Below, piece by piece: positions 1-64,000 of a DNA stretch of 64,000 nt. The notes below the pieces were generated by a model. That model did not search any database, was not told where the DNA came from, and saw only the letters and a list, made by a program, of their open reading frames with translations. The translations under genes were made by a program, and so were the position numbers. Position 1 is the first letter of the stretch; each line of letters opens with the position of its first letter. Source of the stretch: Spirodela intermedia (lineage: Eukaryota > Streptophyta > Magnoliopsida > Alismatales > Araceae); the NCBI GenBank assembly GCA_902729315.2, contig LR746271.1:2874001-2938000 (forward strand), read 5' to 3'.

Positions 1-2174
1 CCTAGTGAACTGATGATAAGCAAATTAGTAAGACCTTGTTTCAATGATTGCCAAACTATTTTTGAAATAGGTTGTCTCAGAACTAGATCATGGTAACAAA
101 ATCATCACATTGTTTTAAGCTATTGGCAGACTTATTAATATCATAGGTTGTTGGTTTAAAATTTTTGATGTGGACAATGTCATAAAAGATAAAAAAATTG
201 TCCATAAATATGCCATTATTGTACTAATTCATAGACGAAGATCTAAATTATTAGAGCTGTTCATTTGTTGCTGTATTAGAGAAAAATATTATCATAAAAA
301 AGACATGCATAGGAAGAAAATTGAAATTAGAAAAAAATAAAAATATTTTAGAAAAATAAGCGAGGTGAAAAATAGTATGTTAGATCATGTGCCCACATGG
401 CAAAAATACCTAAAAGAAATGTGTTTACTAGCTGAAGTAAAGGCAAGAGAAAATATGTATTCCTAGATAAAGTCAAGCCAAATCTCAAGAGACAAATTTT
501 TTTTTTCCAAAATCTCTAACACATCAAACATGGCAGAAAACATAGCACATGCTAGAAGATCTATAAAAGAGCAACACATCATTCATTGTGCATCAAGAGG
601 CTAAAGAAGAATCAGACTCACACTAACATGTCTATAGAGCTACCTAGTTAAAAGCTTGTGAAACTATTGACCTGAGCATGCAAACTCCTTTGTAAGTTGA
701 CCTAAGCAATCTTTGACCAATTGAGACCTTTTATAATAGTGCTTTAATGATAGAACAAATCATAAAACACTCTCTAATGTATCTTTTCAAAGTTCTATTA
801 CAAGAGAAACCTTGTCAAAACTTTGTTAGGAACTTAGTTACTCACAAAATCAAGGAACTTGTATACTCGACATTAGGATAGGTTTTTTTTTTAATATTAT
901 TTTGATGTTAAGACACCTTGAAGAGTGTTGTTAACAAGGAAAGAAAGGCAAGCTAGTGCCTTAACATGTAGCATGAAGAGATAGATCCCTTAAATATATT
1001 ATGTAAAGTAATTTGTTGATCCCACAAATATCAACTATAGTTCTCCAGGTGAGTGGGAATAATAAAACCCAAGTGTATGAACTCTTAGTATGTGAACCTA
1101 GGCCAATGAAGGCATAACCTATGAGCTCTTATTTTAATTTCATATTTACTGTGTCAATCTAGTGTGTCAATCATCTCAAGTCAGCAAATCAGCTTGAACT
1201 TAGTGAGTTACTATAACTCAGTAGGTGCCAATCCAACCTACAATGTGTTGAATTAGTACATAATTAAGAATGACAAGCCAAAAATATAAAAAATATAGGA
1301 AAATAGTTTTTAAAACCAATCCACCCCTCTTGGTATCTTACCTAGTCCCCTTAAAGAGCATAGTAGGTATGAAAAAATTAAAAGTCAATTTACACGTGGA
1401 GTGATAATCAATATAACTCTACCACCACATTGATTGTTAATTACTTTTGAATCAGATCATCTAAATTTTTTAACATGCTTTTAGAATCAATAATTGTTCT
1501 TAGGCCAGTGCTAAATCTCATGTTGTTTATTGACAAAACTCATGAAATCAACTTGGATGTCAAGAAGTGTGTTAGGAACAATCTTGCATCATTACTATAA
1601 ATAGGACAAGAAAATTCTTGATTATCAAGATAAGGCAATGATTGTTAATTATTTTATTGGGAAGATCTTATACTTCAATACCACACCATGATTGATGATC
1701 ACTCTTAAATATGCACTTAAATTATTTTGTTCTACCAATATGAAAATTTTAAAAATACAAGTTACACGTGAAGAGCTATATTAAGAATAATCTCATCTTA
1801 GTTGCAGTTAGAGTGGACTCAATCTTATAATGATGAGGCCTTGAAGGTCATCACCAAATGTTCGTGAGCTAGATAGGCTGAAAGCTTCATTATAAGGAAA
1901 TCTAGGAGTTTTCTTAGGCAGCATTTGCAGTATTTACTTTGCAAATAACAACTTATACATGAACAAGTAGCTTTAGAGTAGTCCCTTACTATTTACTGTA
2001 AGAAGCAAGGTAGATATGAACCTGCCCCCTTAACTCACAGTTGAGGTGGATGCATCAACCACCTTATTTAGGATGAGAGTGGGACGGCGAGATGGGAACG
2101 TGCCAATATTTCAGATGCCCACGATCTGCTTATTGACACGCTTTTGAAGAACGATGCACTATGTTACGTGGGGG
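1..2174. other. AT-rich DNA without recognisable gene
   Basis: No open frame of useful length, no retrotransposon domain and no RNA gene could be recognised on either strand. The last ~150 bases become less AT-rich and probably include the 3' untranslated region of the minus-strand RRM gene that ends at 2175. Confidence 0.5.
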
Positions 2175-2490
2175 TCACTTCGCCTTTCTGAGGCTGGTTT
2201 CATGTCCACCCGACTGGGAGCCGAGCTCGGCGGCGGACTTGGAAGCCCGGTCGAGCACGCCGGAGAGCCAGATGGCGCTCTTGGTGAAGCAGTTGCTCTG
2301 GGCGATCGTCGTTCCCACCCGGCCCACCGCCTGCTCCGCCGTCGTGGCGGCCGTCTTCGCCTGACGGAGGAGCTCCCTTCCGCCCTGCCTCATCCTCTGC
2401 TTTTCCCCCATCTCCCCGCCGTTGATCGGCACCCGACGGTAGCCCTTTTTCCATACCCGTCGAATCATGTATAGCGAGAGAGATAGATAG

Positions 2491-2537
<47 letters not shown>

Positions 2538-2556
2538 GAGAGAGGAGAGAGAGAGG

Positions 2557-2603
<47 letters not shown>

Positions 2604-2918
2604 ACCGTTTCTCCGGAGTTCTCGACGGGGAGTACGCGAACATGGCAATCCGCTAAAAGCGCACCCTTCAAGGAGAAGATTCCTTGGTTATCAAACACGA
2701 GCAGAAGATCAGACCAACGAAGTAACGGTTGAATGCGAAGAGGAAGTTGCTCCTCGCTTCCATGTCTTCCTGCTTACGTCAAGGAGGAGAGCAGTCTGGA
2801 AGGCGTATGGCTGTCTGAAGCTGACCACAGCGGTGTGAGTCCGGTTCCTCTCATCAGCGCTAGAGAGAGAAACATAGAGAGACAGATATACATATACATA
2901 CAGAGAATAATATATAGT

Positions 2919-3017
<99 letters not shown>

Positions 3018-3145
3018 CTGGGCTGCTACCTAGTGAGCTTGATATCGTCGACGGTGCCACAGAAGGAGAAAAAGGAGGTGAGTTCTTGCAGAGTCACCTT
3101 CGAGGAGATGTTGAGGACCCTCACAGTCATCTCCGACGCCCCCAT
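2175..3145 (-). CDS. RRM protein, ACD11-binding-partner-like, four exons
   Basis: Spliced minus-strand gene: exons 3145-3030, 2859-2778, 2665-2606 and 2444-2175. All junctions have GT/AG borders and phases agree (116+82+60+270 nt, 175 residues). The start ATG at 3145 gives MGASEMTVRVLNIS, followed by an RNA-recognition-motif strand-helix pattern: residues 6-13 are an RNP2-like beta strand, VVSFRQPYAF is RNP1-like, and VRVLPVEN is the last strand. The C-terminal exon (KTAATTAEQAVGRVG, then FTKSAIWLSGVLDRASKSA) matches my memory of the conserved tail of plant BPA1-type proteins, which bind the sphingolipid-transfer protein ACD11. The long central helical region of typical family members is missing, so this is a short form. 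The last acceptor (2445-2446) has a poor pyrimidine tract and is the least certain point. A second in-frame ATG lies at 3130. Function as an RNA or ACD11 binder is inferred from family only. Confidence 0.72.
2477..2600. repeat. (GATA)n/(GA)n microsatellite in intron 3
   Basis: A run of GATA units to about 2536 is followed by GA-rich sequence to 2600. It fills the intron between exons 3 and 4 of the minus-strand RRM gene. Read on that strand it is TATC/TC. It makes spurious Ser-Leu and Ile-Tyr-Leu-Ser ORFs that are not genes. Confidence 0.95.
2917..3016. repeat. (GATA)n/(GA)n microsatellite in intron 1
   Basis: About 19 GATA units are followed by ~24 bases of GA repeat. They lie in intron 1 (2860-3029) of the minus-strand RRM gene, close to its donor site. 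A further short GA stretch at 2861-2882 reads as TC on the gene strand and forms the pyrimidine tract just before the acceptor. Confidence 0.95.
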
Positions 3146-3974
3146 GACGGGATCCTCCGGCCTTCTGCCGAGGAGTTCTCTGGAGAAAGAAGAGACACAG
3201 ACGGGAGGAACGCAGGCGCAATCGGCGACGAGGATGAAGAGCAGAGAAAGACGGAAGGTTCTCTTTCTTCCATCATGGATGGTGAGTGAAGGAGACGACC
3301 ACCACGAGAGGCGGGGAATCTTAGAATTGGCATCTCCACGTCGAGTCCACCGTGCAGACGAATCTATGGGAAAAGAGAATTCCTCTTCGACGACGATGTT
3401 TCGTGAGATAGTGTTAGTCTCCTTAGTGCGTCAGACTGATAGCAGGCGCAAACCCCGGTACCCCCTTAGGATAAAGGATGAGGAACGGAAGAAGAAAATT
3501 TAGGGCGAGGAAATCCTCAGGTAAGTCAATAGAGAAGAGATTCCCTTTCGGAGGAACAGCATCAGCAGCAGCGAATGTTCTTTTCCCATCTCTCTTCGGT
3601 TCTCCGTTATCTATCTGAACCTTGTTTTCAGAGAAACTCGTGTAAGAGTACCTCGAAATTGCGACATATTTACGTCGACCTCAAATCCGATTTAGACTTG
3701 CACTTGCAGCGCGCTCCAGATTTGGAGATGATGACCGATGCTGACCACAGAGTAATTATTATCTGATTGATGCTGGCTTCCTCTCTAGCTTATTAGAGGT
3801 TGAAAGTCCTAGTGATCTCATTGATTATTAGTGAAACGGTAGAACTTCAAGTTGGAATACGATATGAGTTTTCCTCACACATTGAAGGTTTTTTTAATTC
3901 TTGTGCTTCGACTTTTTCTCGCCATTATGTAATGCCAAAATGGGTATCTTGAAAAAATACCTCTGGGTCAGTAT
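3146..3974. other. Upstream region of RRM gene; no other gene seen
   Basis: This should hold the promoter and 5' untranslated region of the minus-strand RRM gene. The first ~400 bases are GC-richer and the remainder grades into AT-rich DNA. No TATA box could be assigned with confidence. Short overlapping ORFs here have no recognisable domain. Confidence 0.4.
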
Positions 3975-4563
3975 TGAGGCCCTGGCAGCAAGAACTAAGC
4001 CAAGAAGAATGAGGTCTCAAAGGAACCAGCTCATTCTAGTACTACAGCCTGGCAGCTAGAGCGAAGCGCAAGGCGACAAGACACAGGAACCCGACATCAT
4101 CAGGGGCAACAATACAGTAGATCCTGCAAGGCAGGAGGTGAGGGCAGTGGAATAATCTGGTGCCGAACCTGCACAAAGGATTAGATCCGGCATTGACAAA
4201 TTTTGTCATGTGCCGAGTCCCATCAAGGAAAGAAGGTGTCAAGGAACTATGAAGGCTATAAATTAGATGACTCTTGGGAGAGGGAAAAATAGTTGTAAGA
4301 AACTTCTTTTGGAGCTGGAGATTGCCATCTCGTATCGGCGACCCCAAGACCAGGGGGTCTTGGTTGTGTTGTTTCCCATTCCGAGTTAGTCCACTATAAT
4401 CTCTTCCTTCCTTGCTTTTTTCTGCTTTCCTTCCCTCCATCTTTCCTCCCATGCGCATAACCTCTCCTCTTGATAGAGTGATTTGGCAGGTTGTGAAGGA
4501 TCCAACTTCACTCATAAAGTCCGTGAGAGGATAGATGCCATTTGGACCAGCGGCTATCCATCA
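3975..4563 (+). repeat. 5' LTR of Chromo-1
   Basis: Starts TGAGGCC and ends ATCCATCA. A TATA box (TATAAAT, about 4257-4263) lies in the middle. The same sequence recurs in reverse at 21048-21641 and 21789-22386 and, as U3-R parts, at 22387-24110. The first two or three bases appear lost compared with the TGTTGAGG start of the 3' copies. The U5 part (GGAGCTGGAG ... CATCTCGTATCGGCGACC) is shared with the LTR at 59111-59623. Confidence 0.85.
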
Positions 4564-4565
4564 GT

Positions 4566-4577
4566 TGGTATGAGAGC
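4566..4577 (+). other. Primer binding site, Chromo-1 (tRNA-Met type)
   Basis: TGGTATGAGAGC two bases after the LTR end; one mismatch to TGGTATCAGAGC, the usual complement of initiator tRNA-Met. Confidence 0.85.
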
Positions 4578-4580
4578 ATC

Positions 4581-7500
4581 ATGGGGCCTAAACCCACTAA
4601 TCCCAAGCTGGATTCTCTTAAGAAAGAGCTGGAGGAATTCCGGCAACTCACCCGCTCCAATCAAGCCACAAATGTAGAGTAGTTTCAAGTGTTATAAGTG
4701 GAACAGGTTGACATGTGTCAGCAGCTGGGCTCAGTATCACATCAGTTGAGAACACTTGTGCAAATCATGAACACCATCCGATGTCAGTTGGGGATATCCC
4801 TTAGTTGAGCAAGCAAGTCCACTACCCTTATGGAATCTTCATTGGACTGGGCCCATAGAGAGACCAGCATCGGTCACTGGCCATTTGGGACAAAGAAACC
4901 CTACTGACGTGACTTAGTCGTATATTAAATGACGCAAATCTAAAATTTATAAAACTAGAAAATATGATTTTTCAGATATGTAGAAGTATTTCTAAAAAAA
5001 TATATCAATTATAATTTAATAAAACTTTCAAAAAATAGCGGTAATTTTTCAGGTCGATCACAGGGATGTAATATAATATCTAGTAATTATTCAGAATTTT
5101 CCTCAAAGAATACTATTTTCTATAAATTTTATACTAAGAAATGAAAAGGAAATATATTTAAAATTCACGAAAAAAAGAAAATAAGGGTGCAGGCGATAGG
5201 ATGACGTCAGCGCCTGATGAACGCGAATCGGGCAGAAACAGAGTTCCGCCCGACGATTCTTACGTAAGCGATTACAGATGATTTAATTGATCAAATTAAG
5301 ATCTGTAAAAGCCAGAAGAATCGTAATTGAACGAAGTATATTTTGGTAAATTAAAATCACATAAATTATCACTAAATGAAGCGTAAAGTAAGTTGAAAGT
5401 AGGAAAATAGAGTTTCGACATCGCGGCAGCGATGCGTCGGCAATGCACCAGAATCCTGAGCGTTCAGGAGGATCGTTGTGCAGTGTCCACGGCCTCGAAG
5501 GCTCTCCTTGGACAAAGACGACGTGGGCAATCTCTAGATCTCCTTTCGAAGTTTAGAGATCAATGAAATGGGTCGTCGAATCGTCTCCAGCGGCTGTCAC
5601 CCGGCAGAGCGGAAAAACGACGACTTTGCAGCTCTCCGATGGCTGTCACTTGACGGAGAGGAGCTGGATGGAGGTGGGGCACGTGTCAGGGAGCTTCATC
5701 CTCAGGTCCGCACAGCAAAAGGAGGCTCTTCATTGCATCTGGTACGCTCTCAGGAGGTGGCGACTCGTCTCCCGGTAGATCGTCCTCTTCCCGACGACGG
5801 CTTGTTCGTCGATTAATCAGAGATGATTTACTCGATGAATTCGCGATCCTTTTATCGTGAATCCTTCAGCAATTTTAGTAACATTGCTCCGCGAATCGCG
5901 TTGACGAGATTTTCGCCGATGATCCAGCGATTCTAGTTGCTTAATCCTTCACTGGTGATCTGCAGGAAAGTCACGATAATTAGATAAAAATATGAGTTTT
6001 GGCTCTAGGAGGATTCGAACCCGCGCCAGTTGCCCCGCCTCTTCTGAGGAAGGTGACGAGTTTAGTCCCACATCAGTTGTGCGCCGAATTTTTGGGCGAA
6101 TATATAGTAATGTTACATTTCTAAGCAAAGTCCCTTTCTCGCGCATGTACGATCACTCCTTGCCCCATAGTTGGCTGGCCACCGGTGACGTGGAAGGGGA
6201 GTGGCGTACACGTGCCTCCATTAGTTTAAGCCGCTCGAGCCCCTGCTCACGGCTCATGCCTGACTGTGCTTCCGACCTGCTTGCGGGCCTGGCTGGCCGG
6301 CGGGTCCCCCTGATTTTGCTACATTTTTATTTTAATTTCTTTTCCTTCATTTATCTCAAAAGTAAGACTATAAAAATCGTATAAAATCACATAATTACCC
6401 AAAAATTCACGTTAATCAATTGAAAACCACTTTTCACACTTTAACACAAATATAAGTCTATTTATCATGAGTTGAGGCTAAAACTATATTATTTACTAAT
6501 TATTAACTCATGATAATGAAGACTTATCACCTAGCACTAGGAGGAGCCAATTGTGAACCATCAGAGCCACAACAAACCCATCGACTGATGGCAGCAGAGG
6601 AATCTATTGAAACCCAACCTCATCGGTGGTGGAAATTTCTGATATTTTTTGACTCTAACCTAGAAGGATGGGTCTATTATGTGGAGCTATATTTCTCCAC
6701 CTACTGACTGACAACACCCAAACAACTAGTAGAGGCATGTCATAGTATGAGAGTGAAAGCCCTCTATTGGCTCTAATGGGTTAAATCTCATCAAACATTC
6801 CACAGTTAGGAAGATCTGAAATATTGACTATTAGAGCATTACAGAGACAAGTATTTCAGCTCCCTTTGCCAATAGTTCCTTGAACTCAAGTAGATAGACT
6901 CGGTAGAGGGCTATCGTGAATAACTTGAAGTCATGTTTGGTGTTCTTTGTGACATACTAGATGTCATATTAGAAGGAAACTTTTTCAAGGGCCTGTGATG
7001 GGAGATTCAAGCTAAAATTATCGTTCTCAACCCATAAGGATTAGAGGTGATAATGAGGATGGCCCAAAGGATAGAGACCAAACTACTAACATTGACTAAC
7101 ATGGGATGACTATGGTAGGGTAGAGGGCCGGAGAGAGGCCTTCGGTGTACGACAGGTGCCAACAACATGTTCCGTCAACTGGAGTGAGCAATCGAGAAGG
7201 AGGATAGGGATCTAGCCCAACCATTGTGGGTGCTCCAGCCCTCATAGGTGGTGGACCTCCGGTAGATCGTTGACAGCACTTACACCTCACGGCGGCAGAA
7301 ATCCAGGTCTGAAGGGCCTAAGGCATGTGTTTCCATTGCGATGAGAAGTTTGTGCCAAGCCATTAGTGCAGATGTGAATTGAATATCCTATTCATGTTAG
7401 CTGACTCTAACTACCTACAAGACGACAAAAAAGAGGAGGAGCTCTCTTAGGACACCTCTTGGATGATGGTGAGATCATCTAGCTTGAAGTTGCCCTCCAC

Positions 7501-8579
7501 TCACTCGCAAGCCACTCAAAGAGACGGTCCAAGGACGATTGGTCTCTACCTTGCTCAACATGGGGTGACATTCAACTTTATTAGCAATCGCCTGGTTCAC
7601 GAGTTGTAGCTACCCATCATTAAGATGACATGATACTAGGTGACCACCGACATAAACGAGATGGTTTTTAGCTCATAAATGTTCCAAAGCCTCATTGTGG
7701 ACCTTTTAGAAATCGTCATTTTAGGCAATTTCCTCTTCTTTCCTCTAGCCTCGGTTGACATAATCCTAGACATGAAAAGGGTGCAGGAAAGGCACAAGCT
7801 CGAGCTATACCTTGATGACTAGACCCTGTCATTCCCTGCCAGCACGGAGAAAGTGACGCTCATGGTGGAACCACTTGACAAGGGTACCCAACTCCACCTA
7901 GACACCTTGGTCAGCCAACCCTACAAAGGTGAAATATATTTCAAATTGTTCCAACTTGAGTTAGGCAAAGTTAAGGCAATCGATGGATGACAAGCGGTAA
8001 AGCTCCAATTGTGTATTTTATAAGTCTTCATTGACATTATTGACCTTCCCCCATGTAGTGACCAGGAGCACTACATCATTGTAAAATAGAAAAGCCAAAC
8101 TATTCACACTTGTCCCTTTCACTACCCTCACTTTTAAAAAATGAGTTAGAGAAGTAGGTGGCAGCAATGTTGGTAATTCTAGACGTCTGTGGACAAGCTC
8201 ATTGACGAGCTGCATGGAGCCACGGTGTTCTTAAAGCTAGACATGTTTTCTTATTACCATCAAATTTATTACGTGTAGAGGATGTGCCCAAGATGGCATT
8301 CTAGACACATCATAGATATTACAAGTTCCTCGTAATGCCCTTCGGCTTATCCAGCACCTTAGTGACCTTCCAGGCCATGATGAACTTCATCTTCACACAT
8401 TTTTTACGAAGATTCATGCTGTTCTTCAACGACAGTGTCGTCTACAGTTGGACTAATAACGAACACAAGAGCCATCTTCTCAAAGTATTTCTCATCCTTC
8501 TTGAGCATTAATTCCACATTCACCCCAAGAAGTGTATGTTCAATTAGATAAGGATCAGGTACCAAGGTCACTAGATCTC
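4581..8579 (+). pseudogene. Chromo-1 gag, protease and 5' RT remnants
   Basis: Frame-shifted and stop-ridden, and split by solo LTR A. The ATG near 4581 opens a gag frame that ends after ~30 codons. Gag resumes at 6530 with WWKFLIFFDSNLEGWVYYVELYF, the usual 'FDGS-P-GW--RAERYF' block, and continues through the region around 6900-7080. A degenerate zinc knuckle (CFHCDEKFVPSH) lies near 7322-7380 and protease-like sequence near 7460-7660. From about 8220 the RT reads KLDMFSYYHQI, then MPFGLS-TLVTFQAMMN and a degenerate catalytic block (FFNDSVVYS) before the break at 8580. The RT continues at 11978. Nothing here can be translated as a whole. Confidence 0.8.
4905..6529 (-). repeat. Solo LTR A, Athila-1 family
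   Basis: On the plus strand it begins TGACGTGACTTAG and ends GAAGACTTATCA, so the LTR itself runs on the minus strand. Flanks are CCTAC (4900-4904) and CCTAG (6530-6534), a 5-bp target duplication with one mismatch. It interrupts Chromo-1 gag. No internal element sequence is attached, so it is a solo LTR. It contains the G-box/TATA promoter block and the B-box-like sequence found in other copies. Confidence 0.9.
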
Positions 8580-11500
8580 TAACGTGATTTAGTTGTTGTA
8601 TAGTAAATCACGTAAATTTAAAATTTATAAAACTAGAAAATATAATTTTCAGATATTTAGAAGTATTTTTGAACAAATATATTAATTATAATTCAATAAA
8701 ACTTCCATAAATAGTGATAATTTTCTAAGTCGATCACAGAGATATAATATAATATTAAGTAATTATTTAGAATTTTCCTCAAATAATACTATTTTCTATG
8801 AATTTTACATTAGGAAATGAAAATAAATTATATTTAAAATTCACAAAAAAGAAAAATAAGGGTGCGGATGTCAGGATGATGTCAGCGCCCGACGAACACG
8901 AATCAGGCGAAAATAGAGTTCTATCTAGCAGTAATTACATAAGTGATTACATACGATTTAATTGATCAAATTAAGATCTATAAAAGCTAAAAGAATCATA
9001 ATTGAATTAAGTATATCTTGATAAATTTAAATCACACAAATTATCACTAAATGAAGTGAAAATTAAGTTAAAAGTAGGAAAATAGAGTTCCGACATTGAG
9101 GTGACGATGCGTCAATGATGCACTAAAATTTTGAACGTTCGGGTGGATTGTCGTGTAGTGTCCACGGCCTTGAAGGCTCTCCTTAGACAAGGACTACATG
9201 GGCAATCTCTAGATCTCCTTGCGAAGTCTAGAGATCAATGAAATGGGTCGTTGAATCATCTTTGATGGCTGTCACCCGGCAGAGCAGAAAAATGACAATT
9301 TTGCAGCTCTTCGGTGGCTGTCACCTATCAGAGAGGAGCTGGATGGAGGTGGGGCACGTGTCAGGGAGCTTCATCCTCAGGTCCGCACAGCAAGAGGAGG
9401 CTCTTCATCGCATCCGATATGCTATCAAGAGATGGCAACTCATCTCTCAGCGGATTGTCTTCTTCCCGACAATGGCTTGTTCGTCGATCAATCAGAGATG
9501 CTTTACTCGATGGATTCACGATCCTTTTATCGCGAATCGTTTAGTAATTTTAGTAACAATGCTTCGCGAATCATGTTGACGAGATTTTCGCCGATGATCT
9601 AGCGATTTTGGCGGCTTAATCCTTCACCGACGATATGCAAGAAAGTCACGATAATCAGATAAAAAATATGAGTTTTGGTTCTAGGAGGATTCGAACTCAC
9701 GCCGATTGCTCGCCTACGTGAGAGAGATTGATATAAGTACTCTAATGCTCTTATAAAATGATGTCATCATGGTATATCTCTATTATAAATAATGGGTATT
9801 GTAGGTATTAAAATCATCAAAGCCTTCTAGGGAAGGTGTGATGCAGGTTTAGTCCCACATACTTGTGTGTTGAAGTTTTGGATGAATATATAGTAATATT
9901 ATACTTGCAAGTAAGTCCCTGACGTGACTCAGTCATTGTATATTAAATCACGCAAATATAAAATTTATAAAACTAGAAAATACGAATTTTCAGATATTTA
10001 GAAGTATTTTTGAATAAATATATCACTTATAATTCAATAAAACTTCCAAAAATAGCGATAATTTTCCAGGTCGATCACAGGGATGTAATATAATATCTGG
10101 TAATTATTCCAAATTTTTCTCAATGAATACGATTTTCTATGAATTTTATACTAGGAAATGAAAAGGAAATATATTTAAAATTCACGAAAAAGAAGGAAAT
10201 AAGGGTGCGGACGTCAAGATGACGTTAGCGCCCAGCAAACGCGAATTGGGCAGAAATAGAGTTCCGCCCGATGATTCTTACGAAAGCGATTACAGACAAT
10301 TTAGTTAATCAAATTAAGATCTGTAAAAGCCGGAAGAATCGTAATAGAACAAAGTATATTTTGGTAAATTAAAATCACAAAAAGTATCACTAAATGAAGC
10401 GTAAAGTAAGTTTGAAAGCAGGAAAATAGAGTTCCGGCGTCGCGACGGTGATGCGTCGGCGATGCACCGGAATCCTGAGCGTTTGGGAGGATCGTCGTGC
10501 AGTGTCCACGGCCTCGAAGGCTCTCCTTGGACAAAGACGACGTGGGCAATCTCTAGATCTTCTCGTGAAGTCTAGAAATTAATGAAATGGGTCGCCGAGT
10601 CGTCTCTGGCGGCTGTCACCCGGCAGAGCGGAAAAACGGCGACTTTGCGGCTCTCCGGCGGCTATCACCCGACGGAGAGGAGCTGGATGGAGGTGGGGCA
10701 CGTGTCAGGGAGCTTCATCCTCAGGTCCGCGTAGCAGGAGGAGGCTCTTCATCGCATTTGGTACGCTCTCAAGAGGTGGCGACTCGTCTCCCGGCGGATC
10801 GTCCTCTTCCCGACGACGGCTTGTTCGTCGATCAATCGGAGATAATTTACTCGATGGATTCGCGATCCTTTTATCGCGAATCGTTCAGCAATTTTAGTAG
10901 CAATGCTCCGCGAATCGCGTTGACGAGATTTTTGCCGATGATCTAGCGATTCTGGTTGCTTAATCCTTCACCGGCAATCTGCAGGAAAGTCGTGATAATC
11001 AGATAAAAAATATATGAATTTTGACTCTGGGAGGATTCAAACCCGCGTCGGTTGTCCGCCCCTTTTGAGGAAGGTGTGACGCGGGTTTAGTCCTACATCG
11101 GTTGTGCGCCGATTTTTTAGGCGAATATATAGTAATGTTAGCTTTCTAAGCAAAGTCCCTTCTCTCGCGTGTACGACCACTCCTTGCCCCACAGCCGGCT
11201 GGCCACCGGTGACGTGGAAGGGGAGTGGCGCACACATGCCCCTATCGGTCCAAGCCGCTCGAGCCCCTGCTCGCGGCTACTCCCCGACTGAGCTTCCGAC
11301 CTACTTGCGGGCCCGGCTGGCCGGCGGGTCCCCCCCCCCCCATTTTGCAATATTTTAGTTTTATTTCTTTTTCTTCATTTATCTCAAAAGTAAGACTGCA
11401 AAAATCATATAAATTCGTATAAAATCACATAATTACCTAAAAAATCACATTAATCAACTGAAAACCACTTTTCACACTTTAACACAAATATAAGTCTATT

Positions 11501-11977
11501 TATCACAAGTTAAGGCTAAAACTATATTATTTACTAATTATTAACTCATGATAATGAAGACTTATCAGTCCCTTTCTCTCGCGTGTACGACCACTCCTTG
11601 TCCCACAACTGGCTGGCCACCGGTGATGTGAAAGGGGAGTGGCGCAGACGTGCCCCTACTAGTCTTAGCCGCTCGAGCCCCTACTCGTGACTCCTCCCCA
11701 ATTGCGCTTCCGACCCACTTGTGGCCCCAATTGGCCGGCGGGTACCCCCTATTTTGCTATATTTTTATTTTTATTTCTTTTTTTTCATTTATCTCAAAAG
11801 TAAGACTGTTAAAATCATATAAATTCGTATATAATCACATAATTAGCCTACAAATCATGTTAATCAATTGAAAACCACTTTTCACACTTTAACACAAATA
11901 TAAGTATATTTATCATGAGTTAAGGCTAAAACTATATTATTTACTAATTATTGACTCATGATAATGAAGACTTATCA
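8580..11977 (-). repeat. Solo LTR B, Athila-1 family, split by LTR C
   Basis: Plus-strand ends are TAACGTGATT (TG mutated to TA) and GACTTATCA. The target duplication ATCTC (8575-8579 and 11978-11982) is perfect, within the RT of Chromo-1. A second LTR of the same family (C, 9920-11567) is inserted inside it, so B itself is 8580-9919 plus 11568-11977. B is more diverged than C, fitting its older age. Confidence 0.9.
9920..11567 (-). repeat. Solo LTR C nested in LTR B
   Basis: 1,648 bp, plus-strand ends TGACGTGACTCAG and GACTTATCA. Perfect target duplication GTCCC (9915-9919 and 11568-11572). Same orientation as the LTR it sits in. A poly-C run near 11330 lies in its GC-rich part. Confidence 0.93.
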
Positions 11978-13022
11978 ATCTCTATAGATGATGTCACTAT
12001 CAACCTAGAGAAGATTGTTACAGTTCACTAGTGGTCATCACCCATGATGTTTTACAACCTTTAAAGATTCTTGGGTTCCTCTAGTATTACTAACTTTTTG
12101 TCTACAACTTCGGAAAAATTTCTTGGCCACTGACATAATAGCTGAAGAAGAAGGCATTCTGCTCCTAATGGTCGATGAAACCTTTTAACAGCTCAAACAG
12201 ACCTTAACGATAGTTAGCACTGTCAGACTTCTCTACCACATTTAAGCCTTTCAATGGTTTGAGTTAGATGCCTCTAGACATGGCATAGGAGTGGTTCTCA
12301 TGCAACATTGAAGACCAATGGCATTCTTCAGTTGGGCATTGGCACCAACCCACCACCAAAAGCCCACTTAGGAGCGTGCGCTCACTGTCATTGTCTTAAC
12401 CACCCTCAAGTGACAGCATTACCTTCTTGGTCACATGTTCTAGATTTACACATACTAGTAGAGTTGAAAGATTTTTCTAGAGCAACAACAGGTCCTTTCA
12501 AATTATTAGAAGTGGTTGGTGAAGATTATCTTGTTTGACTTCTAAATATGCTTCAAATTAGGCCATGAGAATTGTGTGGCGGATGTCTTGTCATGTACCC
12601 CCCAATAGGTATGGCTTTAGACACTAGCCCTCTTCTGCCTAGAGCTGTTCAACCTCATGGAGATTGCCCAAGAGAATCAAGTTGACCCATATCTTCAAAA
12701 AATCATGGACAAACTGTGCACCGAGCCAGCAAAATGGAGACACTATTCGTTGCAATAGGGGCACTTATTCCACCAAGGATGGGTCATGATCTTGGTGACC
12801 TTGTGTCTTCTTCCAGCCCTTCTGCATGAGTTCTATGACACAACAATAGGAGGTCACTTTGACTTTCAGCAAACCTACCTCTAACCTAAGTAGAGCGTAC
12901 ACTAGCATAAAATTAAGGTAGTAGTCAAACACAATATGACTATCTGCCCAGTGTACCAAACAAACAAATCAAAGGTGTTTTCTTTGGCTGATCTCCTTCA
13001 ACCTTTACAAATTCCACACTAC
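11978..13022 (+). pseudogene. Chromo-1 3' RT, RNase H and integrase 5' part
   Basis: Resumes exactly where LTR B interrupted the RT. Readable pieces are the RT thumb equivalent near 12050-12150, an RNase H start (FEWFELDASRHGIGVVLMQH type, near 12250-12310), MAFFSWALAPTHH, and an integrase zinc region near 12830-12960 (HDTTIGGHFDF, then ICPVYQTNKS), ending at LADLLQPLQIPHY. Many stops and frameshifts. The integrase core that should follow is found on the minus strand from 25110 downward, after the Athila-2 insertion and the inversion. Confidence 0.8.
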
Positions 13023-13600
13023 TAATGAATCGAATTAGAGGTTAAATACGTCATTGTGATGCAACAAAGTTCATGCAAATAAGATTTATAAAATGTCACT
13101 CTTCTACTTAGGATAAGTAAGGGTTGATCCTTAGAGAGTGTGGGTAATGAGAGTACGAATTCTACTTATTTTATTTCTTATATAGATATATATATATATA
13201 TATGTGAGATTGTGAAGGGTGGAATTAAATGTAAAAAGGTAAAGACAAGAGTTGTGAAAAGCATGAAAAAAGAGAGAGAATTGATCTAACGCAATGGAAT
13301 GATAGAATAAATGATAAAACTAATTTAAATTAAAAGTTAATCTATCTATGAAGAGGATTACAAAGATGCTCAAATCTGGATCTTACACAAACCTCGTTGT
13401 GCACCAGTCCTAGACCGAGTGATGCTTGATCTGTGATGATCTTGATGTGCTCCAGGTAATCTCTTCTCCACGATGATCTTGGGCACGAGAATACCGTTGA
13501 TTAAGCCTTGATTTCCTTCCTATTTTCTTCAACTAGCCACTGTTAAAGAGAGACAAAAAACACACTCCAAGAGGGGGGTGAGAATATGAAATAAGTAGAT
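13023..13600 (-). repeat. 3' LTR of Athila-2 (recognisable part)
   Basis: Aligns by eye with the 3' part of the 5' LTR at about 25660-26233. Shared blocks include the (TA)n run, CTTATCCTAAGTAGAAGAGTG and AAGATCATCGTGGAGAAGAG-like sequence. The upstream part of this LTR differs from the 5' copy, so its start could not be placed. Confidence 0.7.
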
Positions 13601-14899
13601 AAGAATTCCTCACTGATCTCTACTCGTCAATGACTTTTTCTTTCCTCTATTCTCCTCATTTTTTTCTTTTTTTTTCTTTTTTTTTGATGAATGAAAATCT
13701 TAACTCAAACATATACAACTTAGAAGAGGATGATAAAATATTGAGAAAGATGAGTATGGAGAAGAATAAATGACACATGTAAAGAATAAGTGTTATTTGG
13801 GGTAACAACCATCATGAGTGGAGATGAAAAATTAATGGAAATAGGGTGGCCTAATTGTGAAAATTTGAAGGGTAAATTTTGGTCAAGGGATAAAATGGTA
13901 TGGTTGGATAAGATATAGGGACTGAATAATGTATAGTGGATAAGAAATGTATGGATATCATTCTGTACCTAAGATTAAATGTCCTTTCACTATTCCAAAA
14001 AGAATTTTTTTGATCAATGAGAATCCATATACCAAGTAGGATTGATTGACATAGGGTAGGGGGTCTAAATTTTCTATCACTCAATTCTCTCCAGTCCACA
14101 CCAATAGTACTTCAACCTTTTGATTTCTCATATTCCTTTGATGCTCATTAGATATCCCACTCGTAGGAGGTCATCCATTATATAAAAATCCTCATAATTG
14201 ATCTAGGTCCCATGGTTGTGTCATTCTGAGTTGATCTCAATCTGCTGTAGTAGCCTAACTTCTATGCCCTAAATTCCAAGATTTCTAGGTGAATAGACTC
14301 ACTAAGGTGGGGTTGATAACCCTTGAAAATATTTTTATGAGTAGATATCCTCCACTTAGTAAAAAAACTAAAAATGCATCAGTCACATGTAAAATTTTAA
14401 AATTTTTGTAGAAGACATGTAAATGACTCATACCCCCCACTTCAATCATGCATGGTCCTCAATGCATGTGGAAAGAATTAACATAAGTAAATTTTTCAAA
14501 CCGAGGGTAGATGCTTTATTTGCAAGAATGGAGATAGCCCTTTGTGACTTTTATGATCATCTCTCTCAGCAGCAAAAAATCATGGAGATTTCAAGGCCCT
14601 TCTACATAGAAAAGAAAATAAAAATACAAAACAAAACACACACGAAAGAAAAATACTAAAATGAAAATTAAAAAAAAGTAACTACTAGGCTTGTGCAGTG
14701 AAGTTAAGAGGATCATTAGTTTCACGGAATGACTTATTAAAATTAATTGAGATTGATGGAGAAAGTGAATCATTTTCTACAAGGTTTCAATCTTTGTCCA
14801 TTCACTTTTATATGCTATCCTATTTTTGGACCCTCAATTAAAACAACACCACATTCAAAGACTTTAGTAATAATAACTGGACCATCCTATCTAGATTTT

Positions 14900-16690
14900 A
14901 ACTTACTAGAAAAGAGCTTAAATCTTGAATTATAAAGCCATACTTTTTGATTTTCTTTGAATTCTCTTCTTCTTAATTGTTTGTTATGAAATGCTTTCAT
15001 TTTAGCTTTATAGATCTTAGAATTCTCATGTGCCTCATTTCGAATCTCATTCAACTCATGTAATTCAAGTAATCATTTCTTTTCAGCATCATCAAGAGAT
15101 AAATTTAATTTTTTAATTGCCCAATATACTCTATGCTCTAGCTCTAAGGGAAGATGACATACTTTACCAAAAAATCATCTATATGGTGACATGCCTAAAG
15201 GAGTTTTATATGTTGTCCTATATGCCCATAGAGCATGATATAATCTTCTAGATCAATCCTTTCCATCAAGCTTATAGATTTTTTACAGAATTTTTTTTAT
15301 CTCTCTATTACATACTTCTACTTGTCCATTGGCTTGTGGATGATAAGGTGTAGTTATCCTATGATGAACTCTATATCTTTTCAATAGGGTCTTAAATTGA
15401 TAATTATGAAAATGTGATCCTCCATCACTAATGATGGCCCTAGGACATCCAAACCTTAATTGTTATAAATTTAACTACCACCTTTCCATCATTGGTTCTA
15501 GTGAGAATTGCTTTTACCCAACGAGACATATAAGCTACTGCCATCAAAATGTATTCATATCCCTCTGAATTTGGAAAAGGCCATATGAAATCAATTCCCC
15601 ATAAATCAAATATCTCTATTTCTAAAATTCACTTAAGGGGCATATGATCTTTCTTACTCAAATTAATGGTCGCTTGACATCTTAAACACCTTAAACAAAA
15701 ATCATAAAAATCTCTAAATAAAGTTACCCAATAAAACCCACATTGTAAGACCGTTGAAGTTGTAATTTTAGAAGAATAATGGCCTCCACATGGTGATGAA
15801 TGACAAAACTCTAAAAAAAATTCTTGTTCCTCCTCTTGCACACATCTCTTCAAAATTTAATCAACTCTTAAATAAAATAATTCATGTTCTTTTTAATAAT
15901 AATGTGATAATATTTTGAAGAATTTTTTCCTCTCATTGTAGTCCCAATCTAAAGGCAACATTCCTATAGCAAGATAATTTACTATATGTATACCAAGGAA
16001 TTTTCCTCGCTTGAACTCCTAAAATATGTTCATCGGGAAATGAATCACTAATGGGCTATGAGTCTACTACAGTCATCCTCGATAAATGATCAGCCACTAC
16101 ATTTTCACTTCCCTTCCTATTCCTTATCTCAATATCAAATTCTTGTAACAAAAGTATCCACCTAGGAAGCCTAAGTTTAGCCTCTTTCTTTCTAAGTAAA
16201 AACTTCAAAGCTACATGGTCAAAAAAAATAACAATCTTACTACCTAATAAATAAGACCTAAACTTTTCTAAAGCAAAAACAATGACTAGTAATTCCTTTT
16301 CAGTAGTTGAATAATTTACCTGAGCATCCATCAAGGTCTTACTAGCGTAATAGATGGTCATCAGCTTCTTGTCGATTCTTTGGCCTAAGACTGCTCCCAC
16401 CGTAAAATTTGATGTATCACACATTAGCTCAAAGGATAAGCTCCAACAGGGGCCTGCAAAATAGGAGCTTGAATAAGTGCATCTTTAATTTGATTAAAAG
16501 CAATCCAAGCATCACTATCAATAATAAAATCAACATCTTTGGACAAGAGATTAGTTAAGGGTTTAGAAATCTTTGTAAAATATTTAATAAATCTTCTATA
16601 GAAGCTTGTGTGGCTGAGGAACTCTCTAAGTTGTTTTAAATTACTAGAAAGAGGTAGACACTTGATCACTTCGATTTTGACTTTGTCTAT
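14900..16690 (-). pseudogene. Athila-2 pol remnant: RT end, RNase H, integrase
   Basis: From 16690 downward: the RT connection segment (16669-16424; FLSHTSFYRRFIKYFTKISK), then RNase H (16424-16056; MCDTSNFTVGAVLGQ, STTEKELLVIVFALEKF, VVADHLSRM), then an integrase zinc-binding domain (15853-15629; CHSSPCGGHY, CLRCLRCQ) and a stop-rich integrase core ([10 protein letters not shown] near 15600) fading out near 14900. The family is Athila-type by overall sequence. RNase H is open for 122 codons; the other parts are broken. Confidence 0.85.
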
Positions 16691-17284
16691 TGATAAGTCT
16701 TCATTATCATGAGTAAATAATTAGTAAATAATATAGTTTTAGCCTTAACTCATGATAAATAGACTTATATTTATGTTAAAGTATGATTTGTGGTTTTCAG
16801 TTGATTAACGTGAATTTTTGGGTAATTATGTGATTTTATATGGTTTTTATAGTCTTACTTTTGAAATAAATGAAGAACAAGAAATAAAAATAAAAATATT
16901 GCAAAATGAGGGGACCCGTCGGCCAGCTGGGCCCGCAAGCGGGTTAGAAGCACAGTCGGGGAGTAGCCGCGAGCAGGGGCTCGAGCGGCTTAGCTTGGAC
17001 CGATAGGGGCACGTGTGCGCCACTCCCCTTCCACGTCACCGGTGGCCAGCCGGCTGTGGGGCAAGGAGTGATCGTACACGCGAGAGAAGGGACTTTGCTT
17101 ACAAAGCTAACATTACTATATATTCGCCCAAAAAATTGGCGCACAACTGATGTGGGACTAAACCCGCGTCACACCTTCCTCAAAGGCGGGCGACCGGCAC
17201 GGGTTCGAATCCTCCCAGAGTCAAAATTCATATATTTTTATCTGATTATCGCGACTTTCTTGCAGATCGCCGGTGAAGGATTAA
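16691..17284 (+). repeat. Solo LTR D/E, 5' part (D)
   Basis: Starts TGATAAGTCTTC and follows the Athila-1 LTR to GGATTAA, where element F begins at 17285. The left flank TCTAT reads ATAGA on the other strand and pairs with GTAGA left of LTR E (29723-29727). The missing 3' part of this LTR is 29728-30771. The two parts together give the expected ~1.63 kb once the TTAAT duplicated by F is counted once. Confidence 0.9.
17010..17124 (+). promoter_or_regulatory. Athila-1-type LTR promoter: G-box plus TATA
   Basis: CACGTG at 17010-17015, a second ACGT core (CCACGTCA) about 22 bases on, and TATATATT at 17117-17124. The same arrangement is kept in both LTRs of Athila-1 (38550 and 38660; 47230 and 47337). 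G-boxes are bZIP/bHLH sites in plants; activity here is inferred. Confidence 0.45.
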
Positions 17285-19372
17285 TGATGGCGAGCGGGAC
17301 CCGTCTCCATCAGCTCAGGAGACACCAGCAGTCCGAGTTCAGCCCGATTGACGTGCGAAGATGAAGGAGCCTGGCTTTCGCTACACGGCCTAGCCCTTTG
17401 GGACAACGACATTCCACCTCCATGATGATGACGAGCTTGAGCTCACCCATATCTTTCTTTGTATTTTCATGTTGACTTGTTGGGCCTCGCATTTGTGTGT
17501 TAGCGGGCCCAATTCTATGTGTGTGTGTTGTTGTTTGTCTCTCTTACTTTAGGGTTTTATTGGGTCTTTCTTTGAGGCCCAATTAAAACCCTAAGGGGGG
17601 GGGACCTATGTGTCTTTCTTTTTTTGGGCCTCTTTTGGGGCTTATTTGGGTCTTTATTTGAGGCCCACTTAAGCACCATAAGAAGGCCCTCCTCTTTCTC
17701 CTTTTAGGGGAGCTTATTGGGTCTCTCTTTAAGAGGCCCAATAAGCCCCTTTTTGTAGCCTTTGTGGCTTATGGGCTTGAGGGTCTCAAGTGGGCCCACC
17801 TCGCCTTAGCCCACTTGTGGGCCCCCATATAAGGGGAGGTAGGACCCCCCCTCAAGGAGCGCCGTATTTTTGAGAGAAATTATCGTTGTGAGTTATCTTC
17901 CTCGTGACCAAGAATAGGGAGGGAAGGAGGAAGAGGAAGGCCGTCGATACCCCCTTCGAGGACTTCGTTCCTCGTGACGCTGCTGCCCGAGAAGTCCCGC
18001 TGCCGCCTGAGACCACTGCCGCCGCCGGCCATCTCATTGCCGCCCGGGAGCTCGCCGCTGTCACCGGACGAAACGGTCGCGGTTGCCGCTGCATCCGCCG
18101 CCGCCTCTGCTGGAACCCCGTCACGCCGCCGTGACGAAAAGGGCTCGCTTCGCCTCCCCCACGAGCCGTCGCCGAGCACTCCGCCGGAGTCTCTCGACTC
18201 CCGGTTCGACTGCCGCCTCTTCCTCCGGAACTCCACCATAAATTCGCCGGAGCCGCCCTCCGCCGCTCCGCCCAGTCGCTGGCCGTTCGCCGACGAACGC
18301 CGACCTGCCGCCGACGTCGGAAGAGACCCCGCAGCCGTGCTGACGAGCCAGAACCAGTCCCAGCTCCTCACAGGCCCCCGCCGGATTTTCCCGACGCTCC
18401 GCCGCCGTCGCGCCGTTTCCGGCGCCGCTTAGACCAGGAGAGCTCAACCCTCCCTGGTATCGTCGGCCGGATCGTCTCCTCTCTACTCCGCTTCCCGGCG
18501 CCGCCAGAGAGGCCGATCCTTCCGGTGACGGTTGGGTTTCCGCCCCAACCGCCGACGCTCGGCATTCCCGCCGAAGCGCCGCTGACGCTCGGCATTCCCG
18601 CCGAAGCGCCGCTGACGCTCGGCATCCCTGCCAAAGCGCCGCAGACGCTCGGCCTTCCCGCCGAAGCGCTGCCACCACGTGCGCCCCGCGCGCCGGCTCT
18701 TGCGGCCCGCGCGGCCACCTGGCGCCACTGCCCGCGTGCCCTTCGGCCCACCAGCGGGCCCACGCCCACTAGCGTGCCCTTTGGCCCACCTGCAGGTCCA
18801 CGCCCACGCCGACTGTGCCACGCCCTAAGACGACGACTTCCGTGACCCTCGACCAGGACCGACCGTCGACGCTGAGCATCGCTCTTCACCGGACGTCCCT
18901 GCCTTCGTCGGATCTCCGCTCCGTCACGACCCGCCGGGCTACGCAGCCCTGAAGGTTAGCTCCGTACCCCTTCTTACTTAAGTTTAATTATCTTTCGAAG
19001 GGTTTTCTTGGCTCGTCTCTACTGCCTTCAGGAGCACGTAGACAGGATAGGATAGGTTAACGGATTGTGACTTCCGACGCTGTGCCAGACTCGTCACAGT
19101 TCGTGAGCTGCAGCCCTAGGCTACTTTACGACGACAGTTCTGCCGTCTGTCTGGACGTGGACCGAGAGGGCCTCTCACTCACCATCGTCGAGTATTTCCC
19201 CGGGTTGTCCTGGGATGATCACGCATATTGGTATGCCTGCCTGTGCTTAGGTTACGTGGTCAGACCTAGAGTCTAGGGTCCAAACCTTCTTATTAAATCG
19301 GTCCGACTGTCCCATCATGGGACTTGAGTTTCATTGATCAGGTATAGGGGGTTCTCGCCCCGTCCTGCATCA
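17285..19372 (+). repeat. Solo LTR F, copy 1 (inversion breakpoint)
   Basis: 2,088 bp, starts TGATGGCGAGCGGG and ends CGTCCTGCATCA; TG...CA ends and 5-bp target duplications mark it as an LTR. It is GC-rich in the middle, with TATAAGG at 17828-17834. Its flanks do not match each other: left is Athila LTR D, right is the 5' end of Copia-1 (GAAGG, i.e. CCTTC on the other strand). The partner of each flank lies beside F copy 2 at 30772-32859. No internal region of this family is in the window, so its superfamily is unknown. Arg/Ala-rich ORFs inside are GC-rich frames, not genes. Confidence 0.9.
18553..18672 (+). repeat. Four 30-bp tandem repeats inside LTR F
   Basis: Four units of about 30 bp with the core GACGCTCGGCATTCCCGCCG. 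F copy 2 has the same array in reverse near 31470-31600. Confidence 0.85.
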
Positions 19373-19662
19373 GAAGGGTTGCCGCGAAGACTAGTTACCA
19401 TCGAGGACAAGGGCACCGAATTGAGGAACTCCACCAGGAGGAGAAGGGCGCGGCTAGGAAGGGCGGCACATCGAAGAGGGAGGCAACAGTTGGAGAGAGC
19501 CTTGAGCTCTGATACCATGTTGACAATGAAAGAGGAAACCCTAGAATACATCATCGAGAATAGAGGACTATGCGTGTATGTATAAAAGAGGAGAAGAGGA
19601 GACAGAGATAATGAACCCTAATGGGCCCTAATGGGCTAAGAGTCTAATGACACTATCAAACA
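19373..19662 (-). mobile_element. Copia-1, 5' end
   Basis: Minus strand: 5' LTR 19662-19518 (145 bp, TGTTTGATAG...GTCAACA), then the PBS, then ~130 bp of leader/gag start ending in CCTTC beside F. The continuation, beginning again with CCTTC, is at 32860 on the plus strand. The 3' LTR at 48940-49084 has the same length and sequence pattern, so this is one element cut by the inversion. Confidence 0.88.
19506..19517 (-). other. Primer binding site, Copia-1 (tRNA-Met)
   Basis: Reads TGGTATCAGAGC on the minus strand, directly adjoining the end of the 145-bp LTR; a perfect match to the common initiator tRNA-Met PBS. Confidence 0.93.
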
Positions 19663-20894
19663 TACATATTACTAGCCTAACTAATGGTCTTCCAAGAGTT
19701 AATTTCTACCTCAATTTTATATTAAAATATTTAAAAAATAATATAGCAATCATTTAAAATATTAAGTACATGGAGTGTTGATCTATTATTTATGACAATA
19801 GAACTGTATTAAGATGTCATTTTTAAGAAAGTGGTCACATATTTATATTTATTGTAGAATATGTTTCTTTAAAAATAATTTCCTCACCAGGACTTTACTA
19901 GACAATTTACACATGTTCTAATTATACTTCAATGACAACTAATTCACTTCAATTCCACTTCAATTATGCTGATCAAACATGACTTTCACGATGCCTCAAA
20001 ACTCATTTTGTCGTTATCAAAATTAGGTAATAATTGAGGAATATCAACACTCTTAATATGCTCTTATAAAATACTTGTTATATCATAATAAGAAGTTTTT
20101 GACAACATTTAATGATTTTCCTTCCTCTTCATTTTCTATTCCACTTGTTTTGTTTTCCTATCATTTATGAGATTTCTCTACTCTAAACTCTACCCCTAAT
20201 GAATAGGCCCATATTCCATAATTCATCTATTATCAGTTTTATTATAGATTCATTTGATATAAATTTTTCTTTTAGAAACGTGCATCTTCCATCTAAAGAA
20301 AGTCTTTGTCCTAAAACATTCTTATTAGAAATGTTCATGTGGCACATGAAGAGATTTCAACATCATAAGGGCTTTGACCTTGGCTTCTATATCAATAGTT
20401 GGGATATAATCATATTCAAAAAAATTCAATTCTCCAAGGTATTTGACTCTTCTTTCATCCGAAAAGTTTAGAGTAAATGTTTTAAAAATAACTTGGTTGT
20501 TAGAGATTGTCTAGTTTCGTTCACCACCTTGGCATTGAGTTTTCATAAGACTCCTCACATATCTTCCATGCAAACCTAAATGCTGTGATATTTTGCACAT
20601 ACCCTACTAAATTAATAGATCTTTCATTTTCCATTTCCTCACTCCAAAGTACTCATTTTCATAAATGTTTTCATCTTTTGAAGTGATTACCTTTCATGTT
20701 GAATTTGAATATTACAAAATTGAACTAAGTACTTTGAAATCAATTGTTAGAATAATTCTAATCACTAAGATCATCCATCTCCACACAATATGCACTTATA
20801 GCCACAACTCAACAACATACCATTATACAATAAATTTACCTGCCAAATCTCAAAATATGAGAAACAAAATGATAGGAGGAAGCAATCCCTGTCA
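19663..20894. other. AT-rich DNA, nothing recognised
   Basis: Before the inversion this stretch joined the 5' flank of Copia-1 to the Chromo-1 LTR array. It has no ORF with a recognisable domain. A 90-codon plus-strand frame at 20199-20471 looks like chance. Confidence 0.4.
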
Positions 20895-23800
20895 CGCTAG
20901 CATCTTTAACTTTGATTACACTCAAAGTCTACACACACCCTACATGCACATATCACAACTCTGGATTTCTGCATTTTCCCTTCTGCTCAATCAAACATTG
21001 CCCAAAGATAACAAAGCTCCCCATTGATAGGAAGGTTGAAGTTCGACTTATGAATACCCGCTGGTTTGAATGGCATCTATCCTCTCATTGACTTTATGAG
21101 TGAAGTTGGATCCTTCACAACCTTCCGAATCACTCTATTGAAAGGAGAGGTCGTGCACACATGAGTAAGGAAAGAGGGGAAGGAAGGGGGGAAAAAGGAA
21201 GGGAGGAAGAGACTAGAGTGGACTAACTCGGAACAAGAAACAATACATAACCAAGACTACCTTGGTCTTGGGGTTGCTAATACGAGATGACAAATCTCCA
21301 GCTCTAAAAGGAGTTTCTTTCAACTGTTCTCTCCTCTCCTAAGAGCTAACCCCTCTAATTTATAACCTTTGTGGTTCATTGACGCCCTTCTTCCTTGATG
21401 GGAATTAACATATGACATGATCTGTTGATGTCAGATCATGCCATTTGTGTAATTTTGCTGCTGGATCCTTCTACCGCCCTCACCTCTTACCCAACAAGAT
21501 CAGTTATATTGTTGCCCCTAATGATGTCAGTTTCCCATGTCTTGTTGCCTTGCACTCCACTCTAGCTGCTAGATTGTAGTACTAGAATAGGCCGACTCCT
21601 TTAAGATCTTGTTCCTATTGGCCTAGTTCTAACTATCAGGACATCTTTAACTTCAATTACACCCCAAGTTTACACGTGCTCTACATGCACATATCACAAC
21701 TCTAGACTATTAATAATTCCCTTTGCCCAACCCAACATTTCCCAAAGGTAACAAAGCTCTCTAATAAATAAAAAATTTAGCGTTCGACTAATGAATACCC
21801 ACTAGTTCAAATGATGTCTATCCTCTTGTTGACTTCATGAGTGAAGTCAAATCTTTTATGACTTGACAAATCACTATATTGAAATGATATGTCATGCACT
21901 CGAGATGAAGGATAGAAGGGAAGGAAGGTAGGAAGAAGGAACAGAGGAAAAGACTAAAATGGACTAACTCAAAACGAGAAACAACACATAACCAAGACCA
22001 CCTTAGTCTTGGGGTCACCAATACGAGATGATGAATCTCTAACTCTAAAAGGAGTTTCTTACAACTGTTATCCCCTCTCCCAAGGGCCATTCCCTCTAAT
22101 TTATAGCCTTCATGGTTAATTGATGCCTCCTTCTTTGATGGGACTTGGCACATGACAAGATCTATTGATGTTAGATCATGTTGTTTGTGTAGGTTCACCG
22201 CTAGATCTTTTTGCTGCCCTCACCTGTTGCCCAACATGATCTGTTGCCCCCAATGATGTTGGGTTCCCGCAATTCGTTGCCTTGCGCTCCACTTTGACTA
22301 TGAGGTTCTAGTACTATAGTAGGTCTATTCCTTTGAGACCTTGTTCTTATCGATCCAATTCTTACTATCATACTCTCAACAATAGTCTTCCCCCTCCCAA
22401 ATAGAGTTTCTTACAATTGTTCTCCCCTCTCCTAAGAGTTGTCCCCTCTAATTATAGCCTTCGTGGTTCATTAATCTCGTCCTTCCTTGATGGGACTTAG
22501 CACATGACAAGATTTGTCGATGTCAAATCATGTCATTTTTGTAGGTTCACCACTGAATTCTTTTGCCATCCTCATCTCCTACTTAGTAGGATCTGCTATA
22601 TTATTGTCCTCAATGATGTCAGGCTCCCACGTCTTGTCACCTTGGGCTCTACTCTTGCTATCAGGTTGTAATACTAGAATAAGTCAGTTCCTTTCAAACC
22701 TTGTTCTTATTGACGCAATTCTTACTATAAAGGCCTCAACAATACTCCCCCCTCCCCTCCAAAAAGAGTTTCTTACAAAAGTTTTCCTCTCTACCTAGAG
22801 CCGTCCCTATTAACTTATAGCCTTTGTGGTTCATTAATGCCCTCCTTTGTTTATGTAACTCGGAACATGACATGATCTGTACATGTCAGATCATGTTGTT
22901 TGTGCAGGTTTGTCGCCGGATCCTTTTGTCGCCCTCACCTCTTGCCCAACATCTTGCCACTTTTGCACTCTGCTTTGGCTACCAAGTTGTAGTACTATAG
23001 GAGATTGATTTTTTTGAGACTTTGTTCTTATTGGTCCAATTTTTACTATCATGGCCTCAACAATACTTCCCCCCCTCCTATAAAGAGTTTTTTACAATTG
23101 TTCTCCCCACTCTCAAGAGTCATCCCCCCTAACTTATAACCTTTGTGGTTTATTGACACCCTCTTTCCTTGATGGGACTCGGCACATGACAAGATCTATC
23201 GATGTCAGATCATATAATTTGTACATGTTCACTGCTGATCTTTTTGCCACCTTCACCTCCTGCTTAACAAGATCTACTATATTATTGCCCCCCAATGATG
23301 TTGGGTTTCCACATCTCATTATCTTGTGCTCCACTCTAATTGCCAAGTTGTGGTACTATAGTAGATTAGTTCCTTTGCAACCTTGTTCTTATTGGCCTAG
23401 TTCTTACTATTAGGGCCTCAATAATACTTCCCCCCTCCTCCCAAAAAGATTTTTTTATAATTGTTCCACCTTTTCCAAGAGTTGTCCCCTCTAGCCTATA
23501 GCCTTCATGGTTTATTTATGCCCTCCTTTCTTGATGGAACTCAATACATGACAAGATTTGTCGATGTCAAATCATACAATTTGTGCAAGTTTGCTGTTGG
23601 ATCCTATTGTTGCCCCTAATGATGTCAGGTTCCACATCTTGTCGCCTTGTTCTCCACTCTAATTGTTAGGTTGTGGTACTAGAGTAGGTTAGTTCCTTTG
23701 CAACCTTATTCTTATTGGTCTAATTCTTACTATCGTGGCCTCAACAATACTTCCTCCCTCCTCCCAAAAAGAGTTTCTTACAATTGTTCTTGCTCTCCCA

Positions 23801-24110
23801 AGAGTCGTCTCATCTAACTTATAACATTTGTGGTTCATTGATGCCCTCCTTTCTTAATGAGACTCAGCACATAACAAGATATGTTGATGTCAGGTCATGT
23901 CATTTGTACAGGTTTGCCGTTGGATTCTTTTGCCACCCTCACCTCCTGCTTGGTAGGATCTACTATATTGTTGTCCTCAATGATGTCAGGTTTCCGCACC
24001 TTGTCGCCTTGTGCTCTACTCTAACTAATAAATTGTGGTACTAGAGTAGGCTAGTTCTTTTGTAACCTTGTTCTTATTGCCTGGTTCTTACTATCAAGGC
24101 CTCAACAATA
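20895..24110 (-). repeat. Tandem array of Chromo-1 LTR copies
   Basis: In element orientation (high to low): five U3-R fragments of ~310-360 bp (about 24110-23765, 23749-23436, 23426-23075, 23065-22755, 22745-22387), then two full-length LTR copies (22386-21789 and 21641-21048). A ~150-bp spacer follows each full copy (21788-21642 and 21047-20895). The fragments are joined by G-rich PPT-like blocks such as GGGAGGAGGGGGGAAGTA. The LTR-plus-spacer unit repeats with a ~741-bp offset. The units are diverged, so the array is old. It begins beside the PPT of Chromo-1 and so replaces a simple 3' LTR. Confidence 0.75.
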
Positions 24111-25110
24111 CTCCCCCCCCCCCTCCAATTATGCACCTAGTCCTCAAGGTGGAAGGTAGAAAATTGTCGGTAGATGTTGTGAGCTAGTTCCCACATGGTG
24201 GCATTGGTCGGCATTTCCTCTTACTAGATAAGCACTTCGGGGCCATGAGGATAGTAACAAATGTTTGCGACCCAATCCGGGACCACTGTCTAATGCAGGT
24301 CACCATCCATGACTAACTCGGACGTTGCTAGGGTCTTCTATCATTGCTCCACCCTTTTCAGCTATAACATGTGGTATACTTGATGAACTTGGGCTAAGGT
24401 GGGGAGGTCTAGATGATACGCCACTAACCCAATGTAATGAAGGACTTTGAACGAACGATAGAAGCAAAGAGCAAGCTTCACATAGGTCCATCATGTGATT
24501 CTAGTGTGGCAATAGAGTCGTTGGCGAAGGTAGATTCACTTGCCTACTTGGATACTTGATTTCCCTTCCTTTGTGGTTTGTAAATTGCTTCATTTGAGCT
24601 TGAGTTCATTCCAAATCTTGTTTGAGCAATGTGAGGATCTCATCAAGTCCCTACAGCTTGTGCTTCATATCTACCGACATCATGGGTTTGCTAATGAAAT
24701 GGATCAAAGTTGACAAAGATCGTCCATAAACCTCTTGAAATAAGGTCACAATCATAGTATATCTCAGATGCTAGTCCACAATTGACCACCTTTGACTAGC
24801 CACATGCTAGTCTACTTAAGCGTTGTCTGTTGTTAATGAAAAAGGGCTTACTAAAAGGAGCTTATGAAGGTTCAATCTTGATCAATAAGGATGGATGTCA
24901 GAAATTTATACAACTAGATGATATGTCAGATGACGACTTTTACTACTGTCTAGATTGTAAATAGATGATGAAGCGCAAAAACATGGGCATACTTACTAAG
25001 TCAGTCAACAATGATCAAGATAGCATTCCAACTATGAGAGACTAGTAACCCTTCGATGAAGTCTATTGTCAAGCTTTCTCATATGCAGTTGAAAATTATA
25101 AATTAGTAGT
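24111..25110 (-). pseudogene. Chromo-1 3' part: integrase core, chromodomain, PPT
   Basis: Minus strand, continuing the integrase interrupted at 13022 after its GTAGT target duplication. Readable pieces: LTIDFIEGLL, WNAILIIVD-LSKYAHVFALHH (integrase core, ~25050-24940); VKLALCFYRSFKVLHYIGLVAYHLDLP (~24490-24400); and a chromodomain-like tail near 24250-24150 (VRGNADQCHHVGTSSQHL in a shifted frame). A poly-purine tract reads GGAGGGGGGGGGGGAG on the minus strand at 24111-24126, just before the LTR array. Broken by many stops. Confidence 0.78.
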
Positions 25111-26042
25111 TGTATCTATGCATTCATATCTTATATATAGATGCTAATTAATGAGTAAATAATACTATTATATATGTGTTACCAACTCATTATGACATTT
25201 ATAATATTTTATCATTTAAGTCCTTGTGCATATTATTTTAATTATTTTATTTATATTATAAGACTAACCCCACTTTTATGAAGTCAAGTGGTGATTCTCT
25301 CACATTTTCTTGATAATTATTTAATTGCAAAGACTTAGGTGAGTTGTTAATATGAGTTGGAAGTAATAGAAAAAGCCCAAGCCTTCAACCCAATGAAAAG
25401 TTTAAATTTTATGAAGAGGGCCGGCCTAATATGTTTATGGGCTCAAAAGAGGGCATCACTTTGGCCTAATCCATTTGGACTTAAAAGGACTATCGAGAGA
25501 TAAGATCTAAGCTCTCCATCTTAGGGCGCTTTAAGATGAGATTAAGAGAAGGATTAGAACGCCACCCTCATTGAATGATTTGGACCATCCACCAAGAGAG
25601 TCGATTATTAATCATAACCGTCCATTAGAGGGGCCTAACTTTCGAAAGGATTAAGGCATTTTGCCTCCCTCTTGAAAGGCACTTTTGGCTCTCTCTCTAG
25701 TAGTGGCTAGCCGAAAGAAACATGAGGGAAATCAAGACATGATCAATGGCATTCTTGTGCCCAAGAACATCGTGGAGAAGAGATTACTTGGAGCACATCA
25801 AGATCATCACAGATTGAACATCACTCAGCCTAGGACTAGCGCACAACAAGGTTTGTGTAAGATCTAGATTTGGGTGTTCTTATAATCTTTTCTATGGATA
25901 GATTAACTTTTAATTCAAACAAGTTTTATCATTTATTCCATCATTCTATTGCGTTAGATCCATTCTCTCCCATTTGTAACACTTTTCACAACTATTGTCT
26001 TTACTTTTTTACATTTAATTCTGCCTTTCACAATCTCACACA

Positions 26043-26082
<40 letters not shown>

Positions 26083-26233
26083 AAATAAAGTAAGTAGAAT
26101 TTGTACTCTCATTACCCACGCTCTCTAAAAATCGACCCTTATCCTAAGTAGAAGAGTGAGATTTTATAAATATTATTTACATGAACTTGGTTGCATCATG
26201 ACGATATATTTAACCTCCAATTCGAGTTCATCA
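25111..26233 (+). repeat. 5' LTR of Athila-2
   Basis: TGTATCTATG start and TTCATCA end, about 1.12 kb. The start is fixed by the GTAGT target duplication. An (AT)n run lies at 26046-26080. The 3' ~570 bp match the 3' LTR at 13023-13600. Confidence 0.8.
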
Positions 26234-26236
26234 AGC

Positions 26237-26256
26237 TGACGTCATTGATGGGGAAC
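26237..26256 (+). other. Primer binding site, Athila-2 (tRNA-Asp type)
   Basis: TGACGTCATTGATGGGGAAC, three bases after the LTR. It matches TGGCGCCGTTGCCGGGGAAC except for five positions, mostly transitions. This tRNA-Asp-type PBS is usual for Athila elements. Confidence 0.75.
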
Positions 26257-26506
26257 TAGGTGTCATTGAGAGAATTAAATTTTTCCTTTAGTTTTCTTTC
26301 ATCTTCTCTTTATTTTTCTGTCATTTTTTCTTTCTTCAACGAACAGTTTTTTGAGCCATTGATTGAGAATTTTTCAAGAAAAATATCACTTTTCAATTAT
26401 ACAATTTCGTGAGATTTTTCTTTTCTATAGCCTCTCTTTTATTACAGAAATTCATCAAAGGAGGCTTTCAAAAGGTATATCTCTTACTTGAATCCTTTGA
26501 TTATTT

Positions 26507-27587
26507 ATGCACGGCACTAGATCTAAGAAATCAAATTTAGTGGACCTTGATTCAATAGGAAGATCTAACACTCTTGAGGATAGAAGAAGTTGTGAAGAGA
26601 TGGACCCACCACAGAACTCAAGGAATAGAGATTTATCTCTAAACTATGATGATAGAAGAATGAAAATGAGAAAACATTATAATCCTATGGGGAGTAAATC
26701 AAGTGCTGAAATCTGCCCACTTTTGAGAGGAGTGAGCTTTAAGATAGAAAATATATTTATTAATTTCTTACCTAGTTTTCATGGTCTATTCAGTAAAGAT
26801 CCTTATGCATACCTAGAGGAATTAATTGAAAAATATTCTTTGAATCAAATTTTAGGAGTCACTAGTGAAGTTATGAAGATGAAAGTTTTTTCTTCGACTT
26901 TAAAAAATAGAGCTAAGGAATGGTTTAATAATTTAAGAATGAGATTTGAAAGTTAGGAAGAAATAGAAACCTGCTTTCTTAAAAAAAAATATTTCCTAGG
27001 GAAGACTAATTCAAATAGGAGAACCATACAAACATTCACTCAAGGAGATGATATATTTGGTGAAGTTTGGAAAAGATTTAAAGATTTGACTAGGAAGTGT
27101 CCTCACCATGGGTATAGTAAATGGCAATTGATTCATTTTTTTTATAAAAGGTTACATAAAAATGCTAGAAATAAAATTGATATGGTATGTGGGGGATCAC
27201 TTTTAGATAAATATGATGATGAGGTAGAAGAATTGATTGAACGATTGATTGAAAATGACAACCATCACATGGGGTTGAGTCAAAATGAGAGAAATGTAGG
27301 ACCCAAGAGAGGAGGAATCTTGAATGTAAAAAAGTATGGAACCTGAAATTGAGAGCGATATGACCAATAGGCGTTTAGGAAATGTTGAGGCATCCTTAGG
27401 GAAGTTTACTGATATGATGCAAAATTTATTATCTAACCCTACTATTTTACATGTTCATAATACTCCATGCTCTCTATGTTTTAACAAAGGACATGTAGAT
27501 AGTGAATGCATCGACACTAGTGAAGTGAATGTGATGAATCATGCACCACTTGAACTCATAGAATGGGCGAGGCAATACAAACTTTAA
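26507..27587 (+). pseudogene. Athila-2 gag remnant
   Basis: Open from an ATG at 26507 to a stop at 26956, then continuing in pieces (27086-27346, 27336-27587). Athila gag signatures are FHGLFSKDPYAYLEELIEKY, VFSSTLKNRAKEWFNNL, RFKDLTRKCPHHGYSKWQL and FYKRLHKNARNKIDMVCGGS. A degenerate zinc knuckle (CSLCFNKGHVDSEC) lies near 27470-27510. Interrupted by stops and frameshifts. Confidence 0.83.
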
Positions 27588-28212
27588 CAAGGAATCTCCA
27601 CCCTTCATTAATCCTCACGACTTATACAAATTTTACAAGCAGTTCAAAAGAACCAACATAAAACAAAAGAAGCAGTGCGAGGCATGGTGAGAGATGTGGA
27701 GCAGCTCACGACTGATGTGGAGAGGCTGAATCAAGTCAACTCTAATGTTAAAAATATGAAAGGTAAAGGGAAAGAAGTGGACTGTGGTACAGGTTGATTT
27801 CCAACTCAGCCCTCCATTAATCCACGTAATATTATTTCTATAAAATCTCATGTATCTTTTCCTTCAGAAAATCATGAATGCATTCATGCCATAACTAAAT
27901 TAAGAAATAGGAAATATTTAGTTGACTATTATGACAAGAATGAAGAGGGAGAGCAAGAGAAAACGTTAAAGAAAGAAGAGAAAAAAGTAGAGCTGAAAGA
28001 AAGAGAACCAACCTTAGAAAAATATTAACCACCTTTTTTTTTTCAAAAGCTTTAAAAATTACCAAACCTCTCATCCAAAATAATAAACTCTTAGATACCT
28101 TTAAGGAGACCACAATAACCATTCCCTTAGAAGAAGCAATTAAACATATTCTTTCATTCTCAAATATGTTAAGGAACTTTGTACTCTCAATAGGAAACCC
28201 AAGAGAGTCAGA

Positions 28213-29727
28213 TTGTCTAAAAATGTTAGTTATATCATATTAAACCAAATTCTAGAAAAAAAAAAAGATCCAAGTGTACCCTTGATTACTTGTGATATTG
28301 GAGGAACACATTTTTCTAGATCTTTATTAAATTCTGATGCTAGTGTCGATTTCATGCCAAAAGCCTTATATGATAAATTTAAATTTGGAGATCTAGAACC
28401 AGTCCTCTTAAAATTACAACTTGCAGATGGATCTATTAAGCAACCATATGGTATGCTGAAAGATGTGATGGTTAAGGTAGAACATTGCACATTTTCTGTT
28501 GATTTTATTGTGGCTGATATGAAAAGACCTGAAAATTGGAGTAGAGCACCAATAATTTCAGGGAGACCCTTTTTAGCCACTGCCAAAGCCATAATAGATT
28601 GGGAAAAAGGGATAGTAGTATTAAGGGTAGGAGAGGAGAAGGTCAAATTGAATATTTCGAGATTAATGAAATATCCTAGTGTTAGCCATGAAGAAGTTAG
28701 CATTTGTGATGTCTTTGATAAAGATGATGAGCTAGGAGAAAATTATTTTGAAATTTGTGGAGTAGAACAAAAAGAAGAACTATTAGAACCTCCAAAACCT
28801 TTTGCTGCCCCAAATTCAGACGTAAAACCTTTACCCTCTTCATTAAAATATGCATTTTTAGGCCCTAAAAATACCTTACCTATTATTATATCATCAAGCC
28901 TTACATCTAAACAAGAGGAAAAACTCATGCATGTATTGAAGGAAAATAGGACAGCAATAGGATGGTCACTTGATGATATAAAAGGAGTACCTCCTAATAT
29001 GTGTGAGCATAGGATATTTATAAAAGAAGGCTCTAAGCCATGAAGAGAAAATCAAAGGTGCCTAAATCCTCATATGCTAGAAGTGTTAAAGAAAGAAATA
29101 TTGAAATGGCTTAAAGCCGATATGATTTATGCAATCTCGAATAGCTCTTGGGTAAGTCCAGTCCACATGATACCAAAGAAGACCAGCATAATAGTGGAAA
29201 AAAATGATAAAGGGGAAGAAGTGCAAACTAGATTAGCCACCAGCTAGAGAGTATGTATAGAGTATAGGAAACTAAATCTAGTAACTAAAAAAGATCATTA
29301 TCTCTTGACTTTTACTGATCAGATTTTAGAAAAATTAGCTGGCCAAAATTATTTCTATTTTCTTGATGGTTATTCAAGGTATAATAAAATTAATATTCAT
29401 GTGGATGACCAAGAGAAGACCACTTTTACATGTCTAGTAGGAACATTTACTTTTAAATGAATGTCATTTGGTTTTTGTAATGCTCCTGCTACGTTTCAAA
29501 GATGTATGAATGTCATGTTTACCAAATTAGTGGGCGATGGATTAGAAATTTTCATGGATGATTTTTCAGATTTTGGTACATCATTTAATATGTGTTTATT
29601 TAATCTGACATAGGTGCTACAAATATGTATCCAAAATAATATTGTATTAAGTTGGGAAAAATCTCATTTCATGGTGTAGGAAGGAATAGTTAGGACATTG
29701 AGTCAGCAAGTATGGGCTGGAGGTAGA
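28213..29727 (+). pseudogene. Athila-2 protease and RT 5' part
   Basis: The frame is open from 28213 to 29043: protease (LLNSDASVDFMPKALYDKF; the usual catalytic D-x-G-A reads SDAS, so probably dead), then the linker to RT (PLPSSLKYAFLGPKNTLP, AIGWSLDDIKGVPPNMCEH). The RT follows in broken frame: SWVSPVHMIPKKT, FYFLDGYSRYNKI-type sequence, MSFGFCNAPATFQRCM and catalytic FMDDF near 29555. It ends in LSWEKSHFMV and the break at 29727. Confidence 0.85.
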
Positions 29728-30771
29728 TGACGTGACTTAGTCGTTGTATATTAAATCACGCAAATATAAAATTTATAAAACTATAAAATACGACTTTTTA
29801 GATATTTAGAAGTATTTCTGAACAAATATATCAATTATAATTCAATAAAACTTCCAAAAATAGCGATAATTTTTCAAGTCGATCACAGGGATGTAATATA
29901 ATATCTGGTAATTATTCCAAATTTTTCTCAATGAATACGATTTTCTATGAATTTTATACTAGGAAATAAAAAGGAAATATATTTAAAATTCACGAAAAAG
30001 AAGGAAATAAGGGCGTGGACGTCAGGATGACGTCAGCACCCGGTGAACACGAATCGGGCAGAAACAGAGTTCTGCCCGGTGACTCTTGCGTAAGCGATTA
30101 TAGACGATTTAATTAATCAAATTAAGATCTGTAAAAGCCAGAAGAATCGTAATAGAACAAAGTATATTTTGGTAAATTAAAATCACAAAAACTATCACTA
30201 AATGAAGCGTAAAGTAAGTTGAAAGCAGGAAAACAGAGTTCCGGCATCGCGACGGCGATGCGTCGACGATGCACCGGAATCCTGAGCGTTCGGGAGGATC
30301 GTCGTGCAGTGTCCACGGCCTCAAAGGCTCTCCTTGGGCAAAGACGACGTAAGCAATCTCTAGATCTTCTCGCGAAGTCTAGAAATTAATGAAATGGGTC
30401 GCCGAGTCGTCTCTGGCGGCTGTCACCCGGCGGAGCAGAATAATGGCGACTTTGCGGCTCTCTAGCGGCTGTCACCCGACGGAGAAGAGCTGGATGGAGG
30501 TGGGGCACGTGTCAGGGAGCTTCATCCTCAGGTCCGCGCAGCAAGAGGAGGCTCTTCATCGCATTTGGTACGCTCTCAGGAGGTGGCGACTCGTCTCCCA
30601 GCGGATCATCATCTTCTCGACGATGGCTTGTTCGTTGATCAATCGGAGATGATTTACTTGATGGATTCGCAATCCTTTTATCGCGAATCGTTCAGCAATT
30701 TTAGTAGCAATGCTCCGCAAATCGCGTTGACGAGATTTTCGCCGATGATCCAGCGATTCTCATTGCTTAAT
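29728..30771 (-). repeat. Solo LTR D/E, 3' part (E)
   Basis: Plus-strand start TGACGTGACTTAG, left flank GTAGA. It follows the LTR to CATTGCTTAAT, where F copy 2 starts at 30772. The TTAAT at its end matches TTAAT (on the minus strand) beside LTR D at 17284. This is the target duplication made when F inserted in the LTR. Confidence 0.9.
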
Positions 30772-32859
30772 TGATGCAGGACGGGGCGAGAACCCCCTAT
30801 ACCTGATTAATGAAACTCGAGTCCCATGATGGAACAGTCGGACCGATTTAATAAGAAGGTTTGGACCCTAGACTCTAGGTCTGACCACGTAACCTAAGCA
30901 CAGGCAGGCATACCAATATGCATGATCATCCCAAGACAACCCGGGGAAATACTCGACGATGGTGAGTGAGAGGCCCTCTCGGTCCACGTCCAGACAAACG
31001 GTAGAGCTATCGTCGTAAAGTAGCCTAGGGCTGCAGCTCACGAACTGTGACAAGTCTGGCGCAGCGTCGGAAGTCACGATCTGTTAACATATCTTATCCT
31101 GTCTACGTCCTCCTGAAGGCGGTAGAGACGAGCCGAGAAAACCCTTCGAAAGATAATTAAACTTAAGTAAGAAGGGGTACAGAGCTAACCTTCAGGGCTG
31201 CATAGCCCGGCGGGTCGTGACGGAGCGGAGATCCGACGAAGGCAGGGACGTCCGGTGAAGAGCGATGCTCAGCGTCGACGGTCAGTCCTGGTCGAGAGTC
31301 ACGGAAGTCGTCGTCTTAGGGCGTGGCACAGTCGGCGTGGGCGTGGGCCTGCAGGTGGGCCAAAGGGCACGCTAGTGGGCGTGGGCCCGCTGGTGGGCCG
31401 AAGGGCACGCGGGCAGTGGCGCCAGGTGGCCGCGCGGGCCGCAAGAGCCGGCGCGCGGGGCGCACGTGGTGGCAGCGCTTCGGCGGGAAGGCCGAGCGTC
31501 TGCGGCGCTTTGGCAGGGATGCCGAGCGTCAGCGGCGCTTCGGCGGGAATGCCGAGCGTTAGCGGCGCTTCGGCGGGAATGCCGAGCGTCGGCGGTTGGG
31601 GCGGAAACCCAACCGTCACCGGAAGGATCGGCCTCTCTGGCGGCGCCGGGAAGCGGAGTAGAGAGGAGACGATCCGGCCGACGATACCAGGGAGGGTTGA
31701 GCTCTCCTGGTCTAAGCGTCGCCGGAAACGGCGCGACGGCGGCGGAGCGTCGGGAAAATCCGGCGGGGGCCTGTGAGGAGCTGGGACTGGTTCTGGCTCG
31801 TCAGCACGGCTGCGGGGTCTCTTCCGACGTCGGTGGCAGGTCGGCGTTCGTCGGCGAACGGCCAGCGACTGGGCGGAGCGGCGGAGGGCGGCTCCGGCGA
31901 ATTTATGGTGGAGTTCCGGAGGAAGAGGCGGCAGTCGAACCGGGAGTCGAGAGACTCCGGCGGAGTGCTCGGCGACGGCTCGTGGGGGAGGCGAAGCGAG
32001 CCCTTTTCGTCACGGCGGCGTGGCGGGGTTCCAGCAGAGGCGGCGGCGGATGCAGCGGCAACCGCGACCGTTTCGTCCGGTGACAGCGGCGAGCTCCCGG
32101 GCGGCAATGAGATGGCCGGCGGCGGCAGTGGTCTCAGGCGGCAGCGGGACTTCTCGGGCAGCAGCGTCACGAGGAACGAAGTCCTCGAAGGGGGTATCGA
32201 CGGCCTTCCTCTTCCTCCTTCCCTCCCTATTCTTGGTCACGAGGAAGATAACTCACAACGATAATTTCTCTCAAAAATACGGCGCTCCTTGAGGGGGGGT
32301 CCTACCTCCCCTTATATGGGGGCCCACAAGTGGGCTAAGGCGAGGTGGGCCCACTTGAGACCCTCAAGCCCATAAGCCACAAAGGCTACAAAAAGGGGCT
32401 TATTGGGCCTCTTAAAGAGAGACACAATAAGCTCCCCTAAAAGGAGAAAGAGGAGGGCCTTCTTATGGTGCTTAAGTGGGCCTCAAATAAAGACCCAAAT
32501 AAGCCCCAAAAGAGGCCCAAAAAAAGAAAGACACATAGGTCCCCCCCCCTTAGGGTTTTAATTGGGCCTCAAAGAAAGACCCAATAAAACCCTAAAGTAA
32601 GAGAGACAAACAACAACACACACACATAGAATTGGGCCCGCTAACACACAAATGCGAGGCCCAACAAGTCAACATGAAAATACAAAGAAAGATATGGGTG
32701 AGCTCAAGCTCGTCGTCGTCACGGAGGTGGATTGTCGTTGTCCCAAAGGGCTAGGCCGTGTAGCGAAAGCTAGGCTCCTTCGTCTTCGCGCGTCAATCGG
32801 GCTGAACTCGGACTGCCGGTGTCTCCTAAGCTGATGGAGACGGGTCCCGCTCGCCATCA
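30772..32859 (-). repeat. Solo LTR F, copy 2 (inversion breakpoint)
   Basis: 2,088 bp, exactly the length of copy 1 and in inverted orientation. Plus-strand ends TGATGCAGGACGG and CTCGCCATCA. Left flank is Athila LTR E (TTAAT), right flank Copia-1 (CCTTC). The flanks are mismatched here, and both matches are found at copy 1. By eye it is ~0.3% different from copy 1 over about 17470-18840 (copy 1 coordinates) but ~5% different over the first ~190 bp and last ~500 bp. Confidence 0.9.
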
Positions 32860-35800
32860 CCTTCTCTGTGCCGCCTCTACTTCCACCCCTTTCCAGGATG
32901 CCACACCACTGCTGGCCGCTCCTCCAAGCTGCCACGCCACTACTGTCATGGCCTCCTCTGGTCGCTCCAGGCCACTATGCCAAGCATGCCCTAGGTGCTG
33001 CCCCCTCCGCTTGATTGCCACTGCTGCCGAAGCATGTCCTAGGTGACGTACTCTACTATTGCAGCCTCTGCCACCACCATGGTCTCCGCCACTACTGCAG
33101 TCTCCCTCCAGCCATGCCTGAAGGTCTCCATCATTGGTTGTGTGCCCTCGGCCAGCATCCTCCCATGCCTTCCTAGCGTGCCCCTCTTGGCCGGTGCTCG
33201 GCTCCAAGCTGTGACCTCCCTATGTCATTCCGGTGCCGTCCGTGCTCCACCGGCACCTGCACATTCATGGCCTCCTTTGCGGCATCTTCGTTGTCCCCAT
33301 CCCCACTTGCCTTAGAGCTCCTACTGGACGATGTTCTACCTCCTCTGGTTGCCCCCCAGCATGCCACTCTATTATGGTGCAACTCACTCGGCCCACTTAT
33401 ACATTCAACAATCATAATTACGCATCATGGGCACCTGGCTTTGAGCTCTTTTTGTAGTCTCATTACCTCCTTCATCATCTCCGGTCTCACTCATTCCTTC
33501 AAACGTCATTGCCCCAACTTTCAACATCAACTTGACGTCTGTAGAATACGATGCGTTTTGCTGCTATGTCAATCTCTATAGTCCTAGCAGTGCCTCTTCT
33601 TCTACCAGCCTTGCCTTACTTCTAGCTCCCTCTACGTCAAGTACACATTCTCTCATTACTTATTCTTCATTACCATGTATTATTGACTCGGGGGCTTCCA
33701 CTCATATGACTAGCACTTCATCATTTTTATCTTCATATCAACCTACCCCTTCTCATCCTCATGTCACCATTGTCGATGGCTAAACTTGTTTGGTCAAAGG
33801 CCATGGCACTACCTTTGCCACCCCTAACCTTCTCTTCCAGCAAGTCCTTCACATTCTTGGCTTTCTTGCGAATCATCTTTTGATTAGTCATATTACTCGT
33901 GCCCTTAGTTGTACTTTTTTTCCTTTTCATTGTACTTACTAGGATCTGCACACCAGCTAGAGGATTGGTTTGGGCTGTGAGAATGGGTGAGATGTCTATG
34001 AGCTCATTTCAACTGAACCCTCTTTTGGACTTCAGGCCCTTTTTGTTGCCTCTACCACCACTTCTTTCCTTTTATGGCATTGGCGGTTAGGTTATCTTTA
34101 TTTTGAGAAATTTCAAAAAATCTTATCATGGTTTTTTCTTAAGAAGTTTGTGTGCGAGTTATGTTAGTTGAGTAAACACCACTATTCTTCCTATCTCAGT
34201 CGAGATGGTATTCCCTCTTCTGCCTTTTTCGATCTCATCGATTGTGATGTATGAGGTTCTTTTCGTACTCTTTCTTTCTCAAGCCACTGATATTACATCG
34301 TTCTTATTAATAATTACACATGTGTGAGTTGGATATACCTTTTACACAACCGCTCTGAGGTCGTCACTATTGTTACCCACTTTATCATGGAGGTTGTCAC
34401 TCAATATTTCACTATGTTCAAAATTCTTCTCACAAACAACGCCCTCAAATTTGTCCAAACCTCTCTTTGAACCTTCTACACTAATTGTGACATTATCAAT
34501 CAGACCCCTTATCTTTATACCTTGTAGTAGAATGGTGTCATTAAGCGCAAATATTGTCAGCTTCTTAACATCACCTGCACTCTAATTCTTGAGATGAATG
34601 TCCCACACTATTTGTGGACTAATGCCCTCATGACGACCACTTACTTTCATAATTGACTTTCCTCCACTCCTCTAGGCAGAGACATTCTCCTTCAATGCAT
34701 CCTATCTTCCTTGCCCATATTTTTCCTTCCTCCTCGGATCTTTGGATACACTACCTTCAACTAAGATCACTCTCTTTCCCTATCCAAACTCGTCCCTCAT
34801 GCTCTCAAAGGGGTTTTTGTTGACTACTACTGAACGTAGAAAGGTTATCGGGTTTACTTTTCTAACATTTGTAGCTATGTTTCTTCTTCTCTACCTTCCC
34901 TCCTCCTTGAGCTGTTGCCTCTCCTCCACCTCGTTTTCCCTCATTGGTGGTCCTTGTAGATTCATCTCCTTCGACTCCCTCCTATCCGTCTTCTCCACCA
35001 TCACCTCTTCCTCTTGGCTCCCTGTCTCTACCAGCCTCCTCTCTTTTGACTACAGATCTATCATCCCTTTCCTCCACTGAGCTGATTGTGCCTCCCACCA
35101 ACGTCCCCAATGCTCCTCAAGATGATATTCATTGTCCCACCACCCCCTACACAAAGGTGTTCATACTTGTACTTAACACCCCATCTCTCACTTCATTTCC
35201 TATGCCTTTCTCCCTCCTTTCGTACCTTTGCCCCTATTGTGATCTCTGAGTTGATTCCCCACTTGCATGTTCAGGCAGCATAGGTACCTGAGTGGAAGGC
35301 AGCTATGGACTCTAAAGTGGACGCCTTGGTATTTTGAGGGACTTGGATACTAATTTTTCATCTAACAGACGTTAATATCATCACATGCAAATGAATGTTC
35401 ACACTCAAATACCATCCAGATGACACTATTGCACATCACAAGGCTTGTTTGGTTACTCATGACTTCACTTAAGAGTATGGCATCAACTACACTGAGATGT
35501 TCTCTTCTGTCATTCGATTCGCTTTCATTTGAGTGTTCCTCTTTCTTGTCATAAATCAAGCATGGTTTCTCTACTAGTTGGATGTTTTTAATGTCTTTCT
35601 CTATGATGATCTCGAGGAGTAGGTTTTTATGAAACAATCATCAAGGTATGTTGCTCAAAGAAAGTCATCTAAGGTATGTTTCTTGTAGAAGGTGATTTAC
35701 AAGCTCAAGTAGAGTCCACAAACTTAGTTTGTCAAGTCCAGTGGTCTTCTACCACATTTGGCTTCTCGTCGTATGCTGTGGATCCCACTATACTCATAAA

Positions 35801-36346
35801 GAAGATTGAGGGCAGCCTAGTCATTCTTGTAGTCTACATCGACGACATTTTTGTGATTGGGAGTGATGACACAAACATTCATTCTACCAAAGTTTATTTG
35901 TAGCAGCACCTTAGCATCCGTGACTTGAGGACTCTAAGGTATTTTCTTGAGATCGAGTTTGCGTACTAGGACAAAAAGCTCGTCATGACACAACAAAAGT
36001 ATGCTCTTGACATGTTTTAGGAGACTGGACTCTTTGGGTGCAAGTTGAAGACTTTGCCCATAGGAGCCCATCCGTAGTTCTAGGACACTTCCTCTCTACT
36101 CCTTGAAGATGCTAATTAGTACAAGCAATTATTGGACAAACTAACATATCTCACCTTCACTCACCCCAATATCGTGTATATGATTAGTGTTTTGAGTTAG
36201 TTCATGTTGGAGCCATGACGAGCTCATTGAGAGGGAGCTCTATGGGTTCTAGTATACGTCAAACAAGCCCTAAAAAAAGGCTTATCTATTGGCGACATGG
36301 CTAACTCCGTGTCGAAGCCTATTATGATGCTGGGTATGTAGGTGAC
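32860..36346 (+). mobile_element. Copia-1, main internal part
   Basis: Starts with CCTTC, duplicated at 19373-19377 on the other strand. Runs through a Ser/Pro-rich gag region, protease, integrase and RT to 36346, where solo LTR G is inserted in the RNase H. It continues at 38154-38221, is interrupted by Athila-1, then resumes at 48549 to the PPT and 3' LTR. Confidence 0.88.
33532..36346 (+). pseudogene. Copia-1 pol remnant: protease, integrase, RT
   Basis: Protease: CIIDSGASTHMTSTSSFL at about 33677-33730, the classic copia D-S-G-A site, in the open frame 33532-33783. Integrase (about 34130-34750): CELC-LSKHHYSSYLSR, WIYLLHNRSEV, NALKFVQTSL and LPPRIFGYTTF, with many stops. RT: WKAAMDSKVDALVF near 35300, FSSVIRFAFI, then LVILVVYIDDIFVIGSDD (the Y-x-DD catalytic box) in the open stretch 35676-35903, followed by LTFTHPNIVYMISVLS near 36150-36200. 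Enough stops and frameshifts that it cannot be active. Confidence 0.87.
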
Positions 36347-38153
36347 TGACGTGACTCAGTCGTTGTATATTAAATCACGCAAATATAAAATTTATAAAAC
36401 TAGAAAATACGAATTTTCAGATATTTAGAAGTATTTTTGAATAAATATATCAATTATAATTCAATAAAACTTTCAAAAATAGCAGTAATTTTCCAAGTCG
36501 ATCACAGGGATGTAATATAATATCTGGTAATTATTCAGAATTTTCCTCAAAGAATACGATTTTCTATGAATTTTATACTAAGAATTAAAAAGGAAATATA
36601 TTTAAAATTCACGAAAAAAGGAAATAAGGGTGCGAACGTCAGGATGACGTCAGCGCCCGGCGAACGTGAATCGGGCGGAAACCGAGTTCCGCCCGGTGAT
36701 TCTTACATAAGCGATTACAGACGATTTAATTAATCAAATTAAGATATGTAAAAATCGGAAGAATCGTAATAGAACAAAATATATTTTGGTAAATTAAAAA
36801 CACAAAATTTATCACTAAATGAAGCGTAAAGTAAATTGAACGCGAATCGGGCGGAAACCGAGTTCTGCCCGGTGATTCTTACATAAGCGATTACAGACGA
36901 TTTAATTAATCAAATTAAGATATGTAAAAATCAGAAGAATCGTAATAGAACAAAATATATTTTGGTAAATTAAAAACACAAAATTTATCACTAAATGAAG
37001 CGTAAAGTAAATTGAAAGCAGGAAAACGAAGTTCTGACATCGCGACGGCGATGCGTCGGCGATGCACTGAAATTCTGAGTGTTTGGAAGGATCGTTGTGT
37101 AGTGTCCACGGCCTCGAAGGCTCTCCTTGGACAAGGACGATGTGGGCAATCTCTAGATCTTCTCGTAAAGTCTAGAGATTAATGAAATGGGTCGTCGAAT
37201 TATCTCCGGCGGCTGTCACCCAGCGGAGCGGAAAAACGGCGACTTTGCGGCTCTCTAGCGGCTGTCACCCGATGGAGAGGAGCTGGATGAAGGTGGGGCG
37301 CATGTCAGGGAGCTTCATCCTCAGGTCTGCGCAGCAAGAGGAGGCTCTTCATCGCATCCGGTACGCTCTCAGGAGGTGGGGACTCGTCTCCCAGCGGATC
37401 GTCCTCTTCCCGACAACGGCTTGTTCGTCGATCAATCGGAGATGATTTACTCGATGGATTCGCAATCCTTTTATCGCGAATCGTTCAACAATTTTAGTAG
37501 CAATGCTCCACAAATCGCGTTGACGAGATTTTCGCCGATGATCCAGCGATTCTCGTTGCTTAATCCTTCACCGGCGATCTGCAGGAAAGTCGCGATAATC
37601 AGATAAAAATATATGAATTTTTACTCTGGGAGGATTCGAACCTGCGCCGGTCGCTCGCCTTTGAGGAAGGTGTGATGCGGGTTTAGTCCCACATCGGTTG
37701 TGCGCCGATTTTTCGGGCGAATATATAGTAATGTTAGCTTTGTAAGCAAAGTCCCTTCTCTCACGTGTACGACCACTCCTTGCCCCACAGCCGGCTGGCC
37801 ACCGGTGACGTGGAAGGGGAGTGGTGCACACGTGCCCCTATCAGTTCAAGCTAAGCCGCTCGAGCCCCTGCTCGCGGCTACTCCCTGACTGCGCTTCCGA
37901 CCCGCTTGTGGGCCCGGCTGGCCGGCGGGTCCCCCTATTTTGCAAGATTTTTATTTTTATTTCTTGTTCTTCATTTATCTCAAAAGTAAGACTGTAAAAA
38001 TCATATAAAATCACATAATTACCCAAAAATTCACGTTAATCAACTGAAAACCACAAATCATACTTTAACACAAATATAAGTCTATTTATCATGAGTTAAG
38101 GCTAAAACTATATTATTTACTAATTATTAACTCATGATAATGAAGACTTATCA
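36347..38153 (-). repeat. Solo LTR G, Athila-1 family
   Basis: Plus-strand ends TGACGTGACTCAG and GACTTATCA; target duplication GTGAC (36342-36346)/GTAAC (38154-38158), one mismatch. At 1,807 bp it is ~170 bp longer than its relatives because of an internal 176-bp tandem duplication. It interrupts the RNase H of Copia-1. Confidence 0.9.
36662..37013. repeat. 176-bp tandem duplication inside LTR G
   Basis: Units 36662-36837 and 36838-37013 are nearly identical, both beginning GAACG and containing TCGGGCGGAAACCGAGTT. No other copy of this LTR in the window has the duplication, so it arose after insertion or in this copy's source. Confidence 0.93.
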
Positions 38154-38221
38154 GTAACAAGGGTGACCGGAAGTCTACTATGAGTTATTACACATATGTC
38201 AGAGGTAACCTCATCACCTAG
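38154..38221 (+). pseudogene. Copia-1 RNase H fragment between two insertions
   Basis: About 68 bp reading GDRKSTMSYYTYVRGNLIT, the usual 'KST-GY--F-GG-LISW' RNase H block, left between solo LTR G and the 5' LTR of Athila-1. Its last five bases CCTAG (38217-38221) are the Athila-1 target duplication. Confidence 0.85.
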
Positions 38222-39867
38222 TGATAAGTCTTTATTATCATGAGTTAATAATTAGTAAATAATATAGTTTTAGCCTTAACTCATGATAAATAGACTTATA
38301 TTTATGTTAAAGTGTGAAAAGTGGTTTTCAATTAATTAATGTGATTTTTTGGATAATTATGTAATTTTATATGAATTTATATGATTTTTATAGTCTTACT
38401 TTTGAGATAAATGAAGAAAAAGAAATAAAATTAAAATATTACAAAATGAGGGGACCCGCCGTCCAGCCGGGCCCGCAAGCAGGTCGAAAGCTCAGTCAGG
38501 GAGTAGCCGCGAGTAGGGGCTCGAGCGGCTTAGCTTGGACTGATAGGGGCACGTGTGCGCCACTCCCCTTCCACATCACCGGTGGCCAGTCAGCTGTTGG
38601 GACAAGGAGTGTGGTCGTACACGCGAGAGAAGGAACTTTGCTTAGAAATGTAACATTAGTATATATTCGCTCGAATAATCGGCACACAACCGATGTGGGA
38701 CTAAACCCGCGTCACACCTTCCTCAGAAGGGGCAGACAACCGGCGCGGGTTCGAATCCTCCCAGAGTCAAAATTCATATATTTTTATCTGATTATCGCGA
38801 CTTTCTTGCAGATCGCCAGTGAAGGATTAAGCAACGAGAATCGCTGGATCATCGGCGAAAATCTCGTCAACGCGATTCGCGGAGCATTGCTACTAAAATT
38901 GTTGAACGATTTGCGATAAAAGGATCGTAAATCCATCGAGTAAATCATCTCTGATTGATCGACGAACAAGTCGTCGTCGGGAAGAGGACGATCCGCCGGG
39001 AGACGAGTCTCCACCTCTTGAGAGCGTACCAGATGTGATGAAGAGCCTCCTCTTGCTCTGCGGACTTGAGGATGAAGCTCCCTGACATGCGCCCCACCTT
39101 CATCCAGCTCCTTTCTGTCGGGTGACAGTCGCCAGAGAGCCGCAAAGTCGCCGTTTTTCCACTCCACCGGGTGACAGCCACCAAAGATGACTCGACGACC
39201 CATTTCATTAATCTCTAGACTTTGTGAGAAGATCTAGAGATTGCCCACGTCGTCCTTATCCAAGGAGAGCCTTCGAGGCCGTGGACACTGCACGATGATC
39301 CTCCCAAACACTCAGAATTCCAGTGCATCGCCGACGCATCGCTGTCACGACGCCGGAACTCTGTTTTCCTGCTTTTAACTTACTTTACGCTTCATTTAGT
39401 GATAATTTTTGTGTTTTTAATTTACCAAAATATACTTTGTTCAATTACAATTCTTCGGGCTTTTACAGATCTTAATTTGATTAATTAAATCATCTATAAT
39501 CGCTTACGTAAGAATCGCCGGGTGGAACTCTTTTTCTGCCTGATTCACGTTCGCCGTGCGCTGATGTTATCCTGATGTGCCCACCCTTATTTCCCTTTTT
39601 CATTAATTTTAAATATATTTCCTTTTCATTTCCTAGTATAAAATTCATAGAAAATCGTATTCATTGAGAAATTTTTTGAATAATTACCAGATATTATATT
39701 ACATCCCTGTGATCGACTTGGAAAATTACTGCTATTTTTGGAAGTTTTATTGAATTATAATTGATATATTTGTTTAGAAATATTTCTAAATATCTGAAAA
39801 GTCGTATTTTTTAGTTTTATAAATTTTAGATTTACGTGATTTAATATAAAACGACTGAGTCACATCA
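38222..39867 (+). repeat. 5' LTR of Athila-1
   Basis: 1,646 bp, TGATAAGTCTTT...GAGTCACATCA. Contains G-box CACGTG at 38550, TATATATT near 38660 and the B-box-like GGTTCGAATCC near 38747. Confidence 0.95.
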
Positions 39868-39872
39868 AATTT

Positions 39873-39892
39873 TAGTGCCGTTGTCGGGGATG
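39873..39892 (+). other. Primer binding site, Athila-1 (tRNA-Asp type)
   Basis: TAGTGCCGTTGTCGGGGATG, five bases after the LTR; matches TGGCGCCGTTGCCGGGGA with three transitions. Confidence 0.82.
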
Positions 39893-40172
39893 TATTGCAT
39901 AATATTTAGTATTTTTTTGTTTTTCTCTTAGAGTACACAAAAAATTTAACTCTTGTTTTATTTTCTTTTTGTCGATTTTTTTTAAGAAAAAGGGAATGAA
40001 AAGAAGCAAGGCAAGGGCTGGAGCATACTAAAGGAGGGTAACAATTACTAAACTTTTCCCTCGAATTTATTGATTTTTTATATGCATGGTAGAAGATCCT
40101 TGCATCCAAGGCTAGAAAATCCTTTCATTATTTCATTCAAGACTAAAAATCCGAAAGAAAAATTAAGTTTTG

Positions 40173-41660
40173 ATGGATCCTGAAGGAAGTACACGTCAAA
40201 CTGAGAACAATCCTATGGCCATGAAAAATCATTATATCCCTAATTCATTTCAAAGAGTATCAAATATTAGAGTCCCATTAGCACCCACTATTAAATTTGA
40301 AATAAATCTAGGAATTTAATTTTCATGGATTGCCTTTAGAGGAACCTCATCAGCACTTAGAAAAATTTCATATGATTTGTGATTTAGTTAATCTCCCTCA
40401 AGTTACACCAGAAATTATTAGGATAAAATTATTTCCTCATACACTTAGGGACAAAGCTAGCCATTGGCTATCCACATTAGATAGAGAATTAACCAGCCAG
40501 AAAGACATAGAACAGACCTTTCTTTGAAAATTTTATCCCTTAGGAAAAACCCAAAATATGAGAAAACATATATGGAGTTTTTCTCAAAGACCAAGAGAAA
40601 CTTTACATGAGACATGGGAAACATTCAAAGATTTACTTAGAAAGTGTCCTCATCATGCTATACCCAAGTGGCAGCTCAATAGAATTTTTTATGATGGATT
40701 ATTAGAACAACATAGAAATATGATTGATTCTATATGCGGAGGAACTTTTATGGAGAAAACTCCTGATGAGATTTACAGTCTTTATGAGAATTTAAGTGAA
40801 AATTCTAGAGATCAAGCCTCTTTTGAATTATATGATAGGGATAAGAAGAGAGGAATTTATGAATTGTATCATGATGATGATTCTAAACTTAGAAATGAGG
40901 TTAATTAGATTAATCAAAGATTAGAAAAACTTGATTTACTTATTGACAATATTAGAAAGCCTCTTAACCCTCAATTTAATTCAAATAGTACATGTCCTAT
41001 GTATGGTGAGAATGATTATTCTGAATTTCAATGTTATAATTTAGATCAATCATTTCACCCTAAGCAAGAACAAGTACAAGTAGCTCACGATTTTAATAGA
41101 AATAGGGAACCTTTTTCAAATTCTTATAATCCTAATTGGAGGAATAATTTTTCATGGAGAGACCCAAATAATATTCAAAATCCAAAAGCACTTAGACTCA
41201 ATTCAAACTCTAAATTTTGTCCAAAAATAAGAAAACAGATTTCAAAAAAATCAGCCCTCTCAAACCCAACCTGATACTATGGAAATGATGCAGCAAATGA
41301 GCCAAATGATGCAACAAACTATGAATCAAATGATGCAGCACCAGAAACAAATTATAGAGGCCCTTGGGAATAAGAGAGAGGAGGGACAGCTACCTAGTCA
41401 GTCCATAGAAAATCCAGGGAACCGCCCAACAATAAGATTTCAGTAAGGGAGTCTAGTAGCATGAATCTAGGAAAAAACCCACGAAATAAAAATGTTAGGA
41501 CAGTGAATGCATTAAGGAGTGGTAAGATCTTACCTGATCCTTATCCCCAAACATTAGAAGAAAAAGAAAACGTGGACAACCCAAAACAAAATCAAATAGG
41601 AGTAGAAGAGGATTTTATAGATTCTACCAAGGACAACCATTCCATTTCCTAAAGCTCTAG
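40173..41660 (+). pseudogene. Athila-1 gag, broken
   Basis: An ATG at 40173 opens a frame ending in TAA near 40318. A small deletion/frameshift is likely there, because the family block FHGLPLEEPHQHLEKF follows at once in another frame. Then come IRIKLFPHTLRDKASHWL, an in-frame TGA at 40525-40527, FKDLLRKCPHHAIPKWQL, FYDGLLEQHRNMIDSICGGT and a TAG at 40906. The zinc knuckle near 41000-41040 reads CPMYGENDYSEFQC; spacing fits C-x2-C-x4-H-x4-C, with the second Cys and the His both replaced by Tyr. A Met/Gln-rich stretch (41280-41360) follows before frame 41461-41652. Confidence 0.88.
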
Positions 41661-41719
41661 AGCCTAGACAAAGAAAGAAAAAGGAACACAATGAAGAAAT
41701 AAAGAAAATTTTACAAGAT

Positions 41720-42616
41720 GTGCAAATTAGTCTTCCTTTACTCACTACCATTGAACATATTCTTGAATATGCTAGAGTTTTGAAAGAAATGTGTACACCA
41801 AAAAGGGCACCTAGAGTAGAAAAATTATCTATGTATGCTAGTGCATTATTATTAAATCAATTACCATATAAATTGAGAGATACAGGTGCCCCTTTAATTT
41901 CGTGTGATATTGGTGGATCCATTTTTCAGAATGCATTACTTGACACCGATGCTAGTATTAATTTATTACCTACAAGTATTTGTGATAAATTTAATATTTC
42001 TGATCTTAAACCTTCTACTGTTACCTTACAATTTGCTGATAGATCTATAAAACATCTTAAAGATATTTTAAAAAATGTGATAGCAACAATTAAAGGGTGT
42101 AAATTTCTAGCTGATTTTGTAGTGCTTGAAATAGATTTTAATGGACAGTTTTATGATACACCAATCATCCTAGGGAGACCATTTTTACATACAGCAAAGA
42201 TGAATATTGATTTTTCCACAAGTATTGCAAAAATTTCATGTGGAGATCAATCAGTAGAAATTAAAATTTTTGAGGTACCAAATGATCTTAAGAAATCACA
42301 AGTATATGATTGTCATACCATAGATCTTCTAGATGATTTTGATGATCCAGATGTTATTGATGACTGTGTGCTGGAAGAATTAGAGGAAATAGAGAATATA
42401 AATTTGGGAGAAGAGAAAGAGGAAGATCATCTGAATTTAGAGTTGAAACCTCTTCCCTCTAGTTTAAAATATATGTTTTTGGAGGAAAATAATTCATTTT
42501 CTGTTATTATTGCAACTGATTTGAGTGATGAACAAGAAGAAGAATTATTAGATGTACTTCAAAAAAATAAGAAGGTTATGGGCTGGAAAATGGACGATCT
42601 AGGGGCATTGATATGA
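41720..42616 (+). pseudogene. Athila-1 protease and linker
   Basis: Open over 298 codons. The protease core ISCDIGGSIFQNALLDTDAS-INLLPTSI has the catalytic D-x-G-A changed to D-T-D-A, which should abolish activity. TPIILGRPFLHTAK is the usual flap-distal block. Then come an acidic linker and LPSSLKYMFLEENNSFSV, ending in a stop just before the RT, which restarts in another frame at 42613. Confidence 0.87.
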
Positions 42617-43970
42617 GTGTATGCATGCATAGTATATATCTAGAGGAGGGGGCTAGAACTAGTAGGGAACCACAACGAAGATTAAATCTTAACATGATGG
42701 AAATTGTAAAAAAAGAAATTTTAAAGTGGTTGGCTGCTGATATTATTTATCCTATTTCAGATAGCAAATGGGTTAGTCTTATACAAGTAGTGCCAAAAAA
42801 ATTAGGGATCACGATTATAAAAAATGAAAATGGAGATGAAATACAAACAAGATTAACTATCGGTTGGAGGGTTTGCATTGATTATAAAAAATTAAATTCA
42901 GTTACTAGAAAAGATCATTTTCCCCTACCATTTACTAATCAAATTCTAGAAAAATTAGTTGGAAAAAACTTTTTTTGTTTTCTGGATGGATACTTTGGTT
43001 ATAATCAAATTTATATAAACCCTTTAGATCAAGAAAAAATAACTTTCACTTGTCCATTTGGTACTTTTACTTTTAAACACATGCCTTTTGGTCTGTGTAA
43101 TGCTCCAGCCACATTTCAAACATGTATGTTGTCTATTTTTTCTGATATGATTGGAAAATGCATGGAAATTTTTATGGACGATTTTTGTGTTTTTGGTGAA
43201 TCATTTGATGAATGCTTAAATCATTTATAGCATGTACTTGAGAAATTCATAGAGAAAAAATTAGTTTTGAGTTGGGAGAAATCACATTTTATGGTTAAAG
43301 AGGGAGTTGTGTTGGGTCATATTGTGAGTAAAAGGGGTTTAGAGGTGGATAGAGCAAAAATTGATATTATATCTAAAATGAAACCTCCAAATTCAGTAAA
43401 ACAGATTAGATCTTTCTTGGGTCATGCAGGTTATTACAGAAAATTTATTCAAGATTTTTTGAAAATTTCTAAACCTCTCATCATGCTATTATCTAAAGAT
43501 GCACCTTTTAATTTTGATGAGAAATGTTTTGAGTCTTTTTCTGAAATAAAAAGATTACTTACTGAGGCACCCATTTTACAAGCTCCTGATTAGTCCCTTC
43601 CTTTTGAAATGATGTGTGATGTATCGAATTATGCAGTGGGGGCCGTTCTAAGACAAACAAAAGAGTCAAAACCCATAGTAATTTCATATGCTAGTAAAAC
43701 TATAACCGATGCTCAATTAAATTATACCACGACTGAAAAAGAGTTGTTAGCTATAGTATTTTTGTTAGAAAGGTTTAGATCATATATTTTGGGAGCTAAA
43801 ATTATTATTTATACTGATCATGCAACATTAAAATATCTGTTAAATAAGAAAGATGCAAAGCTACGTTTATTAAGATGGATTTTATTGTTGTAGGAATTTG
43901 ACTTAGAAATAAAAGATAAAAAAGGTTTCGAGAATGTTGTTACTGACCATCTTTCTAGATTAAGTGATAT
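42613..43970 (+). pseudogene. Athila-1 reverse transcriptase and RNase H
   Basis: RT blocks in order: SDSKWVSLIQVVPKK, GWRVCIDYKKLNSVTRKDHF, FCFLDGYFGYNQI, TFTCPFGTFTFKHMPFGLCN and catalytic FMDDFCVFG (F-x-DD form). The first frame ends at TAG 43228-43230. Then LSWEKSHFMVKEGVVLGHIV and the connection FLGHAGYYRKFIQDF lead to a stop at ~43592. RNase H starts [14 protein letters not shown] with [11 protein letters not shown] and [11 protein letters not shown] (D, E, D present), then TAG at 43891 and DHLSRL near 43960. Three nonsense codons, otherwise well conserved. Confidence 0.92.
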
Positions 43971-44099
43971 AGGAATAAATGCAGCACCTTTACAAGACGT
44001 ATTTTCGGATGAACAATTGATGGCAGCTCAACATCAACCATCACCATGGTATGCACATATTGTTAATTTTCTTGTTTCTGGAAAAACTCCAGACTAGTG

Positions 44100-45306
44100 G
44101 GATAAGAACAGAAAACATCATTTCTTTTCTAAGATTAGAAATTATTTTTGACATGATCCTGATTTATATTACTTGGGCAATGATCAAATTTTAAGGAGAT
44201 GTGTTCCTGAAGAAGAATATCATAGCATTATTAACATGTGCCATTCATCTAACTGTGGAGGACATTTCTTTGGACGAAAAACAGCTACAAAATTTTTTCA
44301 GTGTGGTTTTTATTGGCATACAATCATTAGAGATTCTATAGAATTTAGTAGAATTTCATGCCAATCTATAGGTAACATGAGTAAAAAAGATGAAATGCCC
44401 ATGAGTAACATGTTAGTAGTCGAAATTTTTGATGTATGGGGAATAGATTTCATGGGTCCCTTCCCATCAGCTGAAAAGTATGAATATATTTTGCTTGCTG
44501 TTGATTATGTGTCGAAGTGGGTGGAAGCTATTCCTACTAGAACTAATGATCATAAAATCGTGATGAAATTTGTGTAGGAAAATATTTTTTCGAGATTTGG
44601 ATGTCCTAGAGTGATTATTAGTGATGGAGGAACACATTTTACAAATAAACATTTCAGAGAACTACTGAAAAAGAATGGAGTACACCATAGAGTAGCCACT
44701 CCATATCATCCCCAAACAAATGGGCAAGCTGAAGTAGCAAATAGGGAAATTCAGAGAATTTTGAGAAAAATAGTTAGACCAGATAGGAAAGATTGGCCCA
44801 CGAAATTACAAGATGTATTATAGGCTTATAGAACAGCTTATAAAAATCCCATAGGTATGTCCCCATTTCGTTTGATTTTTGGAAAGCCATGTCATCTTCC
44901 TATGGAAATAGAGCATAAAGCATTATGGGCTATAAAAATTTTATGTATGGATGAAAAATCAGTTGGTGGGCATAGAATTTTTCAGCTACATGAACTAGAG
45001 GAGTTGAGGAATGAAGCTTATGAAAATCATAGAATATATAAAGAAAAAACTAAAACTTTTCATGATAAATACATTAGCAGAAAAAAAATTGATGTTAGAC
45101 AAAAAGTGTGGTTATATGATTCTAGGCTGAAATTATTCCCAAGAAAATTAAAATCAAAATGGAAAGGGCTTTATGTGGTGGAAGAGACATATGATCATGG
45201 GGCTGTAACGATTAAAGATCCTAAAAGTGATCATAACTTTAAAGTAAATGGACAGCAGCTTAAACATTACATAGAACATAAATGTCTTGCAGAAAAAGAA
45301 ATTTAA
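44100..45306 (+). pseudogene. Athila-1 integrase
   Basis: Zinc-binding part: CHSSNCGGHFFGRKTATKFF, CGFYWHTIIRDS, ISCQSIGN; the first Cys of the CxxC pair is missing. Catalytic core: WGIDFMGPFP (D), [12 protein letters not shown] (D) and [15 protein letters not shown] (E), so D, D and E remain. Stops lie near 44575 and 44821 (TAG where relatives have Trp). The C-terminal part 44857-45306 ([20 protein letters not shown], then [24 protein letters not shown]) is open to TAA. No chromodomain, as expected for Athila. Confidence 0.92.
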
Positions 45307-46893
45307 TTATTAAAAGAAATTCAAGAGTAAGATCAAGGAGTCTAGTTGGAGACATTAAATGCAGCGCTGCATGGGAGACAACTCACGGTTTTTATTTCAT
45401 TCTGTTTGATTTTTTTTTTAAGCTCTGTTTTTCTTAGAATTTCACAATACTTGTTTCTATATTTGTTTTTTCGAAAAAGTGCAGGAGGAGTGTAAGATGA
45501 AGTGGAAAATTAAAAACGAGGTTGAGGTGATGTCTTTCTGAGCTTTATCATTTATGACAACATTTTTAATACTTAACTTTGCATATATGCATGTTTCACT
45601 TGAAAATTATATTTTCTGCATATTCTGTTTCGAGTTTTCTGTGTCATTGAGAACAATGTCATTTCTAAGTTGGGGGGTGAAATATTCATTATTAATTTAT
45701 GCTGTAGGACGATTAAGAATATGTGTTTGCATTAGAACAGAAACTGAAAAATTAAAAAATAAAATAAAATTTGGAAAAACTACAACATCTGTTTTCTGGT
45801 TTTTTGTCAGGAACAATAGACTGTCAAAAACAGCAGACAAAAAAAAGCCCGAAATTTGAAATTCTAGAGACCCTTTTCTCACATTTCAATCCCCGAGACA
45901 TATGTTACTGAAATTCAAAATTACAGCTATAAAGACGATAGTTTTGATTTATTTTTGACAAATTTATTATTGCTAAAAACAGAACTGAAAATAGAAAATA
46001 GAACTGTCAGAATATCTAATTTACAAATTTTTTACATCATATTGCATGCATGAAAAATTAAATCAATTAGATTGATTGATACCAAAAGACACTAGGAAGA
46101 TTATTATTGAGTCAAAAGAATGATCTAGTAGCATGAAATGTTGGAATACTCCTTGGATACATGATAGATAACATGGATTTGATTTTACAGATTTTCACTT
46201 CATGATCTTGATGGATAGTATTTACTTGATTTGAAAATTTGATTGATCATTTGAGTTTAATAGAGATTTTTGCACCCAGATCTATAGGACTTGTGAGGAG
46301 AAATCACTTATTTCGAAAAAAAAAGAGAGAGCAATGTGAAAAATCTAGAAATGAAGAGTACACATGGAGGGTGTGAGACATCATTCTCATTGTCGAAAAT
46401 CGTGTATAGAAAAACACTTGCTGCAAAATAAGTGGATAAAGTGAAAGCCCTGAAAATTAAAAGTACACATAGAGGGTGTGAGACATCATTCTCATTGTCG
46501 AAATTTGTCTACAGGAAAAGCTACTTATCCACTATAAAAGAAGGAAGAAATATAGTGCAAACTTCAAAAATCAAGCCATGGAAAAAGAGAAATGTAGGAT
46601 CAATATTATTCTTGGATGATTATTGATAATTGGAACATCTTGTAAATATATCTATGAGTGAAGAAGTGATAAAGATGTGAATAGAAGAAGTGAAGTCTAG
46701 ATTGTTATTCTAAAGAGTACTTAAACATTTAAGTGCTTGACATCATTCTTAAAGACTTGATATAAGAGTCTAAAGTGTCTAAAGGTACATCATTTATAAT
46801 TGTATTTTTATTTTTTTTGTATTGAAATATGATGTTTGAGATTTGTAAATTTTTATTTTCGTAATTCTATTGCTAAGGGACTAGCAATGATTT
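45307..46893. other. Athila-1 3' non-coding region
   Basis: 1.6 kb between integrase and PPT without an env-like gene. It holds a PPT-like block AAGTTGGGGGGTG at 45667-45679 and a direct repeat (46357-46398/46462-46503). The short ORFs at 45554-45859 and 46432-46626 look like chance. Confidence 0.7.
46357..46503. repeat. 42-bp direct repeat, 105 bp apart
   Basis: AGTACACATGGAGGGTGTGA... at 46357-46398 recurs at 46462-46503 with one difference (CATGG/CATAG), ending TCATTGTCGAAA in both. Confidence 0.92.
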
Positions 46894-46906
46894 AAGTTGG
46901 AGGGTG
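46894..46906 (+). other. Poly-purine tract, Athila-1
   Basis: AAGTTGGAGGGTG immediately before the TG of the 3' LTR; primer for plus-strand synthesis by position. Confidence 0.8.
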
Positions 46907-48543
46907 TGATAAGTCTTCATTATCATGAGTTAATAATTAATAAATAATATAGTTTTAGCCTTAACTCATGATAAATAGACTTATATTTGTGTTAAAGTGT
47001 GAAAAGTGGTTTTCAGTTGATTAATGTGATTTTTTGGATAATTATGTGATTTTATACGAATTTATATGATTTTTACAGTCTTACTTTTGAGATAAATGAA
47101 GAAAAAGAAATAAAATTAAAATATTACAAAATGGGGGGACCTGCCGGCCAGCCAGGCCCACAAGCAGGTCGAAAGCTCAGTCGGGGAGTAGCCGCGAGCA
47201 GGGGCTCGAGCGGCTTGGACCAATAGGGGCACGTGTGCGCCACTCCCCTTCCACGTCACCAGTGGCCAGCCGACTGTGGGGCAAGGAGTGGTCGTACACG
47301 CGAGAGAAAGCACTTTGCTTAGAAATGTAACATTACTATATATTCGCTCGAATAATTGGCACACAACCGATGTGGGACTAAACCCGTGTCACACCTTCCT
47401 CAGAAGGGGCAGACAACCAGCGCGGGTTCGAATCCTCCCAGAGTCAAAATTCATATATTTTTATCTGATTATCCCGACTTTCTTGCAGATCGCTAGTGAA
47501 GGATTAAGCAATGAGAATCGCTAGATCATCGGCGAAAATCTCGTCAACGCGATTCGCGGAGCATTGCTACTAAAATTGTTGAATGATTTGTGATAAAAGG
47601 ATCGCGAATCCATCTAGTAAATCATCTCCGATTGATCGACGAACAAGTCGTCGTTGGGAAGAGGACGATCTGCCGGGAGACGAGTCGCCACCTCTTGAGA
47701 GCGTACCAGATGCGATGAAGAGCCTCCTCTTGCTGCGCGGACCTGAGGATGAAGCTCCCTGACACGCGCCCCACCTCCATCCAGCTCCTTTCCGTTGGGT
47801 GACAGCCGCCAGAAAGCCGCAAAGTCGTCGTTTTTCCACTCCGCCGGGTGACAGCCGCCGGAGACGACTCGACGACCCATTTCATTAATCTCTAGACTTT
47901 ACGAGAAGATCTAGAGATTGCCCACATCGTCCTTGTCCAAGGAGAGCCTTTGAGGCCGTGGACACTACACAACGATCCTTCCAAACACTCAGAATTTCAG
48001 TGCATCGCCGACGCATCGCCGTCGCGATGTCAGAACTTCGTTTTCCTGCTTTTAACTTACTTTACGTTTCATTTAGTGATAATTTTTGTGTTTTTAATTT
48101 ATCAAAATATACTTTGTTCAATTATGATTCTTCTGGCTTTTACAGATCTTAATTTGATTAATTAAATCATCTATAATCGCTTACGTAAGAATCGCCGGGC
48201 AGAACTCTGTTTCCGTCTAATTCGTGTTCGTCGGGCGCTGATGTCATCCTGACGTCCGCACCCTTATTTCTTTTTTTTGTGAATTTTAAATATATTTCCT
48301 TTTCATTTCCTAGTATAAAATTCATAGAAAATCGTATTCATTGAGATTTTTTTTGAATAATTACCAGATATTATATTACATCCCTGTGATCGACCTAGAA
48401 ATTACCGCTATTTTTGAAAGTTTTATTGAATTATAATTGATATATTTGTTTAGAAATACTTCTAAATATCTGAAAAGTTGTATTTTCTAGTTTTATAAAT
48501 TTTAGATTTGCGTAATTTAATATAAAACAACTGAGTCACGTCA
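46907..48543 (+). repeat. 3' LTR of Athila-1
   Basis: 1,637 bp, TGATAAGTCTTC...GAGTCACGTCA, followed by CCTAG. G-box at 47230-47235 and TATATATT at 47337-47344. Confidence 0.95.
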
Positions 48544-48939
48544 CCTAGCAGTCTTGAAAATAGTAGGCGGTGTCTTGCTCTAGTGCAGAGTCTAAGTATC
48601 AAGCCATGGTTGAAATTGCACGAGAGATGATATGGCTTCAATCACTTCTTGAAGACCTTGACATCTCTTCTCCTTTTTCAATGTCCAAACATCATAACAA
48701 TCAAGTTACTATCTTTATTGTCAACAATCACTTTAACCTTTCATGAGCATACAACGCATATTGAGATTGATTGTCACTACATTTGAGATAATGTTATGTT
48801 TGGTCCCGTTTCTACTCTTATGTGACCTCATCTCATCAACTCGCAAATGTCTTTATGAAAAGTTTGGCCAGGATCTCTTACAATGCCACATATACCAAGT
48901 TGGGTATGTTTGACTTATATATTTCAACTTGAGGGGAAG
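48544..48939 (+). pseudogene. Copia-1 RNase H end and PPT
   Basis: Begins with the CCTAG duplication, then continues copia RNase H: SSAESKYQAMVEIAREMIWLQ at ~48585-48645, followed by HHNNQVTIFIVNNHF. TTGAGGGGAAG at 48929-48939 is the PPT beside the 3' LTR. Confidence 0.87.
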
Positions 48940-49084
48940 TGTTCAATAGTATCATCAAACTCTCAACTCATTAGGGCCCATTAAGGCCCATCATCTATAT
49001 CTTCTCTTCTCTTCTTCTATATATACACATGTAGTCCTTTATTCTTGATGATGTATTCTAAGGTTTTCTCTTTCATTATCAACA
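48940..49084 (+). repeat. 3' LTR of Copia-1
   Basis: 145 bp, TGTTCAATAG...TTATCAACA, the same length as the 5' LTR at 19518-19662 and clearly alignable. Contains a TATATATA stretch near 49019. Outer flanks (ATGTA at the 5' LTR in element orientation, TTATA here) agree in only three of five bases, so the target duplication is eroded. Confidence 0.88.
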
Positions 49085-49989
49085 TTATATAAAAGTTTTT
49101 CTATCACCTAATCTAAGGTTTGAACATGATCTTGTGCGCTTCTCACCATCAAAGTATTTGTCTTTATAGAGCATGTTCATTAGTACTCTATATTGCAAGC
49201 ATATGAAATAATAAGAAATCAACATGTACTTGTGTCCTCAGCAACTCTACTTTGCGTCTTATACTGCCCAACCTACTCCAAATTTATTTTAACCAAAGTG
49301 AAAGTGTGTGTTACTAAAGTAAGGCCTGTTCATGCCATCCTCATTCTAGCTTAGTTGAATACCTCAAGCATCATCAAAAGATCATTAGAAGTCCATGTTT
49401 ATATCCTCAAATAAGTAATTGACTCCACTGGTTCAACTAAGGTAATTAGAATATTTAATTTTTGGTAAGCTTGATTCATTCCCAAACTGGGATAACCAAA
49501 GGAGGTGATGGCCTCCAATATAGTATTTTGGCCCCATTAAACCTTCAATGGTAAGCCAAAGATTTTTGGGAACCTTCAGTTTGCTACATTTGACATATTC
49601 CCTAATCGTTAAGGTGAGTGGGTTGTTGAAGCCATGAATCTTCAGCTTATATATGTACTTGAATGATATATCATAGTGTAACTTAGAAACAAGTTCTTGA
49701 GGTGGAGGCAGACCTAGCACCACTATAAAATCTCCTATGTTAATTAAGTTGAGTGTGAAGACTGATTAAATACTATAGAGTGAGAACAAATAAAAAGTGA
49801 GTGAAGGAGCTGAGCAATTAAAAAATAAGGATTGCTTTTAAGGGTTTATAGACTATTACAAGTTTTCACTAAATCACCCTCCCTATTGATAGTAAGTGCA
49901 GCCATACAACCACCAACCTTATTATATTTCTGATGTGAAATATGAGAAATATTTGAGAATATTTCATAAAAACTTGATAATGATGGATT
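49085..49989. other. AT-rich flank; one unassigned ORF fragment
   Basis: No retroelement domain recognised. On the minus strand, 49723-49433 reads a protein-like 96-codon frame (GLPPPQELVSKLHYDISFK, LWLTIEGLMGPKYYIGGHH). It has no nearby in-frame ATG that I can support. I do not recognise the family; it may be an exon or relic of an unidentified gene or transposon. Confidence 0.4.
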
Positions 49990-50730
49990 TTATCCATTGT
50001 AAGAATAAAGTAGATTTTAAAATAAGTTAAAAGATGATGGAAAAATTGTTAGCAATAAAGATAGATTAGTTTCACAATGATCAAATATGGAGAATAGCTA
50101 ATAATGATCAAATAGAAATCAAAGAGGAACTATATGTGACTCAACTAGTTGATTTTATAAAGAAAAAAATCATGATTAAGGTTTTAAATTGTTGATAGAA
50201 GTGTAGTCTTAAGCAAGTTTTGAGAGCATGGTATAAAAGATTGACCTCATTTTTGGAGGAACATGAACTTGATAGAGGAAGTATTGATACTATTCTATTT
50301 TTTTTTAAAAGATGAATATATACTTATTGTGAAAATTTTATTCGTGATATTGCCTTTGGATCTACTTCTAAAAATGGTAAAATAATTTTCTAAGATCTAG
50401 AAGGATATATTTTAAACAAGCATGATAGGTGCTTAATTATTTCCTAAGATTAAAAATTAAATAATTGGAAGATAGAATCACACATAATTATTGTCAAAAG
50501 GATTTTTAGATACATATCAAATAAACCTAACTTTAAAACTTAGTTTCCAAAATATTGTGACATGAATTTAGTTGTTTACAATGATTCTAGTTTTTTCTGA
50601 AAAAATAACTAATCATAAAAGCATCAGTGGGTGTTACTTACTTTTAGGTAGATGCTTGATTTCATGGACATCAAAAAAATAGGTAATTATTATATTGTCA
50701 AAAACTGAAGCTAAATATAAAAAGATAAAA
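49990..50730 (+). pseudogene. Decayed copia RT and RNase H remnant
   Basis: Separate from Copia-1. EELYVTQLVDFIKK (50120-50160), then CSLKQVLRAWYKRLTSFLEE and LDRGSIDTILFF (50205-50305), matches the copia 'LKQAPRAWYERL---L---G-T-G--D-TLF' block; IRDIAFGSTSKN is a damaged 'YVDDIIFGSTN'. Near 50590-50725 RNase H reads HKSISGCYLLLGRCLISWTSKK, then LSKTEAKYK. The SIRE/Maximus group is the likeliest source. Many stops. Confidence 0.75.
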
Positions 50731-50811
50731 TTAGGTTTTTTTTATATGTATCCAAAAATCCTTTTGACAACAATTATGTATGAATCTATCCTCCAAAAAT
50801 TCTCATTTTTG

Positions 50812-51590
50812 GTTTATGAGTGTATGTGTTGACACAGATTCTCATAGAGCTTCCTCATTTTGAGTACTGGTTTACTCAAGGCTCTCTCTCTCTACATAGG
50901 TTTTCTTTTAATTCTCTATCACCACCAAGGACACAATTGATTTTTATACTAGTTCACCCTCACTTAACTACTTCTAGTTCTGTAAGATACTTTATGTTAG
51001 AGATAATTATTTTCTATTGAAAATACATATTGATTTCATGAGATCATAAGTCCAACCACATTAGTTCAATCTCCTTAGAAATCACACATTTTATAGGCAC
51101 AAGGAGGGTCTCAACACTACATGTTTTTGCCCAAACTCTTCTCCACTTACAATCTAAGTACCTTAGGGTTAGATGGAGAGTTTTAGCTTTTGAAAGAATA
51201 TTTTTTGAATCACCGATAGTGAATTATTTTTCTTGGGCTTTTATTCTATTCTTATTTTTAGTTTATGAGTGGATGTGTTGACATAGATTCTCATAGAATT
51301 TTCTTGTTCTGAGTATGGGTTTACTCAAGACTTTATCTTTCTCTACACAAGTTCTCTTTTGATTCCCTATCACCACTAAGGGTACAAATGATTTTCATAC
51401 TAGTTCACCCCTCACTTGGCTACTTCTAGTTCCGGATGATCCTTCATACTATAGTTACATATTCTCTATAAGAAATACATATTGATTTAATGAGATCATA
51501 AGTCGAACCACATAAGTTCAGTCTCCTTAGAAACAATGCCTTTTACACACACAATCAAGCTCTCAACACTACATGCTTTAGCCCAAACTT
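50812..51590. repeat. Direct repeat, ~330-bp units 449 bp apart
   Basis: Unit 1 (50812-51138) and unit 2 (51261-51590) both run from GTTTATGAGTG-ATGTGTTGACA through TACTAGTTCACCC and GAGATCATAAGTC-AACCACAT to GCCCAAACT. They are diverged. The origin, such as LTRs of a small element or a tandem duplication, is unclear. Confidence 0.8.
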
Positions 51591-53918
51591 TGATACCTTG
51601 ATTTTTCTTGTATTCCTTCACTATGATTTTTGACTTGTCATGATTTAGGTTCCAACTTTGATACTTGTCAGTGCCTTTCATATTTTGTATTTTTTAGTAT
51701 TTCGTCGTTGAGGCTTCCAACTTGTTGTCATTTAGGTTCTAAGTTAGAATCATGCACATAACTTAATATTTCTTGACTTTCTATCTGTTTTTCTCTCTGA
51801 GGCTTTTGACTTTTTATTATTCAAGTTCTGAATTAAATCTTGTTAATGAATCTGATATTTCAATATTTTTAAGTATTTCATTATAAATGTTGTCAATGAA
51901 TTTTGTATACTTATATTTGAACTCTAGAATGTTACACTAATTTCAACATATAAATATATCAAAGCATAACTCATTAAAATCATTTGTTAGTCAAAAGATC
52001 ACACACATCATCATTATATATGCTGAAAAACCCTTTAAAATATTAAATTCCTAACATAAGTTTTCATAAAGTTTATTGAAAATTCAATAAATAAATATAT
52101 ATATATATATATTTGTAATATCAAAATCAAAAGTATCAACAAAAACTACTATAATTATTTTGACAAAGAATCCCATCATTCATTTAGAACAAAGCATAAA
52201 GATATCAGAAATCATTCTATTTGATATTGTGTGAATAAAAATAATATTTATTTACTTTTGTTCTTAAGAAATCATAATTAGCTTATATTTTTATGAAACC
52301 TTTGAGTATATAATATGTAAGAAAATAGAGGTACATGATTCAAAATAATTTATGTTTTAAATTCAGAATTTATTTTCAAAGTTTAAATAAAATCATTTAT
52401 AATTTGTTGAAATTCTATATTGAATAAGTTATTTATATTTGAAAATTCAATGATGAATGTTGTGTTATTCTTGAATCATATAATTTTGGGTGAATTACAA
52501 AGTTAGAAAAAATATCATAATGGAAAAAATAAATACAAATTTAGAAAAAATTGAGATATATTTTAAAAACATTTTAAGGGGTAGGATTGAAACATATATT
52601 CTAGTTATTGATGAAATTGACATTAGGAAGACTTATTTTTGTACTACAATTCTATTGCATCAAACTCTTATTTTTCTCATTCATTCTTGGCCTCACAAAA
52701 GTTAATTTTAACAAGCCCTTGAGCCTAAATGATAGCGGGAGTAATTTCAAATATTTTGATCAAATCTTAATCTCATGTCTAACTGTGAAAGTTGATGCAC
52801 ATTGATTATTCCTATTCCACTAATTATAATATTTGTTTTTCCAAATTTTATTGGTCATTTGATAAGTATTGGCTCTAAAATGGGTTAAAAAGGTTCCATT
52901 AGAAATCTAGAGGCTGTAAAAAAAAAAAATTACTAATTCAAGATATGTACAACATTGCGTGGTGATGAGACCTAATCAATTGATCTTTTTGAATAAAACA
53001 TAATATGTTAGGACTGATAGATGAGTTTTAAATCCTAATTTGGAATCATAATATGTCGTTGACATTAGAAACAATAAGTTTCATCAATGATAAGTCAGTT
53101 GTCAATGATTTTAGACTGTTCAAGTTGACTAATTTTAGGGTTAGGCCTTTCTTCTGCCTCATCATAGTCAGAAATAATGATATAGTTCAAGTAAAGTCTG
53201 TCTAAACAATCTAAATAGATTGTTTAAAATTATACATGACTGACAATGGAATCAATTTGAGTTGGAAGAATTGGCCATGTTTTAGAAGAAAATGTCTTAA
53301 AGACAAAAGATTTGAAAATGAAAGAGTTCTTGTGAATCAAAACAGAACAAAATATGAAATGATCAATGTTTGTGTTCAAAATAGGGCTGTGATTCTTAAA
53401 TTTCAAATAGTCAACTTGAGAGGGATGACTTCAAGACACCACTTTGCTTTTACAAGATGATGAAAGCTAACTTTTCAAGGTTAAGTTTAATTTATATGTA
53501 GAACTTGGTCTACATGTTATAAAGCCCATGGGTAAATAGATTCTTCATTGAATAACTAAAACAAAATAAAAAAGATCAGTCACAGAGTTCTCATTTTAAG
53601 ATATTTTATAGACAGGTGTCCCGGCAAATTTCTAGATGATGAACTAAAAAACACGACGGATAATAGCAGTGTATATGGAAAAAAACATGATAATGGCAGC
53701 TTGCGGAGTTCGATACCGTCGACTGAATCAACGGGATGGGCCAATCTGGGAAGGCCACTGCAGGGTCCGCCGGTCATAGCTTGGCGTCCACAACGGAGAT
53801 GTGGACGGCGGCCATGGGCGCCTACGGCAGCGTCCGGCAGCGCCACTTGTTGGGTGCTTAGGATCTTCGCGTGGGAGGGAGGTACGGAGAACCGCGTGGG
53901 CGGTAGCCAAAGCCGCCG
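51591..53918. other. AT-rich intergenic DNA, then PPR gene upstream region
   Basis: AT-rich to about 53690 with a short (AT)n run near 52090-52112; no gene or domain recognised. The last ~220 bases are abruptly GC-rich and are likely 5' untranslated/promoter sequence of the PPR gene. Confidence 0.45.
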
Positions 53919-55778
53919 ATGGCGCGGCGGCGATGGAGCAGAGCCGAGGAGGAGCGGGTGGTGGCGCTGGTGGAGAAATGCCGCCTCTCCCGCCGGAAGC
54001 TCCAGCAGGTGCACTCGCACGTCCTCGTCTCCGGGGGGCAGCACAACAACTACGTGGCGGCGAAACTCGTGCGGGCTATGGCGGAGCTCGGGCACCTCCG
54101 CGATGCCCGCGAGCTGTTCGACGCTATGCCCGATCCGAATGACTTCCTCTGGAACGCCCTCATCTGGGGCTATGCAAGACCCCCCGACCCTGACTGCGCT
54201 GGGGGGCAAGACTGCTGCTGGGAGGCGCTCCATTCGTACGGCCGGATGCACCGGTCGCTCTCCTCCTCCCCGCGGCCGCTTGCGTTCACTCTCTCCTCAG
54301 CTCTGAAGGCCTGCGCGAAGCTCTCAGCCGTGGAGGAGGGAACGCAGATCCATGCTCACGCGTTCAAGTACGGCTTCCAGTCCGACGCACGGGTGCAGAC
54401 GACCCTGGTCGACCTCTACGGCTTCTGCCGCCGCCCCGCTGACGCCCGCCGGGTCTTCGACAGGATCGTCTCGGCGAGCGGAGGAATAGGTGACGTTCAG
54501 GTGTGGAACACCATGATCGCCGGATACCACCTCTCCGGGGATGCAGACGCTGCTCGGCGCCTGTTCGATGAAATGCCCGAGAGGAATACCTTCTCCTGGA
54601 TGGAGATGGTCCGGGGTTACGCCGCTACCGGACGGCCGGAGGATCTCCGTCGGCTCCTCAAGGTGCTACCTCTGGCTCGGGATGACGTCGATAGGGTGGT
54701 CATCTCCACCGCCGTGATCACGGGCTTCCTGAAGTGCGGGGATGCGGCCGCGGCCCGAGTGCTGTTTGATGAAATGCCCACCCCGGATGTCGCAGCATGG
54801 AACGCCATCATCTCCGGCTATGCCGGAGCGGGACTGCCGGAGCAGGCGGTCGACCTCTTCCGGCTCTTGCTGGAGGACTGTACGGTGAGGCCCAATCGAG
54901 CGACCGTCGTCGCCGCCGCCGCTGCCTGCGCCCAGTTGGGTTCGGCAGAGTCGGCAAGGTGGGTGGCAGACTGCGTCGACCGCCGCGGCGCCGAGCTGCT
55001 AAACGGCCACGCCGTCGCCGCCCTCGTCGACATGCACGCCAAATGCGGTGACCTGCGGCGGGCGTGCGGCATGTTCCGGCGGTGGAACCCGAAGGACCTG
55101 GTCTGTTACAGCTCCATGATAGCCGCCTTCGGCGTCCACGGCCGGGGGAAGGAGGCTATCGAGCTTTTCGGCGAGCTGCTCGCCGCAGGGTTGAGGCCCG
55201 ACGGCGTCTGCTTCGTCTCCGTCCTCGCCGCGTGCAGCCACGCCGGGCTGGTGGACGAGGGCCAGCAGATCTTCCAGTCCATGAGGCGCGACCACGGCAT
55301 CTCCCCGGCGACGGAGCACTACGTCTCGCTGGTGGACATGCTCGGCCGCGCGGGCCGCATCGACGAGGCCCTTTGCACGATAGCCGAGGAGATGGTTCCG
55401 GCGGTGGGGCACCATGCCGGCGTCTGGGGCGCGCTGCTGGGCGCCTGCCGGAGCCACCGGAATGTGCCAGTGGCGGAGGAAGCCGCCCGCTGGCTGATGG
55501 AGCTGGAGCCCAACAACGCCGGCAACTACGTGCTGCTATCGAACGTATACGCCGCCGCCCGGCGGTGGGAGGACGCCGCCCGGGTGAGGGGGCTGATGAG
55601 GCAGCGGGGCATGCGGAAGCCGCCGGGGTGGAGCTGGCTGGAGGTGAGCGGGAGAACGCAGAGGTTCCTGACGGGCCAGTTGGACGAGCACTCCGAACTG
55701 CAGCCTGTTTTGGCAGTGTTGGGTTGGGAATTGAGTGGCGAAGGGCTGCCGCTCATCTTTCCCACTGAAGTAGAGTGA
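53919..55778 (+). CDS. PPR protein, PLS class with E domain
   Basis: Single-exon gene, 619 residues, GC-rich, with no frame damage. An N-terminal region (~1-40, LQQVHSHVLVSGG block) is followed by pentatricopeptide repeats to about residue 510. Repeats include ARELFDAMPDPNDFLWNALI, VQVWNTMIAGYHLSGDADAA, DVAAWNAIISGYAGAGLPEQA and VCFVSVLAACSHAGLVDEGQ. The alternating P, L and S lengths and the 'MP--D---WN-MI-GY' pattern are typical of the PLS subclass. The E motif is GVWGALLGACRSHRNV...NAGNYVLLSNVYAAARRWED...PGWSWLEV. The end (RTQRFLTGQLDEHSE) has only the beginning of an E+ segment, and there is no DYW deaminase. Such proteins act in organelles in site-specific RNA editing or processing; the RNA target cannot be told. 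A clear transit peptide is not evident. The chosen ATG is the first in frame in the GC-rich block. Confidence 0.93.
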   Translation: MARRRWSRAEEERVVALVEKCRLSRRKLQQVHSHVLVSGGQHNNYVAAKLVRAMAELGHLRDARELFDAMPDPNDFLWNALIWGYARPPDPDCAGGQDCCWEALHSYGRMHRSLSSSPRPLAFTLSSALKACAKLSAVEEGTQIHAHAFKYGFQSDARVQTTLVDLYGFCRRPADARRVFDRIVSASGGIGDVQVWNTMIAGYHLSGDADAARRLFDEMPERNTFSWMEMVRGYAATGRPEDLRRLLKVLPLARDDVDRVVISTAVITGFLKCGDAAAARVLFDEMPTPDVAAWNAIISGYAGAGLPEQAVDLFRLLLEDCTVRPNRATVVAAAAACAQLGSAESARWVADCVDRRGAELLNGHAVAALVDMHAKCGDLRRACGMFRRWNPKDLVCYSSMIAAFGVHGRGKEAIELFGELLAAGLRPDGVCFVSVLAACSHAGLVDEGQQIFQSMRRDHGISPATEHYVSLVDMLGRAGRIDEALCTIAEEMVPAVGHHAGVWGALLGACRSHRNVPVAEEAARWLMELEPNNAGNYVLLSNVYAAARRWEDAARVRGLMRQRGMRKPPGWSWLEVSGRTQRFLTGQLDEHSELQPVLAVLGWELSGEGLPLIFPTEVE

Positions 55779-57920
55779 AGATCACCTCACTTCCGGCGCA
55801 AGCTATTCTTTGTAGATCTCTGTCTCACTACATTTTAGAGAGAGAGAGAGAGAGAGTCTAGTTAGATCCTATGCGCTTAAGAGCAATAAACATTGCATCA
55901 AGGAGGGATAATGGGCTATCCTCATTCCACGTCATATTGGAAAATAGAAGCATTCTATTTTTGCTAAGATGTATCGAATGCTCTCCTGTCTTTCCTTAAT
56001 TCCATTAGAATAACAACGATGTAAGACACTAAAAGCCAGATTCCGCCATTAACTGCTCCAGAATCGGATACCATAACCCCATTCCACAAACAAGCGGAGG
56101 CTAGCTGGAGTCGAAACAAGTCAGAAACAGGCATCCATATCGAAACAGGTTCAGAGCGAAAAGCAACCTAATCCCCTAATGAAACTTCTGGACTGAACCG
56201 GGTTAGGGTGAGGGCTTAGGTTGCTTTTACTGGTGGCAGTAGCTAGAAGGTCAACGAGGGAGGGTAACGAACGGGTGACAGTCTCTTAACACTCCCGTCC
56301 CTCACACTTGTCCCTAATCCAGCTTCCTCAGACATGCTGAACATGGTCAGAGCCCTACCCCGGATCCCTTCCTTTTCCCATAGGGTATCTCCAAAACTCC
56401 GAATCAACAACCAGGGGACGGGGCATTCCTCCAAGTTCTCTAATGAGAGAGGCAGACCACCTAGTACCCTCCAAAGATCTCCTACCATATTCAGAGGAAG
56501 AGAGAGAGAGTAACCAAAAGGAAAAGTATCACTCACTTTCAGACCCGAGAAAAGCATTTTTCCATATACAGTAAGCCAAGAAAAAATTATGAGAATGCAG
56601 CACCGCTGATAGTATCCGAGGGTAATCAAATGAAGAATTTATGTGCATATCTACAAATGTATACCCATTTTCACGATGATATTCCTATCTACAGTGGCCG
56701 AACACCCTCCCCCAGGCCCCAGAGATCATAGAAAGAAAGAGCTCTAGTGTGACTGGGAAGTGCAAATAAACACCTGGGTATTATAATGAATTTACCATAA
56801 GTGATTAAAAAGTAAAAGGGATAAGAATCTTAGTCAAATTGGCGAATGATGGGAACAACGAAATCCTGTCCTCAAGTCCAAAGAGAATCGTACCAATTAC
56901 AATGAGGTTGCTTTGGAGGAACGACGTGCTATTTGTTCTCCACCGAAGATTTGTCACTAGCCATGGCAAAAAACTCACTCAATCCCAGATTGCTAAACCA
57001 TCGGACTCCCTATTAAGGATCTCTCCAGTGACCGGTTTTAAGTAGTTTTCATCACTCTCTTCATGCTCAGAACACTAAGATGGCAATGGGGGAACTGTGC
57101 AAGAACTTTGGAGTATTAATGTCACTGGGTATTTTGATAGGCAGACACCATGGAATAATTTGAAGTTCAGATCCTCACTCCTTCTGAGGTTATTACATCT
57201 CCACATAGTCTTTACACTGCTAACTTAATGCTAACCTCAACCTCAGAATATCTTCAGATGAGATAACCAGATTCCTAGTGCTTCCTCACAAAAAATATTC
57301 TAACAGCGTTAAAAAAACCTTTGCACAGTTCAAAAGTCAACGGAGCTAATAGCTTCTAAACTCAGAAATATCAGATTTCTACTTCACAACCAAAAACAAG
57401 GCATCAACAGCATAAGAGGGCGGCCTAACAAAATGAGAATCAGTAGGCCTTGAGGTGTAATTGCGCTAATAACATGTTATTTTCTAACGGCCTACAGACG
57501 CATGAGACACATGAGGAGTTTACCATGAGCTTGCAATGGAGAATTGTTGAAGGATCATCGTTTCCTGCCGATCATCACTGCTAAAGTTTATCATCAAATG
57601 TAGATGGAGAAGCGACCTTGGAACTGATAACCTCGAGAGTGAAGAGATTCCAATTTAGGTTCACACACGAGAGTCTCCTTCTGCACAGAACGGGTGGGGC
57701 AGCTGAAAATTGTAGGCAGGGGGAAATAGCAATGGCAAACCCTCTGAGCGTATGATTCGAGGCAGTTTGTGGTCCGATAGAAGGTAACAGTCGTTCTTTA
57801 TACAATGTGCAGGTTACAGTCGGTCGCGAACATGAAAGCAGGATCTGGAGATCTTCCGGGACGAAGAAAACGAATCTGAAGAAGCCTAAGAAAGAAGGGG
57901 AGGGAAGTGGGGAGAGATGG
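55779..57920. other. Intergenic region, PPR to DUF716
   Basis: Begins with the PPR 3' untranslated region and a (GA)n run (~55836-55855). A minus-strand frame of 128 codons (56629-56243) and shorter frames have no recognisable domain. The part near 57600-57920 probably contains the 3' untranslated region of the minus-strand DUF716 gene. Confidence 0.4.
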
Positions 57921-58889
57921 TCAAGCCTGCATCGCGTTCTTGCCGATGGCCTTCATCTGGACCTGATCCATGTCGTTGAGCGCGCCACCAGAGGATCCAG
58001 TGGGGAGGACCTCATACGATCCCATCTTTCTCAAGGATCCAGGTCCGACGCCAACTGCCCTCGCCACCGCCGCATAAATGAGGACGGCCACCGCGGCGAC
58101 GAAGATTGTGTGCATCACAAACGCAAGGTCGAGCAGCGCGGCCGCCCGGAGTCGCGATTCCTCGAGCTCGCACTTTGTGGAGCCCTCGATTCCTGCCGCC
58201 ACATCGAGCAGCCGGTGGCAACCCTCAGGGATGAAGGCCTCGGCGTAAAGCGACAGCCCCGTCTGGAGCGACCAGAGGCCCTGAAGGGAAACGGATGCCG
58301 CGAGGGCGAGCTCGGCGACGAATAACCTCGGGAAGACAGCGAGGGAGAGGCAGAGAGCGGAGGAGGCAGCCGCGACCGTCGAGGCGACTGCATCGCATTT
58401 GGCCGGGAGGTCGTCGGGGTGATCGTAGGACGCAGCTGAGTTGGCGGATGAGGCAGAGTGGAATCCGAAGGCGAGGGCGGCGAGGAGGAAGGAGAGGTCC
58501 GGTGGGAGGTGGAGGAAATGTGGACGGGAGTGGGCGACGAGGAGAGAGGCTGCAATGAGGAGGAACAGGAGGATGATGACGGTGGACTGGAGGGCGGCGA
58601 GGCGGTGGACGGGGGTCCGGCCCCGGAGGAGAGGATCGGGGGCTGCAGACGAAGCGATTAGAACCTGGTTGAGGGCCGCGAGGACGAGGGCAAGCAAAAC
58701 GAGGTAGATGGGAAGATGGCGGAGAACGTGATGGCCGTGCGGCGGGAGCGGGAGGGGGTGGTATGGCCGGGCGGCATAGTCGCGGTGCTGTTGAGATTTG
58801 AGGTGAGCGCGGCTGGCGGATACGAGGTGGTACAGGCCGTACGAGAAGAGCGCTGCGAAGGAGAACACATGATAGAGCAACGCCGCCAT
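57921..58889 (-). CDS. DUF716 / TMEM45-like multi-pass membrane protein
   Basis: 322 residues, intronless, starting at the ATG at 58889 (MAALLYHVFSFAALFSYGLY). The frame stays open upstream through the GA microsatellite, but this is the first Met with a family-like N-terminus. Hydrophobic segments lie roughly at 5-25, 58-80, 100-122, 130-148, 170-212 and 250-280, fitting the six- or seven-span DUF716 family. Family-like blocks are LQGLWSLQTGLSLY, ALLDLAFVMHTIFVA and a hydrophilic tail SYEVLPTGSSGGALNDMDQV. In plants this family is poorly characterised; a stress or pathogen-response role has been proposed for some members. A membrane location is inferred from the hydrophobic spans. Confidence 0.88.
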   Translation of the reverse strand: MAALLYHVFSFAALFSYGLYHLVSASRAHLKSQQHRDYAARPYHPLPLPPHGHHVLRHLPIYLVLLALVLAALNQVLIASSAAPDPLLRGRTPVHRLAALQSTVIILLFLLIAASLLVAHSRPHFLHLPPDLSFLLAALAFGFHSASSANSAASYDHPDDLPAKCDAVASTVAAASSALCLSLAVFPRLFVAELALAASVSLQGLWSLQTGLSLYAEAFIPEGCHRLLDVAAGIEGSTKCELEESRLRAAALLDLAFVMHTIFVAAVAVLIYAAVARAVGVGPGSLRKMGSYEVLPTGSSGGALNDMDQVQMKAIGKNAMQA

Positions 58890-58926
58890 GGGAGGAGCCG
58901 AGGAGGTTAGGCGATGGCGAAGGAGC

Positions 58927-58950
58927 GAGAGAGAGAGAGAGAGAGAGAAG
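58927..58950. repeat. (GA)n microsatellite in DUF716 5' UTR
   Basis: About 12 GA units, read as CT on the gene strand, ~40 bases upstream of the DUF716 start codon. CT-rich 5' leaders are common in plant genes. Confidence 0.9.
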
Positions 58951-59110
58951 GGGGGGAGGTAGGGGAAGATGTTGACCAGTTCACGGAACGAGGGGGAAGA
59001 CTTTAGTTGGTCCAAAGATTGTTTAGGGTATTTAAGATTAAATAAAATAAAGACTACAGTTCTGATCTGGATTCCAACTGCCACGCATTGCGGCAGCCGA
59101 TGAAGGAGGA

Positions 59111-59623
59111 TGTTGAGATCCCTGACAACCGAAATGGGCTCAACAGGAAAGAGGTCCCGAAGAAGTCGGCCCAGACCAGGAACGAGGCAAGGCAAAAAAG
59201 AGTCAGACGCCGAAGGAGATAACCGCAGGGCCGCCGTCTAATCTGCAGGTGGGGAGGCGTGTGCGGCGGACGGAATTCGGCGGGGAACCAAGACAGTGGC
59301 AGGACCCAACACCGACGGAGCACAGCAAGTCTCAGGTCCCGTCGGATCCGACCGCTAGACGGGAGGCGGTCGCTGAGACGGGCGGACTTCGGCTATAAAT
59401 ACGGGTCGAGGGCCATGGAAAGAGGAGGTAGGAAGAACCTTGTGAAGAAAATCCATTTGGAGCTGGAGACTCGCCATCTCGTATCGGCGACCCCACGACC
59501 TGAGAGGTCGTGGTTATGTTTGTATTCTTTCCCTCAGTACCCTGTGGTCCTCGTCGAGGGCTCTCTCACTCTCCCTCTCTCACTCTCTCGCCCTCTCTCC
59601 TTTCGGTACCGGGTCTTCCGGCA
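59111..59623 (+). repeat. LTR of a second chromovirus-type relic (Chromo-2)
   Basis: TGTTGAGATCCC start, TTCCGGCA end, 513 bp, with a TATA box (GGCTATAAATACGG near 59390). The U5 block GGAGCTGGAGACTCGCCATC resembles that of the Chromo-1 LTR. A degenerate tRNA-Met PBS (GGTGTCCGGAGC) follows at about 59627-59638. Only one LTR is seen. Confidence 0.7.
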
Positions 59624-60230
59624 ATAGGTGTCCGGAGCTCTGGCGATTGGAAGTTTTTGTATTAGACAGGGTTTTATTTGAGTCAGTGAAGTCTTGTTGA
59701 CGCCTAAGCCAAAGGGTCGTCATCAGAGGACTCCTCGCGAGCCGCCACCCGGGAGGAGGGATGCTCGATTGTCCGCGGCGGCGGAGGGTTTCGTCGCATG
59801 TGGTGAAGCCTCTGGGACTTCTGAGCCGCGATCCGGACGCTTCCTCGCAATTGTAAAATGGCGACTCAAGCACTCGAGTCTCCAGGGGAGAATGCCTCAG
59901 GGAAACGAGGCCATAAGTTCCTTGACTCTAGAGATTACTCGACCTCTCCGAAGAAATCTTCGAACAGACGAAACGAAAGCTCCGTCCTTCAATGGAAACA
60001 GAGGTAATCACACTAGCTGCCCGACCTGAGTTTCCATACTACAGCGGGGTTGAAGATCCTAGGATCGGCTTTCTAGTGTAAATGGATTTTCAAAGTATCA
60101 GCGACTGATAATGGATGCCGGTATCTGTGATTCATCTCGAGGGATTAACCTAACATGTATCGCTGGTTCCTAGGAGATCAGACGAAACTTCCCTGGCCAG
60201 ATTTTTGTAATCGGTGCCAAAATTAGATTC
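59624..60230 (+). pseudogene. Chromo-2 gag relic
   Basis: Decayed 5' internal region after the LTR. Readable gag pieces are LPDLSFPYYSGVEDPR in shifted frames near 60020-60065 and YRWFLGDQTKLPWPDFCNR near 60155-60215, like the 'WYRW------WPDF---' block of gypsy gag. No pol sequence follows, so the element is truncated. Confidence 0.6.
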
Positions 60231-60962
60231 TTATCCAATGAATATTTATCCTGTGAGATCTAGCAAAGTCAACACTGGCTGGAAGCTTTCTCTGATCATT
60301 TGGCGAAATTTCAAATCATCGAACGTCCTGAACTACTCTGGTCTGAAGAATATGAAATCTCATAGAAATGTTTTAGGATCAACTGGAAACCATGGAAAAC
60401 TTGTAAAGAGTTATAGTCTATTAGGGTCGAAGAACTTAGGAGCACCCATTCAGGAGATATCGCTGCTGCGGAGTTGTTGGAGAAACGGAAGGCAAGAAAA
60501 TTTTGAATCAGTTTAGAATTGCTCGGCCAATGCAACTTTTCAAGGAGCTTCATGGCTTGCGAATGTTCAGCTGGATGGGAGCTTTGGGTGGGTTTGCACT
60601 GGTCAGCCGGAAAAGGAGGCAAGGTAGGAAGGGGCGGAGATGGATCTGGAGGCGGAGAAGAACGGGTGAAAGGTAGGAGACGATGGGACCTGCTCGCTGG
60701 AGAAATGGTGATGAGTGGGAGGGAACTTCCCCGGAGGGTCTGATTCATCCGGGCACTGACACTGATGTTTTCATCAACTATATATTTTATATGCTCCTAT
60801 TGTAAACATCTTTCAGAGTGGAAGGTTTCATGGCCACCGGCGGGCCTCATATCCATTGCTGTCAACATCATCGCTTCCTTTCCCGGATCGATGGAGAAGA
60901 AGAGTCCTTCTCCCACAGCGGCCCGTCCATCCAGGTGCAGGGAGGTTCTCTTGTAAGGTGAT
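60231..60962. other. Intergenic region upstream of HAK/KUP 3' end
   Basis: Includes the likely 3' untranslated region of the HAK/KUP gene (minus strand, below 60963). A 145-codon minus-strand Pro/Ser-rich frame at 60748-60311 has no recognisable domain and is probably not a gene. Confidence 0.4.
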
Positions 60963-63516
60963 TCAGATCTCGTAGGTCATGCCGACCCTCAGGAGCCTCC
61001 CGTGGGGGACCGGCAGCAGCTCTATGCCTTGCCTGAAATTCCTCCGCAGGAAGTCGTAGAGGTGATCGACGAGAATCTTCTTGAACAAGGGGGAGTTCTT
61101 CGCCGCCACCACTTGTGCCTCCCCCAGCAGGTACACTACCACGTCCTCCATTGCCCTCTGTACGAACTGCTTCTCCTCCTCGATCCCCTGGATCGAAGCT
61201 GCGGCGAACCTGCCGGCGGAGCGGTCACTGTTGCCGCTCTGGATGGACCCCGAGGAAACGCGAGGCGGGACCACACGGCGGCTGGCAGCCTCCTCGAGGT
61301 CCACAGAGGGATGGACGAGTTTATGATCTACGCCCGCTTCGCGAGGGGGGCTCGGCGGTTTCGCGGCCTCAGGCATGGATGGCGAGAGTTCTTCGGCTCC
61401 TCCGGTGACGAAGAACTGGTGGTGGATGAACAGCTTCAGGTGCTCCACAAGCTGCGGCTCGAAGGTCCTGGAATCTCCGAGGACATCCTTGTAGCCGCAA
61501 CGCACAATGCAGCGGAACATCCTGAACTCCCTCGGCCCGACCTGCCTGAACAGGAAGCGCTCCTCCAAGGATACGCGGCTGATGGGAAGGTGCTTTATGG
61601 ACACGAAGACGAGGACCGAGTGGATCGAGGGCACGTTCTGGATGAAGTGGGGGAAGATGGGGGGGATCCCCTGCACCAGCTCGGAGTAGAGCAGCCCGAT
61701 TCCTGGTATCCTCCTCACGTCTGGATTAAGGGCTACGTCGTTTAGGTAGCTGCTTGATACCTTGTTCTTGAGCTCGAAGAGATACTTCTCTCGGTGGACG
61801 TAGTGCCATATGGCCATGATGCTCATCAAGAAGAAGGCTAAGACCAGAGGAAGGAAACCTCCCTCTGTGAACTTGTACAGGGCTGAGGATATGTACACTG
61901 CTTCTATCCCTCCAAAGACCAGAAGGAAGAGCACAATCCGCCAGATGCTTGTCTTCCATATAACCAGCATTATGATTGAAACCATGAAGGTCGTGATCAA
62001 CATCACAGTGATCACCGCAATTCCTGCACGAGGTAAAAGCCTATCAGGGTTTTGCGATTTCGGTCTTTACACCATGGAAATTACTCATAACATTTCTCAG
62101 AGGGCAGACTCCATCCATTCCTCTGAAAAAAGAAAAGGAAAACTGAAAAATATAGTGATTGGTTGTTCTCTATTTAAGGCCTCAGTCTCTATGATTTTTT
62201 TCCGCACAGCTGATGTTAATTTTACCCCTCTAAAAAACATGGGGGCTGTGTTTTCTCTGTCAAGTGGCATTTTTTTTGAGTCTTGCCCGTCTGTCATCTC
62301 TTGGCTCCTAGTATCAATGCGATGAAAAGTTCCTTGATCATGAGGATTCAAATGAGCACACTATGTTGACAGTTAGCTTACCATATGCATGGCCAATCTT
62401 CTCTGTTGTTTTGAAGGTAGCCGTCACTATGATGCAGGCGGCCATCAACATGTAGTTTACCTCTGGAATGTAAACCTGTCCTTCATACTTGGCAGAAGTG
62501 TGAACGACTTTAACTCTTGGGAAGCAGCCTAGAGCCAAAGACTGAGATATGATTGCAAATGCCCCAGATATCATTGCTTGGCTGGCAATGATGGCTGCAG
62601 CGACCGCAACCACAAAGGTTGGCCAGTAAAGGGCAGCTGCAGTCAATTGGGTATCTCTGCATTAGTCCTGTGAGAATTCACCTGTGTTCCCCTATAGTAA
62701 ATGAAAAACTTTACCACTTACTTGGAATAGATTTATAGAAAGTATTTGAGACATTGTCGGGGAACTTGGTAAGATATGCTGCTTGCCCAATGTAAGCTAG
62801 AGTTACAGAAGGAAACAAAACTGCTGTGAAGCTAATCTGAAAGTGAAACAGAAAAATAAGCGAGCCATGTTAACAGAAAAATTTAGAACTATGAGCTCAA
62901 ACTGAAACTCTTATCAATGCCTCATAATCTGATGAAGGATAAGGTAAAGAATCTTGCTTCTGCAATCCTCATGTATGAAAAGAATGGGTGCTCATTATCC
63001 CATGCCTTCCATGGCCTAATATTAATACGCCATACAGATGTCTGCATGAACGAGCCCTTGATATGTGCTTATGGAGAAGTTATGGTTAGAAATTGCATTT
63101 CACACCTGAACAGCTCTGAGGTTGAAATGGCCCAGATCAGCAAACATGGCCTCAGTACCTGTATCATAAGGTTTTCTCAACTATCAATTTGAAAGCAGGG
63201 TGTGGAGGACAATGAACAACAATGCTTTTTTAAATGAGGTACTCAAGAAATTCACCTGTAATGCACAATACCACACCTCCGAGGGAGATCCATCCTTTTC
63301 TTCCATTTCTCTTGAAGTAGTCTATAACATATTTTGGATTGAGTGCACGCAGAACCTTCACATCGTACTTGAATAAGTTGTAGAGTCCAATTCCGCCAAT
63401 GAAAGTGAACCATGTTAAGATTATGGGGGCAAATGAGTATCCCACTTTGTTGGTTCCAAACCGTTGAACGGAAAAAAGCAGAATCAGGATTGCTATGGAG
63501 ATTCCAATGACGGCAC
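60963..63516 (-). CDS. HAK/KUP/KT potassium transporter, 3' five exons (partial)
   Basis: Minus-strand exons 63516-63256, 63158-63106, 62836-62722, 62636-62382 and 62023-60963, all with GT/AG borders and consistent phases, give ~580 C-terminal residues. Diagnostic blocks: FSVQRFGTNKVGYSFAP, GLYNLFKYDVKVLRALNPKY, KGWISLGGVVLCITG joined to TEAMFADLGHFNLRAVQ, AYIGQAAYLTKF, ASQAMISGAFAIISQSLALG, CFPRVKVVHTS, AYG joined to IAVITVMLITTF, and the C-terminal RNFRQGIELLPVPHGRLLRVGMTYEI. It catalyses K+ uptake across plasma or other membranes; ~8 membrane spans are present in this part, followed by a long cytosolic tail. Family members are ~750-800 residues, so ~200 N-terminal residues (first exons) lie beyond 64000. 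No damage seen; likely functional. The cluster within the family was not resolved. Confidence 0.95.
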
Positions 63517-64000
63517 CTTCAGAAAAGAAGATTGATCAGTGTTCCAAGCGTGAAATTGTGAAGATGCATATGTCAGAGAGAGTTAGAGAGAGAGAGAGAG
63601 CTCTTTTTTGCAGGGAGACAGATCAATCTCTCGCTGTCCATTCAGATTTTTGTCAGTGTTTGATAGATTATGACCCATCCGATCTATTTTTATTCTACTC
63701 TGCAAGTTCAACTTGCTCCACCTTGTTCTATCACAGGTCTTCATGATTTACAGGGAAGTTCTTCATATCGTTGTGCAGTTCGATGGTATCTTCCAGACTC
63801 ACTGCTTTTACAATTGACAAGAAATCTGACTAACTCTCTTACCTAATGTCGTTTTGCATTTGGTCATCTTTCCCGTGTCTTTTCACTTTGTTCAAATCAT
63901 GAAGACTGTTGATATGATCAGCTCCATAAACTTCAAGATCGTCAGAAAATCAACATATTCATATTGATTGCTGATGATAAATTGGAGTCAATACACATAT
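63517..64000. other. HAK/KUP intron up to window edge
   Basis: By position this is intron sequence upstream of the exon starting at 63516. A short (GA)n run lies near 63583-63601. The preceding exon could not be identified; a donor-like TTAG/GTAAGAG on the minus strand near 63842 is preceded by codons that do not resemble the family. Confidence 0.5.

Follow-up and report, generated by a model that had tools for sequence, protein, structure and literature searches.

Swapped target-site duplications and four split retrotransposons point to an inversion between two oppositely oriented solo LTRs in Spirodela intermedia

The 11.4-kb segment 19373-30771 of the analysed window (64,000 nucleotides of Spirodela intermedia contig LR746271.1, numbered from its first letter) was very probably inverted between two opposite 2,088-bp copies of one LTR, F1 and F2, through pairing and crossover on one chromatid after both copies had been inserted. 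The target-site duplications (TSDs) of the two copies are swapped, and four element lines become collinear when the segment is turned; the crossover itself, and the precedence of the F insertions, we infer from this arrangement. One inversion, with a breakpoint in each F copy, explains the exchanged duplications and the four interrupted elements without further assumptions. A potassium transporter that was also compared has its best named relative in Anthurium amnicola (Araceae), at 65%. The features at the breakpoints are the following.

17285-19372, plus strand: F1, solo LTR at the left breakpoint, 2088 bp, own flanks 0/5
30772-32859, minus strand: F2, solo LTR at the right breakpoint, 2088 bp
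17280-17284, plus strand: ATTAA, left half of the TSD of the F copy inserted in LTR D/E, as judged from sister LTRs
30767-30771, minus strand: ATTAA, right half of the TSD at the LTR D/E site, as judged from sister LTRs
19373-19377, plus strand: GAAGG, one half of the TSD of the F copy inserted in Copia-1
32860-32864, minus strand: GAAGG, second half of the TSD at the Copia-1 site
19373-30771, no strand assigned: putative inverted segment, 11,399 bp, deduced from the junction tests

F1 and F2 are 98.2% identical (2051/2088 positions, 37 mismatches, no gaps). Both are solo LTRs in structure, with TGATG...CATCA ends, a 5-bp duplication after exchange and no attached internal domain. F1 is flanked by ATTAA and GAAGG; for F2 the minus-strand flanks are GAAGG (the complement of 32860-32864) and ATTAA (the complement of 30767-30771). 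The earlier note had stated that the F flanks are mismatched in place and match once exchanged, and this is what was found: neither F1 nor F2 matches between its own flanks at any of five positions, and the crosswise comparison gives 5/5 and 5/5, the chance of one given 5-mer pair matching being about 1e-6 with equal base frequencies and 4e-6 with those of the window. Two homologous transposon copies of opposite orientation (F1 plus, F2 minus) are thus found one per breakpoint, with their duplications exchanged.

As a control set we used the 30 best-scoring F copies, 28 of which are other than F1 and F2; three of these are truncated, leaving 25 of full length. The own TSD is kept in 23/25 (15 at 5/5 and eight at 4/5), and two, L011 and L033, have no own-TSD match. 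L011 has element-internal sequence on one flank, and L021 and L022, both from the 4/5 group, look like a single duplicated pair. One could suppose that no inversion took place, F1 and F2 being independent insertions with decayed duplications and the split elements being separate fragments, since nested, decayed old repeats are common in the window. The probability of this is practically negligible, given the crosswise flank match at 10/10 bases and the alignment of the four elements across the partner flank and not across their own.

The first of these elements is an LTR of about 1640 bp that is divided between the two breakpoints.

16691-17284, plus strand: LTR D, first part of the LTR, TSD TCTAT at 16686-16690
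29728-30771, minus strand: LTR E, the rest of that LTR, with TSD TCTAC at 29723-29727 (minus strand)

LTR D ends with GTGAAGGATTAA and LTR E resumes with ATTAAGCAATGAG, and the sister LTRs in the window have GTGAAGGATTAAGCAA in 5/5 cases, with ATTAA present once at the F insertion site. Across the inversion, the LTR's own TSD is TCTAT/TCTAC, which agrees at 4/5 positions.

LTR D/E itself lies within the Ty3-type element Athila-2, both halves of which are accompanied by an LTR-like repeat.

14894-16685, minus strand: Athila-2 second half (RT end, RNase H, integrase region), Pfam RT_RNaseH and Integrase_H2C2
26501-29727, plus strand: Athila-2 first half (gag, protease region, RT start), Pfam Retrotrans_gag, with RVT_1 below cut-off
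25664-26231, plus strand: Athila-2 5' LTR-like repeat, 82% to 13025-13578, inverted at present
13025-13578, minus strand: Athila-2 3' LTR-like repeat

The pol frame continues codon for codon around LTR D/E, as judged by eye, in the same way as in the sister element 38222-48543, in which 42683-43295 is homologous to 29063-29675 of the first half and 43397-45155 to 14894-16638 of the second. Across Athila-2 and this sister, the domains follow the Ty3/Gypsy order Retrotrans_gag, RVT_1, RT_RNaseH, Integrase_H2C2, some of them below cut-off. The names Athila and Chromo are those of the earlier note, and the class assignment tested here is the broader class of Athila-2 only. The two LTR-like repeats are inverted to each other today and become direct after the segment is turned; no TSD was found at their outer ends.

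The insertion site of the other F copy lies in Copia-1.

19517-19662, minus strand: Copia-1 5' LTR, after which the minus strand continues with the primer-binding site TGGTATCAGAGC (by eye) and the gag start
32860-36346, plus strand: Copia-1 gag/pol continuation, with weak, sub-threshold Pfam matches to Pol_BBD and RVT_2
48939-49084, plus strand: Copia-1 3' LTR, with the purine tract GAGGGGAAG just before it, 82% to the 5' LTR

At present the 5' LTR lies on one side of the split, together with the primer-binding site and the start of gag, and pol (Copia-type reverse transcriptase, RVT_2, 16 bits vs cut-off 31.6; Pol_BBD 26.1 vs 27) and the 3' LTR lie on the other; the LTR pair, mutually inverted now, is direct once the segment is turned. 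The 3' LTR region matches relatives as one stretch. The flipped order occurs in 12/13 genome loci that carry both Copia-1 junction pieces on one strand less than 1.5 kb apart, and the opposite order in one, by the LTR part only. In the empty-site alignment, five of seven Copia relatives give alignments across the junction that outscore all 300 shuffles, four of these five with 16-17 extra bases near it, and the other two do not exceed the shuffles there. A single target copy is therefore seen at the undisturbed sites, represented by paralogous relatives only, in all five sister LTRs for ATTAA and in 5/7 relatives for the Copia site.

The fourth line, Chromo-1, is interrupted to the left of Athila-2.

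12225-13024, plus strand: Chromo-1 piece left of Athila-2
24290-25089, minus strand: Chromo-1 continuation, within the inverted segment

All eight genome loci with both Chromo-1 pieces on one strand within 4 kb have them in the flipped order. On the 25090-25659 side the query was shifted inward, past a high-copy repeat of about 570 bp, because the first query had matched mainly this repeat, which abuts one of the Athila-2 LTR-like repeats.

The claim that the flip rejoins four elements thus holds for LTR D/E, Athila-2, Copia-1 and Chromo-1, each checked separately; the outer duplications are the part that fell short, as the TSD of Copia-1 itself matches at 3/5 only and that of Athila-2 was not found at its repeat ends. 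Ectopic recombination between two inverted LTR copies, as proposed in the earlier note, is supported by the exchanged TSDs, the four restored elements and the order at the Copia-1 and Chromo-1 loci. Replication template switching, or break repair of some other kind that involves both F copies but no reciprocal crossover, would produce the same junctions, and sequence alone hardly discriminates between such routes. We nevertheless consider it quite unlikely, since neither junction has a deletion, duplication or added base, and since both F copies are full-length, show no gaps and share a homogenised tract of considerable length, as homologous recombination predicts.

This tract, newly found here and beyond the first reading, occupies the middle of both copies.

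17430-18796, plus strand: homogenised middle of F1 (F 146-1512), putative gene-conversion tract
31348-32714, minus strand: homogenised middle of F2

F1 and F2 differ at 5/1367 bp in the middle vs 32/721 bp in the ends, and their middle-to-end ratio is the lowest of 406 F pairs. Since the other 405 pairs also differ less in the middle (median ratio 0.47), rate variation was considered as the cause and was rejected, as 0 of 20,000 permutations weighted by site variability in the other copies gave so quiet a middle. If the second-lowest pair ratio, 0.134, is taken as the norm, the F1/F2 middle is not unusual (binomial 0.21). Bases exclusive to F1 and F2 fall in the middle in 7/8 cases, which is weak alone (0.04 when site variability is used, 0.18 when length is used); two of the eight sites are gaps in some other copies. 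The pattern points to gene conversion later than the F insertions.

An assembly error would give the same TSD picture: while passing through the 2.1-kb inverted repeat, the assembler might have switched from one arm to the other and so exchanged the flanks, and the plant would then have the uninverted order. In favour of this are the 98.2% identity of the arms and their identical runs of up to 400 bp, and the near-identical middle could stem from reads shared between the copies. However, all five differences recorded inside this middle are polarised as F2 changes, and with the other 32 they mean that the copies are told apart along their length. Furthermore, with 136.5 Mb in 32 contigs, the assembly has a length and continuity that suggest long reads, and any read that exceeds about 2.1 kb and reaches unique flank would settle the order. 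We therefore hold such an error to be very unlikely. It is rather doubtful, too, that F1 and F2 act as a recurrent "flip switch", in which repeated recombination would keep the 11.4-kb segment in either orientation in different clones of the species, conversion keeping the arm centres near-identical while the ends diverge.

If the segment was turned by crossover between the F copies, the events were probably as follows. One F copy would have inserted in LTR D/E (target ATTAA) and its partner, oppositely oriented and some 11 kb away, in the gag region of Copia-1 (target GAAGG), and each would have been reduced to a solo LTR. A crossover within F would then have turned the segment, breaking up, on one side, Chromo-1, Athila-2 and LTR D/E and, on the other, Copia-1. 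In the same exchange or in a later one, gene conversion may have overwritten about 1.4 kb of one F copy with the sequence of its partner. The polarised changes in the F ends (5' end, six in F1 and three in F2; 3' end, seven and 14; two ambiguous sites dropped) have the direction expected for chimeric copies, though not significantly (Fisher p 0.12). The shared-haplotype mosaic test at the 37 F1/F2 differences did not show the other copies changing cleanly from one parental type to a second, which is why the crossover point could not be placed with it.

The case is most likely a Galileo-type inversion by ectopic recombination, here between solo LTRs, and this kind is already known. In the available part of its description (PMC2775673), inversion 2z3 of Drosophila buzzatii likewise has opposite copies of one element, Galileo, at its breakpoints with exchanged target duplications, and is attributed to ectopic recombination. 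The Galileo duplications are 7-bp long, the comparison there was made with uninverted chromosomes and chimeric copies are reported, whereas here the duplications are 5-bp, the inversion is deduced from one assembly, F1/F2 chimerism is not significant and the segment is 11.4 kb long and rich in nested repeats. Recombination between same-family LTRs from separate sites is also suggested for wheat locus 5B2 (PMC7156093, as far as available); the LTRs there have the same orientation and sequence loss was suggested, in contrast to the opposite LTRs and inversion found here. For plant LTR retrotransposons, the parts available to us of PMC7251063 and of the REANNOTATE paper (PMC2672092) describe solo LTRs with or without duplications and inter-LTR gene conversion. 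The former describes inter-element conversion as far less frequent than conversion inside a single element and, in that part, mentions no inversion, whereas the exchange between elements proposed here would account for an inversion as well as a homogenised tract.

The event is of an ordinary kind, but its preservation is unusually clean. Inversions by transposon recombination are often proposed, while the duplications that would prove them erode easily; in the present case they still match perfectly, four split elements serve as witnesses, and the F middle retains a trace of exchange to which a relative date can be given. Solo LTRs, a common end state of plant retrotransposons, would thus still be able to rearrange DNA at close range. 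A simple genome-wide test follows: a search for solo LTR pairs with target duplications that match crosswise only.

The assignment of F comes from a longer relative (the C13 element). A Pfam scan of three of its ORFs for the Ty3/Gypsy domain order (RT, RNase H, integrase) gave no matches; one ORF looks integrase-like by eye only. Directly after the LTR end of this element come AA and TGGTATTAGAGCCAGG, a tRNA-Met-type primer-binding site recognised by eye, and therefore we classify F as the LTR of an LTR retrotransposon.

The inversion proposed in the earlier note has good support and belongs to a known kind. Its breakpoints lie in F1 (17285-19372, plus strand) and F2 (30772-32859, minus strand), two copies of family F of 2,088 bp each, which start with TGATG, end with CATCA and align end to end without gaps at 37 mismatches. 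In a longer C13 element, about 3.5 kb of internal DNA is flanked by two F sequences, and what we take to be a tRNA-Met type primer-binding site adjoins the F end directly; therefore F is an LTR, and F1 and F2 are solo LTRs. As had been claimed, their 5-bp flanks are mismatched within each copy but match when exchanged (in own orientation, ATTAA/GAAGG for F1 and GAAGG/ATTAA for F2).

The other 28 of the 30 fetched F copies served as a control, from which 3 truncated copies were dropped. Own flanks agree at 5/5 bases in 15 of the 25 full-length copies, at 4/5 in 8, and fail in two (L011 and L033), the L011 mismatch arising because internal sequence lies on one side. L033 (C17:2295503-2297512) is a full-length copy with the unmatched flanks TCGTG/CTGCA; no partner was found for it among the fetched F copies, and the locus is a candidate for another rearrangement. 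The genome has numerous F copies, and each of the three F searches scored the best 40 of its 241-291 candidates, so that copy counts are lower bounds. At two places, L020 (C10:4781048-4785222) and L036 (C11:6748092-6751730), one F copy is nested in another in opposite orientation.

Turning the segment 19373-30771 (11,399 bp) had also been claimed to rejoin four split elements, LTR D/E, Athila-2 (the Ty3-type element around it), Chromo-1 and Copia-1, and this holds for each of them. The pieces are as follows:

16691-17284, LTR D, first part of an LTR of about 1,640 bp
29728-30771, minus strand, LTR E, last part of the same LTR
12225-13024, plus strand, Chromo-1 piece beyond the LTR-like repeat 13025-13578
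24290-25089, minus strand, Chromo-1 piece beyond the LTR-like repeat 25664-26231
19662-19517, minus strand, Copia-1 LTR (146 bp), followed by TGGTATCAGAGC and the gag start
48939-49084, plus strand, partner Copia-1 LTR (82% identity), preceded by a purine tract

In the five sister LTRs of the window (starts 4905, 9920, 36347, 38222 and 46907), the matches to LTR D and LTR E overlap by exactly 5 bp, and all five read GTGAAGGATTAAGCAA, with ATTAA present once. The duplication of LTR D/E itself (TCTAT/TCTAC, 4/5) is seen only with the segment turned. The Ty3-type pol which this LTR interrupts continues across it codon for codon when followed by eye, just as it does in the sister element, though the BLAST matches themselves fall about 50 bp short on either side. 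The two LTRs of a single element are expected to share one orientation; at present the LTR-like repeats of Athila-2 (82% identity) are inverted to each other, and they become direct repeats once the segment is turned. Next to the 5' one of them lies a repeat of about 570 bp (25090-25659), for which at least about 40 relatives were scored across the genome. The Chromo-1 pieces occur within 4 kb of each other at 8 loci elsewhere, at all 8 on a single strand and in the flipped order, with a gap of at most 572 bp at seven and 3.2 kb at one; the second piece occurs alone at one more locus (C2) and the first at 10 places.

Since the two Copia-1 LTRs lie on opposite strands, they form an inverted pair at present, which the turn makes direct. 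The Copia-1 junction pieces were found within 1.5 kb at no fewer than 13 other loci, always on a single strand and in the flipped order at 12 of 13 (best 40 of 59 candidates scored for the first piece, all 37 for the second); the exception, C5:768-770 kb, involves the LTR part only, and the remaining loci among the matches listed hold a single junction piece each. Two of the twelve, both on C16, have identical matches and look like one duplicated region. C16:1079177-1082578 and C16:1185543-1188864, about 106 kb apart, share identical Copia and F matches at equal spacing, probably as a segmental duplication. For five of the seven Copia relatives fetched, the alignment through the empty GAAGG site scores higher than any of 300 shuffles, four of these relatives having 16-17 extra bases near the site; the other two did not exceed that level. 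The stretch 48540-49087 matches Copia 3' ends elsewhere as a single stretch.

A new addition to this finding is the homogenised middle of F (F 146-1512), where F1 and F2 differ at 5 of 1,367 sites, compared with 32 of the 721 sites in the ends. This middle-to-end ratio, 0.082, is the lowest among the 406 pairs of 29 F copies; the second lowest is 0.134, and the other 405 have a median of 0.47. None of 20,000 permutations in which each site was weighted by how variable it is in other F copies reached 0.082. F1 and F2 are sisters in separate trees of the ends (support 93) and the middle (100), but the branches leading to F1 and F2 themselves are long for the ends (0.021 and 0.027) and short for the middle (about 0 and 0.0039); all five remaining middle differences are polarised as F2 changes. 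Seven of the eight bases present in both and absent from 27 other copies lie in the middle, which taken alone is a weak sign. We interpret the homogenised middle as the product of gene conversion well after the insertions, either coupled to the crossover or later than it.

Exchanged duplications are described as a mark of inversion by ectopic recombination in excerpts of a study of the Drosophila Galileo inversion 2z3, in which the copies are opposite and chimeric and the duplications exchanged (PMC2775673). For plants, part of a review names inverted-repeat recombination as a usual inversion source (PMC13393857); other excerpts describe solo LTRs that keep or lack their duplications, as well as LTR-to-LTR conversion (PMC7251063), and attribute one loss of sequence to recombination of same-orientation LTRs (PMC7156093). 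No plant case with exchanged solo-LTR duplications was found in the literature searched, most subscription papers lying outside it, and we claim no first.

The window (G000:C8:2874001-2938000, in a genome of 136.5 Mb and 32 contigs) is plant DNA, as shown by its PPR gene, its DUF716 gene and a partial potassium transporter gene, whose nearest named relative is from Anthurium (Araceae); nested retrotransposon DNA makes up much of 4905-49084. The Ty3-type element 38222-48543 retains both LTRs, 93.2% identical to each other, and the duplication CCTAG/CCTAG. The solo LTR 9920-11567 has the duplication GGGAC/GGGAC and is overlapped by an LTR start present as a 410-bp tandem repeat (11154-11977, 88% alike). 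Within the LTR 36347-38153 lies a 176-bp tandem duplication (36662-37016, 98% alike), which is probably recent and local. Inside the inverted segment, 20901-24128 contains diverged repeats spaced at about 320-740 bp, with an inverted relative at 3972-4565.
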